A DNA stretch of 64,000 nt from Sarcomyxa edulis (Eukaryota > Basidiomycota > Agaricomycetes > Agaricales > Mycenaceae). Of the stretch, positions 1-64,000 are shown piece after piece. The DNA is taken from positions 620,001 through 684,000 of the forward strand of contig QUOL01000019.1 in NCBI GenBank assembly GCA_009761415.1, read 5' to 3'. A program made the translations under genes and the position numbers. The notes under the pieces were generated by a model. It saw nothing but the letters and a program-made list of their open reading frames with translations. It had not been told where the DNA came from and did not search any database. Positions within the stretch are counted from its first letter, which is position 1. Every line of letters begins with the position of its first letter.

Positions 1-851
1 GTAAATACAGCATTCCATCTTACGCGTGATCCATCATTCAAGAGTCTCGCAATCGATGAGATCGCCTCAAAATACGGCATTCCCGACTTGCGCCCTGCTC
101 TTGCAGACTACCTCCAGCGAACCAAACATGGGACGAAGGTCTTTTCTGTGGGTGGCCGCCGCACCGCGTCTGGTGACTGTGATTTACCGTTCGATCTACT
201 TCAAGTATGGAAGAAGGTCAGAATCCAGGTCAAAGAGTATCACGAGCCCTACAATATCCTTCCGCCAACAACAATCAACGCATCCCCCCCTTCTGATCCC
301 CCAGGATGGTCTTTCGGGAGTTGCGACGCTGTAATTGTCAATACTGATCCGACTTTACAATGGCCGCAGAGCGGATTAGCAGGTGAATACTACACAACTT
401 CGCTTTCTCTTCGGGATACTCATCATCTCTACTGTCAGGGCATTTCGTCGGCCAGCTTCGGATCATTCTTCGTATCGTTCCTCGAAAGGGCCATACCCGG
501 CCTGCAACTCTTGGACCAGATCAATTTCTTGCATATATTCAGCGCTTTGACGTCGTTCCGCAACTCAATCCTCGCGTCTCACCTACTCAGAAGGGACCAT
601 ATCCAGATCCCGTCACTGGTCTTCACGTCTTGAAGCGCAGTCGGCGTGCGGACACGACCATCATTGGTGACATTGTGCCTTTGAACCAGTTACGTGAACT
701 CGTTGATCTCTCGCCTGTCAATGCAGCAAAGGCAGACTCACGTCTTACAAAGGAGAACAGTATGCAATTTAGTTCTGAGCTTTATTTGAACAAGTACTTC
801 ACCAAGGAGATTTTCTACGCTTTGCATTTCCAGAGGTACAATGTAAATTAG
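1..851 (+). CDS. Plavaka-type transposase, C-terminal part (5' end outside window)
   Basis: The reading frame is open from base 1. It reads through the pattern around GIPDLRPALADYL and then, after a 56 bp GT-AG intron (383-438), continues with FDVVPQLNP and TGLHVLKRSRRAD and ends KEIFYALHF with a stop at 849-851. These blocks match what I know of the C-terminal region (DUF6830-like) of basidiomycete Plavaka transposases, a CACTA-superfamily branch. Splicing at 383/438 joins the two frames exactly, so the apparent frame change is an intron and not damage. The catalytic part lies left of the window. The protein would bind and cut the ends of its own transposon in the nucleus. Whether the whole gene is intact cannot be judged from this end. 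Confidence 0.72.
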
Positions 852-920
852 TCTAAATTTCGACATGTTTTTCTCTCAAAATATATTTCAATATCTGAAT
901 TTCGAAAATATACACTCATC

Positions 921-1105
921 GATGAGCTACGGTGCAGAGCTCTATGTAGGCACACATAGATAGCATCGGTGTCTACGTAGAGTCTGCGCTGATCTACGTC
1001 GAACCACACTGTGCTATGCAGAGTCTCAAAGTTTCTACAGGACTCTACAAACTCTATAACTGTCTACGGTATTCCTACAAAGAAAAGGTGTTGTCTACGC
1101 GGAAA
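921..1105. repeat. TCTAC-rich subterminal region of the Plavaka-like element
   Basis: Downstream of the transposase stop, short copies of TCTAC and its complement GTAGA recur many times in both orientations. CACTA-type elements usually carry such short subterminal repeats as transposase binding sites. The exact end of the element was not identified. The remaining 1106-1517 shows no gene. Confidence 0.4.
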
Positions 1106-1517
1106 ATCTGAGTTTGCTGATGAGCCTTGTTGGAATTGAGGAAACCGCGTTTCATGGTTCTAGATAGGTCGGTACTAAGTAAGTTGCAAGTGTGTGGCGG
1201 AAAGAAAGGTGAATATGAGGCTATGCATCACGGTCACAAAGGTCATGTGTCAGTGACACATCCTGCCGAAATCCACAGCCTCTGCAGCCGTCAATATCAT
1301 CTATACCCTGCTGAACCGTCATAATTACCGCACAATCCAAGCAACAAGTTCCTCTGTCCTCAGAATGATACAAACAGCGAGACCGTACTGATACACTGAT
1401 CTGGCGTGAACAGAGTCCTGAAGCCCAGCTAAGGCACGAATATGTAGAGATGCAATGTAGGGAAGGACATAGACTCGTAACCACTCTGTACACGACTGAT
1501 CAAAAGGCAAGCATTAT

Positions 1518-1617
1518 GTCGTAGACAGACTGGTGGATCGGAGTTTAAACTGGCAGGTTGAGCGGATTACCATAAAAGGCTAACTTTTTTTGTATTGAAA
1601 ATAAGGATTTACTGATC
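1518..1617 (+). repeat. Left terminal inverted repeat of the helicase/DUF6589 unit
   Basis: This ~100 bp stretch is the reverse complement, with few mismatches, of 7912-8011. The best block reads GGTTGAGCGGATTACCATAA, followed by a T-rich run and GGATTTACTGATCG. Weaker similarity continues outwards (GTAGACAGAC, then GTAAC), so the outer end and any target duplication are not fixed. A 16 bp motif ending in ACTGATCGACTTG is repeated just inside. Confidence 0.75.
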
Positions 1618-1722
1618 GACTTGAGATTACTGATCGACTTGCGCGAGCGCGTCGCGTCGCGTCTCTACTCTGCCTCATTCCTCACTCGTTTACTATGCAA
1701 ATTTCTTGATATACTCTTTATA

Positions 1723-4177
1723 ATGGACCTACATAATTCAATACCAATGGAAGATCAACTCCAAGCAATTCGAGATCTCCCGGACGCCAATCTTGCCGCT
1801 GCTTGTTCGGACCTTGTACCGGCTGTTTTGATGCCATCTAGTCTCTACTTGCAAAGTCTCACCCCAAAGGAAGCTTGTGTTGTCTACCGGTCATGTATGC
1901 TACTATATACTGTCACCAACAAATCTATAGTACCCCGACAATTCCAACTCGAAGCAACGGTGGCTATGATGTCTGGGCGCGATTCTCTCATCAATGCCGG
2001 AACTGGAACTGGGAAGACGATATGTATGGTACTGCCCCAACTCCTGGATCCTGGCGCAATTTCTATTGTTGTATCACCTCTCAAACGTCTCCAAATGAAC
2101 CAGGTGAGTTCCGAAACCATGGAGGTCATTTTCTTGGACTTGGATTCATCGTGAGCTCTTGTCGCTCGACTCGGAAGGTCACCGAATTCATTCGACTTGG
2201 CATACCTACTATTGCAATAAATGAAGATACTCCTAATGATCCCGAGCTTTGGGAGGTATGCCATCTTTGCATGTTATTACAGATATAACATTGATTGTGC
2301 TTCCTCGGACCAGACCATCCGCAGCGCCAAAGTCCGGCACTTTGTCGTCCAACCCGAACAACTCGAGAATTATGAAGGACATCTTCCTCAGTTTGCCCAG
2401 CTCATCCAGAATCGAAAGTTCAGCTCAAGAATCAAACGTGTTCATGTTGACGAAGCGCATCATATTCATACGGCTGGCCTCGCTCAGAATGGCATGCCTG
2501 CATTCCGGCCACCTTGGGATCACCTGGGAGCCTTTCGTATCCGACTTGGCAAGACCGCTACCTTTCAAGCACTATCAGGCACTTTCCCGCCGCATATAAT
2601 CACGACCGTTGTCAGATCCCTTTTGTTTCGGGATAACTGGGTCAAAATTACTGTTTCCTCGAACCGGCCAAATATCATATATGCGACATACCCCATCGTT
2701 GGATCTCTCTCTGACTTTCGCAACCTCGATTTCCTCATACCTGCCAGTCTTCAAGTCCCTCTGCGCCTGCAAAATACAATCATATTCCACGACGACACTA
2801 CAGAAGCGAACAACGCTGCTTTATACCTCAACTCTCGGCTACCTAAGGAACTTCAAAAGCTCGGAATCGTCATGCAGTATCATAGTGGCATGTCGAAAGA
2901 CTATCTCGAGAAGGTCTACAACAGTTTCAGAGATCCAGAAGGCACTTGTGTTATTCTTTGCGCAACTTCTGGTGCTGCAACTGTGCTGTATCATCTCTAT
3001 ATTCTTATATGAGGTAGCAACTAATATGAGCATTATCAGGGAATTGATGTGCCTCATGTCGAAGTCGTCATACAGTATGGTATAGTACAGAAACAGACTG
3101 ATGGTTGGCAGCGTGCAGGCCGTGGTGGACGAACGCGAGAGATGTGGGCTATCTTCTTGATTCTCTACGAGCCCTGGGTGCTAGACATCGACCTCTCTCA
3201 AGTACCCGAAACTCTCGATGACCCAGATCAACCAGTTGCAAAGGTCAACAAATTCTCGTCGAAGCAAGCTCGCACAGGTGTCGAGTCTATCCGCATGATT
3301 CAATCACGTCTACTATGTCTCCGTTGCCTTCAAGCAAAATACCTACACGATACGACCCCTGAAGGTGACCACTCAATTATCTTCCAATACTTGCATATAG
3401 TAACTCTCCGTGTCTATAGCGTTATTATTTACTACACGCTGGTGCTGCTCTCGAGTGCACCCAAACGATTCCCAGGATCCGAACGAAGTCTTCAGCCTTT
3501 CCCGTCATTTCCATGGCCCTATGCATGTTCCTGAACCTGTCGTCAAATCGAAACGCAAGGCGCCAGTAAAGTACCGTCCTATCAAGCTCCGTGCACCTCT
3601 TGTCACTCTGATCCAAACCTGGCGCAATTCAACACATTCTCTTGACCCTTTCCGAGACGTTCGTCTAGCTTCGTGGATCATCGATGACATTGAGATCATC
3701 AATCTTGCTCGTTGTCATCCCGTTCACCTCAGAAATGCGTCCGACCTTGCGTACTTCCTCGGAGATACCCCTGATACATGGAAAGAGCAGTATGCAACAC
3801 CTCTTATCGATATCATACTAAAGTATGATGCTTCAAACGAGGGAATCCAGAATGAGATGAGAAGGATGCAAGCAAAGATGGGTGAGGAGCCAACGGCAGT
3901 GGATGCAGACACAGAGAACGGGAAGATAGAGGAAGAGGTAAAGACAAAAGAAATGGCACCACAGGTGGACGTCGCAATGGAACAGCCCAACGAAGATGTT
4001 GTCATGCAGGAGGTTGTCGACGAGAACCCAGTTCTGGATGCCGATCCCGAGAGCGACGCAAGTTTGGATGAACGCTTGGTAGTCGCGGTGAAGAAGATGA
4101 AGATTCGTGATTCGCGTCCCGCACTTGCTGACAAGAAAAACACACTGCTACGTAGATCAAAAAGAATTAGAAAATGA
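1723..4177 (+). CDS. RecQ-like DEAH-box DNA helicase, 5 exons
   Basis: Predicted 736 residues from exons 1723-2103, 2178-2255, 2314-2982, 3040-3364 and 3420-4177; all four introns (55-74 bp) have GT and AG ends and keep frame. Helicase motifs are in order: Walker A NAGTGTGKT (residues 91-99), DEAH (199-202), the SGTFPP motif, CATSGAATGID, and the arginine-finger box QRAGRGGR (400-407). An acidic, lysine-rich tail (about 560-736) ends in a basic RRSKRIRK signal that may direct it to the nucleus. RecQ-family enzymes unwind DNA 3' to 5' using ATP. Multi-copy RecQ-like genes are common in agaricomycete repeats and near telomeres. Its stop is 23 bp from the stop of the DUF6589 gene. All motifs are present, so it may be active. 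Confidence 0.8.
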
Positions 4178-4200
4178 TACTATTACGCAGTTTCTTATGC

Positions 4201-7200
4201 CTATACAATATCGTCATCGAACTCGATCCCGACTGGAGCTTCTGCAAAGGACATGGGTGGTAACGTATCGACCTCGGCCTCAAACATCCCGCCCGCAATT
4301 AGTGTCCGATTCTTCTTGTTGAATGTAGCGAGTGTAGACGATTTGAGTTGTTCCTCGCCTCGTGCCAAGATATTCGTGGTCTTCTTCACTTTGGCGTTTC
4401 CATCGCGTCCCAGAATGAATTTCTGTAGCTCGAGATCTCTGACTTTGTTTGCGACTTTCCAGACAAGGTGACTAGTATCTGGAGTGGTATGAGAGGATCC
4501 TTGGTAGCCCGCAAGCCCTTTCATGACTTGTTTTTTGATTTTCTGTAAGTAAACGATTGCCGCCGAGATATTGCCCAAACGATCCCAGGAAGCGCGTAGC
4601 CCCTTCGCCAAAAATATGCTCTACAAACGGAATAAGTCGAGAGCGAGACAATAAGAGCTTTCACAAACCTTGAGATACCCAATGATATGCTCGATATTCA
4701 TATCAATCCCCATCCAGTGCCCAGGCAGACCCGAAATGTTCACTAGCATATTGTCGCGCATGATGTTTCTGACGGAAATAAGTGTCATTACAATCTCTAG
4801 ACGTTTGAATAGAAGATACGAAAGGCTTACGCAAACTCAGGTGTCCATACGTGCTTGACGCTGAAAATGAAGTGTAGAATCTCGAAGCAGTAGTTTTTTG
4901 ATCCAGCGCCACGAAACATGAAAGCTAAGCTCGGTAATAGATCTTCAACCCGGCCAATGTCTCCGTCTGAGATAGCTCTGACAAGGACCGTGACAATGAG
5001 GAGATCGTGCGTGAGTAGGCGTAGATTGTGATAGGCCTTGTCATCATCCGGAGATTGGGGAGGGGCGGTTGATGAAGATGAGTTGGTATGATTATCTTCT
5101 TCGTCACTCGAGGAATCAGATGAAGAGTCGGAATCAGTCGGTGCAGTGGACTTTGATTTCGCCTTTGGGTCACCGGCCATTGCTTGCGCGTGATCACGAA
5201 TGATATTCTCTGCAACGGACAAAAGCTGCTCGGGTGTGGGATTTGATTTGAAAAAATCCTCGAGACTATCGAAACCGCAGTCGGTACGCCAGGCATTGAG
5301 GATGAGTCCGTCGAGAATTTGGATGAGAGCGGTAAGGAGTGTATGGTAGTCAGGTTTCTCGCTCCCAAGACGGACCTTTTCCATCACAGAAAAGAGGTGA
5401 GTTAGGCTTCCCACCGACTCGAGTGAACCTCGATGGATGCTCAGGAGGGCCCAGATCAAGTTCATGACGAAATGTAATAGACCAAAGCCGAGCGTGAAAA
5501 CTTCACGGCGTGTCCAAGCGTTTGTATCTCGAGATCGTAACGCTTGACCTCCGCGTATCCCAGCGTTGGTTTTCTGGTCATTACAAGACGGAATTGCTAG
5601 TCTACTAAGAGACTCATCGTTTTGCTTGAGCTGTGTTGTATACGAGTCGTCCTGGACTTGGAGGTTCCCACGTATAGTGGACTCATCAATCGTAGATGCG
5701 CGAAGTGGGTATTGTTGAGTCACATGGCCATTGACGAGCTGTCGGCGTGCGTTGTTCTGTAGCTTAGGATTTGTAGCGTAGATTTTGAACGGAGTAGAGT
5801 AGGTTGTTAGGACCCGGACAACGGCGATCTGGAGCTGGTGGTGCATAGACGCCGACTGCTCAATGCTTGGCAAGATGTCGGTTCGAAACTGGAGAGGTGG
5901 GGAATTTTTTAGCCGTTGCATCATTGGCGCAATGAGCATATGCTCCTCCTTGAAACCGGGGGTTGGATATAACTTGTAAATAATTGAGAAACAACCTGAC
6001 TGAGCCTTGGCTGGGGTGCCAGCTCCACGCTGCTCAACAAACTTGGAGGTTGAGACGTTGATATTGTCATAACAGAAGACGTGGGGGCCAGAAGCGACTT
6101 CGATGGCCTGTTGGATGCAGTAATCACCGACTCTCTCGACGAGATTGAGAATCGAGTCATAGGATGGGCACATTCCGAGTCGAGAGAGGACCTCGATCAC
6201 TTGTTTCGGGCATCCCGCTCGAAATAAGCAAAGACCGAATTCAGCGGACCAAGTGAGACTGTTATTTGACCGATGATTTCCCAAACATGCGATCATGATA
6301 GCGCACGGCTAGATAGTCCTAGGTTCAATACACTAGAAGCTAGATTGGACAATAAAAAATGTACGATGGCAGGATCCTTGAGCTTGTTTTTTGCCTTCGC
6401 AATTCGGGTCTGAGCGGCAGACATTAAGATGGCAGAGAGGCAGGGCGCTTTTTTGGCAGTAGGGATAACGGTATTCTCAAGAGTCCAGGTGTCGAAGAAC
6501 GCAGGTGGTATGTCTCGTACACCCGGGAAAAACATTTCTTTCTTGACGATATCCATTTCGTTATATACGGTATCGCACATGAGCTCCAACGCGTGCGGCT
6601 GCATCCATGCCATTAACTTAGCCTTGCCTTTGGGATCTTGCATCATCAGGTCCAACAAATTCTCCATCAGCGGATTGTCCTCCTTGTAAAATTCACGACG
6701 ATACGCGTCGTGCTCGGTGTTTTCGGGATCCAGAACTTCGCATAGGAGCTCACTGGGGGAGACACGCACGCGACGTATATCCGCGAGCGCAGTTGTGATC
6801 TTACTTCGATATGGGGTTGGTGGTGCGCGCTCAGAGATTGGGCTGTACGATGAGTTTGACATTTCGATCCAATCATGATCTGGTTCCGAGTCGGCCACCG
6901 CCTCATCGGCACTTCCGAAAGACGTAGACGGAGGGTGAGATGTAGTCTGAGTTGGAGCAACAGGTGGGTTCTGAGTGTAAGCATCGAACTCGGCTTCGTA
7001 ACGCGCTTCTGCTGCCTCTAAAGTTTCGTCAGGTGCTACTGAGTCGAAGAGTGGATTTTTCTCAAAATCATTGGATGAATCAGCGTCCGGAAGGTCTGGC
7101 TGCGGAAACGCGAATTGGAAAAGAGGTGGAGAAGGAAATCGCAGGAAGTCTGACGGTTTCGCCGGGGCTGTGATAGTCGAGCTCGCGAGTTTCGGGCTCT

Positions 7201-7745
7201 TGAATAGTAGTAGTCAGAGTACAGGATTATGGGAGGATTACACGAGGATTAACGGCAGGATTAAAGCGTGATTAAGGACCAAAACCAAGGCCATAATCGC
7301 CCATAATCATAATCCTCGAGAATCCTCGAAGCGCCTCCGGAGGCGCTTCGAGGATTATCGGCTGCGATTATGGTCGGATTATGGCCGCGATTATGGGGAT
7401 GAGACTTGATCTGCTTATTTCGCTGTTTTTAGTGACCTCAATAATCCTCCGATAATCCTGCAGAATCCTAGGAATATTTTTGCGCGGTCAGAGTAAATCT
7501 GGATTCTGGCATGATTATCCTCCAGAATCGTACAATAATCGGGTCCATAATCCTTGCATAATCCTTCCAAAATCCTCTACTCTGACTACTACTAATGTTA
7601 GCTTCCGTGAAGAGGGGCCTGCATCTGCGTCGACTACACCTAATTCACGACGTGATTTGGGTGTGGGTGCTGCTCCAAAAACGACAGAGCCAGGAACTAT
7701 ACGAGATTGTCTCGGCGCTCGTTTACGAGGAGTGTTTGTCGACAT
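4201..7745 (-). CDS. DUF6589-family protein, 5 exons, first intron carries a foldback element
   Basis: Predicted 994 residues from exons 7745-7593, 7198-6365, 6308-4831, 4768-4669 and 4620-4201 (minus). The start MSTNTPRKRAPRQSR is basic. The body shows the DUF6589 signature: CYDNINVSTSKFVEQRGAG (D near residue 410), QYPLRAS, NDQKTNAGIR (D near 573), then LLTALIQILDGLILNAWR, ISGLPGHW and KSSTLATFNKK. An acidic serine-rich stretch interrupts the later part (about 5050-5150). The family has no proven function. The conserved D-N and D-Q motifs resemble acidic positions of RNase-H-fold transposases, which is only inference. Intron 1 (7199-7592) coincides with a 385 bp inverted-repeat element; splicing GT at 7592 to AG at 7199 restores frame, whereas simple removal of the element would not. 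Confidence 0.75.
7208..7592. mobile_element. MITE-like foldback element with TA duplication inside intron 1 of the DUF6589 gene
   Basis: The ends are perfect 15 bp inverted repeats, GTAGTAGTCAGAGTA at 7208-7222 and its complement at 7578-7592, each flanked by TA (7206-7207 and 7593-7594). The interior is full of GGATTAT/ATAATCC words in both orientations and is centred on a perfect 36 bp palindrome at 7321-7356. It has no ORF of note. TA duplication and short inverted ends fit a Tc1/mariner-type non-autonomous element. On the minus strand its first bases GT act as, or sit at, the splice donor. Confidence 0.75.
7321..7356. repeat. Perfect 36 bp palindrome
   Basis: Bases 7321-7338 are followed directly by their exact reverse complement at 7339-7356 with no loop. 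It lies at the centre of the foldback element and is GC-rich in the middle (GCCTCCGGAGGC). Confidence 0.9.
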
Positions 7746-7911
7746 TCCGACTGTGAGATTACGCGAAAAAAGGGGTAAAAGTTGATCTACTATTAGTATC
7801 GAGTCACTTGAGATACTTTTTGATAGTTACTGAAGCATTTGGCCTTCAAAAAACGGGTTTTTCTTGGGGTTGTAGAGGGTGGAAAGCAGCCAGGCGCACT
7901 CGGCGTTAAAC

Positions 7912-8011
7912 CGATCAGTAAATCCTTATTCTCAATACAAAAAAAGTTAGCCTTTTATGGTAATCCGCTCAACCCGCCAATTCAAACTCAGATCGACAGG
8001 TCTGTCTACCG
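7912..8011 (-). repeat. Right terminal inverted repeat of the helicase/DUF6589 unit
   Basis: Reverse complement of 1518-1617 with scattered mismatches. The words GTAGCTTGC and AGACAGAC recur just outside (8012-8090), suggesting a degenerate outer extension of the repeat. Confidence 0.75.
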
Positions 8012-10564
8012 TAGCTTGCTCCTAGTAGACAGACCAGTTACAGGTCTAGGAAGGACAGACGAAAACAAGTAGCTTGCGACATCTGCTTAAACGACCCTAG
8101 CCTGTATCCTTGTCCACCTATAAATCTCGCTAAGATAGGCAAACAGATACACGAGTTATTCGGCGTCAAGAAAAGGTATGTGGGTTGATCCTACAGAGTT
8201 GATGAACAACAGAGGCCATGGGTTTCTACGATATAGCCATCCGGAGGGTGGAAGGAATACGTCACGAGGGATTCACGCTGTCATGATCTGTTGGGCGCAT
8301 CCAAGATTTACTGACGCGACGGCGACTTAGGATGTTACAGAGTGTGTTGAGCTTTGATGTCAAGAGATTAAGTGTTGACTGTAGATCCGAAAGATCGATG
8401 GTCTAGAACCGACAACAGCGCCGTCATAGGAGACGAAAACTCAGAGATCCAGTAGTACGATTCACCCGAGCGAGATGTGCGTGGAGGAGGCAAGCTTGAC
8501 AGTTGCCAATTCAACGAGCAGAGGGTGCAGGTAATTCACTACCGTGGCCAGTACAGACACGAAGGAAGCCTGGAAGACACTCCCCGTACCAATGGATGGT
8601 ACGACGCTCGGGTCAGCGAGTATGGGTGAAGAGCTAGTGAAGGGAGTTCGACCGAGAATACCAAGGGACACACGCAATTCTGGCGAAGATACCAGAGACA
8701 GAACACCCGACGGAGATTATCTGTACCCTGACGGAAGGAGTTCGCGGTGAGATTCTTCTTTGTAGCCTAGAGCAATCAGAAGCGTTGTACCTATCTCGAC
8801 CTTGTTGTCAGCAAGACACTCGGCTGCAGAAGAAAATTTGTTCGTCGAGAGCCAAGATACTCATTTCGGGGTGAAGAGAAACAAGTACCGACGATAGGTA
8901 TGAAAGAGATGCGAGGGTCTGTCGTCCATGCACTATTCACAGTCATCTTCTTTGCATCCTAGTCCGCAAAATCAGCGTATAGGTTCACCAGTGACCACCG
9001 GACGTCAAAACGAAGCTTCGAGGGGTAGTTGATTGTAGGGGACTCCTGACGGACACGAAAGCCTGAAGCAGTAGCAAAATGACAAACAACACCTTGGGTA
9101 TCTCAAGGAATCGCGGACATGGGGGGGTAGTACCTAGCTAGCTCAGCGATTGGCATGTCGAGGTCTGGCCTGAGTTCTTGCTGAAGGGTCGTCCATGAGT
9201 GCAAGCTGGGCGCTGTCAGAGACTCGGACTCGGACTCCTGCCAGTGACAGAGGTTATCTGCTCTAAGCTCCGCTTGAATTTCTGAAACGGCAACGGGACC
9301 GGCTTGTCCGAGTCAAGTTATCCTCATCAATACCTCCACTATTCAGCATAGCAAACGGCCATCCCAGTCTACCAGTCCTTCGTATCGAGCATCCATCGTG
9401 TCATCTCGTAGCTATTCGCCGCTCGCAAGCCAAGTTACCGTGTCCGAGAAGTAAGTACGTTATCTCCAAACACATTTCCCAATCTTGCGAATTCTCCGAG
9501 TCTTAAACATAGTAGCAATCAGGATCGCGAAGATATCAGGCTCTGATATGCAATAAACAGGGCTCAGCTTCGGTCTAGAAGGCTCAACATTCTCTCCGAT
9601 TTATAGTGATCATTGCTGGTTTATCGCCTTTTTGCTCGCGCTCATAAGTGATCTCGAGACGGGATGTTTTTCTCTGGGTGCGTCGATACACATTGACCAT
9701 TACCTCGATGTATGTCTATCTTTCTCTATAGGCGTCTGGACTTTGCGCTGCGCTATCAGATCACTCGGGATGTCAGTGACGACATAAGCCAAGTTTTCGC
9801 TATGATTCAAATCCTCGGAACGCGTTGAGACCGTTGTGAGTTACAAGTCAATTTAAGTCTGATCTAATATTCATCCCCCTCCGTGCAACAGAACCCTAGA
9901 CCAAATTCATCGAGTTCGGTCATCAAAGGTATGTCTGTACTGTCTGTTATAATCTCCCTTCCAACTCCTTGTGTCCATTCTTTCTTGTGTACCTTCCCAC
10001 TGTCGGTCTCTTCTCGGGATTTGGCAGGTGGTCGTTCTGACAAGCTTGACAGCAGATTGGCGCCAAACCCCCACGTCTCTCATGTTTCAAACAGATGTGT
10101 TAAGCTCTGTTCCAGGGTCCAACTCACTAAATATACATTGTATAGCAATGCCTTCGTAGGCTGCCTGTCTCTAGACACGATCTCAGGACCTCATCTACGA
10201 AAATCAAGCCGACATCACCCTCCTTGTTCGTTTTTCGGTATGTACATATTCTTGAACATGTCGCTGAAATAGGCCATCGACTGAGCTTGTTTAACTTCTC
10301 AGCTTCTACATGGGACCTCACGTCGTTACTGGTAGATTGCACAACGGTTGACGAGACGAAGCCATTAACAGCCAATTTGAAACACACTCTCGTTGAACTT
10401 ATTGTAAGCTGCGAAACCCTACAATCTTGGAGCGCTCATATACATACTAAAATCCTCCGACATCCATACAGTATATATGGGGCTCAGCTTGCTCCTGTCG
10501 GTATCGAACAATCCTCGGACGAACGAAGCAATCTATTATACAAAGCAAAAAGAATACGACAATG
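8012..10564. other. Non-coding stretch, no gene recognised
   Basis: About 2.5 kb with only short open frames that match nothing I recognise and show no exon chain. A few words (GTAGCTTGC, CGGACTC) repeat locally near 8012-8090 and 9226-9240. It may be decayed mobile DNA beyond the helicase unit. Confidence 0.4.
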
Positions 10565-11927
10565 CTAATCCTCGAAGGTACGCCTATACTGGCTCAGATA
10601 TTTCCCTTCGTGGTTCTCCATATCCTCGTGCTTCCTCTTCTGTCTCTTCCTAGGAGACTCATCGCTGTCTGCTTGAGGATTTCCGGTTTGTCGTGATGAC
10701 GAGCTTGGAGTGCTCCAGTAGTAGAGTTTTGTAGTGTCGTAGGAATTGCCTACGGGGTCGGTTGGGAGGAGATCTCCTGCCATGTCGGGAAAGCCCAGTT
10801 GATACTCGAGCTCTGGTCGAGATGTGTAGGAGTAGTTGTGCATCGTCGTCGATGCAAACTGAGCGGGGTGGTCGAAAGTTGGGGGCTGTACGAACGACGC
10901 CTCGGGCAGTGGATATGTCTGCCCCGGAGGTGGCGATATCATCGATGGGATTCCACTTCCAAGCTGGGGATGTGGAGGGCCAGAGCTCGAAGATGAGCCC
11001 TCGGCGGGTGCAGACACGACGGAGGCCGTGTCTGGTGCGAAAAGCGGGGCTAGGAAGGGATCGTTGATGAGGTCGGTCCACGTCGTCGTGTCCGCGTCCG
11101 CGTCCGTTGACAACTCGAGCCCAGAAGCAGAGTTGGATGGACCTGGTGTGGGTCCTCTCTCTTCGGGCTGGGGCGGGAGCTCTAGGGCAGTATCCCGAGA
11201 AGACATGCCAGCAACCTCCGTCGACGGGCCTTCTGTGGCTATGTTATCAGCACTCTAAGAGGGTCGTAGTACATTAGAGAGTGGCACTCACTTGATGTCA
11301 CCTTCTTCGACCGCCCCTTCTTCTTTGGCCGATCCTCTTCGGTGCTCTGTGACCAGATCTTAAAAACCGTGGCTTGAGGGTTTTCTTTCATGAAATCAGT
11401 GATTTGTAGAGGCGTAGGAAATCATGATAGAGCTCACTTTCTGCCTCCGCTCTCTCCTTTTCCCTTTGTTTCTCCTCCCTCCTCTCCATCTCCCTCTTCC
11501 CCCTATAATACTCAAAGACCTCTCGCATCCCCGGTGTCATTATCCGCAAAGCCAAGTCAATATCCTCTGCCAGCTCCCGGGTCCTAGTCGACAGAGCTTC
11601 GATGTGATTGTCCACTGCCACCCATAGGGAAATTAACATCAGCGTTGTCCGATCATGGACGGTGGAATGGGAGATCATGGACGGACAGTGGAATGGGAGA
11701 TCATGGACGGACAGTGGAATGGGATGGGATGGCGACTTACCCGCTGTCCAAGCCCCGGTGTCACCCCCTTCGATGCCATTTGGTGTCTTCTTAGGTTGTA
11801 AGGAGATGGGCAATTTGCGCAGTACGCGGTCTCTCTGGGTCTTGGCGGAATCGCGTGTGATTTGCTTTTTGCGAGCGGCCTCTGCCTGACGGTCGGTCTG
11901 TTGTTGTTGTTGTTGTGGGGTTTTCAT
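10565..11927 (-). CDS. Unrecognised protein with nuclear-type features, 4 exons
   Basis: Predicted 376 residues from exons 11927-11741, 11614-11438, 11384-11292 and 11238-10565 (minus); the introns (126, 53 and 53 bp) are GT-AG and the total stays in frame. It starts with a glutamine run (MKTPQQQQQQTD), followed by a basic helix. A long charged helix around residues 85-125 (EKQREKERAEAE) could form a coiled coil. Next come the basic motif RPKKKGRSKK and a Ser/Pro-rich middle, and the C-terminus carries a second basic cluster, RKRQKRKHE. This composition suggests a nuclear regulator or scaffold. No known DNA-binding domain was seen and I do not recognise the family. The upstream region is CT-rich, as in many fungal promoters. 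Confidence 0.6.
11651..11726. repeat. 26 bp tandem repeat within an intron
   Basis: The word ATCATGGACGGACAGTGGAA, plus TGGGAG, is repeated nearly three times, with the first copy slightly shorter. It lies inside intron 1 (11615-11740) of the minus-strand gene. That intron is 126 bp, longer than its neighbours and a multiple of three without a stop, so it could be retained. Confidence 0.75.
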
Positions 11928-12130
11928 TGTTAAAAGAAGTGGTTTGTTGGATTAGATGAGATTGTGTGGTTGGAGAGTGATAGATAGCTGTGGATGGAAG
12001 CTGTGAGAGAGAGAGGAAAAGGTGTGTGGAGGGAAGAAAGAGAAACAAAGGTGGCTTTTATGTTGGGTTTCGGGGTGTCAACACGGCACAACATAATATC
12101 GGCAGGTGGTCCGCTACTGCCACTATCCAC
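11928..12130. promoter_or_regulatory. Upstream region of the 11.9 kb minus-strand gene
   Basis: On the minus strand this holds long pyrimidine runs (CTTTCTTCCC, CTCTCTCTC) just upstream of the ATG, typical of fungal core promoters without a clear TATA box. No specific operator could be identified. Confidence 0.3.
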
Positions 12131-12600
12131 GCTTTGATAGTGGATTTCGCTTGGGCTTAGACGTCTAGGGACCTGATTTGGTCCATCCCGAAGCTCTGGC
12201 CGCTTTGCATGCTAACCCACCGCGTTTATCTTCCAATTTGGATCTCACCAGTCTAGGTCTTACTTGTGCATTGCAGAGTGCGTGTTATCACCTTTCTTTA
12301 CGCGTCAAACGACCTCACTGTGTGTGCTCAGGGTTTGGTGTGGCAGACGAGTTGCGGGCTGGCGCTTGGGCGGACCGATCATTCATGTTAGGAATTCCCA
12401 AATTTGGGCAGTGCACTGTAACCTTCGAGCACTCGCTATTTCACGAAAATCACTACATGCTGCGTTGATTGCAACAACCATCATTTCTCTTAGAGACCGA
12501 CACTTCCTTTGTCTGGTTCAAGTTCGGACTTCCTCGCTTCCCACCCAGGTCCCAGACAGCACGCACTCTAGCCATCCCATCGCGTGCCAGTGAGCGAGTG
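12131..12600 (+). repeat. Direct duplication, copy 1
   Basis: Starts at TTTGATAGTGGATTTCGCTT and runs to about AGTGAGCGAGTG. The same segment recurs in the same orientation at about 14212-14690, with small indels and substitutions. Shared landmarks include GTGTGTGCTCAGGGTTTGGT and AATTCCCAAATTTGG. No coding frame is conserved between the copies, so this looks like non-coding duplication. Confidence 0.8.
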
Positions 12601-13229
12601 AAGGGTCAACAAATATCATGATTTGTCTATACAAGCAGTCATTTCCTGCGTTCGTTCGCCGCCACGCCTCTCTCTATTCTTATTCTGGTACATCGAACAT
12701 CGAACATCTTCCTCACAAGCACGCACGCGTCACGCGTCCGAGCATCCTCGATGGACCAGTGGAACGCGAATGAACTGGTTCGTGTTGGCGATTGTGAGAT
12801 GGTGGTTCGTGTTTATATGCCGCCACTCACTGATTGTCTTGGGTTAGCTAACGCGTCACCTCACATTTTATCCTTTACCCTTTAGTACAACGGCGGAAGC
12901 TCAGCGCTCAATATGTACAAACGTGAAGTAATGCCCTTGCTGATCCTGATCCTGATCCTGTAGATTTCCCGAACACTGGCAGGAATAATAAATATGGATC
13001 GGTCGGACTTTAGACTTGGACTTGCGGGGAATAAGTACGAGAGAAGCTGACTGATGATGAATGAATTCCATCAGCCATCGATATATCGATAAAGAATCAG
13101 ATCATCTATTCCATTGCGTCTACATTCATTTTATCTTATCTCATCCGGATCCGTCACGATATCTCTTCGTGTCTTCGTGTCTACTGACTGACTGGAACCG
13201 CTCGAAACTCGGAGAAAATCCCCAGTGAC
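12601..13229. other. Non-coding stretch between duplication copies
   Basis: No supported gene. A short CCTGATCCTGATCCTG run occurs near 12940-12960. Confidence 0.4.
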
Positions 13230-13328
13230 CCAGTCCCAGTCCCAGTCCCAGCAAGGCAAGGCGGCAGGCACACGATCCTCAAACGTTCAAACCCTAACCG
13301 TGTCCGTGTCCGTGTCCGTGTCCGTGTA
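13230..13328. repeat. Simple repeats (CCAGT and GTGTCC)
   Basis: CAGTCC is repeated at 13230-13251, and GTGTCC about five times at 13299-13328. Confidence 0.85.
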
Positions 13329-13489
13329 CGGGAACAGATGGAGTCAACGAAAACGAACGAACGAAGCAGTGTTATCTAGCTCTACGAACGAAGCATTGTT
13401 ATCTATCTCTGACTCTGACTCCGAGATCACACACAGAACTTAGAAGGAGAGGTGGTGTGGTGGGTGACCTCGTAGGTAGGGGGTTGATG

Positions 13490-13606
13490 ACGATACGACG
13501 ATACGACGATACTTGGAAGACGATACGACGATACTTGGAAGACGATACGACGATACTTGAAAGACGATACGACGATACTTGGAAGACGATACGACGATAC
13601 TTGGAA
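13490..13606. repeat. Minisatellite, ~22 bp unit
   Basis: The unit ACGATACGACGATACTTGGA, plus AG, repeats about five times with one variant (TTGAAAG). Open frames across it on both strands are repeat artefacts. Confidence 0.9.
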
Positions 13607-13649
13607 TGGAATGAAAAAGTGAGGAAAGTGAGCTCGAGAACCATATATA

Positions 13650-13733
13650 TCGCCCTCGAGCGAGCCGCTAACGACCATATCGCCCTCGAGCGAGCCGCTA
13701 ACGACCATATCGCCCCTCGAGCCGCTAACGAAA
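13650..13733. repeat. Minisatellite, ~33 bp unit
   Basis: Three head-to-tail copies of a unit containing CGCCCTCGAGCGAGCCGCTA; the third is shortened. Confidence 0.88.
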
Positions 13734-13795
13734 CGACAATATTACAGTAATGTGATTTGATTCAGTCTCTGAATCTGAATTGTGAATCTGAATTG

Positions 13796-13856
13796 GTGGG
13801 GTGTTGGTGTTGGTGGGGTGTTGGTGTTGGTGGGGTGTTGGTGTTGGTGGGGTGGA
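13796..13856. repeat. Minisatellite, GGTGGGGTGTTGGTGTT unit
   Basis: A G/T-rich unit of about 18 bp is repeated three to four times on the plus strand. Confidence 0.88.
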
Positions 13857-13961
13857 TGCTGTCAGTGTCACCGAGACTAACAACTTGAAGAGGCTGAACG
13901 GAACGACAAGTTTGTTTGTTTGAAGGGACTTGTCGTTCAGCTTTAGCTTTGGCTTTGGCTT

Positions 13962-14112
13962 TGGAAGAAAGGCGGCGCTCCAGCTTTGGAAGAAAGGCTC
14001 CAGCTTTGGAAGAAAGGCTCCAGCTTTGGAAGAAAGTCGGCCGGTTTTAGGTTTTCGAGGAAAGGCGGCGCTCCAGGTTTTCGAGGAAAGTCGGCGCTCC
14101 AGGTTTTTTGAG
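13962..14112. repeat. Minisatellite, CTCCAGCTTTGGAAGAAAGG family
   Basis: Repeated units of 20-30 bp of two related kinds: CTCCAGCTTTGGAAGAAAGG, then CTCCAGGTTTTCGAGGAAAG. Translated frames give repetitive peptides and are not considered genes. Confidence 0.85.
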
Positions 14113-14211
14113 GAAAAAAAAGTCGGGATAAGTACTTCAAGATGAGATGGGAATTTTCCTTCCTCCATGCTTATGCTTTGAAACAGGCTGAGGCTGACGG
14201 TTATACTATCG

Positions 14212-14690
14212 CTATCGACGCTTTTGATAGTGATAGTGGATTTCGCTTGGGATTGGGCTTGGACGTCATCTTGAAGCTCTGGCCGCATGCTAATCCTGGG
14301 TCCACCGCAGGTACGCGTTGGTCTTCCGATTGGATCTCATTGGACTAGGTATTACTCGTGCATGCATTATCATTATAGATAGAGTGCGTGTTATCATTTT
14401 ACCTTTCTTTACGCGTTAAAAGACCTCAGTGTGTGTGCTCAGGGTTTGGTGTGGCAGACGAGTGGCGGGCTTGGGCTCGCGCCGATCATTCATGACAGGA
14501 ATTCCCAAATTTGGATTTGGGCAGTTCACTGTAACCTTTGAACACTCGCGATCGTTATTTCACGAAAATCACTAGTGACTACATGCTGCGGTACCGGTGA
14601 TTGCAATTGCAACCATCATTTCTCTTGGAGAGTGAAACTTCCTTCCTTTGTCTGGTTCGCTTCCCGGACAGCACTGAGCGAGTGGAATGA
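14212..14690 (+). repeat. Direct duplication, copy 2
   Basis: Same orientation as 12131-12600 and collinear with it over about 470 bp. It is separated from copy 1 by the minisatellite cluster. Confidence 0.8.
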
Positions 14691-14979
14691 AATGAAACAG
14701 AGATTACTTTATTAGGGCATGCGTGAAGTCGTTTCTTTGTTCACCGCTACACATTTATTCCCGTACCCAGTACGGCTTCTTCACGATTAAGAAGCATACG
14801 GTCGATCTGCGTCGATTTTGGTGTCTATCACCGCTCACTGCTTATCGTTATCGTAGGAAGTTCCTCAGGCTTGGTAGATCGAAAACATGTTACTTTGATA
14901 ACGATGCTTGGGATGAAGATGAAGGTGGGTTCGAGATAACATATTACCCTCGAATCGAACCGCTGACGACGATGTGTCC

Positions 14980-15372
14980 CAGTCTCAGTCTGGATGACTT
15001 GAACGAGACCACCAAGAGCCTGACCGATAAGTATGATAGAGTTCATCGAATTTAGTCGGGTTTGGAATAAAGGCTTCGATATTTGAGGAACATGAGGACA
15101 ATTTGGGTGAAGGAGCTGGTCGATGTCTTGAAAGAGGATGAGGGTTACACATTCTCAAGTCGAGAGAACGTTGAGGGCGCTAGAAGGAGTTGTCAAGATG
15201 GGAGATGAGACCGCGACTCTCAGGGGAGCGCAGGAGATTTTGGGACAAGAGCTTGAGGTGGAACGGGATATGGTGACGACTGTGGTATAGGACGAAGACT
15301 TCAAGAAACCTGAGAATGCCGCGATGTTGACTGATTTCCAATCGTGGTTGACACAGGTATCAGAAACATGAT
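14980..15372 (+). pseudogene. Decayed coding remnant, helix-rich
   Basis: Pieces with coding character appear in shifting frames: SLDDLNETTKSLTDKYDRV near 14990-15046, then RTLRALEGVVKMGDETATLR and QEILGQELEVERDMVTTVV ending at a stop, then FKKPENAAMLTDFQSWLTQV up to about 15358. A frame change and an in-frame stop interrupt them. The pieces look like an alpha-helical protein end. I do not recognise the family. Confidence 0.35.
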
Positions 15373-17079
15373 AACGAGCTGTACATATCGAGGCATCGTT
15401 ACTTTGTTCGTAGGCCTGACGCAGTAGGAAACTTCCGATCTTTGTAGTAGCCTGTCATGTTCATCGTAACTCATTCGAATATCGTTGCGATGGAGAACAC
15501 GGGCACTGCAAAAATCAGTCCAGGTTCACGCCCAGTAAGAAAACCAGGAAATTATATGTAATTAGATAGAATTAAGAGCGAGTGTTTTCCGGTTTTCGCA
15601 ATAATTATATTTTTGGTTGTGACAAGCCTATCATTATACCGGAAATGTAATTATATGCAACGAGAAGCGGGTTTTTCGTACTCTGGGATGTGACGCGGTA
15701 CAATGCAGTAAAATGCCCCACTGTATTACCACTGTATGCTGCCTCCTCTCCTCCCCTCCCCCGGCTCCCGGCTCCCGGCCCCCCTCTCCCGGCCCCCGTT
15801 CCTGGTCCCACCACCCCCACCTATGCCGTTACGCGTCCGAGAGCATTGCTATAAAACTATATGAATAAGGAGAAACCCGAACCGAGAGAGAAGGAGACGC
15901 ACCAGCCGAGTAGACACAGCCAACGAAGAAATACGATATATGCGCGAAATAGACGGTAATTTGCGAGGGGCCTAACTCTGGATGGAAACCTAGAAAGTGA
16001 GTCAGGAGGGTGGTATAAGATGCGAGAAAGGGATGGATGCATACCAAATAATATATGACGCGTCGATCCTACAGTATATCTGCTATAAGCTGGTATTGTA
16101 GTGTGTATGCGACAGAAACTCACCATTACACTTGAATTATTTCACATCTGTAGATCTGAACTTCCTTTTGTCTCTTCTGGGACACCAGCACACCTTTATC
16201 AGCTTCAACGAGTCCGCCGTGCAGTCATGTTGTGGAGGAAATTGCCGGGGCTGTTGCTGGTCAATTTCTTATGCTAGAGCTTCAAAAAAAGGGGTGAGGG
16301 CCGGCATCAAGGTACCCTGAATATAAAATACCTGCAATCCGAGCAAGTAAAAGAGAGGCCATGGAGGGAACGAGGACGACGCGTCGAGACATGGTGGTTT
16401 GAGACGAAGGTAGCTTTAAACTCCGCACGAGCACAGAGAGCGGTTGTAGTGAAAATTCTCGAAGCGACGAGAGGGCTACGAGAAGAAAATGCGGGGACTT
16501 GCAAGGGACTTGTGAAAAAAACATGAGGCCCTGGACATAGGGAAATTTCTGGGATCGGCGAGGTGACGTCAACGCAACCGCTGACGCGTATGGTCAGAAC
16601 AGCAATGGCGGCGGTGGACCAGTAGTACGTTTTGCAGAGAGATTCGAACAAGATTGTATCTAATTACATCGGGCTGGCGAAATTCGACAAAATTTCTCAA
16701 TCATTGCATCCAATTATTTCTCATTTCCCGGACTTTTCACTGGGGTTCACGTTCGCAGATGTAGGTCAAGCTCGAAGCTGTGGGGTCACCGGGGATCAAT
16801 TGACTTGCCGTTCTCGATCGGCCAGTCACGAAGACTCAAACGGAAGATACAAGTTCTCCTCACAGTCAACCCACGGATACGTACTGTAGGTGATTGAACA
16901 CGACATCTCACTAAACTCCCGCTTTGATTTACGCGCAGTCTGTGGTGCCTACGCGGAGTCGACTCCAAAAGTTGCACCCAGAGCACTGGGGCGTTCTTGC
17001 AACTGACGTCAAGCTACGCAAGGTATGCAATTCACTATTCAGGGAAATATCTTGAATTTTGTTCTCTTCACTTACTTCC
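15373..17079. other. Intergenic stretch with a C-rich low-complexity block
   Basis: No exon chain survived inspection on either strand. 15731-15800 is a C/T-rich block (CTCCCGG and CCCCTC repeated). A possible short minus-strand gene starting at 16393 (MSRRVVLVPSMASLLLARIA) could not be continued through splicing because every downstream exon choice hit stops. Confidence 0.35.
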
Positions 17080-20000
17080 ATGCAGAAAATTAAGGCTCAA
17101 CATGATTCAAAGTCGAACGAGAGGGAGGTGACGGACCCAGTGACCCACCTACCTCTTACGATCCATGACAATACGTCGGTGGAACTCGCACAAATACCCC
17201 CATCCGAGCCTAGTGATACCCATGAGCCCCAAAACCAAACGAGTGTGTCGAATGAACGTCATGCTGGGATGGAGAATTTGGTACGCGAGGAGACGACTAA
17301 GGGCTGGTGGAACGATGGTGAGGAGGACAAAGGCAGACGAAGAATCGAGTGTGCCATTGTGGCTGCCGTCGCTGCTGGTACAGGTGGGATGGGAACCCTA
17401 GGGATGTCTTGGATTATAGGTGCAAGTAAGATAGGTTGGTCCAATCTGCTCGTAGCAAACATCGGGTCTGGTCTTCTTGCCATCCTGGCGGCTATAGCAA
17501 CATATATCCTTGTACGTCCACGTCGCACTGCTCTGAAGCATCAGGACGAGAAACTGGACCACACTAAAGTGAGCAGACAATGATATACTCGAGTACACCA
17601 CACTAACTAGTCGTATAGATCACAGACAAAGGCCAATCCGAAGCGAGGCCCGAGTCTGCTGCATGGTTCAACTCGTTCGCGACATCACTTTGGCCTATCG
17701 TCAACCCAGCTCTCTTTACAGCGGTCGCAGATATGCTCGAAGATGCCATGCAGGTATGGCTTCTCTCTTCATAATTTTCGATCTTGTCTTGACATTGTAC
17801 ATCCCGTAGGCCACACTTCCAAAACTCATCCACGGCGTAAAAGTCGCTGACATCGGCCAGGGCTCAGAACCCATGCGTATCCTAGGCATCCGCTGGCTCG
17901 ACGCCGGAGACGCAGCCAAAGACAAGGACGGCATGAAAGCCGAAGAAGGCGACTTTGTCAACCTCGAAGTCGCCGTATCATACCGTTCCGTGTCTACCAA
18001 GAGCGGCAGTAACGGTCTGAAAGGACGCTCGCGGAACGCGCACCTGCTGATGCAGTTCTGGCTCGCTGGAGGGTTCATGTTCCCTGTGTGGGTGGAGATG
18101 ACGGGATTATTGGCGACTGCGCGGATTAGAGTACAGTTGACTCCGAATCCGCCGTTTACAAGTCTTTTGACGTTGACGCTGCTGGGGCAGCCAAAGGTGA
18201 CGGTATCGGCGACGCCTCTTGCGAGGGAGTTTTTGAATGTGATGAATATCCCTGGGTTGAGCGGGTGGTTGCAGAGGAGCATCGATGCTGCTGTTGGCGA
18301 GTATGTCGCGCCGAGATCGTTGAACTTGGACTTGAAGACGTTATTGATGGGGAGAGAGAAGATGGACACGGAGGCGGTTGGGATACTGGTTATTAGAGTG
18401 CGAAGTGCAAAAGGATTCAAACAAGGGGATGGGACCAACGTTTTCAAAGGACCGGAGGCGAAGTACGGCGATCCGTATGTGACTCTTGGATGGGGCAAGT
18501 GGGGCAAGCCTCTTTGGGCTACAAGGTGCGTTCCAAATCGTAATTGTTCTTGATGTTGCATTTGTTAATCATTCCGTTTGGACAGAATCATTCAAAAAGA
18601 AGAGGAGCCCGTCTGGGAGGAATCCACTGCTCTGCTCATTGGCCCTGAGGAGCTTAACGCGCAAGAAAGGTTACGGTTGCAGCTGTGGGACTCTGGTGTG
18701 TATATCCTTCCATATCAAACCTTCGTAGTCTAATGTCATTTCCCAGATCGCAATACCGCAGATGACCATCTTGGAACAGTCGAGGTCTCTCTCGAAGAAC
18801 TTATGACACGGCCCGAAACGCTCAACCGTCGATGCAGTCGCGAAGATTCCTTGACGGACACCAACGGTAAATCAATGCCTGGGGCTCTCGCCTGGGACGT
18901 TGCTTACTTCGCAAAGACGACTCTTGAGCAGCATAATTCGTCACGAGAGAAGCCCGAGGATGTCAAGGCGATGCAGGAGCGTATCGAGAAAGATGCAGAG
19001 GATAAGTTGAGGGAGGCAAAGACGCATGACGAGTCTGGCGAGCTTACCAGACAAAAGAAACAGGATTTGAAGGAACGAACAGAGGAAATCATTGCCGGAT
19101 CGAGGCCTAACGAGGAGTGGCCGACTGGGATTTTGTCGGTGAACATTGAGCAGATTACTGGGTTGGAGGTCGAGAAAATTAGGGAGAGCGGTGTTCGAGA
19201 AGGTGGAGAGGATGAAGAAGCGGATGACTTACCTAGTGCGTACTGCACTATCATCATCAATCATCAAAGGGTGTATAAGACTCGGACGAAGTTGAAGAGT
19301 GATAAACCTTATGTGAGTCCTTTATTTTATCGAGCTTTTCATGACAATACTGATGATAGTCATCAGTACAATGCGGGGACCGAGAAATTCATCCGTGACT
19401 GGCGAAATACGACCGTCATCATCGCAGTACGAGATGCACGAATGCACGAAAACGACTCTTTACTCGGTGTTATCGTTCTTCCCTTGAATAATATCTTCAA
19501 AGAGCGTTCCCAGATCAACGACGCTTTCCCCATCACTGGCGGCATTGGCTACGGTCGTATGCGTCTCGCGTTGACATTCCGAAGCGTGCAGGCGAAGCTT
19601 CCTCGCGAATTCATGGGCTGGGACCTCGGGACTCTGAACATTCATCCTGAAGTGACAGCAGACGTACATCTCCCTCCTGACCTCGCTTCCTGTCGTCTCG
19701 TCGTCCGCACCTTATACGGCAAAGGAAAATTTATACCTCAATCCTCTGGAGGCTGGAAGCAAAACAATGGCCGTCCCATTCGCCTTCCTGTCAAGGACCG
19801 ATATGCATCCTGTCTTTTGATTCTCTTCAAGAAACACGCAGTAGGGAAGGACAATATTTCTGCGTTCGCAACACTCTGGCTCAAGGACATTCCTGACGAT
19901 GAGGACATCAAATTGACGTTACCCGTTCATAATCACGATGATAAACGTACCCTCGAGCGAGCTCGGTCTAATGCGAGAGATGATCTTGGCGAGCGCGTTG

Positions 20001-20452
20001 GTATTGTGAATCTGACCCTACGGTTCTGCCATGGGTTGAGTGGGTATCATCTGAAAGTTGCGGACCAGGACCGGCATATGGCGGGCGTGATAGAGACGCT
20101 GGATTGTGCAGAGGAGTCTAGGGAGATTGATCAAGACCTTTTGTACGATCATGCGGAATCATCTAGTGGTTCGGATGGCGAGAGTGGGTCGGACAGCTCG
20201 GATTCTCAGGGGAAGCCAGGCGAGAGCGGGAGCGGGAGCGGGAGTAGAGGAATGAGGGACGAAGTAACTGACTATCGGAAGCGAAAAGGGGAGCTTCATA
20301 GGAAGCACCGTGGACTGATGCAATGGAGTGGCGTCAGGAACGCTGTATGGATGGTCGATGGAGTTGGCGATACTGCGAAGAAAATGAAAGATGAGGTCAA
20401 GGGAAGGTTGACGCATCAATCTAAAAGTATAGGTTTGGAGAAGGAGGTTTGA
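17080..20452 (+). CDS. SMP- and C2-domain membrane protein (Mug190/tricalbin-like), 6 exons
   Basis: Predicted 1033 residues from exons 17080-17568, 17619-17753, 17810-18525, 18586-18695, 18747-19312 and 19367-20452. Two hydrophobic segments at about residues 91-114 and 122-145 form a hairpin that would hold the protein in the ER membrane. An SMP-like lipid-transfer region follows (about 176-385; LWPIVNPALFTAVADMLEDA, ADIGQGSEPMRILGIRWLD). A first C2 domain is near 390-510 (AVGILVIRVRSAKGF, YGDPYVTLGWGKWGKPLWATR), a charged helix at about 530-600, then another C2-like region (DARMHENDSLLGVIVLPL). Proteins of this layout bridge ER and plasma membrane and move lipids in response to calcium. The ATG at 17080 overlaps an acceptor-like CAG, so an upstream exon is possible. 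The C-terminus is acidic and Ser/Gly-rich. Confidence 0.8.
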
Positions 20453-20595
20453 TGACTGTGTACATATATATAGCGGGTATTGTTTTGGATACTTTCTGTA
20501 TTTTCGTAGGATATCGATCCTCGATATCAATCCGAGCCGAATCGGGATTCGAAGCATCTTCAACTTGAAGATCCAAACTGTTCTCTGGTCCAACC

Positions 20596-22151
20596 ATGCC
20601 CTCCAGTTTCCTCGATCTTGTGGATGATGTGCTGTTAAGTATATTGGCGTCTTCGAGGATCTCTGCAGTACTTTCTCTTAGTCAAGTGAGTCTCAACTTG
20701 AACATACCGTACGTATGACTAAAGTACTGATGAGATTCGAATTGTGGAGACCTGTAGACACTTGAAGTCCCTGGCTTTCGACAAATACGTCTGGGTTTCT
20801 CTGGTGGAAGACCTCGCTGCCCGCTTCTTTGTCGAACTACCACCTGCACCTGGGAAAGACCTCCACCAGTATTCAACGATCGAGCTCATTGATATTGCCA
20901 AACGGACGGTGAGGGGCCCTAAGACGTGGACTGTATCATACACTTCGCAGATTCTGTCTTCACTAGAAGATCTGCCTGGGCATAGCACTCGATCCGAAGA
21001 TGACATCCGAAAGCTCAAATTCCTCTCTGGTGGGCGCTACGTTCTCGTAAATCTCTCTACAACTGTCCTTTGTTGGAGCGTATGCGAGAGCAAGTTTATA
21101 TGGGACTATGAGAAAGATCTCAGTTCGTGGAGCGATGGTGTCGTTTGCGGCTCTGCAGCTGAGATTGTGGACAATGGTAGAGCTATGATCATCGTAATAT
21201 GCCAAATTGGAATTACACCAGAAGATGCCGAAGGGTATTGCGTTTCTTCCTTCTCTCTGAAATTTTAGTTCTCATCCATCTTACTACAGCTTCGTTAAAG
21301 TCATACGCTTTCAGTTCGGCACGGGCCAATCTTCGCAGCTTATGCTGACTTGCACACCGGAATCCTGGGAGTACTCGCGTGATTATGATACACATTTGTG
21401 CGGAGACTACACCATCGTTGGTCAACGGCATACGTTTGAAGTCCTTCTGATCAATTGGAAGACGCAATCAGGAGTCATGGTCGTACACAAGACTGTTGAG
21501 TATAGTCACGTATAACCAATGCTGTTCCTGCTCATTATTCATCAGGCTCAATATGATATGGCCCTCATCCGTGGACACCTTATTTTCATTTATCCATTAT
21601 CGAGCGAGGCAAGAGCTGGCCGCCTCGATGTGTACAACCTTGATGCATTTTCTCATCTCTTGGGACTACTCGATTCAACTGAGCCATGGAATATCGTCAA
21701 ACCCACCGACATCCCATGCATCTTATCGAGACCCGTCGATTGCAGGCCCCGCCGTTCACAGATGTCTTTCTCCCTCTTTGTTCACGAAAGCCCTCTACAG
21801 GATGACGTCTATACCATCTGGGGTTACTTCGTAGCTTCTCGAGGGTGGGGCAGACCCATTCTTCACAAATATCCTCTGTCCTTGACGAAGACTCCGGCTA
21901 TGGACTTGTCGTATATCCATGTCCTTCGAGGCTTTGATCACATCTCCTTGAATCACATTTCCTACTCTGGTCATGCCTGCATATTCGACCAACGTACCGC
22001 TAAAATTTGTGTCCTGGATATAACAGCTATCCCGAAATCGTGCTCTCCTCTAGTCGAATTACCCCATTCTGGCCGCGGGCTACCTCATTCGGCATACAGC
22101 GGAGCGATCATCACATCTTACCTTCCTCTTGTTATAACCTACTTTGAGTAA
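20596..22151 (+). CDS. F-box protein, 4 exons
   Basis: Predicted 466 residues from exons 20596-20685, 20750-21234, 21290-21509 and 21546-22151. The N-terminus (LDLVDDVLLSILASSRISAV, then LSQTCRHLKSLAFDKYVW across the first intron) is an F-box, which would dock the protein to Skp1 in an SCF ubiquitin ligase. The rest resembles the beta-rich substrate-recognition regions of basidiomycete F-box proteins (TVLCWSVCESKFIWDYEKD, HACIFDQRTAKICVLDI). The third intron is only 36 bp; it removes a stop and keeps frame but should be checked against transcripts. The gene lies 143 bp downstream of the SMP/C2 gene on the same strand. Confidence 0.72.
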
Positions 22152-22565
22152 CGGGGACTCAGGCTGGGTGCAGAATAAGCTCGAGACGGTTACTTGCCAG
22201 TGGTCAGGCCAGAGGATGCGCCATGTCACACGCACATGACGTGTGACAAATGTGATAGAAAACACAAATTTCTTCTGCCCCTGCGTCCTTCACATTATAT
22301 CATCGATGCACTTCTCGTATGTCGCACTGCATGAACACCTTGGAAGCTCTTTGAGGTCAAAACAGAGAAAAATATATAAATTTCGTCGTAAGCGCGTAAA
22401 ATCTGACAAAGTACTCAACAGCGCGTGGTTGGCGCGTGGTACATGTGTTGAAGTATCAGTAGCCGAGAAACAAAGCTCCATGGTAAGTATGAGGATAAGT
22501 ACGAGGAAAGCGGCCATCAAAGATAATTGCAAAGAAGAGGAAACCAAGAGGAAACAAACCAGGAC

Positions 22566-23054
22566 TCAGATGATAGCCATTAAAACTAGCGCAACAACTG
22601 GCCCGGCGTGCTGTATCACCTGAGACACGATATAACCAGCCGTGACTTTGTACTTGTCCTCGTATTTTAAGAACGAGAGACCAGCCCTTTTCGCCTGCCC
22701 ATCATTCACTTCGTCCACTCTCAGGATATACTGGCCGCCGCTCTCTAACGAACCATACCAGTCCTCTGCCCTCTCATTTGTATCATCAACAGGGCCAACA
22801 ATACGGAACCGTGAACCGTCTTCCGAGATATCCACTGTAGGTCCACCATTTAGCTTGAGTTCGATATGGCTTTTAGACTCAGAGGAATCGTAATAAGGGG
22901 TTTTGTCGTCATTAAAGTCAGAACTGGGAATCCAGCCATCGTTCTCGTATTGTTCCGTCTTTGGGGCGAGGTCAAATTTGTAGTCGGTTGCGAGGTTGTT
23001 GTATTTGAGCGTGCGGCTCGTGTTGTTCATCACTTGTACAATGCTCACGGTCAT
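22566..23054 (-). CDS. Small unknown protein, paralogue 1
   Basis: A single open frame of 162 residues. It begins MTVSIVQVMNNTSRTLKY and alternates short predicted beta strands with charged turns (ELKLNGGPTVDIS, FRIVGPVDDT, YILRVDEVNDGQ). It ends in a hydrophobic segment (GPVVALVLMAII) that could be a tail anchor or a buried strand. It is clearly paralogous to the gene at 23817-24305, by eye roughly two thirds identical, with length and motif order kept. No family is recognised; the NNTSR start and beta-rich body might suggest a cytosolic lectin- or cytolysin-like fold, but I cannot support that. The upstream sequence and TATA region are conserved with the paralogue. Confidence 0.7.
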   Translation of the reverse strand: MTVSIVQVMNNTSRTLKYNNLATDYKFDLAPKTEQYENDGWIPSSDFNDDKTPYYDSSESKSHIELKLNGGPTVDISEDGSRFRIVGPVDDTNERAEDWYGSLESGGQYILRVDEVNDGQAKRAGLSFLKYEDKYKVTAGYIVSQVIQHAGPVVALVLMAII

Positions 23055-23459
23055 GGTGAGGACTTGAACTATTGAAAGAATGAAGAGAATGAGAATGAGA
23101 TTGGGGAACGGGAAAAGTTCAAACGAAAAATATGAAACTACCTGGTGTGGGTCGAGTTCAAAAAATAGGAGATAAACAAGAGGGAGGAATAGAAGAGGGA
23201 TGGCTGTGATCGGAATGTCAGAAAAGAGATCAAGCCGGATTGAATGTCAGACCTTTCGATTATGAGTGAAGGCGAATTTGAGGCGGAAACTACTCCAAAA
23301 TAACACACTTGTAGATTCCTAACATCAGAATGTATCCTGTCATCGACTAGACAGAGAGACACTGACCTCTAACAGCGAAGAATGTGGCGTAAGAGGGCGA
23401 AGTGCGACCGGGTGCGATGCGTTGCAGCAACTCGAAAGAGAGGTGCGAACGGTGGCTGC

Positions 23460-23466
23460 TTTTATA
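23460..23466 (-). promoter_or_regulatory. TATA box of small-protein paralogue 1
   Basis: Minus-strand TATAAAA, about 400 bp upstream of the ATG. A spliced 5' leader is therefore likely; donor-like AGGTCAGT sites lie between. Confidence 0.55.
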
Positions 23467-23507
23467 CATCTATCAAGAGCGGTGGTTATAGTCATGATGT
23501 CCCATGA

Positions 23508-23520
23508 CTCGCACCGCGAG
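23508..23520. promoter_or_regulatory. Inverted-repeat promoter element CTCGCACCGCGAG, copy 1
   Basis: Two 5 bp arms (CTCGC/GCGAG) around a 3 bp centre, about 45 bp upstream of the TATA box. The same 13 bp occurs at the same place in the paralogue, with a conserved flanking CCCATGA. Confidence 0.6.
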
Positions 23521-23816
23521 ATGAGGTGGGTACAGAAACCTTATGAGCAATCATTCACCTTGTCAAAGACTTTCGTTCTTGAAGTTCTTATATATCCCGC
23601 ACATTCAAGTGTTCACAAAACATGTTTCTGGGTCAAGTAAACCGGTCCAGTCGAGACAAACTCCTCCTGGCGCTGTTGAAGCGCGTAAATCTAAACCCGT
23701 TGAAGTATGAAGACGCAAGAATCAAGATCACGATCACTAGAAGTGGAAGCGTAAGGAAAGTAGCCGAGAACATATGACAAAGGAGAAGAAACGAACGGTT
23801 TCCACCACCCGTTATA

Positions 23817-24305
23817 CTACTTCGTACATTGAAGGATGGCCACCAAGATTAGCGCAACAACCGGGGTCGCATGCTGTATGACTTGAGATGAAATATAGCC
23901 GGACGTGACCTTGAAATTGTCCTCGTATTTCAAGAACGAGAGAGCGGCCTTCGGTAGTTGCCCGTCATTTACTTCGTCTACCCTCAATATATAGAGGGCG
24001 CCGTTCTCCAACCTGCCATACCAGTCCCCTACCCTCTCCCTTGTATCATCAACAGGACCAAGGATACGAAACCTCCAGTCGTCGTCCGATATATCCACAC
24101 TGGGTCCATCATCTAGTTTGACTTCAATACGGCTGACAGAGCGGAACGGAATCCCGTCGTTGTGATAGTCAGAACTTGGAATCCAGTCATTGTTTCTATA
24201 TTGCACTGTTTTTGGTGCAACGCTGATTCTGCGGTTGGTTTCGAAATTGTGATAATGGAGTGTGCGACTCGTATTGTTCATCACTTGTACGATGCTTACG
24301 GGCAT
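23817..24305 (-). CDS. Small unknown protein, paralogue 2
   Basis: A single open frame of 162 residues, MPVSIVQVMNNTSRTLHY to the end ALILVAILQCTK. It keeps the paralogue's motif order: WIPSSD, a GPSVDIS turn, FRILGPVDDT, WYGRLENGALYILRVDEVND, SFLKYED, then GYISSQVIQHA before the hydrophobic C-terminus. Both copies remain open, which suggests both are used. Function unknown; the conserved hydrophobic tail may bind membrane. Confidence 0.7.
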   Translation of the reverse strand: MPVSIVQVMNNTSRTLHYHNFETNRRISVAPKTVQYRNNDWIPSSDYHNDGIPFRSVSRIEVKLDDGPSVDISDDDWRFRILGPVDDTRERVGDWYGRLENGALYILRVDEVNDGQLPKAALSFLKYEDNFKVTSGYISSQVIQHATPVVALILVAILQCTK

Positions 24306-24706
24306 GACGAGCGCTGAGTAGTACTGAGGATTCGCATCGGTTTAAAACGATGAGAATGAGATCAAGGGACGGAAAATTGTGAGGTTACTGACGTGGATCA
24401 AGACTGGAGAAGATGGGATTGAGGTACGTAAGACTACTGGAGGTATTCCTGCAGGTTGATTAGAAATGGAATCAAGCCGGATTACTTGGATGTCATACCT
24501 TTCAAGTCTTGCTATCGGTGGATGCAGACTTTGAGGCGGGAAACTACTTCCAATGAGTACAATTGTATATCCCTGACATCAGAATGGATCCCGTCATTGG
24601 GTCGACAGAGAGACACTGACCTGCAACAGCGAAGAATGTGGCGTAAGAAGCGCGAGGTGTAATGGGTTTCAACGACTTGAAAGAGAGACACAAATGGGGG
24701 GTGCTC

Positions 24707-24713
24707 TTATATA
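24707..24713 (-). promoter_or_regulatory. TATA box of small-protein paralogue 2
   Basis: Minus-strand TATATAA, in the position equivalent to the TATA box of paralogue 1. Confidence 0.55.
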
Positions 24714-24753
24714 ACTATCAAAAGCGGTAGTTATAATCGCGATACCCCATGAC

Positions 24754-24766
24754 TCGCACCGCGAGG
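24754..24766. promoter_or_regulatory. Inverted-repeat promoter element CTCGCACCGCGAG, copy 2
   Basis: Identical 13 bp to 23508-23520, again about 45 bp upstream of the TATA box. Confidence 0.6.
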
Positions 24767-24906
24767 TAAGATGGGTCCAGTCTATGAGCATCCATTCACC
24801 TTGTCAATATCTTTCGTTCTTGAACTTCTTATCCCGCACGTTCACATATTCACAAACCATGTTTCTGGGTCGGGTCAACCGGCCCACTCGAATAACAATT
24901 ATTGTT

Positions 24907-25930
24907 CTAGACTGTGATCGTTCTCCCTCGACATCGCGCCAAATCATTCGTCTCAGACTGATCAACGGCGTCCGGTGGGGGGTCATCGGCATAGACATCC
25001 AGCTCAAGTTCGTCATTTTGTCGAGCGTCATCCGGCGTAGTTGCAAATCGTGATGTGAAGATGGCATGAGTCTCCGTCATGTCCGTATTGGTGGAGAAAA
25101 TCCCGAGAGCGGCGGTTTCGTGAAGGTTGAGCATGAGTCGGGACATCATTGTGACCGATATGCTGCAAGACAAGGGAGATGTTTATCCAATTAGAACTAC
25201 TTGGATTGAGACAGAGAAAATGATGATTTACGTACCCGCTAGCGAAGGTAGACATGCAGCCTTTGAGAAGAGGCTAGATTCAAATGAGGCCGGGGTGAGT
25301 GAGGATTTGGGCTTATGAGCAATGTGAAAGGAAGGGTCGTACTCCTGCAATCTGCGACACAGTGTAAGTCAGATATGCAAGTGATGAGAGAAGACGACAC
25401 ATACATAGAAAGTCAGAATGTTGGCTAGATTGGCTAAAGCCATCACCCTGTTGTAGATTTCAATCAGGGCATGCCGCGAAGGACATGAAGGCTTTGGGCA
25501 TCTTACGCAAAGTATATAGCGCCTGGTACAGAAGAAAGATTGAAGTGAGATCTCCATATTCGGGTCTCACTTCGACAACGTACCATCCCTGAGCACAAGC
25601 GTGATAATAGGAATTGATGTCCTTGTCAGGAGATGCCGATGTCTGGCCCGCCATGTCTTTGACACAGTAAGGACGAACAATAAGGTGTCATATGTAAACA
25701 ATGCCTCCCAGCTCGCAGCAATGTCTATCAAAATTCTCGGGGATGAGTACCTTGCGAAGGTGGAGAAAACAGAGTAAGACTTACGGATCCCGCTGCAACG
25801 AGGCGATTTGTAATCAGGATGTTGCAGTAAAACATAGAACCGTAAGACCTACGTGTCTTCCGAGATTGCAACGTGACAGCCTGCGATTGAAGGGTCGACT
25901 TCTTGCGCCGAGGTATGTTGGTTAGTCAAT
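24907..25930 (-). CDS. DUF6533-type integral membrane protein, C-terminal exons with micro-exons
   Basis: Seven exons can be chained on the minus strand: about 25930-25853, 25792-25785 (8 nt), 25724-25584, 25522-25507 (16 nt), 25447-25405, 25351-25343 (9 nt), 25273-25236 and 25162-24907. The join reads GCHVAISEDTG, IHIAASWEALFTYDTLLF, RDGAIYFAVMALANLANILT, FYIAGPLLKGCMSTFASG and ISVTMMSRLMLNLHE, matching the conserved C-terminal half of the basidiomycete DUF6533 multi-pass membrane family. All phases agree, and the final exon ends in an acidic cytosolic tail. The N-terminal membrane segments could not be found upstream, where transposon sequence begins near 26.2 kb, so the gene may be truncated. 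Function of the family is unknown. Confidence 0.62.
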
Positions 25931-26231
25931 GACCACTACACACCCAGAGGTTAAGAGCGCCCGGGTTCAATAGTCAAAAACAGTTGCCGGACTCGAAACC
26001 GGCGATGGCCCGGGTTGGAAATAATAATAGCCCAGATGTAAAAAACATCGAATGTATTGAACTCGAGAATTTTCTTGAGCCCGGTTTGAGTCCTTTGAAA
26101 TATATCCCTCACACTCTTCTCTCATCCACCTGGGTACAAAATCCAGTAGAATCTTCAACGAAGAGATTGATTCGGCCACCTCTTCAGGACTTTCCAAATA
26201 TAACCACTCCGGAGTCCGGATCCGAGCGCAC

Positions 26232-29200
26232 ATGTCAGAACCCGATCCTCGACGTGTGTTGAATGCGGTCTTTATACTTCTCACACACACTCACACAATG
26301 CAATATTTTTCTCAGACTGGGCTTCTACTGACAATGCTGGCACGATTTTCTGGAGATGTCTTGTGTGTAAGGATGGCCGATTCAGGGCGGCTTTCCGTCG
26401 TTCAAGTCATGAAGCGACAGCCAACCACCAGAGATTGCTTGCTCGCCTTCAGGCCGAAGAACTGGAGGCTGAACGACTTGCCCAGCAGTCCCCATCGCCT
26501 ACTCCAAGTCAAGACGAGACTGCTAGGACTCCATCTAACTCGGATTCTATAACCGACCTGAATATCGTTGAGGATGGTCTTCGCAACTTGTTGCACTCGT
26601 TATCTTCTCACCATCCTGCTAACAGAGCTCAGACTGCGCACTCTACTCGTCCTGCTTCTCCTCCAGACGCTGTTTTAGATTGGAATCTATACGAGGCCAC
26701 TGAAGATACCGAGCTCGACCTCTCAGCTGAGCAACAAGCTATCGCGCTCATATCTCAGCAACTTCTGGACCGTTTGAACGATGCGAACATCAACTCAGAT
26801 GACGACGACGACGACGAACGTTCAGACGAGGAACCAGAACCCGTTGCAGAACCTGTAGTATCAGGTATGAGTGTTGATTCTATTGTCACTCGCACAGCAC
26901 AGTTCTAACAGCGACGCCCGGATTTTTCTAGTTGACGATGGAGATTCAAGCATAGACACCGAAGCTCCTCGTAAACGCGCCCGCGCAAGGGAACCAGGAG
27001 CAACTTCTAAGCAGTGGTATCCGTGGAGTGACAAGATTGTGAGTCAACGCATGTCTTTCTACTCCGTTTCCCAAAAGTGACCGCAACGCGTATCGTAGAC
27101 CTGCACTCTCGATATATTGATGCACTTGCCGCGTTCAGTTTTCTCGCATCGCCAGCTGGATTTATTCTTATGGCTACTCAAGGTCAACCATATTGACGAT
27201 GTTCCATCCGTCAAATCCATGCAGAGTGTCAATGCTATGTTGCAGAAGATGTGTGGTGTCGACACTATCGCGTACAACGGCGCGCTCGGTCACAAGTACT
27301 TTGTAAATAGCCTTTCCCAGATAATTGCTCAGGTCTGCATGCTCAACAGTCGAACTTGAAATTTGGCTGACAGTCAAGTATCTACAGGAGATGTCAAATC
27401 CAAAAGTACGACCTCATCTTTCGTTCTATCCCGAAGATAGTGGTAAACGGCTTTGTGAGGCGCGTCAAGGTCGCCGTTGGCTCCATGAAGTTCCCCCCGA
27501 TCAAATCACCCCCATGGCGCGCATCGCGGGACGGGATTATTTTATCTTCGAGCCAACAATGCTTCGTGACGGCAGTTGTTGTATTCCCATCCGGTGGTTC
27601 ACGCGAGGAAAGATCCTTCTTGCTCAATGCTGGAAACTTGACACGGTCATTACGGATACTGGGGCCTCATGGCGAGCCGTCAAATCTGAAGGGTATGAAG
27701 TTTCTCAGGAACAATTTCTGAAGAACTTCCCCGAGCTTTGTGACGATGCGGCTGGATACAACCTTCCAGACCCCTCGAAAATCATCGGTAAGTCCAAATA
27801 ATGTATTTGTTTCGTTCTACATCTTATTGAACCATATCCCACAGGCGTCTTTGACCCAGTCACATCTACAACGTTGCCCTGGACTCTGTCAAATCCTGCG
27901 GTAGGGAACCGCTGGCGAGGGTTGGCACAGGGATCGAGAGTCTACGCATTTCCGATCTGGTTATACTGCGACGATACCTCCGGCAATGTTTCTAAGAAAT
28001 GGAATGAACATAATAGCTTCCTCTTTACCCCAGCAGGCCTCCCTTTCAAGCACTCGCAGAAGGAGTACAACATCCACTTTCTCTCAACTTCGAATCTTGC
28101 TCCACCTCTCGAAATGCTCGACGGGATTGTGGACCAATTAGAGTACGCTCTCATTCTACGTATAGTATCCTTTACTTACACCTTTAAAATAGGGCCGCTC
28201 AGGATACAGGCATTTGGGCATGGGACAGTGAGCTCAGCGAGCCTGTATTGGTCATTCCGATGGTACTCGCGTTGCTCGGTGATAATCCGATGCAAAGCGA
28301 GTTTGCCTGTCATATTGGTCTAGGTGGAAAGTATTTTTGCAGGGCATGTTGGGTCAAAGGTAGTGACGCTCTTGATCGCCTGCCTATAGACGAGGCATTG
28401 GATCCTGGAGGCACAAACAATAGTGATGGGGGTCAAAGTAGTGATGCGGACAGTGTCGAAAGTGCCGCTTCTGATCTGGAATCCGTACCGAGGCATCCAG
28501 CTATGGCTGGTCCCATTGCAGGGTCTTCAGATAGTGCCACGGGTGTCACGCCGGCATCCCCGGTTGCAAAACCAAAAAAGGGTAAAGGGAAGAAAGTCGT
28601 CGAGACCATGGCGGACATGGTCAAACGTGTCAAGGCATTTCTAACGGTAATTCATTCCCAACATCCTCATGTTGTCGTACTAAAATTGAATGCAGGTCGG
28701 TCGTCCACGGAGCAAAAACGAAACCACCGACAAATTGGCCTCATTTTTCACAGAAGCATCGTCGATTGGTACTAAAACAAAAATCCACAAGATGCGTACC
28801 CAGTCGGGGATCAAAGATACATTCCAGTTGTTTCATCTAGAAGCAATGTTCGACTCGTACAAAACTAAACGAGGACGGGACGCCAAACAGGCTGCCTTGG
28901 ACGCCAAAATCAGTACGTTACCTGACATCACAACTAGTCCCGTATGGCGCATTAAAGGTACATTTTGCATGTGAATCACCCGCTCCAAATATCTACTCAA
29001 TCAACGTAGGTCTCGATCCTCATCAGGATACGCCAGTGGAAGTACTTCACGTAGTTCTTCTCGGTTTTGTCAAGTATCTTTGGCGTGATGTGCTTCAAGT
29101 GCAGCTTAAGAACAACATCGCAAAGAAGAGTCTTCTCGAAACACGGTTATCCTCGTTTGACGTCTCGGGCTTAGGAATCTCGCCTCTTGCAGGTCATACG

Positions 29201-30716
29201 CTCGTGCAGTATGGTGGCTCATTGACTGGGCGCGATCTTCGGACTATCGCGCAAGCAGCTCCTTTTGTGCTATATGATTTGGTCCCAAAGGATAGCTTCG
29301 AAACTTGGGTAGCTCTTTCGAAGCTGATTCCCTTGATTTGGCAGCCGGAGATAATTGACATCGATGCTCATGTTGTACGATCCTCTTTTGCTGTCCGTCT
29401 TCTTTCGAGTCAGTGCACTCATGTCATTTATCAGACTCTCCTGGAGAAGGAAATCAACTATTTCCTACTCTGCGCAGCCCGATGGACCAATCGCTGGTTC
29501 AACAAACCAAAATTCCACATCTTACTCCATCTTCCCGAACATATTCGGCGATTTGGGCCTGCAATTCTCTTCGCCACAGAGGCCTTCGAATCGTTCAATG
29601 CCATCATCCGCGCAAAGAGTGTACATTCTAATCGACATGCTCCATCGCGTGATATCGCCATAGGTTTTGCACAAGGTAACCGTGTCCGCCATCTTCTGAG
29701 CGGTGGAATGTTTGTATTCCACACCACAAACTCTGAGTCCTCAAAGTTCTCCAAGTCTCCAGACGACTGGAATTCCATTGGTCCTGGACCTAAAAGCTTG
29801 ACGGCGTACCCCAACACCGTCACGCAATATCTTGGTCTTGGAGATCGAAAATCCACACCTCATGGTACCGTTTTCCAGCTCTCGCACGTTTGGGCCATTC
29901 ATCAACTGTGCTTCTTAGGTATATGTTCCCCGGACAAGCAGCCCGCACGTCCGTTCACCGAAACATTGACTGGTCTCAAACTTCCACAATCTCTCGATAG
30001 GACACGTCTCTGTAAGACAAACAAGGACATGTACCTCGAGAATGGAGATGTTTGTCCACTGGACCAGTTTGTTATTGTGCTCAATGGTTTGAACGGTCAG
30101 ACATTCATTGCTCGCGTGAAGGAAATAATACAGATTGTTGGATCGGCTGATGATTGGAGTCGCCGTCCCTCCGGTGTTCTTCTTCAATCTACAGACGTTC
30201 AACGTCCATCTACTACCTACAGGATGCCTCGAATCGATCTCCAAGACAACTGGTCCCTAGTCCCTATGACGGTGAGTTCTTTCACATGCATGTTTGTTCG
30301 TACAGAGCCTGACATGACTAACATGGCATTAGGATCTTCTTTGTACTGTGAACGCACAGCATAATTGTGTGGACCGTGAATGCGGTCCGACAGGATTCCA
30401 ATATATCTACCAAGAGCGAGAAAAAACCAGCCACACCCGACCTGTCATTGCGCACTCTGTCGACACGGACCTAATTCTCAACACAGGCCAAATGCGCGAT
30501 GCCATCAATCTACAGAAGTTTCGGATCTCTTCTGAGAACCTCGATTCAGACATTATCGTTCATGCAAGTGCGGAAAAAGAGATCAAGTCGCTGAAAGTAG
30601 TTGATTTATTGAGCCACCCGAAATCTTCCAGTGGACCGGCCAGAAAGCGGGGAGGAATTACGGCTCAGAGTCAGAGTAGGCCTGTTGCACAACGCCTCGC
30701 AGATCTTCAAGTATAG
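26232..30716 (+). CDS. Transposase, CACTA-superfamily-like, 10 exons, apparently intact
   Basis: Predicted 1323 residues from exons 26232-26253, 26316-26864, 26932-27038, 27099-27332, 27388-27787, 27845-28142, 28193-28646, 28696-28957, 29010-30271 and 30333-30716; all introns are 49-67 bp GT-AG and all phases match. The N-terminus has a C2H2-like finger (FWRCLVCKDGRF, then SSHEATANH). The core has candidate catalytic acids in WLYCDDTSGN (about 480), LLGDNPMQSE (567) and ATEAFESFN (966), plus a FCRACWVKG cysteine motif just after the second acid. EVLHVVLLGFVKY and the basic linker KPKKGKGKK are further landmarks. It belongs with the tnp2/CACTA-like transposases of basidiomycetes; which sub-family is uncertain. 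The acid triad is inferred from spacing. The open structure suggests recent activity. Confidence 0.72.
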
Positions 30717-30731
30717 ATTACTATATAGTCT

Positions 30732-31573
30732 CTATAATGGAACAGGAATGTCATGATCTAGAAGTAGAGCTACGAGACAGTTATTCTGTACTGCTAGAGA
30801 GCGACATTTCCTCCTCAATGCCATCTGATCCCTGACCGCCTCAATGAAATCCTCGCGCAACTGAGTGACATCCCCACCCTGGGCCTGACGCAATGTTGTG
30901 ATGAACATATACTCCACGGATGAGAGGTGTACGTAGGAAGGAGGGTACGTCAAGGTAGATGCAGTAGTTGGTAATGCGATAGCGGGTACTGAAGTATGGA
31001 CATCTGACTTCTTTGGCGACACCGGCTCCTTTTTGATTGGAGATACTAGAATATTCGAGGGCTTAGTATGAATGAGTGACAGCAGACAGATGCTTACTCG
31101 TACCTTCGAAATACTCTTCAGGTTGAGTCTGTGTACCTATATCGAGGTCTTCTTCTAACTGAGAACCGGTCAAATCCCGAATGTACTGAGAGTCCGTGAC
31201 TTGGCTGTCCAGCGCTCCACCATCAAAGAGTCTAGAAATATGTGAGAACAAAGATAGAATGAGAGATGCACCACATACTTTGCAATGAGGCCCAGTTTGG
31301 TTGTCTTTGTGGCTGCAGAACACGTATATTGTGGGCGTGAAGACGAAGGAGTTGGTGTGGTAGATCTGTCCAGAATGATGAGTCTAAATAGAGTGACAAA
31401 AGAATTGAAAGAGCTACCGTAAGATTGGGGGAGAGTGTCTGCTTGTTTTGCAGGTTGAATAGGGTGTATACAAGTGAGAGTTGACCAGGACGCTCGATGG
31501 CGATGGCGAGGAACGAGCACTCTTCATATCGAAGCTTGGAAGGGTGGGAGAAAGAAGCAAAGGGGCCAGACAA
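30732..31573 (-). CDS. Small unknown gene convergent with the transposase, 3 exons
   Basis: Predicted 249 residues from exons 31573-31418, 31383-31104 and 31045-30732 (minus). It starts MSGPFASFSHPSKLRYEE and contains the cysteine pairs FCSHKDNQ and HCKVCGAS, an acidic middle (LTGSQLEEDLDIGTQTQPEE), the basic link SPIKKEPVSPKKSD, and a helical end (LREDFIEAVRDQMALRRKCR). No family recognised. Its stop is 15 bp from the transposase stop and its start is 183 bp from a divergent gene, a compactness that suggests it travels with the transposase as an accessory gene. Intron 1 is only 34 bp and is uncertain. Confidence 0.55.
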
Positions 31574-31756
31574 ACATTTGCAAACCTCCCTTTATAGTTT
31601 TCGGACAATGCTGTGCTGAATTAAAAGTCGCGTCAAGTCGCGTCTGAAACTCAGTCAACCAACTTTTCACGTGAGGGAGGACTATAAATTCAGCCTGATT
31701 TCATCCTAAACTGACTCTTGTTAAACACCCCTCATCTCCCACTACTTTTGGCCGTC

Positions 31757-32619
31757 ATGTCCTCCAATCTCGACCCCAACTTCCTCATGTCTTCTACCCC
31801 TGCACAAACAGGCGGGTTCACCTTTCCTGGCCCAAATACACCGCAAAGCAACGCCAACAGACCTTTTAATCCTGCATTCAATCCCTCACTCCTTTTCGAC
31901 GAGAGCTCCAGTCCTCCGGGCCCTCTGTCAAACAGCCCCCTGTTCCCACTGACAGACTCGAGTCGCTCTGGTTTGACACTGCCGCCAAATCCCCGGTCCA
32001 CATCGGCGCCTATCATCGATCCACTCCTCATTGACGGGCTAGCTTTGGACTTTCAACTTGAACCTCAGCAGCGTGCCAATCTTCGTGCTTTTGTTCAAGT
32101 CAGTGACTTCGGAGTATACACATTCCGCTGTCACCATACTGATTAGGTTTTTTTCCAGCTCGGATCTGTAGCAGAAGGACTATCCCAACCTGACCTCCTG
32201 ACTCGTGTATATTTTCTCTGTGTGATGTATAGCGAGGCCGCCGAACGTCGCCGTATTGCAAGGGACGAGGGCATAGAGAATCTTAGGGGGCTTTTTTTGG
32301 ACTTGAAGATACGCTTGGATGATACTTTCACATTCACAACAGAACAGCGGGTGCGTCGAATCATCTCTCTTCATTCTATAGCTGATATCCAAGTACTAAT
32401 CTGGGGCATTTAGGGAAATATTCGAGGATGGGCTCAAGATATCATCTACGATGCAACACGAACATCATTTGTGACTATGCATATTGATCTCGAGGTACGT
32501 AGGAGCATGTTGTCTTATTTGTTTCTGGTATTCAACGGTCTTCAAATCCCTGACAGCAAAAGCTTCGTACAGACAAGGTCAATTGTATGCTCACAAACGT
32601 TTATGGAAGTCCGTTCCGC
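31757..32619 (+). pseudogene. Small unknown gene cut by LTR insertion
   Basis: Exons 31757-32098, 32159-32350, 32414-32494 and about 32557-32619 chain in frame. The start is MSSNLDPNFLMSSTPAQTGG, a Pro/Ser-rich region; then come LLTRVYFLCVMYSEAAERRR, a helix-rich part, and QKLRTDKVNCMLTNVYGSPF. The frame stops making sense at 32620, where an LTR begins with TGTGATGAGG. The 3' part must lie beyond the insertion, outside this window or lost. It is divergent from the 30732-31573 gene across a 183 bp shared promoter. Function unknown; probably an accessory gene of the same transposon. Confidence 0.55.
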
Positions 32620-34369
32620 TGTGATGAGGACTGCGGCGCTAGGAGTAGATGTGCTAGACTCCTAACTATAGTTCGCCTCTAGGGGGTAAGGTGACGTTTT
32701 CTCGGAGGGGATTTTACGTAGCGAGAAATCCTAATGCCCAATGACTTGTGTTTGGATAATGTGTCCGTAAAACGGTGGTGAGGTGGGTATGAGATGATGA
32801 GGTGTGAGGTAAGCTTCGGACTTGTAGGTTCGTTCTCGGTAGGCCGTTTAGAGGCTTCGGACAGCTATAGGTTCGTTCTTGGAAGACCTACGAAGGCCTC
32901 GGACAGCTTTCGGAGAGCTGATCGATGTTTTGGACGGCTTATAAAACGTCTTCGGAGAGCTATCGAGGGCTTCGGACAGCTATAAGTTCGTTCTTGGAGA
33001 ACCTACGAGGGCCTCGGACAGCTTTTGGTGAGCCGACCGATGCTTTGTATAGCTGAAAAACGTCTTCGGAGAGCTATCGAAGGTTTCGGACAGCTCTTGA
33101 ACTGATTTCGGAGAGCTTCGAGGGTTTCGGACAGTTCTGGACTGATTTCGGAGAGCTTCCTTTGTTCCGGGAGTGGTACTGCCGACTGAATCAAGTCCTT
33201 TTTCTCTTGTTTTGACCGACTCCTGTAATCGTTCCTTGTCTCGGTTTCAGAAGTATGAGAAAGAGATAGAATTCCTATAGAGAGTGACTGGGTAGTTGGT
33301 CGATTCGGGTATGTTCCTCTGGTTCTCGTCCACACTGGTTCTATCTACCGTTCTCCATGTCCTATCCTACTTTATATATGAATTCCTTCCCTGTCCTTGC
33401 CTAATTCTTCACCCCGAGTGCCATCCCAAGGTCCCCGAGATCTCCAATGATGAAACAGATCCGGTATTGGTTTTGATGTGTCCGAACCTCGCTCAGTGTG
33501 AAAGGTTAGGGCCTGAGGTGTTCTCTGAAAGCGTTGCAAGGTGAATTTGTGAAGGGATGAAACATGTCCGAGTGAGCAGGATGATGGGGAGCTTCCGATA
33601 GATTTTTCCAAGATGCGACGGCCAAAGTTGTCCGAGAAGAGTGAATTTGATGTGGGTTGCTAGGCGGAGACCTGTAGTGTCTTTGTTAGCGGGCGATACC
33701 TCGCTTACAAGTGCTGTGTCATGTGATAAACACAGAGGGAAGAATATTCCGTAGCACCACTTGGTCAGGGTGGACGGAGGTCTTAACGAGGCGTCCAGAT
33801 GCATGGAAAGGTGTGAATTGAGATCACAATGTAAAGGGAATATGTCCGATTTGATAGGAAGAACAGCTCAGGGCAGCAAGCATCACATTGGCGGTATGTC
33901 GACTGGTGGCAATGTTTTGTCGGTGAAGTATCTCTCGATGAGGTCTTCTAGAGGTGAAAGGGAACCTGCTGAAACGATTTGGGATCTGTCCGAAGGATCT
34001 AGGGGGCTGCGGAGAGGTGATCGAGTACATTGGGCCTTCGGTCAGGTGAAACAACGATAGGGAATTGGGTTCTGGCGGTAGATTTCCTTCGGAGAAGTTG
34101 TTCGTGTGTGATTTCAAGTATTCCGAAACGTTCTGAGACGTGACCGAAGGCGGGTTAGCGTTTGGTGAGTGGATGAAGAGGCCGCTTTCGGGGAGAAACC
34201 GTCAAGTAGCGGGTACTTGGTGTCTTTCAGTGTCCGGTCATTCGAAAAGTAAGTCGTTTGTGGTGATGCCACCAGTATCTCTGTAGTTAGCTATGTCTGA
34301 GGAGTCGCATAAGAGTAGGTTGTTGTATAGTTGTCGATTCCTTGGCTGGGGATGCTGGCATCCTCACAC
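32620..34369 (-). repeat. LTR 1 (3' LTR of body A)
   Basis: 1750 bp, bounded TG...CA. It recurs as LTR 3 (49929-51560) in the same orientation and as LTR 2 (46754-48502) inverted. It is a 3' LTR because a polypurine tract (AGGAGGAAG on the minus strand) touches its inner end. It contains two copies of a ~117 bp tandem unit made of CTTCGGACAGCT and CTTCGGAGAGCT words (about 32850-33083). Open frames of 60-110 codons on both strands are not thought to be genes. Confidence 0.85.
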
Positions 34370-34378
34370 TTCCTCCTA
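34370..34378 (-). other. Polypurine tract of body A
   Basis: Minus-strand AGGAGGAAG lies directly against the TG start of the 3' LTR. The same tract occurs at 51561-51569 in body C. This is where plus-strand DNA synthesis normally starts in LTR elements. Confidence 0.8.
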
Positions 34379-34475
34379 ACTTTTAAATATCGACCGTCCC
34401 CGGTCGATCATCCGGAGGGCAAACACAACAGCGTGTCCGTGACCGAAACAGGGCAAGGACGACCGGCCGAGGACC

Positions 34476-34482
34476 TATAAAT
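34476..34482 (+). promoter_or_regulatory. TATA box of cassette A
   Basis: TATAAAT, 52 bp upstream of the ATG at 34528; conserved in copy 2 at about 51668. Confidence 0.6.
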
Positions 34483-34527
34483 CCCAAGGTTAAGACAGCC
34501 AGAGCTTTCCTGAAAGCAACAAGCCAA

Positions 34528-35466
34528 ATGGATCCCATAGCAAAAGAACTCTTCTTTACGCGCTGCCTCGATCTAGACGGGATAGATGGCGATATTACGA
34601 TGGCAACTTTCCTCGGATACCTGCGTAACAATATCCGTCCCATGGTTCACCTAGTTGTTAGCTGCATTTTTCAGGATGCAGTGGCGGACGTTCTCCTTCC
34701 GGAGTTCTCGAGTCACGGTGTATACACGTTGAGAAAGCACGTTAAAATCTTGTGCCAGCACATGGTGAGTGCGTGTGCGCCTTTCAGGGGGTCCGTGCTA
34801 ATTGCGAAGGTCAAGGTATTCATGCTCAGACTTAGATGGGTACTGAAGGGGAGGTGCATGGACGATACCACGGAGCCGTTTCCCAAGGAAGCAGTGACCG
34901 CCGTTTACCAGGTGCAGCGGTGCGTCCACGTCGTAGGGTTTTCCGGGGATCAGGACGAGGACGAGGCACATAAGATCGACGTTATCTTGTACTTCATAGA
35001 AGAATATGCCCGCCGATCGACATTCGGCGTCGCTTTCGATTACATCGAGGCGGACCCGCGTGGTCGGTTCCATGCGCATGCCGTGTTGAAGAAGCATCCA
35101 TACAGCGGTCCCAGGGTACATCGAGATGGTACGATTAGTACGGACAGGGGCAACAGCCTCGAGGGGGAAGAAAATTCGGCTAACAACGAAGACGAAGGCA
35201 TATCCGTCATAAGTATTGCAACGGACGACGGGGACGAAGAAATGGAGGTGGCCGAGGTAGAAAGGGCCTTGTCCGGTAAGAATTCTGACACTTTAGCGGT
35301 GCGGCAACGAGCTGATCGGAGAGGTACAGTCCAGCCACTCGCGAGCTTGGCAACACACGGGGCATTTCGCCTGCTTTTGGAGACGTTATCCGAAGAGGAG
35401 AGGAACGGTTTGATTGGCGGGGCGGCGATTATCGAACAGGGACTAAACAATTTGTCGGGGGCATGA
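34528..35466 (+). CDS. Antisense cassette A, array protein, copy 1
   Basis: Open from 34528 to 35466 as 312 residues, or 297 if the 45 bp candidate intron 34765-34809 is removed; that intron sits where cassettes B-E have theirs, after ~79 codons. The first part carries the shared pattern MATFLGYLRNNIRPMVHLVV and LRKHVKILCQHM. The second part is helical (YFIEEYARRSTFG), followed by an acidic stretch (EEGISVISIATDDGDEEMEV-like) and a helical end. It lies just inside the 3' LTR on the strand opposite to pol. No known family. Copy 2 at 51720-52658 is nearly identical and open. Confidence 0.62.
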   Translation: MDPIAKELFFTRCLDLDGIDGDITMATFLGYLRNNIRPMVHLVVSCIFQDAVADVLLPEFSSHGVYTLRKHVKILCQHMVSACAPFRGSVLIAKVKVFMLRLRWVLKGRCMDDTTEPFPKEAVTAVYQVQRCVHVVGFSGDQDEDEAHKIDVILYFIEEYARRSTFGVAFDYIEADPRGRFHAHAVLKKHPYSGPRVHRDGTISTDRGNSLEGEENSANNEDEGISVISIATDDGDEEMEVAEVERALSGKNSDTLAVRQRADRRGTVQPLASLATHGAFRLLLETLSEEERNGLIGGAAIIEQGLNNLSGA

Positions 35467-35526
35467 GGCGGCAAGAAGAGGGAAGGGTTCGGAGAGGTGA
35501 TCGAAGGCATGCAGTCATCATGTACA

Positions 35527-35532
35527 TATAAA
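35527..35532 (+). promoter_or_regulatory. TATA box of cassette B
   Basis: TATAAA, 35 bp upstream of the ATG at 35562; conserved in copy 2 at 52719. Confidence 0.6.
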
Positions 35533-35561
35533 CGACGAGTCCTTTCGTGTTGAAAATCGAA

Positions 35562-36151
35562 ATGCCTGCCCGCAGTATGCAAATGGCTCGCGAGAGGCTC
35601 TGCGACTACTTCATGACGCTGAACGTCCCATCCTTTATTCGACCCGTGTTCTATCCGCACGAGGGCTTCGATGGATTCTTTCGCAAACGCCTTCGTATGA
35701 TGTTCGGTGTCATCCAGGCGACGCTTCCCCATAGGGTGACAGCATTTCCCGATGACACCGATAGCGTTATCGGGCAATATACGCTGTCGAGGCGGCTTAT
35801 GCGGTTTTTCGTCGAGAACGTTGTACGGGCTTCCACCGTTTTTCAGCGGGGCAACGCAGAGATACTAAAAAAAAATATCCTTCTGCGCAGGAACTCATCG
35901 TTGCATACCGTCAGCGGGCCAGGACCGATGCCAACGCCGCCGAATTTAAAATTCCTTCAGAGGTATCCCGTATGATGGAGTTCAGTCTTATCGTTTATGA
36001 CAAGGTCGGATTTCATGGGGACTGGGCCCTCAGCAGCGTCGGTCAGAGGAGGGAAATGCTTCAATCACTAAAAGACGAGGCCGACGTTAACGCTTCATTG
36101 ACTGGCGGGGCAAAGGAGTATCCCGAATTTGAGGACCTGGTGTTCTGGTAA
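35562..36151 (+). CDS. Antisense cassette B, array protein, copy 1
   Basis: Exons 35562-35822 and 35891-36151 give 173 residues across a phase-0 intron. Exon 1 has the shared pattern GFDGFFRKRLRMMFGVIQ and ends LSRRLMRFFVENV. Exon 2 starts ELIVAYRQRARTDANAAEF and has MMEFSLIVYDKVGFHGDW, similar to the second parts of C and E. The intron holds an A-run that differs in length by 4 bp between copies, while both exons keep exact length. This supports both the intron and selection on the protein. Function unknown. Confidence 0.65.
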
Positions 36152-36394
36152 GCAGGCGCCGTCGGTCTCGTTCTTTGGGCCCCTCAGAGGGATACTAATA
36201 GTCGGAAATTCGCATTTTAGAGCGCACGCGTAGCGGGGAAGCTTTCCTGGATGTGACCGAGGGGTTTTGTCGTCGTTGGTACCTTAACGGATAAACACTC
36301 CTTTCGCGTGCCGCGTTTGAATATCTTGTAGTTTATGGAATGCACTGTCGGTTCGGAGGGCAACGACGGTCTCGGGCAGCCTCCCAACCTCCTT

Positions 36395-36400
36395 TATAAA
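36395..36400 (+). promoter_or_regulatory. TATA box of cassette F
   Basis: TATAAA in the next spacer of the array, conserved in copy 2 at 53585-53590. The gene it serves is only partly resolved. Confidence 0.5.
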
Positions 36401-36481
36401 GGGTACCGATGTCCGATGATTCCACCCGCTGTGCGCAGACATTTGAATCGCGGACAGTTCGTAACTCCGTCAGCGGCTCTT

Positions 36482-36962
36482 GATGAGAGGAAAGTTCAGA
36501 GGGAAGGCGAGTGAGATGAGAACGGAGAGAGGTTATTAATGCTTTCAGAGCTTTTCTCCTTTACAATTTCGCTATATCGCTCAGTGGCCTGGTCATCATT
36601 TCGTTCTTCCGTAGCCTCGCCTTTATACGATGTCAGGATGATCTTCTCGTCCCGTTCAATAACTCGGCCGGCGCAGGATGCTGTTCTCTTCTTCAAGATG
36701 ATGCAGTTGCATTTCTACAGCGCTCAAAGCCGACAGCCGTCAAGCGCCAGTGGCTTCATGAAGTCATGGCCGTTTAGATCGAGGTGGCTTGCGTCCTGAT
36801 CGTCGTTGTTCTTACGGCGCAGTTGAGACTGTTCGGGTTAATACGCGTGCGAGTGATGTGACCGCGATCTTGCGAAATCTTTGCGAAGGAACAAGACACG
36901 GCGAAGTGTATCAGGTGAGGCAAGGACCTGCGACAATAGTCGAAAAGATGGTCCCAGGGTAG
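36482..36962 (+). pseudogene. Antisense cassette F, unresolved or decayed array member, copy 1
   Basis: Between B and C there is a TATA box followed by coding-like pieces that I could not join into one clean gene. One piece reads LSELFSFTISLYRSVAWSSF (open 36539-36799). A probable last exon at 36823-36962 follows a GCGCAG acceptor and reads ETVRVNTRASDVTAILRNL and GEVYQVRQGPATIVEKMVPG to a stop. Copy 2 has the same pieces at about 53672-54152, with small changes. It may be a real gene with more introns or a dead cassette. Confidence 0.35.
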
Positions 36963-37162
36963 CGGCGCGACGTGGCGGCCAGCTCGTGTTCTTTTGCATG
37001 TGGCATTCGCAATCGTTCCGTGAGCATCTATACCGAAGAACATGCGTCTTTACTGCTTCTGATAAGGCACGGTCCGGAAATTCCAACGGTTAACAGTGGC
37101 TGCACGGAGTCCGTCCGGACACCTCTTATCGGTCCGAGACGTCAGTCCTAAGTCCGATGAGG

Positions 37163-37168
37163 TATAAA
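37163..37168 (+). promoter_or_regulatory. TATA box of cassette C
   Basis: TATAAA, 49 bp upstream of the ATG at 37212; conserved in copy 2 at 54353-54358. Confidence 0.6.
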
Positions 37169-37211
37169 GAACGCCAGCTGGCGCAGGATAGCCATCGTTA
37201 TTCCAGCCAAA

Positions 37212-37807
37212 ATGTCGCATGTCGTTAGTTCATCGTTTACTCAAGCTCTCCGAGACGAGTTTTTGTCGTACGCTCAACCTCCTGAAGTTCTTGCCGGGGA
37301 TTTCGCTCCTACCGAGGGCTTTACAAATTTCCTTCGGTTCCGCCTCCGCCCTATGATGGAGATCGTCGAGCGGGGGTACGCGGCTTATCTTATAACGAGT
37401 TCCCCGAGAGACACCGTTGAACCAATCATATGGAGCGAGACGAAAGGCTGGTTCCGCATCGTGTTGGATCATTTGGTAGGCGTCCGTGGTTCACTCGGTG
37501 AGCTTCGGAGTGTTAACCTTACGTCTTCTAGGATGCCATTCTACGGTTTAGGGATAGGGTGACGGCAATTGGCCGAGGAGACGAGGCCGTGGTTCCGTCA
37601 GAAGCGTTGCGCCTCGCAAGCATGGTGCAGCTATTCCTTATCCATCACGGAGTTGAGCTCGGGTACGATGAGGATGTACTTGTGAAGAGGAAGGATTTAA
37701 CGAAGGAGTTCCTTTGGTCTATCGTCCCTGTAATGCACCGAGAGGCAGTTGCCGTGGAATTTCCGGAGTTCGTGATACGGTTGGCAGGGGAGGGTACGGG
37801 CAAGTAG
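37212..37807 (+). CDS. Antisense cassette C, array protein, copy 1
   Basis: Exons 37212-37475 and 37532-37807 give 179 residues with a phase-0 intron (56 bp). Exon 1 shows GFTNFLRFRLRPMMEIVERG and ends WFRIVLDHL. Exon 2 has ALRLASMVQLFLIHHGVELG, followed by YDEDVLVKRKDL, close in pattern to exon 2 of cassette E. No signal peptide or membrane helix is evident; both parts look helical. Function unknown. Copy 2 at 54402-54997 is open with almost no change. Confidence 0.65.
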
Positions 37808-37845
37808 AAGGGGTGTCCGATAGCTGAATAGCGCGATATTTTTAG

Positions 37846-37851
37846 TATAAA
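37846..37851 (+). promoter_or_regulatory. TATA box of cassette D
   Basis: TATAAA, 47 bp upstream of the ATG at 37893; conserved in copy 2 at 55036-55041. Confidence 0.6.
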
Positions 37852-37892
37852 GAGGGTGAATCAATTCCTCCGTACAGGTCACCGCAGAGCCC

Positions 37893-38611
37893 ATGAAAAT
37901 TATGGAACCCCTACACCAAGTCCTTTTGAACACTCTTGCCCAAGAGGCAGCAACGTTCGATATCCTTGATCGTGACGGAATGATTCACTATCTCAGGTGC
38001 CTCCTGCGCCCCGCTGTCGGCCTCGTTGCCGATTTTATATTCCGTGAACTCGGGCCCGATGGCTACTTCGTAGCTTTAACTGGTCGCGAGAGGGTTCCCT
38101 ACTACTGCAATGCGCAAATCGTGTTGCTCCTCGCGGTACGTTGGTCTAAACTCGACCCTTAGCGATCTCATTGTTTAACGGGTTTTCACTTGATCGGTAA
38201 CAGGTCCATTTCCACAGCCAGTGGCAGGAGCTGAACAAGCAGGACAGGCGTTTATACATGATTCCGTCCGAGATGAATAGAACGATTAGCCATTTGCGCT
38301 TGATTTGTCGGGCTGTCCGAATTCAGCCAGCAAGCCCCATTCATTGGGAGGTCGAAGCCGTCCGAGCTCTTACCGAGCTTAGCATACGCGCCCTGGCAGC
38401 TTACGCGTCGGCTGAAGATGCCTTCGATTGGCCGGAGTACGAGAAGCCCGGGGATGCCGCGTTGGAAAGCGCGATGACCAGATCGATCCGTCTCGATCTC
38501 CTCGAAAGGGTCGTGCCTAAGCGCGTTGTCGTAGTCGAGGGGGAGTCCGAAGGTGCAGGATATAGCGACGGGGAGGACTGGCCAGGGTCGGAGGAGGAAA
38601 CGACGGAGTAA
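37893..38611 (+). CDS. Antisense cassette D, array protein, copy 1
   Basis: Exons 37893-38135 and 38204-38611 give 216 residues with a phase-0 intron. Exon 1: MIHYLRCLLRPAVGLVADFI, ending QIVLLLA. Exon 2 begins VHFHSQWQELNKQDRRLYMI and ends in an acidic tail (EDWPGSEEETTE). One single-base length difference between copies falls inside the intron; the exons match in length. Function unknown. Confidence 0.65.
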
Positions 38612-38655
38612 AGTAACGCTCCCAGAATCATATGCCACTTATTGTAGTCTGCATA

Positions 38656-38661
38656 TATAAA
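38656..38661 (+). promoter_or_regulatory. TATA box of cassette E
   Basis: TATAAA within TATATAAA, 57 bp upstream of the ATG at 38713; conserved in copy 2 at 55845-55850. Confidence 0.6.
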
Positions 38662-38712
38662 CCTCCCCGAATCGTTTGCTCTGATCCTTAAGTCAGTAAA
38701 GTTCCATCGACG

Positions 38713-39648
38713 ATGTCCTTTATTCTCCGTTTGTCTGCAAATCGCTTTCCCGAAAATCCCCAGGATCCCGACCTCGAGAATGAGAGGTCTCCGACCACCA
38801 TCTGGTCTCGGTCAATTCGTAGCCTCCTAGGCATCGTTCATCTCTCCGTTAATGGGAGGTGTCCGACGGACGTTCCTCTCGAGGAAAGGCTCTGGGTCAG
38901 GACCCTCCTCACCCGGATCGTCAATTACGTAGTAAGCGGCTCGCTTGTTTTTCCTTCATCGTTCCTCTTTCAACATCGTCCGTCCAGCATCAAGCTATGA
39001 AGCTCCGAGCCTCCGAAGCCATTAAATCAGGTTCTTGGGATACCATTCCGATTCCCGCTCAAGCCACTACTACCGTCGCCATGCTCGAGTTCTTTCTGAA
39101 GAACTTTGGTTTCGAGGGGGACTACGTTGCGGTCAACGTTAGGAACGTTGGGTATCTTTTATCGTCGGTGAAGAGCGAGATGGTTGCCCAGGCGCGTTTT
39201 ACTTATTTCTTGGTTCTCATCCTTCGTTGATTTATCTCTTTTCGTCCTTTTCTAGGTCGGATACGTCGGAACCGCCCTGGATTTCGATGGATTTGAGTCG
39301 TCCGATGCGTACAACATGTACGGCGTGCTTCCCGAAATGAAGCAGCAGCAAGTTAATGACCTGCTCAGATCGCGGGCGGCTTTCGTTCCCAATCCTATTC
39401 TTCCCGCTCCTCAATATCCTCTTGTCCCTTTCGTCGCGAGGTTTCCCGTGAAAGAGGGCTTTGAAGAGGTCCGTCTTCACGGAGATGTTCCCGATCCTCG
39501 TCTCGGAGGCCTCCACCAAGTTCATTTCGGCCCTGGAGCTTTCGGACAGGTAGATCCTCGGAACGCTGCGACGCGTGGGAGAGGTCGCGGAGGGGCAAGG
39601 GCTAATCGTCGAGGAGCTGGAGCGGTACCTGATACTACCATTCTGTAG
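38713..39648 (+). CDS. Antisense cassette E, array protein with RG-rich tail, copy 1
   Basis: Exons 38713-38931, 38988-39182 and 39256-39648 give 268 residues. Exon 1 follows the array pattern (WSRSIRSLLGIVHLSVNG, ending LLTRIVNYVV). Exon 2 has VAMLEFFLKNFGFEGDYVAV, matching cassette C exon 2. Exon 3 ends in an Arg/Gly-rich tail (RGRGRGGARANRRGAGA), a composition often seen in RNA-binding or nucleocapsid-like proteins; this is suggestive only. The second intron starts GTTGCC, a weak donor. Copy 2 at 55902-56837 keeps all exon lengths. Confidence 0.62.
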
Positions 39649-40321
39649 ACCGTCCGATGAGTTTCCGATTCCTTGTCTCTGTAAAATAAATGCCTGATAA
39701 CAGGCGCATAATTCGTTCATAATTTTGCATAGTGTGAGACCCAGCGTCTCGGTCTCCTTGTAAATCTGTAAAACGTCGTGAGTTGCATACTTTTATCATA
39801 TCAGCGCATAATTGGGTTCGGTCTGCGTCGGTAGATCCGCTGGCCAGCCAGATCTACCGTCTCCGAACCCCGCATAGTCGTTTTTCTTCCAATTTCTTTC
39901 GATCGTTTGTCGTCCGTGGTCTTTTCGCAGTATTTCGTCACTGTGTACAGGAGAGCCGTCGCTCTCTATCCGTTCCGTATTTGAGGTTATAAGCCCCATG
40001 CGCCAACCATACTATTCTTTCTTGCTTGTCTCGTATTTCGGTTCTTCGTATTTCTTCCTTTCGTGTTCTTCCAATTTGACGTTCGTATTTTGACTTCCAG
40101 GTTTAATTCATTCTCCCTCCCCTTTTTCTTCCACCTTATAGACCATCGTTCTTCTTTCTTGTGAGCGGTTGTTTACCAAAGGCTTTATCGTTTCGGCAAC
40201 CGATTCGGCTTCTTTCCACGTGGCTGGAGATATCCGGGCTGAGATTTATCTGGGAGAGTTCTTTTGTTCTCGAAACCTCTTTTCGTTACAGTATCCTTTT
40301 TCACTTCGTCAGGAATCAGAT
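39649..40321. other. Spacer between cassettes E and G
   Basis: T-rich, probably the promoter and 5' leader of gene G. The copies are alike up to about 40100, where copy 2 carries a long T run and sequence divergence rises sharply. Confidence 0.45.
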
Positions 40322-41788
40322 ATGTCGTCCACTACCCGTACGTCGACTGGAAGGTTCAACCGGTCAATTTATGGTTTGTGAACTCCTTCATTGTCTATGT
40401 CGGTTTGCTAACGAATCTTGTTCAGATATTCTGGATGGCACCGTTGCGCAACCTCTCTTGTCCGCCCTCTCTGGCGATGTCGATTTACGAAACCTCTCGG
40501 CTAGTCAGCGGAGCGCCCTTGTATCCACTAGACGAATTCCCGGGTCACTTTTTGGCGTGTACAGGCAGCTAATGCCTGATCGTATCACGAAATCATCGAA
40601 GGAATTGAGATCCATGATGTTTAACCTTTTATCGATCGGTTATCCCAGCACGCCACCAGCTTGCTTCCACAATTTCCCGGAGCTGAATTCTTCTGTCATA
40701 AAGTTCATCAACAATTTTCCCTACGTTCCCGACTTTATTCTCGAAGCTATTTCGTATAATCTTCCGCGCACCATGGTTATTGCTAGCTGCGATCCTGAGC
40801 TTTCGAGCGACGAACCAGCCGATTCTTGTAAGTACTCCTCCCGGGCTCGTAGGTTAATTATTAAAACTGCTCGCGCCCGAATGGTTTAGCCACTAGTGAT
40901 GTCGAACCCGAAAGTGACTCCCCAAGGAAGAAGCAGGCCAGGCGGTCTACCCGTCGGTCGAAAAAAATCACAGGCTCCCCTGTACCCAGAATCACCGTGC
41001 TTCCAGCAGCTGAGGCTCATCGAGCACTTTCCTCGGCACGGCAGAATCAGAGAGGCAGGAAGAACCGTCTCTACTTTATTCGAGCCAGAGTCGGTCCTTC
41101 CTTTGCTTCATTTCATATTTTTAGCCGGCTGACTCCCTTCTTTCAAGGACTACCGATGCTCTGAATGTATTCGCGATGATGTTCCTTGCCTCGGTTTCAG
41201 ATCTCGGCCATGCGACTTCTGCGAAGGAAAGCAATCCGCTTGCAGTCTCGCAGATGGAGAAGATAATCTCAGTAAGCCTTTTCTTCAGGGCGACGGGTAT
41301 AATTGAAACCGTAGAAATTTCCCTTTTTAGGCGAATCAATGGCTCGCGCTACCGGTTGCATCAAGGTCCTGAAGAAGCCCGAGATGGTTTCAAGTGACGT
41401 CTCTGGTGAAGCTAGAATCCTAGCAAGCCCAATCGCCAGTTCGTCAGCCCGTCCCGATTTTCATAACGCCGCCCCTGGCCCGTTTCCGCGTATCGACCCA
41501 GGGCGTCCAATTATTCGCCTGTCTCCGGAACATCATCCTCAACCGCAGTCTGAATCCAGTATCGCACGCAGCGAGAAGATGGATGCCGTCGTTCGCGATT
41601 CCAGGTCCCGCCTTCTTGATGGTGCCAGGGATTCGTCTGCTTTCGGCGTGCTAAGCCCCGTTGTCGTCGATCATATGACCCCGATTATTGATCAGGTGAT
41701 GAAGGACATTAGTTTGGCATATCGCGTGTTAATCGAGGATGCTATCGACGAGGCGGATGAAGAGGAGATCGCAATGGCGTTTTTGTAA
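40322..41788 (+). CDS. Antisense gene G, cysteine-motif (zinc-binding-like) protein, copy 1
   Basis: Exons 40322-40373, 40426-40827, 40890-41089, 41148-41271 and 41331-41788 give 411 residues with all phases matching. The N-terminal half is helical (DILDGTVAQPLLSALSGD, YRQLMPDRITKSSKELRSMM). Exon 3 is basic (RKKQARRSTRRSKK), a likely nuclear signal. Exon 4 is a six-cysteine motif, C-x2-C-x6-C-x6-C-x2-C-x6-C (DYRCSECIRDD, PCDFCEGKQSAC), resembling fungal zinc clusters in spacing though not identical. The C-terminus has SRSRLLDGARDSSAFGVLSP and an acidic end. It might bind nucleic acid. It converges on integrase, with 153 bp between stops. Confidence 0.62.
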
Positions 41789-41941
41789 CATAAGTCCATT
41801 TTCTTGCATTTCTTCTTGCTTGTTTCATTAGTTTGTCACGGATCCCAGCCTTGTATACCTTTCTCTCGCCGAACGGCACTTTCCTAATGTATAATATGAA
41901 TCGATATTTGTTAAATAAGCCGGATGAGCGTGAATTGAAAA

Positions 41942-44900
41942 TCAAAAAGTCTTTTTCGTTGCCTCGCTGGTCCTACGTTCGCCCCGCCCCATCTGCTCCG
42001 GTATTAGTGTCGTGCCCTCGTGCTCCGGTCTTCTAGGAAACTGCCAAAGTCTCGTCCTGTATGTCCCTGGTAGAGAGTCGTCCCCTGGCTCCACCAAGCT
42101 GTACTCGTCCGGTGTATCATCATCCGCCATGTCATCCAGCTGTTTCGTAGTTTTACCCACTAAAGTCGTGACTTGAATAGTGATTTCGTTCCTCCTGAAG
42201 TAGGGTACCAATCGGTGCGCCGCAAAGCGATGTTCCGCGATCGCACCATTGACTTCGGAGAGTATATAACTCCCCGACTTCGTTTGTCGGACAACAACCA
42301 TCGGACCTATATATCGGGGCTTCATCTTGTTATTCAGCTCCTTCTCGATCCTTGTGTTTCTGATGAGTACAAGCCTGCCCGGGGCAAACTTGAAGTCGTA
42401 AATCTGTCCTTCATATTTTTTCAAGAACTGCTCCGCCGACTCGAGCCTAGCCTTATACTTGTCTCTCTGTATTTTGGATAGCTCCTTTTCCCGTCTTTGA
42501 AGCTTCATCGCTCTTCGCGTTATGAGTTCTCCGAAGTCCATTTCTTCGTCGATGAACGGGTGCATGTACGTTGACTGTTCCAAATCAAACGGATGTATCG
42601 CCTGGACACCGTGCGCTATGTAATATGGCGAATACCCCGTGGATTTCTGAATTGTAATCCGCTCGGCCCAGAATATAGCGTGCGCTGCTTTCGGCCAAAT
42701 CGACTGGTTCCCATCGCACGACTTAATGAGCGATTCTCGGACATCGTAATGCTTTCGCTCGATGACCCCTTGCGCTTGTGAATTATAACCCGAAATTCGT
42801 ATATGATTGATTCCGTACTGCTTTTTGAGGTGATCGACCGCTTTGACCCAAGGTTTCCCATTGTCCGTGACGATCTCCATTATACTTCCCCATCTGCATA
42901 GGACATCTTCGAAGATGAAGCTGGCCAGATTAATAGCACTCTCATTTTTCAGCATTCTCCACTCCGGATATGAGCTGAGCGAGCATCGTCCATGAGCAAT
43001 CACATGAAAGCCATCAACTGTAGGAAGGTGCATTGTGTCCATATAGATTTTCCCGAATAGCGGAAACGGAACCGCCACGGTCGGAGGAATGTGGATCTTC
43101 GAACTGTTTCGGAGTTGGCATTGGTGACATGTCCTGACGAACCAGGACACATCTCTGCTCATACTTGGCCACCAAAACCTATCCATCAGCCTGACCTTCG
43201 TTGTCCAAGTTGCTTTATGGCCGAATTTATCGTGGAGCTCGGACATTATTTGAATCCTCTTCTCCGGTGGGAGTACGATTTTGTGTTTTAGCTGTCTGTC
43301 CTTTCTCCATAATTGCCCATTCAGGACAAAGAAGTGAGCCGCTTTCTTCATAAATGCTTTGAATTGTTTATCGGACAATCCTTCGGGCCTGCTCGCTGTT
43401 TCAAGGTACTCAGTTATTCGTACAAGTTCCTCGTCTTGTTTGATAGCAAGAGTTGATTGGGGAATAACCACGTTCGGGACAACTTCGCCAATAAGGACTG
43501 CCAATACTTCTCTTCTTCGGCCAGGTAGCGAGGCGAAATATGCCTTTGCTATTGCTTCAGGAAAATCGCGCTCATCTATCATTAATCGATGAGGCGGCAC
43601 CGTATCCAGTATTGACCGAGCTCTGTTTTCGTTCCAGTTTAGCATTTCGACCGAAAATCCGCACGCCCTATCGATCCATTCTTCGACGTCGTCTTCCTCT
43701 TCCGAGTCTTCCGGGGCCTTTCGTCGTCTAGATAGACCGTCCGCCGGCCCCATTGCCGTTCCTGGAATGTGCTCTAGTTTGAACGTGAACAGCTGGATAG
43801 CTGCTATCCATCTATTGATAGCCGCATTAGGTTGTATATCCGGATTATTTAGCATTCCTTTGATATATTTCGCATCTGTTCGGACCGTCAGGTTTTTAAC
43901 CCCGACTATGTATAGCCTATAAGCCCTGAGGGCCCTGAATAAGCCATAGAGTTCGATTTTTGCCTGGGAGTATCCTTGCTCGCGTTCATTCCACGTAATA
44001 GAGCCAAATCTAGACGGATATTCGATCCCGTCTTGTCCGAGCTGCAGCAGGACGCAGCCCATCGCCCTCCAAGATGAATCAACAACTAGATATACCATCC
44101 TTTCCGAGTGGTAATCTATTGCTCGGAGTGCCGGAGAGGTTATTAAGAGATGTTTGAGCGTTTCCATGGCTTTTATCTGTGGCAATCCGAAGACGAAATC
44201 GACATCCTTTCGTGTAAGCATGACCAGCGGCCGCGCATGTAGCGAGAAGTTCTTTATGAAGATCCTCATTAGTCCGAGCGTTCCTAGGAAGGCTCGGACA
44301 TCTGTTAAATCTTCGCAGGGTGGCCAATCTTTGATTTTCTGGACCTTTGTTTCATCCGGGACTCTGCCATGCACGTTACAGCGGTGGCCAACGATGACGA
44401 CCGATGGTACTGCCAAAAATGATTTCTTGGCGTTGAACGTTCCTCCTGCGTGCCTTATTCGGTGAACAATTCGATTGACATTCACCAGGTGTTCCCACAC
44501 GAATCTCCTTATCCCTGGGTTGTCCGGTATTGTCTCGTATTCCCCGGTTTCCGATTGGTAGTACGTTGCCGGTCCCTTCACCGGACAATCGTCCACGAAC
44601 GGTTGTGTGATGTTCGGAATCTCGTCTTGCAGAATGAACGAAACATCTCCCTGTTGTATCTGGACCGAGTTAGTGTATCCTTGTGGAAGCCTTGTTAGCC
44701 TAAAAGTGCCCATCGGCGTTTGGAACGTCGTAAGATCCCTTGAAGGTATAGCGAGGATTCTGTGGTCGAATCCCACAAACAGATCGAACATTCCATATAT
44801 CGTGGCCCCACCGAAGGACTCCGCATAGACTTCGACGATCGGCGGGCAGCCCGCGTCCTTTATCGTTACAGCATTAAGAGGCTGTAAGTCGTGCACAATC

Positions 44901-45720
44901 CTTAACGATACCCCATCCTTCTTTGGCACGCAGAACCACCTCGACCTGTACGATGAATTCGATGGTTCATATACTCCTGCCGCTATCTTGTCTTTGACTG
45001 CCTGTACCACCTTATCTCGTATCCCCAGTGGTATCGGAATGTTTTTATAGCTCCAAGGGGTGTGTTCGAGAACTGGGAGCTTAATCGGTTCGAAGTAGTC
45101 CGATCTGAAGTGGCCTTTTTCCATCTCGTTCCAGGCGAACGCCATTTCGTGCGTTTTGATTATATGATGGACTAGTTTTTCTTCCTCAGGCCATAAAAAA
45201 CCGTCCGGGTTGATATTTTGTTCCATCATCCTTTCCATCGTATATCTCGTGCCTGGTTCGAATCGCGGCGGATGTGTTGGTAGCTCAGGCAGCGTTTCCA
45301 GCGGGTCCGACGGGAACTTTCGTACTATCCTGTATTCCTCTGGTAGCGTAGCAGCGACCGGTTGGGTCCTTTTATCCACCGGTTTGTACTTCTTCCCCTT
45401 CTTTCTCTTCTGCGGTATTTTGTTGTCCGAAAGCGTCAGGCATTGCGTATTTTCATTTAGTATACAATTTTCACATGAGGGCTGATTGAGGGTTTGCTCC
45501 GCTCCCTCCGTTTCCGTGTTTTCGTAGTGCGTTCCGGTAAATATGTTACTTGCTGGGTGGCCCAGTCTGGAAGGGGAAAATCGTGTCGTCGAGTTCGTTG
45601 TTACATTATGATCGTTAATTTCAGCAGTCTGGGTATCGTCGGTCACCGTAAAATACTTGACCGATATGCTTTTTCGAAGGTTCGTCTCGACTACTGACGG
45701 CCTCCGACCGGGCGAAAACC
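41942..45720 (-). CDS. pol: Ty3/Gypsy Pol: reverse transcriptase, RNase H, integrase, copy 1
   Basis: A minus-strand frame of over 1234 codons. RT motifs: SRWFCVPKKDG, MFDLFVGFD, RLPQGYTNS and the catalytic FVDD. RNase H: VVDSSWRAMGC, EQGYSQAKIELYGLF, RTDAKYIKGM. Integrase: HHCC zinc domain (ELHDKFGHKAT to CHQC), D-D-E residues in YMDTMH, VTDNGKPW and GVIERKH, then a GPY/F-like module (MKPRYIGPMVV). No chromodomain was seen. The order RT-RNase H-integrase places it in Ty3/Gypsy. There is no ATG at the start; it is entered from the protease frame by a -1 shift at 45715-45721. All catalytic residues are present. Confidence 0.88.
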
Positions 45721-46753
45721 CACCGATGTCGGTGAAGATCGTTTTGGTTTGACGAACGTTGGAACTGTGACAACCTTCCCTGTATTAGGGCAGGTCAAGG
45801 TCAGGTCCTGGTTTCCGGTCGTGTAGTCCTTGGTAACGCATCCCGTTAGTTTAAAGAATGGTCGTCCCATTAGTATTTCGAACGGAGCGTTTTCCACCAC
45901 ATGGACCTTCAGATAGATTTCGAGTCCTCCAATATTAAATTTAAGGTCCTCGATAAGCCCCGTAGTCGTGTCATGCTGGCTATTGGCCGATTCCATAGTG
46001 ATTTTATGGTCCGGCCTCAAGTGTATTCCGAGTTTCTGCCAAAGTCCCTTGTTCATGGCAATTATTTCCGACCCTCCGTCCAACACACATTCGACCTTTT
46101 CATCCTCGATAGTCGGGTAGATTACTCTGAGTTTTTCAATGGATGAGCCCGTGAGGAGAATTTCTTCATCCGGTCCGTTCGGATTTTCGTACCGAAGGAT
46201 ATAACTGGAGTCCGGTTCGTCGATGTTGTCCGGATTAATCGACTCGAGTCGTCCAACCGTCGGAATCCTTTTAGTAGACACCAGTTCCTTGTACTGTTTT
46301 CTGACATCTAGGCTAAGCGAAAGTAATTCTCTTTGTGAGATGGATATTTGAGTATCAAGTGATCGGTTCAAGACCCTTTTTGCCAACTCCGGATCTTCTA
46401 TCGGCGTTGAGAATTTATACTGCGGACCAGTTTGTACCTGCTTCCTTCCTTCGGTCGCATCCTTTTCGAATTCTACCGTTTTCTTTTTGGGAGGAACTTG
46501 GCTGACCGGATCGTCAGGGAGCGGCTGAGGTCGTCCGGGGGGTCCTTTCCTTCGCATAGCAGGTACAGGTTTCTCCGTAGGTTCCAGCGGTTTGCCATTA
46601 CGGTTTTTTCTTGCTTGTTCGTTTGCTAGGACTTCTCCGATGTCTTCTTCTTCTTCCTCGATCTCCTCGATCCTTGATTCTTTGTAGTACGAACTAGAAG
46701 TTTCTCCGGACGATGCGAACCACATGGTAGAGGCATGGGGAGGTGCATCGCGT
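45691..46753 (-). CDS. Gag-protease remnant, copy 1 (5' end cut by LTR 2)
   Basis: The minus-strand frame ends at 45691. It has a retropepsin-like active site (CVLDGGSEIIAMNKGLW) followed by the FEILMGRPFF motif, preceded by a charged linker rich in P, K and E. Upstream gag is missing: at 46753/46754 the sequence switches to LTR 2, whose bases happen to extend the frame for 13 codons to an ATG at 46791. The native frame continues instead at the same point in copy 2 (63988 onwards). Confidence 0.75.
45715..45721 (-). promoter_or_regulatory. -1 ribosomal frameshift site GGGTTTT, copy 1
   Basis: On the minus strand the heptamer G GGT TTT lies in the protease frame eight codons before its stop. 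A -1 slip leads into the pol frame, which is open from here. It fits the X XXY YYZ rule and is unchanged in copy 2 (62956-62962). Confidence 0.65.
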
Positions 46754-48502
46754 TGTGAGGATGCCAGCATCCCCAGCCAAGGAATCGACAACTATACAAG
46801 AACCTACTCTTATGCGACTCCCCAGACATAGCTAACTACAGAGACACTGGTGGTATTACCACAAACGACTTACTTTTCGAATGACCGGACACTGAAAGAC
46901 ACCAAGTACCCGCTACTTGACGGTTCCTCCCCGAAAGCGGCCTCTTTATCCACTCACGAAACGCTAACCCGCCTTCGGTCACGTCTCAGAACGTTTTGGA
47001 ATACCTGAAATCACACACGAACAACTTCTCCGAAGGAAATCTACCGCCAGAACCCAATTCCCTATCGTCGTTTCACCTGACCGAAGGCCCAATGTACTCG
47101 ATCACCTCTCCGCAGCCCCCTAGATCCTTCGGACAGATCCCAAATCGTTTCAGCAGGCTCCCTTTCACCTCTAGAAGACCTCATCGAGAGATACTTCACC
47201 GATAAAACATTGCCACCAGTCGACATACCGCCAACGTGATGCTTACTGCCCTGAGCTGTTCTTCCTATCAAATCGGACATATTCCCTTTACATTGTGATC
47301 TCAATTCACACCTTTCCATGCGTCTGGACGCCTCGTTAAGACCTCCGTCCACCCTGACCAAGTGGTGCTACGGAATATTCTTCCCTTTGTGTTTATCACA
47401 TGACACAGCACTTGTAAGCGAGGTATCGCCCGCTAACAAAGACACTACAGGTCTCCGCCTAGCAACCCACATCAAATTCACTCTTCTCGGACAACTTTGG
47501 CCGTCGCATCTTGGAAAAATCTATCGGAAGCTCCCCATCATCCTGCTCACTCGGACATGTTTCATCCCTTCGCAAAATTCACCTTGCAACGCTTTCAGAA
47601 AACACCTCAGGCCCTAACCTTTCACACTGAGCGAGGTTCGGACACATCTAAACCAATACCGGATCTGTTTCATCATTGGAGATCTCGGGGACCTTGGGAT
47701 GGCACTCGGGGTGAAGAATTAGGCAAGGACAGGGAAGGAATTCATATATAAAGTAGGATAGGACGTGGAGAACGGTAGATAGAACCAGTGTGGACGAGAA
47801 CCAGAGGAACATACCCGAATCGACCAACTACCCAGTCACTCTCTATAGGAATTCTATCTCTTTCTCATACTTCTGAAACCGAGACAAGGAACGATTACAG
47901 GAGTCGGTCAAAACAAGAGAAAAAAAAGGACTTGATTCAGTCGGCAGTACCACTCCCGGAACAAAGGAAGCTCTCCGAAATCAGTCCAGAGCTGTCCGAA
48001 ACCCTCAAAGCTCTCCGAAATCAGTTCAGAGCTGTCCGAAACCTTCGATAGCTCTCCGAAGACGTTTTATAACTATACAAAGCATCGGTCAGCTCACCAA
48101 AAGCTGTCCGAGGCCCTCGTAGGTTCTCCAAGATCGAACTTATAGCTGTCCGAAGCCCCCGATAGCTCTCCGAAGACGTATTATAAGCCGTCCGAAGCAT
48201 CGATCAGCTCTCCGAAAGCTGTCCGAGGCCTTCGTAGGTTTTCCAAGATCGAACCTATAGCTGTCCGAAGCCTCTAAACGGCCTACCGAGAACGATCCTA
48301 CAAGTCCGAAGCTTACCTTACACCTCATCATCTCATACCCACCTCACCACCATACGAACACATTATCCAAACACAAGTCACTGGGCATTAGGATTTCTCG
48401 CTACGTAAAATCCCCTCCGAGAAAACGTCACCTTACCCCCTAGAGGCGAACTATAGTTAGGAGTCTAGCCCATCTACTCCTAGCGCCGCAGTCCTCATCA
48501 CA
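46754..48502 (+). repeat. LTR 2, inverted relative to LTRs 1 and 3 (5' LTR of a plus-sense fragment)
   Basis: 1749 bp, TGTGAGG to CATCACA; reverse complement of LTR 1 and LTR 3, and it includes both ~117 bp tandem units. A primer binding site follows its right end, so it acts as a 5' LTR reading to the right. Diagnostic bases (for example the GGTAATACCACC variant on its minus strand) are shared with LTR 3 rather than LTR 1. Confidence 0.82.
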
Positions 48503-48504
48503 AC

Positions 48505-48522
48505 TGGAGCCCACCGCGAGGG
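48505..48522 (+). other. Primer binding site after LTR 2
   Basis: TGGAGCCCACCGCGAGGG starts 2 bp after the LTR end. TGG at this spacing is the usual complement of a tRNA CCA tail. Confidence 0.65.
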
Positions 48523-48876
48523 TTTTGGACTAAAATAATCCTCTTCACAGGCTTTCCGAACGCCGCAATTATCCATCCATTATCCGAAAAACGACCCCCC
48601 CCCCCCAAAGGAATCGCTCCGTCCGAATCATCGATACTATCGGATATATCGTCAATAAAATCTCGATTGATTTCCATTCCAAACGTTTCCTTCCAAACGT
48701 AGACATCACGCATAAAAGAATTACTTCTCAACCCTATCCACAAAAAGGCCACTCCCAACGACTATATTAGAACAAGATATACGTCTCTCGGAGTCCAAAA
48801 ATAAAGAAACAAATCGTGGATTATTCTCTTATATTACATAGGAAACGAAAATATTACTTCCGAACCAAACAACTAT
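48523..48876. other. Internal sequence between primer binding site and antisense gene, no gene supported
   Basis: Contains a run of about 14 C (48596-48609). A minus-strand open frame (to 48758) with an acidic DDISDSIDDSDG stretch could be coding but has no support. Confidence 0.35.
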
Positions 48877-49928
48877 TTACGCGGAGTCGGCTTGCTCCTC
48901 CTCAAAAATAAACCCGTATTGATCTTCAACTTGCAAAATGGCGGCATCGATAACGCCCGACAATTGATCACGGATAACGGGGGCCAGCTTACCAAAAACC
49001 TCGACGCCAGCAGCACCGTCAAGTATCCCAACCTTCAATCCGTCAACCACTGACTTCCATTTTTCTCGACGACCTGCGACCCGTTGACTCCGGGAAACGA
49101 ACGAGGGATTAATCGAGGAGGGTCTGGGGGTGCCGGATGGCTCAACGATACCCGTACCATCGAAAACCTCGGACCGACTCGTGGGTTCTTGTTGAGGGGC
49201 AGTCCTACGGGTTTCGGGCATGCGCATCTCGCCGAAAGAAATTGGAACCTCGGACAAGGCACCACTGGATGTTGGCTCTGCAGGATGGCGACCACCAACG
49301 AGCTTGGGCACTACAGATAAGGGAAAAAGCGGTAAACTCAAAAAGAACGCGATCTTTAAAAAGTAAAATAGAAAACGCACCACGGATTTTTAAAGGCGCG
49401 AATCGGGACTCCTCGACAACGGTCGGTGAAACCTCGCGAGCCTTTCCCTTTCCTTTATCCCTCGTTGGCATTTCCCGCTGCCCGCTGATATCCGAAGGAC
49501 CGGGAAGACTGCTGGAAGTCTCGGGCACGGGAGCGATTTTTTTTGGGGCAATAACAATTTCCCCCAGTTCGATGGCGCGAGAGAGATCGAGAAGGCCTTC
49601 GTCCTCGTGAATGTCGCAGCCGGTTCTCCGAGCAAAACATCTGTCGCAGGCGTGACTACGATGCCCGTTACAAGTGACGTTGTGCTTGATGCATCTGCTG
49701 CAACGCCAGTCCTATAAAATGGGTTTTTTTAGTACTAGAAGGAAGAACGGAAAAGAAAAACGTGCCAGGTGACGAATAAGGTATGGCTGTTGAGCCTTCA
49801 AGATACGACCTGCCCTTTTCGAAGAGATACCGGGGGGCTTCTTGATGGGAACCGCGCGAGTCGCTGAGGGAGGAAGAACTACGATACGAGGACGAACGAC
49901 GTCCGTATCAGACTCCTCCCTTGCGCGT
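48877..49928 (-). pseudogene. Diverged gene-G homologue, 5' end removed by LTR 3
   Basis: On the minus strand the exons follow gene G's plan: a basic, proline-rich part (RPRIVVLPPSATRA, SKRAGRILKAQ), the six-cysteine exon (DWRCSRCIKHN, ACDRCFARRTGC), a linker (LSRAIELGEIVIAPKKIAP), and a C-terminal part (VGILDGAAGVEVFGKLAPVI) ending with a stop at 48877. The start and first exons are missing because LTR 3 begins at 49929. It is far more diverged from copies 1 and 2 than they are from each other, so it comes from another member of the family. Confidence 0.6.
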
Positions 49929-51560
49929 TGTGATGAGGACTGCGGCGCTAGGAGTAGATGGACTAGACTCCTAACTATAGTTCGCCTCTAGGGGGTAAGG
50001 TGACGTTTTCTCGGAGGGGATTTTACGTAGCGAGAAATCCTAATGCCCAGTGACTTGTGTTTGGATAATGTGTTCGTATGGTGGTGAGGTGGGTATGGGA
50101 TGATGAGGTGTGAGGTAAGCTTCGGACTTGTAGGATCGTTCTCGGTAGGCCGTTTAGAGGCTTCGGACAGCTATAGGTTCGTTCTTGGAAAACCTACGAA
50201 GGCCTCGGACAGCTTTCGGAGAGCTGATCGATGCTTCGGACGGCTTATAAAACGTCTTCGGAGAGCTATCGAGGGTTTCGGACAGCTCTGAACTGATTTC
50301 GGAGAGCTTCGAGGGTTTCGGACAGCTCTGGACTGATTCCGGAGAGCTTCCTTTGTTCCGGGAGTGGTACTGCCGACTGAATCAAGTCCTTTTTCTCTTG
50401 TTTTGACCGACTCCTGTAATCGTTCCTTGTCTCGGGTTCAGAAGTATGAGAAAGAGATAGAATTCCTATAGAGAGTAACTGGGTAGTTGGTCGATTCCGG
50501 GTATGTTCCTCTGGTTCTCGTCCACACTGGTTCTATCTATCGTTCTCCATGTCCTATTCTACTTTATATATGAATTCCTTCCCTGTCCTTGCCTAATTCT
50601 TCACCCCGAGTGTCATCCCAAGGTCCCCGAGATCTCCAATGATGAAACAGATCCGGTATTGGTTTTGATGTGTCCGAACCTCGCTCAGTGTGAAAGGTTA
50701 GGGCCTGAGGTGTTTTCTGAAAGCGTTGCAAGGTGAATTTGTGAAGGGATGAAACATGTCCGAGTGAGCAGGATGATGGGGAGCTTCCGATAGATTTTTC
50801 CAAGATGCGACGGCCAAAGTTGTCCGAGAAGAGTGAATTTGATGTGGGTTGCTAGGCGGAGACCTGTAGTGTCTTTGTTAGCGGGCGATACCTCGCTTAC
50901 AAGTGCTGTGTCATGTAATAAACACAGAGGGAAGAATATTCCGTAGCACCACTTGGTCAGGGTGGACGGAGGTCTTAACGAGGCGTCCAGATGCATGGAA
51001 AGGTGTGAATTGAGATCACAATGTAAAGGGAATATGTCCGATTTGATAGGAAGAACAGCTCAGGGCAGTAAGCATCACGTTGGCGGTATGTCGACTGGTG
51101 GCAATGTTTTATCGGTGAAGTATCTCTCGATGAGGTCTTCTAGAGGTGAAAGGGAGCCTGCTGAAACGATTTGGGATCTGTCCGAAGGATCTAGGGGGCT
51201 GCGGAGAGGTGATCGAGTACATTGGGCCTTCGGTCAGGTGAAACGACGATAGGGAATTGGGTTCTGGCGGTAGATTTCCTTCGGAGAAGTTGTTCGTGTG
51301 TGATTTCAGGTATTCCAAAACGTTCTGAGACGTGACCGAAGGCGGGTTAGCGTTTCGTGAGTGGATGAAGAGGCCGCTTTCGGGGAGGAACCGTCAAGTA
51401 GCGGGTACTTGGTGTCTTTCAGTGTCCGGTCATTCGAAAAGTAAGTCGTTTGTGGTAATACCACCAGTGTCTCTGTAGTTAGCTATGTCTGGGGAGTCGC
51501 ATAAGAGTAGGTTGTTGTATAGTTGTCGATTCCTTGGCTGGGGATGCTGGCATCCTCACA
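49929..51560 (-). repeat. LTR 3 (3' LTR of body C)
   Basis: 1632 bp, same orientation as LTR 1, but with one ~117 bp tandem unit instead of two. A polypurine tract adjoins its inner end. Confidence 0.85.
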
Positions 51561-51569
51561 CTTCCTCCT
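51561..51569 (-). other. Polypurine tract of body C
   Basis: Minus-strand AGGAGGAAG directly before the LTR, identical to 34370-34378. Confidence 0.8.
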
Positions 51570-51719
51570 AACTTTTAAATATCGACCGTCCCCGGTCGAT
51601 CATCCGGAGGGCAAACACAACAACGTGCCCGTGACCAAAACAGGGCAAGGACGACCGGCCAAGGACCTATAAATTCCAAGGTTAAGACGGCCAGAGCTTT
51701 CCTGAAAGCAACAAGCCAA

Positions 51720-52658
51720 ATGGATCCCATAGCAAAAGAACTCTTCTTTACGCGCTGCCTCGATCTAGACGGGATAGATGGCGATATTACGATGGCAACT
51801 TTCCTCGGATACCTGCGTAACAATATCCGTCCCATGGTTCACCTAGTTGTTAGCTGCATTTTTCAGGATGCAGTGGCGGACGTTCTCCTTCCGGAGTTCT
51901 CGAGTCACGGTGTATACACGTTGAGAAAGCACGTTAAAATCTTGTGCCAGCACATGGTGAGTGCGTGTGCGCCTTTCAGGGGGCCCGTGCTAATTGCGAA
52001 GGTCAAGGTATTCATGCTCAGACTTAGATGGGTACTGAAGGGGAGGTGCATGGACGATACCACGGAGCCGTTTCCCAAGGAAGCAGTGACCGCCGTTTAC
52101 CAGGTGCAGCGGTGCGTCCACGTCGTAGGGTTTTCCGGGGATCAGGACGAGGACGAGGCACATAAGATCGACGTTATCTTGTACTTCATAGAAGAATACG
52201 CCCGCCGATCGACATTCGGCGTCGCTTTCGATTACATCGAGGCGGACCCGCGTGGTCGGTTCCATGCGCATGCCGTGTTGAAGAAGCATCCATACAGCGG
52301 TCCCAGGGTACATCGAGATGGTACGATTAGTACGGACAGGGGCAACAGCCTCGAGGGGGAAGAAAATCCGGCTAACAACGAAGACGAAGGCATATCCGTC
52401 ATAAGTATTGCAACGGACGACGGGGACGAAGAAATGGAGGTGGCCGAGGTAGAAAGGGCCTTGTCCGGTAAGAATTCTGACACTTTAGCGGTGCGGCAAC
52501 GAGCTGATCGGAGAGGTACAGTCCAGCCACTCGCAAGCTTGGCAACACACGGGGCATTTCGCCTGCTTTTGGAGACGTTATCCGAAGAGGAGAGGAACGG
52601 TTTGATTGGCGGGGCGGCGATTATCGAACAGGGACTAAACAATTTGTCGGGGGCATGA
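51720..52658 (+). CDS. Antisense cassette A, copy 2
   Basis: Same gene as 34528-35466 with a few substitutions and no length change; candidate intron 51957-52001. TATAAAT lies at about 51668. Confidence 0.62.
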   Translation: MDPIAKELFFTRCLDLDGIDGDITMATFLGYLRNNIRPMVHLVVSCIFQDAVADVLLPEFSSHGVYTLRKHVKILCQHMVSACAPFRGPVLIAKVKVFMLRLRWVLKGRCMDDTTEPFPKEAVTAVYQVQRCVHVVGFSGDQDEDEAHKIDVILYFIEEYARRSTFGVAFDYIEADPRGRFHAHAVLKKHPYSGPRVHRDGTISTDRGNSLEGEENPANNEDEGISVISIATDDGDEEMEVAEVERALSGKNSDTLAVRQRADRRGTVQPLASLATHGAFRLLLETLSEEERNGLIGGAAIIEQGLNNLSGA

Positions 52659-52753
52659 GGCGGCAAGAAGAGGGAAGGGTTCGGAGAGGTGATCGAGGGC
52701 ATGCAGTCATCATGTACATATAAACGACGAGTCCTTTCGTGTTGAAAATCGAA

Positions 52754-53339
52754 ATGCCTGCCCGCAGTATGCAAATGGCTCGCGAGAGACTCTGCGACTA
52801 CTTCATGACGCTGAACGTCCCGTCCTTCATTCGACCCGTCTTCTATCCGCACGAGGGCTTCGATGGATTCTTCCGCAAACGCCTTCGTATGATGTTCGGT
52901 GTCATCCAGGCGACGCTTCCCCATAGGGTGACAGCATTTCCCGATGACACCGATAGCGTTATCGGGCAGTATACGCTGTCGAGGCGGCTTATGCGGTTTT
53001 TCGTCGAGAACGTTGTACGGGCTTCCACCGTTTTTCAGCGGGGCAACGCAGAGATACTAAAAAAATCCTTCTGCGCAGGAACTCATCGTTGCATACCGTC
53101 AGCGGGCCAGGACCGATGCCAACGCCGCCGAATTTAAAATTCCTTCAGAGGTATCCCGTATGATGGAGTTCAGTCTTATCGTTTATGACAAGGTCGGATT
53201 TCACGGGGACTGGGCCCTCAGCAGCGTCGGTCAGAGGAGGGAAATGCTTCAGTCACTAAAAGATGAGGCCGACGTTAACGCTTCATTGACTGGCGGGGCA
53301 AAGGAGTATCCCGAATTTGAGGACCTGGTGTTCTGGTAA
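52754..53339 (+). CDS. Antisense cassette B, copy 2
   Basis: Exons 52754-53014 and 53079-53339. The intron is 4 bp shorter than in copy 1 (in its A-run); both exons are unchanged in length, so the spliced frame is kept. Confidence 0.65.
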
Positions 53340-53671
53340 GCAGGCGCCGTCGGTCTCGTTCTTTGGGCCCCTCAGAGGGATACTAATAGTCGGAAATTCG
53401 CATTTCAGAACGCACGCGTAGCGGGGAAGCTTTCCTGGATGTGACCGAGGGGGTTTTTGTCGTCGTTGGTACTTTAACGGATAAACACTCCTTTCGCGTG
53501 CCGCGTTTGAATATCTTGTAGTTTATGGAATGCACTGTCGGTTCGGAGGGCAACGACGGTCTCGGGCAGCCTCCCAACCTCCTTTATAAAGGGTACCGAT
53601 GTCCGATGATTCCACCCGCTGTGCGCAGACATTTGAATCGCGGACAGTTCGTAACTCCGTCAGCGGCTCTT

Positions 53672-54152
53672 GATGAGAGGAAAGTTCAGAGGGGAGGCGA
53701 GTGAGATGAGAACGGAGAGAGGTTATTAATGCTTTCAGAGCTTTTCTCCTTTACAATTTCGCTATATCGCTCAGTGGCCTGGTCATCATTTCGTTCTTCC
53801 GTAGCCTCGCCGATATGCGATGTCAGGATGATCTTCTCGTCCCGTTCAATAACTCGGCCGGCGCAAGATGCTGTTCTCTTCTTCAAGATGATGCAGTTGC
53901 ATTTCTACAGCGCTCAAAGCCGACAGCCGTCAAGCGCCAGTGGCTTCATGAAGTCATGGCCGTTTAGATCGAGGTGGCTTGCGTCCTGATCGTCGTTGTT
54001 CTTACGGCGCAGTTGAGACTGTGCGGGTTAATACTTGTGCGGGTGATGTGACCGCGATCTTGCGAAATCTTTGCGAAGGAACGAGACACGGCGAAGTGTA
54101 TCAGGTGAGGCAAGGACCTGCGACAATAGTCGAAAAGATGGTCCCAGGGTAG
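53672..54152 (+). pseudogene. Antisense cassette F, unresolved, copy 2
   Basis: Counterpart of 36482-36962, with a TATA box at 53585-53590 and the probable last exon at 54013-54152. Not joined into a confident gene. Confidence 0.35.
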
Positions 54153-54401
54153 CGGCGCGACGTGGCGGCCAGCTCGTGTTCTTTTGCATGTGGCATTCGC
54201 AATCGTTCCGTGAGCATCTATACCGAAGAACATGCGTCTTTACTGCTTCTGATAAGGCACGGTCCGGAAAATCCAACGGTTAACAGTGGCTGCACGGAGT
54301 CCGTTCGGACACCTCTTATCGGTCCGAGACGTCAGTCCTAAGTCCGATGAGGTATAAAGAACGCCAGCTGGCGCAGGATAGCCATCGTTATTCCAGCCAA
54401 A

Positions 54402-54997
54402 ATGTCGCATGTCGTTAGTTCATCGTTTACTCAAGCTCTCCGAGACGAGTTTTTGTCGTACGCTCATCCTCCTGAAGTTCTTGCCGGGGATTTCGCTCCT
54501 ACCGAGGGCTTTACAAATTTCCTTCGGTTTCGCCTCCGCCCTATGATGGAGATCGTCGAGCGGGGGTACGCGGCTTATCTTATAACGAGTTCCCCGAGAG
54601 ACACCGTTGAACCAATCATATGGAGCGAGACGAAAGGCTGGTTCCGCATCGTGTTGGATCATTTGGTAGGCGTCCGTGGTTCACTCGGTGAGCTTCGGAG
54701 TGTTAACCTTACGTCTTCTAGGATGCCATTCTACGGTTTAGGGATAGGGTGACGGCAATTGGCCGAGGAGACGAGGCCGTGGTTCCGTCAGAAGCGTTGC
54801 GCCTCGCAAGCATGGTGCAGCTATTCCTTATCCATCACGGAGTTGAGCTCGGGTACGATGAGGATGTACTTGTGAAGAGGAAGGATTTAACGAAGGAGTT
54901 CCTTTGGTCTATCGTCCCTGTAATGCACCGAGAGGCAGTTGCCGTGGAATTTCCGGAGTTCGTGATACGGTTGGCAGGGGAGGGTACGGGCAAGTAG
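54402..54997 (+). CDS. Antisense cassette C, copy 2
   Basis: Exons 54402-54665 and 54722-54997; nearly identical to copy 1 and fully open. Confidence 0.65.
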
Positions 54998-55082
54998 AAG
55001 GGGTGTCCGATAGCTGAATAGCGCGATATTTTTAGTATAAAGAGGGTGAATCAATTCCTCCGTACAGGTCACCGCAGAGCCC

Positions 55083-55800
55083 ATGAAAATTATGGAACCC
55101 CTACACCAAGTCCTTTTGAACACTCTTGCCCAAGAGGCAGCAACGTTCGATATCCTTGATCGTGACGGAATGATTCACTATCTCAGGTGCCTCCTGCGCC
55201 CCGCTGTCGGCCTCGTTGCCGATTTTATATTCCGTGAACTCGGGCCCGATGGCTACTTCGTAGCTTTAACTGGTCGCGAGAGGGTTCCCTACTACTGCAA
55301 TGCGCAAATCGTGTTGCTCCTCGCGGTACGTTGGTCTAAACTCGACCCTTAGCGATCTCATTGTTAACGGGTTTTCACTTGATCGGTAACAGGTCCATTT
55401 CCACAGCCAGTGGCAGGAGCTGAACAAGCAGGACAGGCGTTTATACATGATTCCGTCCGAGATGAATAGAACGATTAGCCATTTGCGCTTGATTTGTCGG
55501 GCTGTCCGAATTCAGCCAGCAAGCCCCATTCATTGGGAGGTCGAAGCCGTCCGAGCTCTTACCGAGCTTAGCATACGCGCCCTGGCGGCTTACGCGTCGG
55601 CTGAAGATGCCTTCGATTGGCCGGAGTACGAGAAGCCCGGGGATGCCGCGTTGGAAAGCGCGATGACCAGATCGATCCGTCTCGATCTCCTCGAAAGGGT
55701 CGTACCTAAGCGCGTTGTCGTAGTCGAGGGGGAGTCCGAAGGTGCAGGATATAGCGACGCGGAGGACTGGCCAGGGTCGGAGGAGGAAACGACGGAGTAA
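55083..55800 (+). CDS. Antisense cassette D, copy 2
   Basis: Exons 55083-55325 and 55393-55800; a one-base deletion relative to copy 1 falls inside the intron. Confidence 0.65.
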
Positions 55801-55901
55801 AGTAACGCTCCCAGAATCATATGCCACTTATTGTAGTCTGCATATATAAACCTCCCCGAATCGTTTGCTCTGATCCTTAAGTCAGTAAAGTTCCATCAAC
55901 G

Positions 55902-56837
55902 ATGTCCTTTATTCTCCGTTTGTCTGCAAATCGCTTTCCCGAAAATCCCCAGGATCCCGACCTCGAAAATGAGAGGTCTCCGACCACCATCTGGTCTCGG
56001 TCAATTCGTAGCCTCCTAGGCATCGTTCATCTCTCCGTAAATGGGAGGTGTCCGACGGACGTTCCTCTCGAGGAAAGGCTCTGGGTCAGGACCCTCCTCA
56101 CCCGGATCGTCAATTACGTAGTAAGCGGCTCGCTTGTTTTTCCTTCATCGTTCCTCTTTCAACATCGTCCGTCCAGCATCAAGCTATGAAGCTCCGAGCC
56201 TCCGAAGCCATTAAATCAGGTTCTTGGGATACCATTCCGATTCCCGCTCAAGCCACTACTACCGTCGCCATGCTCGAGTTCTTTCTGAAGAACTTTGGTT
56301 TCGAGGGGGACTACGTTGCGGTCAACGTTAGGAACGTTGGGTATCTTTTATCGTCGGTGAAGAGCGAGATGGTTGCCCAGGCGCGTTTTACTTATTTCTT
56401 GGTTCTCATCCTTCGTTGATTTATCTCTTTTCGTCCTTTTCTAGGTCGGATACGTCGGAACCGCCCTGGATTTCGATGGATTTGAGTCGTCCGATGCGTA
56501 CAACGTGTACGGCGTGCTTCCCGAAATGAAGCAGCAGCAAGTTAATGACCTGCTCAGATTGCGGGCGGCTTTCGTTCCCAATCCTATTCTTCCTGCTCCT
56601 CAATATCCTCTTGTCCCCTTCGTCGCAAGGTTTCCCGTGAAAGAGGGCTTTGAAGAGGTCCGTCTTCACGGAGACGTTCCCGATCCTCGTCTCGGAGGTC
56701 TCCACCAAGTTCATTTCGGCCCTGGAGCTTTCGGACAGGTAGACCCTCGGAACGCTGCGACGCGTGGGAGAGGTCGCGGAGGGGCAAGGGCTAATCGTCG
56801 AGGAGCTGGAGCGGTGCCTGATACTACCATTCTGTAG
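55902..56837 (+). CDS. Antisense cassette E, copy 2
   Basis: Exons 55902-56120, 56177-56371 and 56445-56837, all the same length as copy 1, including the Arg/Gly-rich tail. Confidence 0.62.
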
Positions 56838-57287
56838 ACCGTCCGATGAGTTTCCGATTCCTTGTCTCTTGTAAAATAAATGCCTGATAACAGGCGCATA
56901 ATTCGTTCATAATTTTGCATAGTGTGAGACCCAGCGTCTCGGTCTCCTTGTAAATCTGTAAAACGTCGTGAGTTGCATACTTTTATCATATCAGCGCATA
57001 ATTGGGTTCGGTCTGCGTCAGTAGATCCGCTGGCCAGCCAGATCTACCGTCTCCGAACCCCGCATAGTCGTTTTCTTCCAATTTCTTTCGATCGTTTGTC
57101 GTCCGTGGTCTTTTCGCAGTATTTCGTCACTGTGTACAGGAAAGCCGTCGCTCTCTATCCGTTCCGTTACGAGGTTATAAGCCCCATGCGCCAACCATAC
57201 TATTCTTTCTTGCTTGTCTCGTATTTCGGTTCTTCGTATTTCTTCCTTTCGTGTTCTTCCAATTTAACGTTCGTATTTTGACTTCCA

Positions 57288-57312
57288 GGTTTTTTTTTTT
57301 TTTTTTTTTTTT
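57288..57312 (+). repeat. Poly-T run in copy 2 only
   Basis: About 24 T follow CCAGG, with different sequence after it. Copy 1 has an ordinary pyrimidine-rich leader here. It marks the left edge of the diverged patch. Confidence 0.85.
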
Positions 57313-57536
57313 GCTATTAGTGCGTAGCAGCATCCTTTTCCTCTTCTCCTCATAGACCGCCATCCTTCTTTTTGTGAGCGGTTGTTTACCAAAGACCTTA
57401 TCGTTTCGGCAATCGATTCGGCTTCTTTTCCACGTGGCTGGAGATACCCGGGCTGAGATTCTTTCTAGGAGAGGTCTTTTATTCTCGAAACCTCTTTTAT
57501 TGACGGTATCTTCTTCGTCCATCAGGGTTCTTAGAT

Positions 57537-59022
57537 ATGTCGTCCACCACTGGTGCCTTTTCAGGGAAGTTTAATAGGTCGATCACGGGTTCGCGATATT
57601 CCTTCATCGTCCATAGTTAGTTTGATAACAAGCTTTTTGTTCAGATATTCTGGATGGCACCGTCGCACAGCCTCTCTTGTCCGCCCTTTCTGGTGATACT
57701 GATTTGCGAACCCTCTCCGCTGCTCAGCGAAGCGCCCTTATATCGACTAGACGAATTCCCGGTTCGCTTTTCGGTGTTTACAGGCAATTAATGCCTGATC
57801 GTATCACGAAGTCGTCGAAAGAATTGAGGTCCATGATGTTCACCCTTTTATCGATCGGTTATCCTAGGGCTCCGCCAGCCTATTTCCACAATTTTCCGGA
57901 ATTGAATTCGTCCGTTATAAAGTTCATTAATAACTTTCCCTACGTTCCCGACTTTCTTCTCGAGGCCATTTCGTATAATCTTCCGCGCACCGTGGCCGTT
58001 GCTAATTTCGATCCTGAGTTTTCGAGCGACGAGTTGGCCGATTCTTGTAAGTACTCTTCTCGCGCCCGTAAGCCGGTCATTTAAAGTTGCCCGCGTCCGA
58101 ATGGTCGTAGCTGCTAGCGATGTCGAGCCCCAAAGTGACTCTCCGGGGAGGGAACGGACCAGCCAACCTACCCATCGGTTGAGAAAAGTTACCGGCTTCC
58201 CCGTACCCAAAATCACCGTCCTCCCAGCAGTTGAAGCCTATCGAACACTTTCTTCAGCGAAACAGGATAGAGCATCCAGAAAGAACCGCCTCTTTTTTAT
58301 CCGAGCCAGAGTCAGTCTTTCCCCGTATCTCATCCTATGTTTTTCAAGTCATTGACCCCATCTTTTACCCTCTTCAAGGACTACCGATGTTCCGAATGTA
58401 TTCGCAATGACGTTTCTTGCCCCGGTTTCAGGTCTCAAGCATGCGACTTCTGTGAAGGGAAGCAGTCCGCATGCAATCTCGTAGGTGGAGAGGATAACCT
58501 CAGTGAGCCTTCTCCCTGTAGTGACGGACACAACTGCAACCATAGAAATTCTTTCCCCTTTGTAGGCAATTAATGGCTCGCGCTACCGGCTGCATCAAGG
58601 TCCTAAAAAGGCCCGAAGTCGTTTCCAGCGAGGCGTCCGGTGAGATTAAGACGTCGGCGAACCCGACTGCTAGTTCGTCAGCCCTCCCCCTCCTTCGTAA
58701 CGTGGCTTCTGGCTCCCTTTCGCGTATCGACCCCAGACGTCCAGTCATTCGCCTGTCTCCGGAGCACCATCCTCGGCCACGATCTGATTCCAGTATCGCA
58801 CGCAGCGAGAAAATGGATGCCATCGTTCGCAATTCTAGGTCCCGTCTTCTCGACGGTGCCAGTGATTCGTCCGCTTTTGGCGTGCTAAGCCCCGTTGTCG
58901 TTGATCATATGACCCCGATTATTGATCAAGTAATGAAGGAAATTGGTTTGGCGTATCGCGTCTTGATCGAGGATGCTATCGATGAGGCGGACGAGGAGGA
59001 GATTGCTATGGCGTTCTTGTAG
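57537..59022 (+). pseudogene. Antisense gene G, copy 2, frame-broken at exon 5
   Basis: Exons 57537-57588, 57645-58046, 58111-58310 and 58379-58502 chain exactly as in copy 1, including the six-cysteine exon. At the expected exon 5 acceptor (58565) a one-base deletion relative to copy 1 gives a TAA two codons in (58571-58573). The remaining frame restarts at an ATG at 58573 and stays open to 59022. Copy 2 may therefore make a protein truncated after the cysteine motif, or be dead. Substitutions from copy 1 are much more frequent here than in cassettes A-E. Confidence 0.6.
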
Positions 59023-59212
59023 CACAAGTCCACCTTCTCGTATTTTCTTGTTTGTTTTTGATAACCCGTCGCAGATTTCCGACTTTGTACGCCCCCCCCC
59101 TTTTCTCGGTGGACACCACCTTTAATGTAGAAATATGAATCGATTTCTTGTTAAATAAGCCAGATGAATATAAGGTGAAATTTAAGAAGTCTTTATCGTT
59201 GCCTCGCCGGCC

Positions 59213-62200
59213 CTACGTCCTCTTTTGCCCCGTTTGTTCTGGCGTTAACGTCGTCCCTTCGTGTTCCGGTTTCCTGGGGAACTGCCAAAGTCTCGTCCTG
59301 TATGTTCCTGGTAGCGAGTCGTCCCCTGGCTCCACCAAGCTGTATTCGTCTGGTGTATCGTCGTCCGCCATCTCGTTCAGCTGTTTCGTAGTTTTACCTA
59401 CTAAAGTTGTGACTTGGATAGTGATTTCGTTCCTCCTGAAATATGGTACCAGTCGGTGCGCCGCAAATCGATGTTCCGCGATCGCACCATTGACTTCGGA
59501 GAGTATATAACTTCCCGATTTCGTTTGCCGGACAACAACCATCGGACCTATATATCGGGGCTTCATCTTGTTATTCAGTTCCTTCTCGATCCTTGTGTTT
59601 CTGATGAGTACGAGCCTCCCCGGGGCGAACTTGAAATCGTAAATCTGTCCTTCATACTTCTTCAGGAATTGCTCTGCCGACTCGAGCCTAGCCTTGTACT
59701 TGTCTCTCTGTATTTTCGATAGCTCCTTTTCCCGTCTTTGAAGCTTCATCGCTCTTCGCGTTATGAGTTCTCCGAAGTCCATTTCTTCGTCGATAAACGG
59801 GTGCATGTATGTTGACTGTTCCAAATCAAACGGATGTATCGCCTGGACACCGTGCGCTATGTAATATGGCGAATACCCCGTGGATTTCTGAATTGTAATC
59901 CGCTCGGCCCAAAATATGGCATGCGCTGCTTTCGGCCAAATTGATTGATTCCCATCGCACGACTTAATGAGCGATTCTCGGACATCGTAGTGCTTTCGCT
60001 CGATGACCCCCTGCGCTTGCGAATTATAACCCGAAATTCGTATATGATTGATTCCATATTGCTTTTTGAGGTGATCGACCGCTTTGACCCAAGGTTTCCC
60101 ATTATCCGTGACGATTTCCATTATACTTCCCCATCTGCATAGGACATCTTCGAAGATGAAACTGGCCAGATTAACAGCGCTTTCATTTTTCAGCATTCTC
60201 CACTCCGGATATGAGCTGAGCGAACATCGTCCATGAGCAATCACATGAAAGCCATCGACTGTAGGAAGGTGCATTGTGTCCATGTAGATTTTCCCAAATA
60301 GCGGAAACGGAACCGCCACAGTCGGAGGAATGTGGATCTTCGAACTGTTTCTGAGTTGACATTGGTGACACGTCCTGACGAACCAGGACACATCTCTGCT
60401 CATGCTTGGCCACCAAAACCTATCCATCAGCCTGACCTTCGTTGTCCACGTTGCTTTATGCCCGAATTTATCATGAAGTTCGGCCATTATTTGAATCCTC
60501 TTTTCCGGTGGGAGTACGACTTTGTGTTTCAGCTGCCTGTCCTTTCTCCATAATTGCCCATTTAGGACAAAGAAGTGAGCTGCTTTCTTCATAAACGCTT
60601 TGAATTGTTTATCGGACAATCCTTCGGGCCTGTTTGCCGTTTCAAGGTACTCCGTTATTCGTACGAGTTCTTCGTCTTGTTTGATGGCGAGAGTCGACTG
60701 AGGAATAACCACGTTCGGGACAACTTCGCCAATAAGGACTGCCGATACTTCTCTTCTTCGGCCAGGTAACGAGGCGAAATATGCCTTTGCTATGGCTTCG
60801 GGAAAATCGCGGTCATTTATCATTAATCGATGAGGCGGCACCGTATCCAATATTGACCGAGCTCTGTTTTCGTTCCAGTTTAGCATTTCGACCGAAAATC
60901 CGCATGCCCTATCGATCCATTCTTCGACGTCGTCTTCTTCTTCCGAGTCTTCCGGGGCCTTTCGTCGTCTAGATAGACCGTCCGCCGGCCCCATCGCCGT
61001 TCCTGGAATGTGCTCTAGTTTGAACGTGAACAGCTGGATAGCTGCTATCCATCTATTGATAGCCGCATTAGGTTGTATATCCGGATTATTTAGCATCCCT
61101 TTGATATATTTCGCATCTGTTCGGACCGTCAGGTTTTTAACCCCGACTATGTATAACCTATAAGCCCTGAGGGCCCTGAATAAGCCATAGAGTTCGATTT
61201 TTGCCTGGGAGTATCCTTGCTCGCGTTCATTCCATGTAATAGAGCCAAATCTGGATGGATATTCGATCCCGTCTTGTCCGAGTTGCAGCAGGACACAGCC
61301 CATCGCCCTCCAAGACGAATCGACAACTAGATAGACCATCCTTTCCGAGTGGTAGTCTATTGCTCGGAGTGCCGGAGAGGTTATTAAGAGATGTTTGAGC
61401 GTTTCCATGGCTTTTATCTGTGGCAATCCGAAGACGAAATCGACATCCTTTCGTGTAAGCATGACCAGCGGCCGCGCATGTAGCGAAAAGTTCTTTATGA
61501 AGATTCTCATTAGTCCGAGCGTTCCTAGGAAGGCTCGGACATCTGTTAAATCTTCACAGGGCGGCCAATCTTTGATTTTCTGGACCTTTGTTTCATCCGG
61601 GACCCTGCCATGCACGTTACAGCGGTGGCCAACAATGACGACCGATGGTACTGCCAGAAATGATTTCTTGGCATTGAACGTTCCTCCTGCATGCCTTATT
61701 CGGTGAACGATTCGATTGACGTTCACCAGGTGTTCCCACACGAATCTCCTTATCCCTGGGTTGTCCGGTATTGTCTCGTATTCCCCAGTTTCCGATTGGT
61801 AGTACGTTGCTGGTCCCTTCACCGGACAATCGTCCACGAACGGTTGTGTGATGCTCGGAATCTCGTCTTGCAGGATGAACGAAACATCTCCCTGTTGTAT
61901 CTGGACCGAATTAGTGTATCCTTGTGGAAGCCTTGTTAACCTGAAAGTGCCCATCGGCGTTTGGAACGTCGTAAGATCCCTTGAGGGTATAGCGAGGATT
62001 CTGTGGTCGAATCCCACAAACAGATCGAACATTCCATATATTGTGGCCCCACCGAAGGACTCCGCATAGACTTCGACGATTGGCGGGCAGCCCGCGTCCT
62101 TTATCGTTACAGCATTAAGAGGCTGTAAGTCATGCACAATCCTTAACGATACCCCATCCTTCTTTGGCACGCAGAACCACCTCGACCTGTACGATGAATT

Positions 62201-62961
62201 CGATGGTTCATATACTCCTGCCGCTATCTTGTCTTTGACTGCCTGTACCACCTTATCTCGTATCCCCGGTGGTATCGGAATGTTTTTATAGCTCCAAGGG
62301 GTGTGTTCAAGAACTGGGAGCTTAATCGGTTCGAAGTAGTCCGATCTGAAGTGGCCCTTTTCCATTTCGTTCCAGGCGAACACCATTTCGTGCGTTTTGA
62401 TTATATGATGGACTAGTTTTTCTTCCTCAGGCCATAAAAAGCCGTCCGGGTTGATATTCTGTTCCATCATCCTTTCCATCGTATATCTCGTGCCTGGTTC
62501 GAATCGCGGTGGATGCGTTGGTAGCTCAGGCAGCGTTTCCAGCGGGTCCGACGGGAACTTTCGTACTATCCTGTATTCCTCTGGTAGCGTAGCAGCGACC
62601 GGTTGGGTCCTTTTATCTACCGGTTTGTACTTCTTCCCCTTCTTTCTCTTCTGCGGTATTTTGTTGTCCGAAAGCGTCAGGCATTGCGTATTTTCATTTA
62701 GTGTACAATTTTCACATGAGGGCTGGTTGAGGGTTTGCTCCGCTCCCTCCGTTTCCATGTTTTCGTAGCGTGTTCCGGTAAATATGTTACTTGCTGGGTG
62801 GCCCAGTCTGGAAGGGGAAAATCGTGTCGTCGAGTTCGTCGTTACATTATGATCGTTAATTTCAGCAGTCTGGGTATCGTCGGTCACCGTAAAATACTTG
62901 ACCGATATGCTTTTTCGAAGGTTCGTCTCGACTACTGACGGCCTCCGACCGGGCGAAAACC
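59213..62961 (-). CDS. pol: Ty3/Gypsy Pol, copy 2
   Basis: Same frame and motifs as copy 1: FVDD in RT, RNase H acids, HHCC and D-D-E in integrase, MKPRYIGPMVV. Only scattered amino-acid changes. The C-terminus is about 10 residues shorter because the frame ends earlier after PEHEGTTL. Differences from copy 1 are concentrated towards the integrase end, nearest gene G. Confidence 0.88.
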
Positions 62962-64000
62962 CACCGATGTCGGTGAAGATCGTTTTGGTTTGACGAACGT
63001 CGGAACTGTGACAACCTTTCCTGTATTAGGGCAGGTCAAGGTCAAGTCCTGGTTTCCGGTCGTGTAGTCCTTGGTAACGCATCCCGTTAGTTTAAAGAAT
63101 GGTCGTCCCATTAGTATTTCGAACGGAGCGTTTTCCACCACATGGACCTTCAGATAGATTTCGAGTCCTCCGATATTAAATTTAAGGTCCTCGATAAGCC
63201 CCGTAGTCGTGTCATGCTGGCTATTGGCCGATTCCATAGTGATTTTATGGTCCGGTCTCAAGTGTATTCCGAGTTTCTGCCAAAGTCCCTTGTTCATGGC
63301 AATTATTTCCGACCCTCCGTCCAACACACATTCGACCTTTTCATCCTCGATAGTCGGGTAGATTACTCTGAGTTTTTCAATGGATGAGCCCGTGAGGAGA
63401 ATTTCTTCGTCCGGTCCGTTCGGATTTTCGTACCGAAGGATATAACTGGAGTCCGGTTCGTCGATGTTGTCCGGATTAATCGACTCGAGTCGTCCAACCG
63501 TCGGAATCCTTTTAGTAGACACCAGTTCCTTGTACTGTTTTCTGACGTCTAGGCTAAGCGAAAGTAATTCTCTTTGTGAGATGGATATCTGAGTATCAAG
63601 TGATCGGTTCAAGACCCTTTTTGCCAACTCCGGATCTTCTATCGGCGTTGAGAATTTATACTGCGGACCAGTTTGTACCTGCTTCCTTCCTTCGGTCGCA
63701 TCCTTTTCGAATTCTACCGTTTTCCTTTTGGGAGGAACTTGGCTGACCGGATCGTCAGGGAGCGGCTGAGGTCGTCCGGGGGGTCCTTTCCTTCGCATAG
63801 CAGGTACAGGTTTCTCCGTAGGATCCAGCGGTTTGCCATTACGGGTTTTTCTTGCTTGTTCGTTTGCTAGGACTTCTCCGATATCTTCTTCTTCTTCCTC
63901 GATCTCCTCGATCCTTGACTCTTTGTAGTACGAACTAGAAGTTTCTCCGGACGATGCGAACCACATGGTAGAGGCATGGGGAGGTGCATCGCGTACAAAG
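62932..64000 (-). CDS. Gag-protease, copy 2 (5' end beyond window)
   Basis: Retropepsin motif CVLDGGSEIIAMNKGLW as in copy 1. The frame runs unbroken to the window edge through RDAPPHASTMWF, beyond the point where copy 1 is cut. Gag proper should lie to the right. Confidence 0.75.
   Translation of the reverse strand, partial: FVRDAPPHASTMWFASSGETSSSYYKESRIEEIEEEEEDIGEVLANEQARKTRNGKPLDPTEKPVPAMRRKGPPGRPQPLPDDPVSQVPPKRKTVEFEKDATEGRKQVQTGPQYKFSTPIEDPELAKRVLNRSLDTQISISQRELLSLSLDVRKQYKELVSTKRIPTVGRLESINPDNIDEPDSSYILRYENPNGPDEEILLTGSSIEKLRVIYPTIEDEKVECVLDGGSEIIAMNKGLWQKLGIHLRPDHKITMESANSQHDTTTGLIEDLKFNIGGLEIYLKVHVVENAPFEILMGRPFFKLTGCVTKDYTTGNQDLTLTCPNTGKVVTVPTFVKPKRSSPTSVGFRPVGGRQ
62956..62962 (-). 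promoter_or_regulatory. -1 ribosomal frameshift site GGGTTTT, copy 2
   Basis: Identical heptamer in the same register as copy 1, linking protease to pol. Confidence 0.65.

Follow-up and report, generated by a model that had tools for sequence, protein, structure and literature searches.

Antisense genes additional to gag and pol are already known from LTR elements, HBZ, an antisense regulatory gene of HTLV, being a retroviral example. In Retand, a lineage of Ty3/Gypsy elements in plants, the region between pol and the 3′ LTR is long and carries antisense open reading frames (ORFs) in all clusters studied; according to the sections cited, ORFs with a known domain mostly carry TRP28, gag or other domains are missing from some clusters, and a regulatory role was suggested by the author (PMC11963269). 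Maize Grande (gene23) and rice RIRE2 likewise have antisense ORFs between pol and the 3′ LTR, and gene23 is described as having its own promoter and encoding a nuclear protein (PMC7264820). Among fungi, Boty/BcGypsy1 of Botrytis cinerea carries an additional antisense gene, brtn (PMC8365987, PMC7264820). Antisense genes of HTLV are named in two papers by Vicient.

Here we analyze a window of 64,000 nt from Sarcomyxa edulis (contig QUOL01000019.1, positions 620,001-684,000, forward strand), in which a 17.4-kb Ty3/Gypsy-type LTR element carries genes A to F antisense to pol, between pol and the 3′ LTR. HBZ would be comparable as an antisense regulatory gene of a retroelement, although it is a single gene of a retrovirus. 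The array resembles Retand in the placement of its antisense ORFs and in having copies that seem to lack gag; unlike Retand, a plant lineage with TRP28 whose cited description mentions neither tandem paralogues nor introns (PMC11963269), it comprises six genes, occurs in copies without visible gag-pol, and gave no match to TRP28 (PF04195) in A (E up to 0.1) or in B-F (E up to 1; F from approximate exons). The placement is also that of gene23 and RIRE2, but these are plant ORFs described, in the part cited, as one per element and without a paralogous array, whereas the fungal array is multi-gene (PMC7264820). Boty, compared by description only, shares both the fungal host and the antisense gene, of which it has a single named one (PMC8365987, PMC7264820). 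We did not find an array of spliced paralogues, or elements consisting of such an array, in the literature.

Elements in the Window

Two copies of the element were found in the window, copy 2 extending beyond its end. Copy 1 lies on the minus strand, with its 3′ LTR at 32620-34368 (TG...CA ends, 93%-98% match to the other LTRs in the window, tandem repeats rich in TCCGA/TCGGA). The adjoining polypurine tract, read in the sequence (sense GTTAGGAGGAAG, 34369-34380, minus strand), is partially conserved in the second element family described below. The pol gene (41942-45646, minus strand, 1234 aa) and the gag/protease ORF (45691-46753, minus strand) match Pfam protease (gag-asp_proteas, 1.2e-8), RNase H (RT_RNaseH, 1.1e-14), and integrase (Integrase_H2C2, 6.4e-18) families in the expected order, with integrase after RNase H. 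For reverse transcriptase there was no RVT_1 match at E 0.1, and an FVDD motif seen by eye suggests this domain; a DUF4100 match in the gag/protease ORF fell under the Pfam cut-off. The gag of copy 1 is cut at 46753, where an LTR of the opposite strand begins (46754-48502, plus strand). This is the 5′ LTR of a further element, X, followed by a primer-binding site (PBS; TGGAGCCCACCGCGAGGG) at 48505 and by the C-terminal part of a variant F gene, F′ (48877-49716, minus strand; six-cysteine motif at 49616-49702). No gag-pol was found between this LTR and F′, and from its sequence element X seems to consist of the array only.

Copy 2 has both LTRs, the 3′ LTR at 49929-51560 (minus strand) and a 5′ LTR of the same direction outside the window, at about C11:685595-687334; the two diverge by 9/1631. 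Its array A-F occupies 51720-59022 (plus strand), and its gag/protease frame continues into gag, where a CCHC motif was picked out by eye. Direct LTRs with TG...CA ends, a PBS (TGGAGCCC), and a polypurine tract are all present, as in a Ty3/Gypsy LTR retrotransposon. Reading the sequence around copy 2, we saw no matching 5-bp target-site duplication, and recombination is suspected there. Inverted 1.75-kb repeats had been considered the terminal ends of one giant element; we rejected this reading, as the repeats stem from the opposite-strand LTR next to copy 1, and copy 2 has direct LTRs of its own.

An Array of Paralogues with Predicted Introns Antisense to pol

The preliminary description had proposed at least six plus-strand genes in this region, and A-E together with F, all antisense to pol, bear this out. 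Gene A (34528-35466) has exons at 34528-34764 and 34816-35463; its 51-nt intron is in frame and free of stops, so that a 312-aa ORF reads through, and the same intron carries a stop in family 2. Genes B (35562-36151; exons 35562-35822 and 35891-36148), C (37212-37807; exons 37212-37475 and 37532-37804), and D (37893-38611; exons 37893-38135 and 38204-38608) also have two exons each, and gene E (38713-39648) has three (38713-38931, 38988-39191, and 39256-39645), its second intron starting with GC. The first exons of A, B, C, D, and E comprise 79, 87, 88, 81, and 73 codons, respectively, and end at a phase-0 intron in one homologous place, as had been proposed. Gene F (40322-41788, boundaries approximate), which probably has four or more exons, encodes a basic stretch and shows no visible relation to A-E. 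Weak open frames are also present at 36515-36796.

The predicted TATA boxes were likewise found before all five of A-E, 35-59 bp upstream of the ATG: that of A at 34476-34481 (-52), and those of B, C, D, and E starting at 35527 (-35), 37163 (-49), 37846 (-47), and 38654 (-59, with TATAAA at -57), all on the plus strand. TATAWA stands at the expected distance in 5/5 genes; of all array positions, only 2.9% have such a box at that distance.

Profile similarity shows A-E to be diverged paralogues, as the preliminary description had suspected. In leave-one-out profiles the omitted gene came out on top of some 1,870 open frames, the frames of the trained genes being set aside, with E values of 4e-13 to 5e-5 for the better member; D was the weakest, its family-1 member alone giving E 1.1. 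The profile pairs B-C (2e-13), BC-A (3e-7), ABC-D (4e-6), and ABC-E (1e-5) were reached by 0/60 shuffles each. Direct pairs were less distinct: 1-2 of 60 shuffles did as well as A-B′, B-D, C-D, and C-E, and 10-47 of 60 did as well as D-E, B′-C, B′-D, and B′-E. The alignment used first-pass splice sites for family 2, and in the final models a few residues near the junctions are different. The second parts of A-E, previously thought variable, proved homologous too, with an (I/V/F)PxEA ... GFxxD pattern in most members; variation is confined to the tails, that of E being RG rich. Relatives of the array proteins are present in other sequence sets, and A is matched at the collinear place by an E-type relative taken from a different source (E 6.5e-5). 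A single ancestral gene, duplicated in tandem, presumably gave rise to A-E. Neither A (E up to 0.1) nor B-F (E up to 1, the F query being joined from approximate exons) scored above the cut-off of any Pfam family. Low-confidence structure models depict small helical proteins, and fold searches gave no clear match.

Conservation in Two Families and in Array-Only Copies

A second element family in the same genome carries the array genes in the same order, at 31%-48% protein identity and with one additional paralogue; splice sites and phases recur, the TATA-like boxes less strictly. No clear relict of that paralogue turned up between B and C in family 1. Gene A is full length at 25 places in the genome and open at 23, and D exon 2 is full length and open at 29/31. 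A genome search with A, C, D, and E, scoring only the best candidates, placed the matches by coordinate in family-1 or family-2 arrays. Profiles detected no array in L051, a relative with 36%-53% pol identity, or in the neighborhoods of two other six-cysteine genes (L052-L055).

The genome holds three F types. The class with F′ accounts for 15/31 F places, and at 8/8 loci read the distance between F′ and the PBS end of an LTR is 348-410 bp; this class seems to be without gag-pol. The array is retained in two element families and in copies without visible gag-pol.

We then assessed whether the proteins are used, as had been proposed, from variants among copies. dN/dS was 0.070 for A (19 copies) and 0 for B (15 silent and 0 replacement variants in 19 copies, leaving out L012, where B is broken); over seven copies it was 0.093 for C, 0.167 for D, and 0.069 for E. 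These values (0-0.17) are far below 1, support the use of the proteins, and show purifying selection at the codon level. For pol the value between copies was 0.047, and together with the counts for A and D this shows that the additional antisense ORFs are present in most copies and conserved like pol. Between copies 1 and 2, F gave 0.095 for its core and 0.152 for its last exon. In the array-only class, the last exon of F′ gave 0.24. Family-2 gene E, with 46 replacement versus 21 silent variants and one stop, counts against the model. Equal exon lengths in both copies, cited earlier as a sign of protein use, carry little weight, since the two diverge by just about 1% in A-E; dN/dS over more copies is the stronger test. 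Variants of A and B private to seven array-only copies were 6 silent and 0 replacement, with L002, L012, and L017 left out as unassigned to a class; because the A-E stretch is nearly identical in autonomous and array-only copies, selection in the former may spill over into this count.

Candidate Nuclear Signals

Gene F contains a six-cysteine motif, C-x2-C-x6-C-x7-C-x2-C-x6-C (41157-41243), and by eye basic stretches. F′ keeps the cysteines, and so does family-2 F, where one spacer of the first half reads x8 by eye. The fungal Zn2Cys6 cluster (PF00172) has the spacing C-x2-C-x6-C ... C-x2-C-x6-C, to which F and F′ conform; the curated Zn_clus score of 21 bits was not reached (12.3 and 16.3 bits, E 0.19 and 0.01).

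Short LTR motifs, among them TCCGA and CGATCGG, differ by family; they were chosen after the k-mer table was seen. TCCGA/TCGGA occurs 21 times in the family-1 LTR and at most 11 times in shuffles; 13/21 sites fall in its repeat-rich first part, and outside that part 5/300 shuffles reach the count. Gag-pol and A-E exons show a mild excess (1/300 and 12/300 shuffles), and intergenic DNA none (62/300). Even where the neighboring F types are very different, the LTRs agree at about 97%-99%, so that divergence of F is not mirrored in the LTR motif.

A palindrome, ATCGACCGTCCCCGGTCGAT (34389-34408), lies between the polypurine tract and the gene A promoter and is intact in 20/20 family-1 and 8/8 family-2 loci. 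Its 37 exact genome copies all (37/37) stand beside a gene A match, and a looser form occurs at only four sites elsewhere; adjoining the polypurine tract, it could instead function as an RNA hairpin in reverse transcription. CpG depletion was considered as a sign of silencing, and no conclusion was drawn from the values (array and gag-pol about 1.2, LTR 0.94, other window DNA 0.97): CpG-site transitions are 1.5 times those at other C/G sites, and the low value of L051 comes from a low-complexity stretch.

Discussion

The preliminary description left host control, packaging, and self-regulation undivided; we infer that nuclear self-regulation or anti-silencing is to be favored. We tentatively propose, as plausible rather than probable, that the array is an accessory module of spliced, TATA-driven antisense genes for nuclear proteins that maintain transcription of the element's own LTRs or prevent their silencing. 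Host polymerase II would transcribe each gene of an integrated copy from its own TATA promoter, and the transcripts would be spliced. Antisense placement would hide the introns and end signals of these genes in the genomic RNA and let them survive reverse transcription. In the nucleus, F may act as a DNA-binding factor and A-E as its small helical partners. Array-only elements would borrow gag-pol in trans, and such nuclear upkeep of LTRs would explain why they keep the array. More doubtful is the fuller version, a multi-gene antisense regulon in which the helical family and a DNA-binding factor reading family-specific LTR motifs achieve unsilencing, the array being cargo so essential that array-only elements parasitize gag-pol while protecting themselves.

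A different possibility is that the array proteins act not in transcription but at the particle or cDNA stage, helping with packaging, nuclear entry, or integration as the accessory proteins of retroviruses do. Small helical proteins, if the low-confidence models hold, and the RG-rich tail of E would suit nucleic-acid binding, and array conservation is close to that of pol. We nevertheless consider this role unlikely: the zinc-cluster-like motif and the basic stretches of F speak against it, and autonomous copies could supply a particle function in trans, which would leave the retention of the array in array-only copies unexplained.

That array-only elements persist without gag-pol could also mark the array as selfish cargo, such as a drive or addiction system, riding on the retrotransposon. 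Drive genes usually diversify fast, whereas dN/dS is 0-0.17 here, and with no Pfam family at its cut-off in A-F we regard such cargo as improbable. If the array consisted of host genes captured without any use to the element, its host-like introns and TATA boxes would be accounted for; this is very improbable given the low dN/dS, the placement of the scored matches of A, C, D, and E in family-1 and family-2 arrays, the conservation of the array in both families, and its relatives in other sequence sets. siRNAs can arise from antisense transcripts of LTR elements (PMC7264820), and RNA effects may exist alongside protein roles, but that double-stranded RNA self-control alone matters, the ORFs being by-products, is hardly credible and is contradicted for the proteins as a whole by selection on codons, as in B (15 silent, 0 replacement).

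An analogy for the mechanism of nuclear LTR upkeep, drawn by description, is offered by the VANC proteins of Arabidopsis VANDAL elements, which are plant DNA transposons; these anti-silencing proteins are reported to act via short motifs in the non-coding DNA of related elements (PMC13317346). By this analogy, the array system may be a fungal counterpart of plant anti-silencing proteins. LTR elements are usually viewed as gag-pol machines, and here one carries at least six extra antisense genes under selection, five of them intron-bearing paralogues, in a row that looks like a working toolkit. With two element families, three F types, and array-only copies, a single genome provides natural contrasts, and because the array genes are kept even where gag-pol seems gone, the role of antisense accessory genes of retrotransposons becomes testable.

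Element architecture and gene models

The genome comprises 35.6 Mb in 40 contigs, and the window (C11:620001-684000) contains two copies of a family-1 Ty3/Gypsy element. Copy 1, a Gypsy-type element on the minus strand, has its 3' LTR at 32620-34368, followed by a polypurine tract (PPT), genes A-F (34528-41788, plus strand), pol (41942-45646, minus) and gag/protease (45691-46753, minus); gag breaks off at 46753, at the start of an opposite-strand LTR. The adjoining element X (46754-49928) runs in the opposite direction, is cut by copy 2 and looks like an array-only copy, i.e., one without visible gag-pol, of the class carrying the divergent F type F'. Copy 2 extends from 49929 to a same-direction LTR (L031) beyond the window, about 17.4 kb in total, and its LTR pair differs at 9 of 1631 sites.

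On the plus strand, exons were predicted at 34528-34764/34816-35463 for A (intron in frame), 35562-35822/35891-36148 for B, 37212-37475/37532-37804 for C, 37893-38135/38204-38608 for D and 38713-38931/38988-39191/39256-39645 for E. Gene F (40322-41788, plus) probably has at least four exons with approximate boundaries. The phase-0 introns and TATA boxes proposed for A-E in the preliminary description were borne out by these coordinates: in B-E every predicted exon length is a multiple of three and every intron is phase 0, and TATAWA boxes lie at -52, -35, -49, -47 and -59 of A, B, C, D and E, respectively. GC opens the second intron of E in all seven copies compared.

Pfam matches in the window were DUF6589, a Mug190 C2 domain and DUF4100 (the last under its cut-off), with the strong DUF6589 match (E = 2.1e-76) in a minus-strand ORF at 4827-6296. 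These families suggest a fungal source, probably a basidiomycete. A plus-strand spliced gene model with its own TATA box (31757-32619) is interrupted by the left LTR of copy 1; once joined, it gave no Pfam match at E 0.01. Two local duplications (22572-24891 and 12115-14658) have diverged to about 71% identity. Genome-wide, some element copies are clustered or near contig ends, places that are perhaps centromeric, or simply assembly breaks.

A-E are paralogues under selection

An alignment of 11 proteins revealed FLRxxLRPM in exon 1 and (I/V/F)PxEA...GFxxD in exon 2 of most members, so the homology of A-E spans both parts, contrary to the earlier view that the second part is variable. Profile-profile comparison with 60 column shuffles per pair gave E values of 2.3e-13 (B-C), 1.1e-5 (A-C), 3.4e-7 (BC-A), 3.6e-6 (ABC-D), 1e-5 (ABC-E) and 5e-4 (ABC-B', an extra paralogue of a second element family), none matched by any shuffle; among the direct pairs, four were matched by 1-2 of 60 shuffles and four more by 10-47. 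When leave-one-out profiles were run against 1,873 open frames and two spliced test proteins, with frames of the trained genes set aside, the omitted gene ranked first in all five cases, supporting the proposed paralogy (E for the better member: A 4e-13, B 1.4e-12, C 7e-12, D 4.6e-5, E 9e-6; D of family 1 reached only 1.1).

The second family has eight copies elsewhere in the genome (L021-L028), and those read keep the order A, B, C, D, E and the intron positions of family 1 at protein identities of 40%, 34%, 31%, 31% and 48%, respectively. A looser pattern found TATA-like boxes at -41 to -74 in five of six genes, and none for B'. In L025, B' sits between B and C; the corresponding family-1 interval (36152-37211) spans about 1 kb and shows no clear gene. 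Other sequence sets also contain relatives, which reach 74% against family-1 A, 66% against family-2 C and 66-91% against E exons; the E relatives stop near exon junctions, and one relative, P0004, continues across an insert that occupies the intron site.

Under neutrality, about 3.0-3.6 replacement variants are expected per silent one. Replacements in A-E fell well below this: the 19 copies compared for A and B yielded 32 silent against 11 replacement variants in A (dN/dS 0.070) and 15 against 0 in B, and across seven copies the counts are 14/5 for C, 19.5/10.5 for D and 35/9 for E. Between copies 1 and 2, A-E together show 23 silent and 5 replacement changes, and pol 140 and 26. Gene A is full length at 25 places, 23 of them without a stop; for exon 2 of D, 29 of 31 are both open and full length. 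In the eight family-2 copies, A, B, B', C and D carry 31 silent and 29 replacement variants, and in E, where one stop occurs, the numbers are 21 and 46; the selection signal is thus weaker than in family 1.

Array-only copies and the F protein

F occurs at 31 places in three types: 5 at 99%, 10 at 86-87% plus one fragment, and 15 at 36-38% (F'), the last seen solely in the array-only class. The C-terminal part of F' is found at 16 places, and in all eight of these loci that were read, 348-410 bp separate the end of F' from the PBS (primer-binding site) end of an LTR. In six F' copies, A and the F core are 5,966-5,978 bp apart, compared with 5,897 bp in copy 1, so gag-pol is not inserted before F' either. 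Copies 1 and 2 form a mosaic (40000-42000 compared with 57190-59230), about 1-2% apart in the LTR and A-E and about 4% in pol, and F types seem to have been exchanged between otherwise similar elements; the nearly identical LTR-to-E stretch, set against about 20% divergence in F and its flanks, indicates that the classes were mixed by recombination. Array-only copies could be receiving spill-over of the selection that acts on A-E in autonomous ones, but their F' type was seen in no other class. Among seven array-only copies, silent and replacement variants number 23 and 5 in A and 12 and 0 in B, and the A and B variants private to these copies are 6 silent and 0 replacement (binomial P = 1e-4, assuming independent sites). 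Across eight loci, of which one pair is identical, dN/dS for the final F' exon is 0.24.

F and F' retain six cysteines with zinc-cluster-like spacing, and family-2 F keeps all six with one spacing changed; there are basic stretches close by. The Pfam Zn_clus match is under cut-off and F is therefore not assigned to that family. The motif's three occurrences in the window are all F or F'. Similar motifs occur at three more genome places; genes of this kind lie at L052:844-1689 and L053:506-727 (C27/C32 and C10), and profiles found no A-E-like array near those of C27 and C10.

Zn2Cys6 proteins bind CGG triplets, and one of them, Leu3, binds a CCG-N4-CGG site. The palindrome ATCGACCGTCCYCGGTCGAT has 37 genome copies (29 with C, 8 with T), every one adjoining a gene A match by coordinates; the looser CGACCGN4CGGTCG has 41 sites, four not beside gene A. 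As the palindrome adjoins the PPT, it could equally serve reverse transcription. Two LTR motifs were picked post hoc, on inspection. TCCGA/TCGGA has 21 sites in the family-1 LTR, where shuffles gave at most 11. The repeat-rich first part of this LTR accounts for 13 sites, and beyond it the excess is modest (5/300 shuffles); there is a mild excess in gag-pol and exons, and none over shuffles in intergenic DNA. CGATCGG/CCGATCG has 13 sites in the 996 bp of the family-2 LTR (shuffle maximum 5) and 8 in family-2 intergenic DNA (maximum 4). Each motif lacks enrichment in the LTR of the other family and in 24 kb of DNA from elsewhere in the window.

Implications for expression of the array

Earlier papers already describe antisense additional ORFs (PMC11963269) and an antisense additional gene in Botrytis, brtn (PMC8365987). 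Neither an array of spliced paralogues nor array-only partner elements turned up in literature searches that covered the listings of openly licensed PMC papers. The array genes are coding, paralogous and selected, and are kept where no gag-pol is visible. The antisense layout is informative here: an intron in sense orientation would not survive passage via RNA, whereas the array introns persist in both element families. This is what one would expect of genes that integrated copies express from the opposite strand. A-F may be transcribed from their own promoters and their transcripts spliced, and the array proteins may act in the nucleus.
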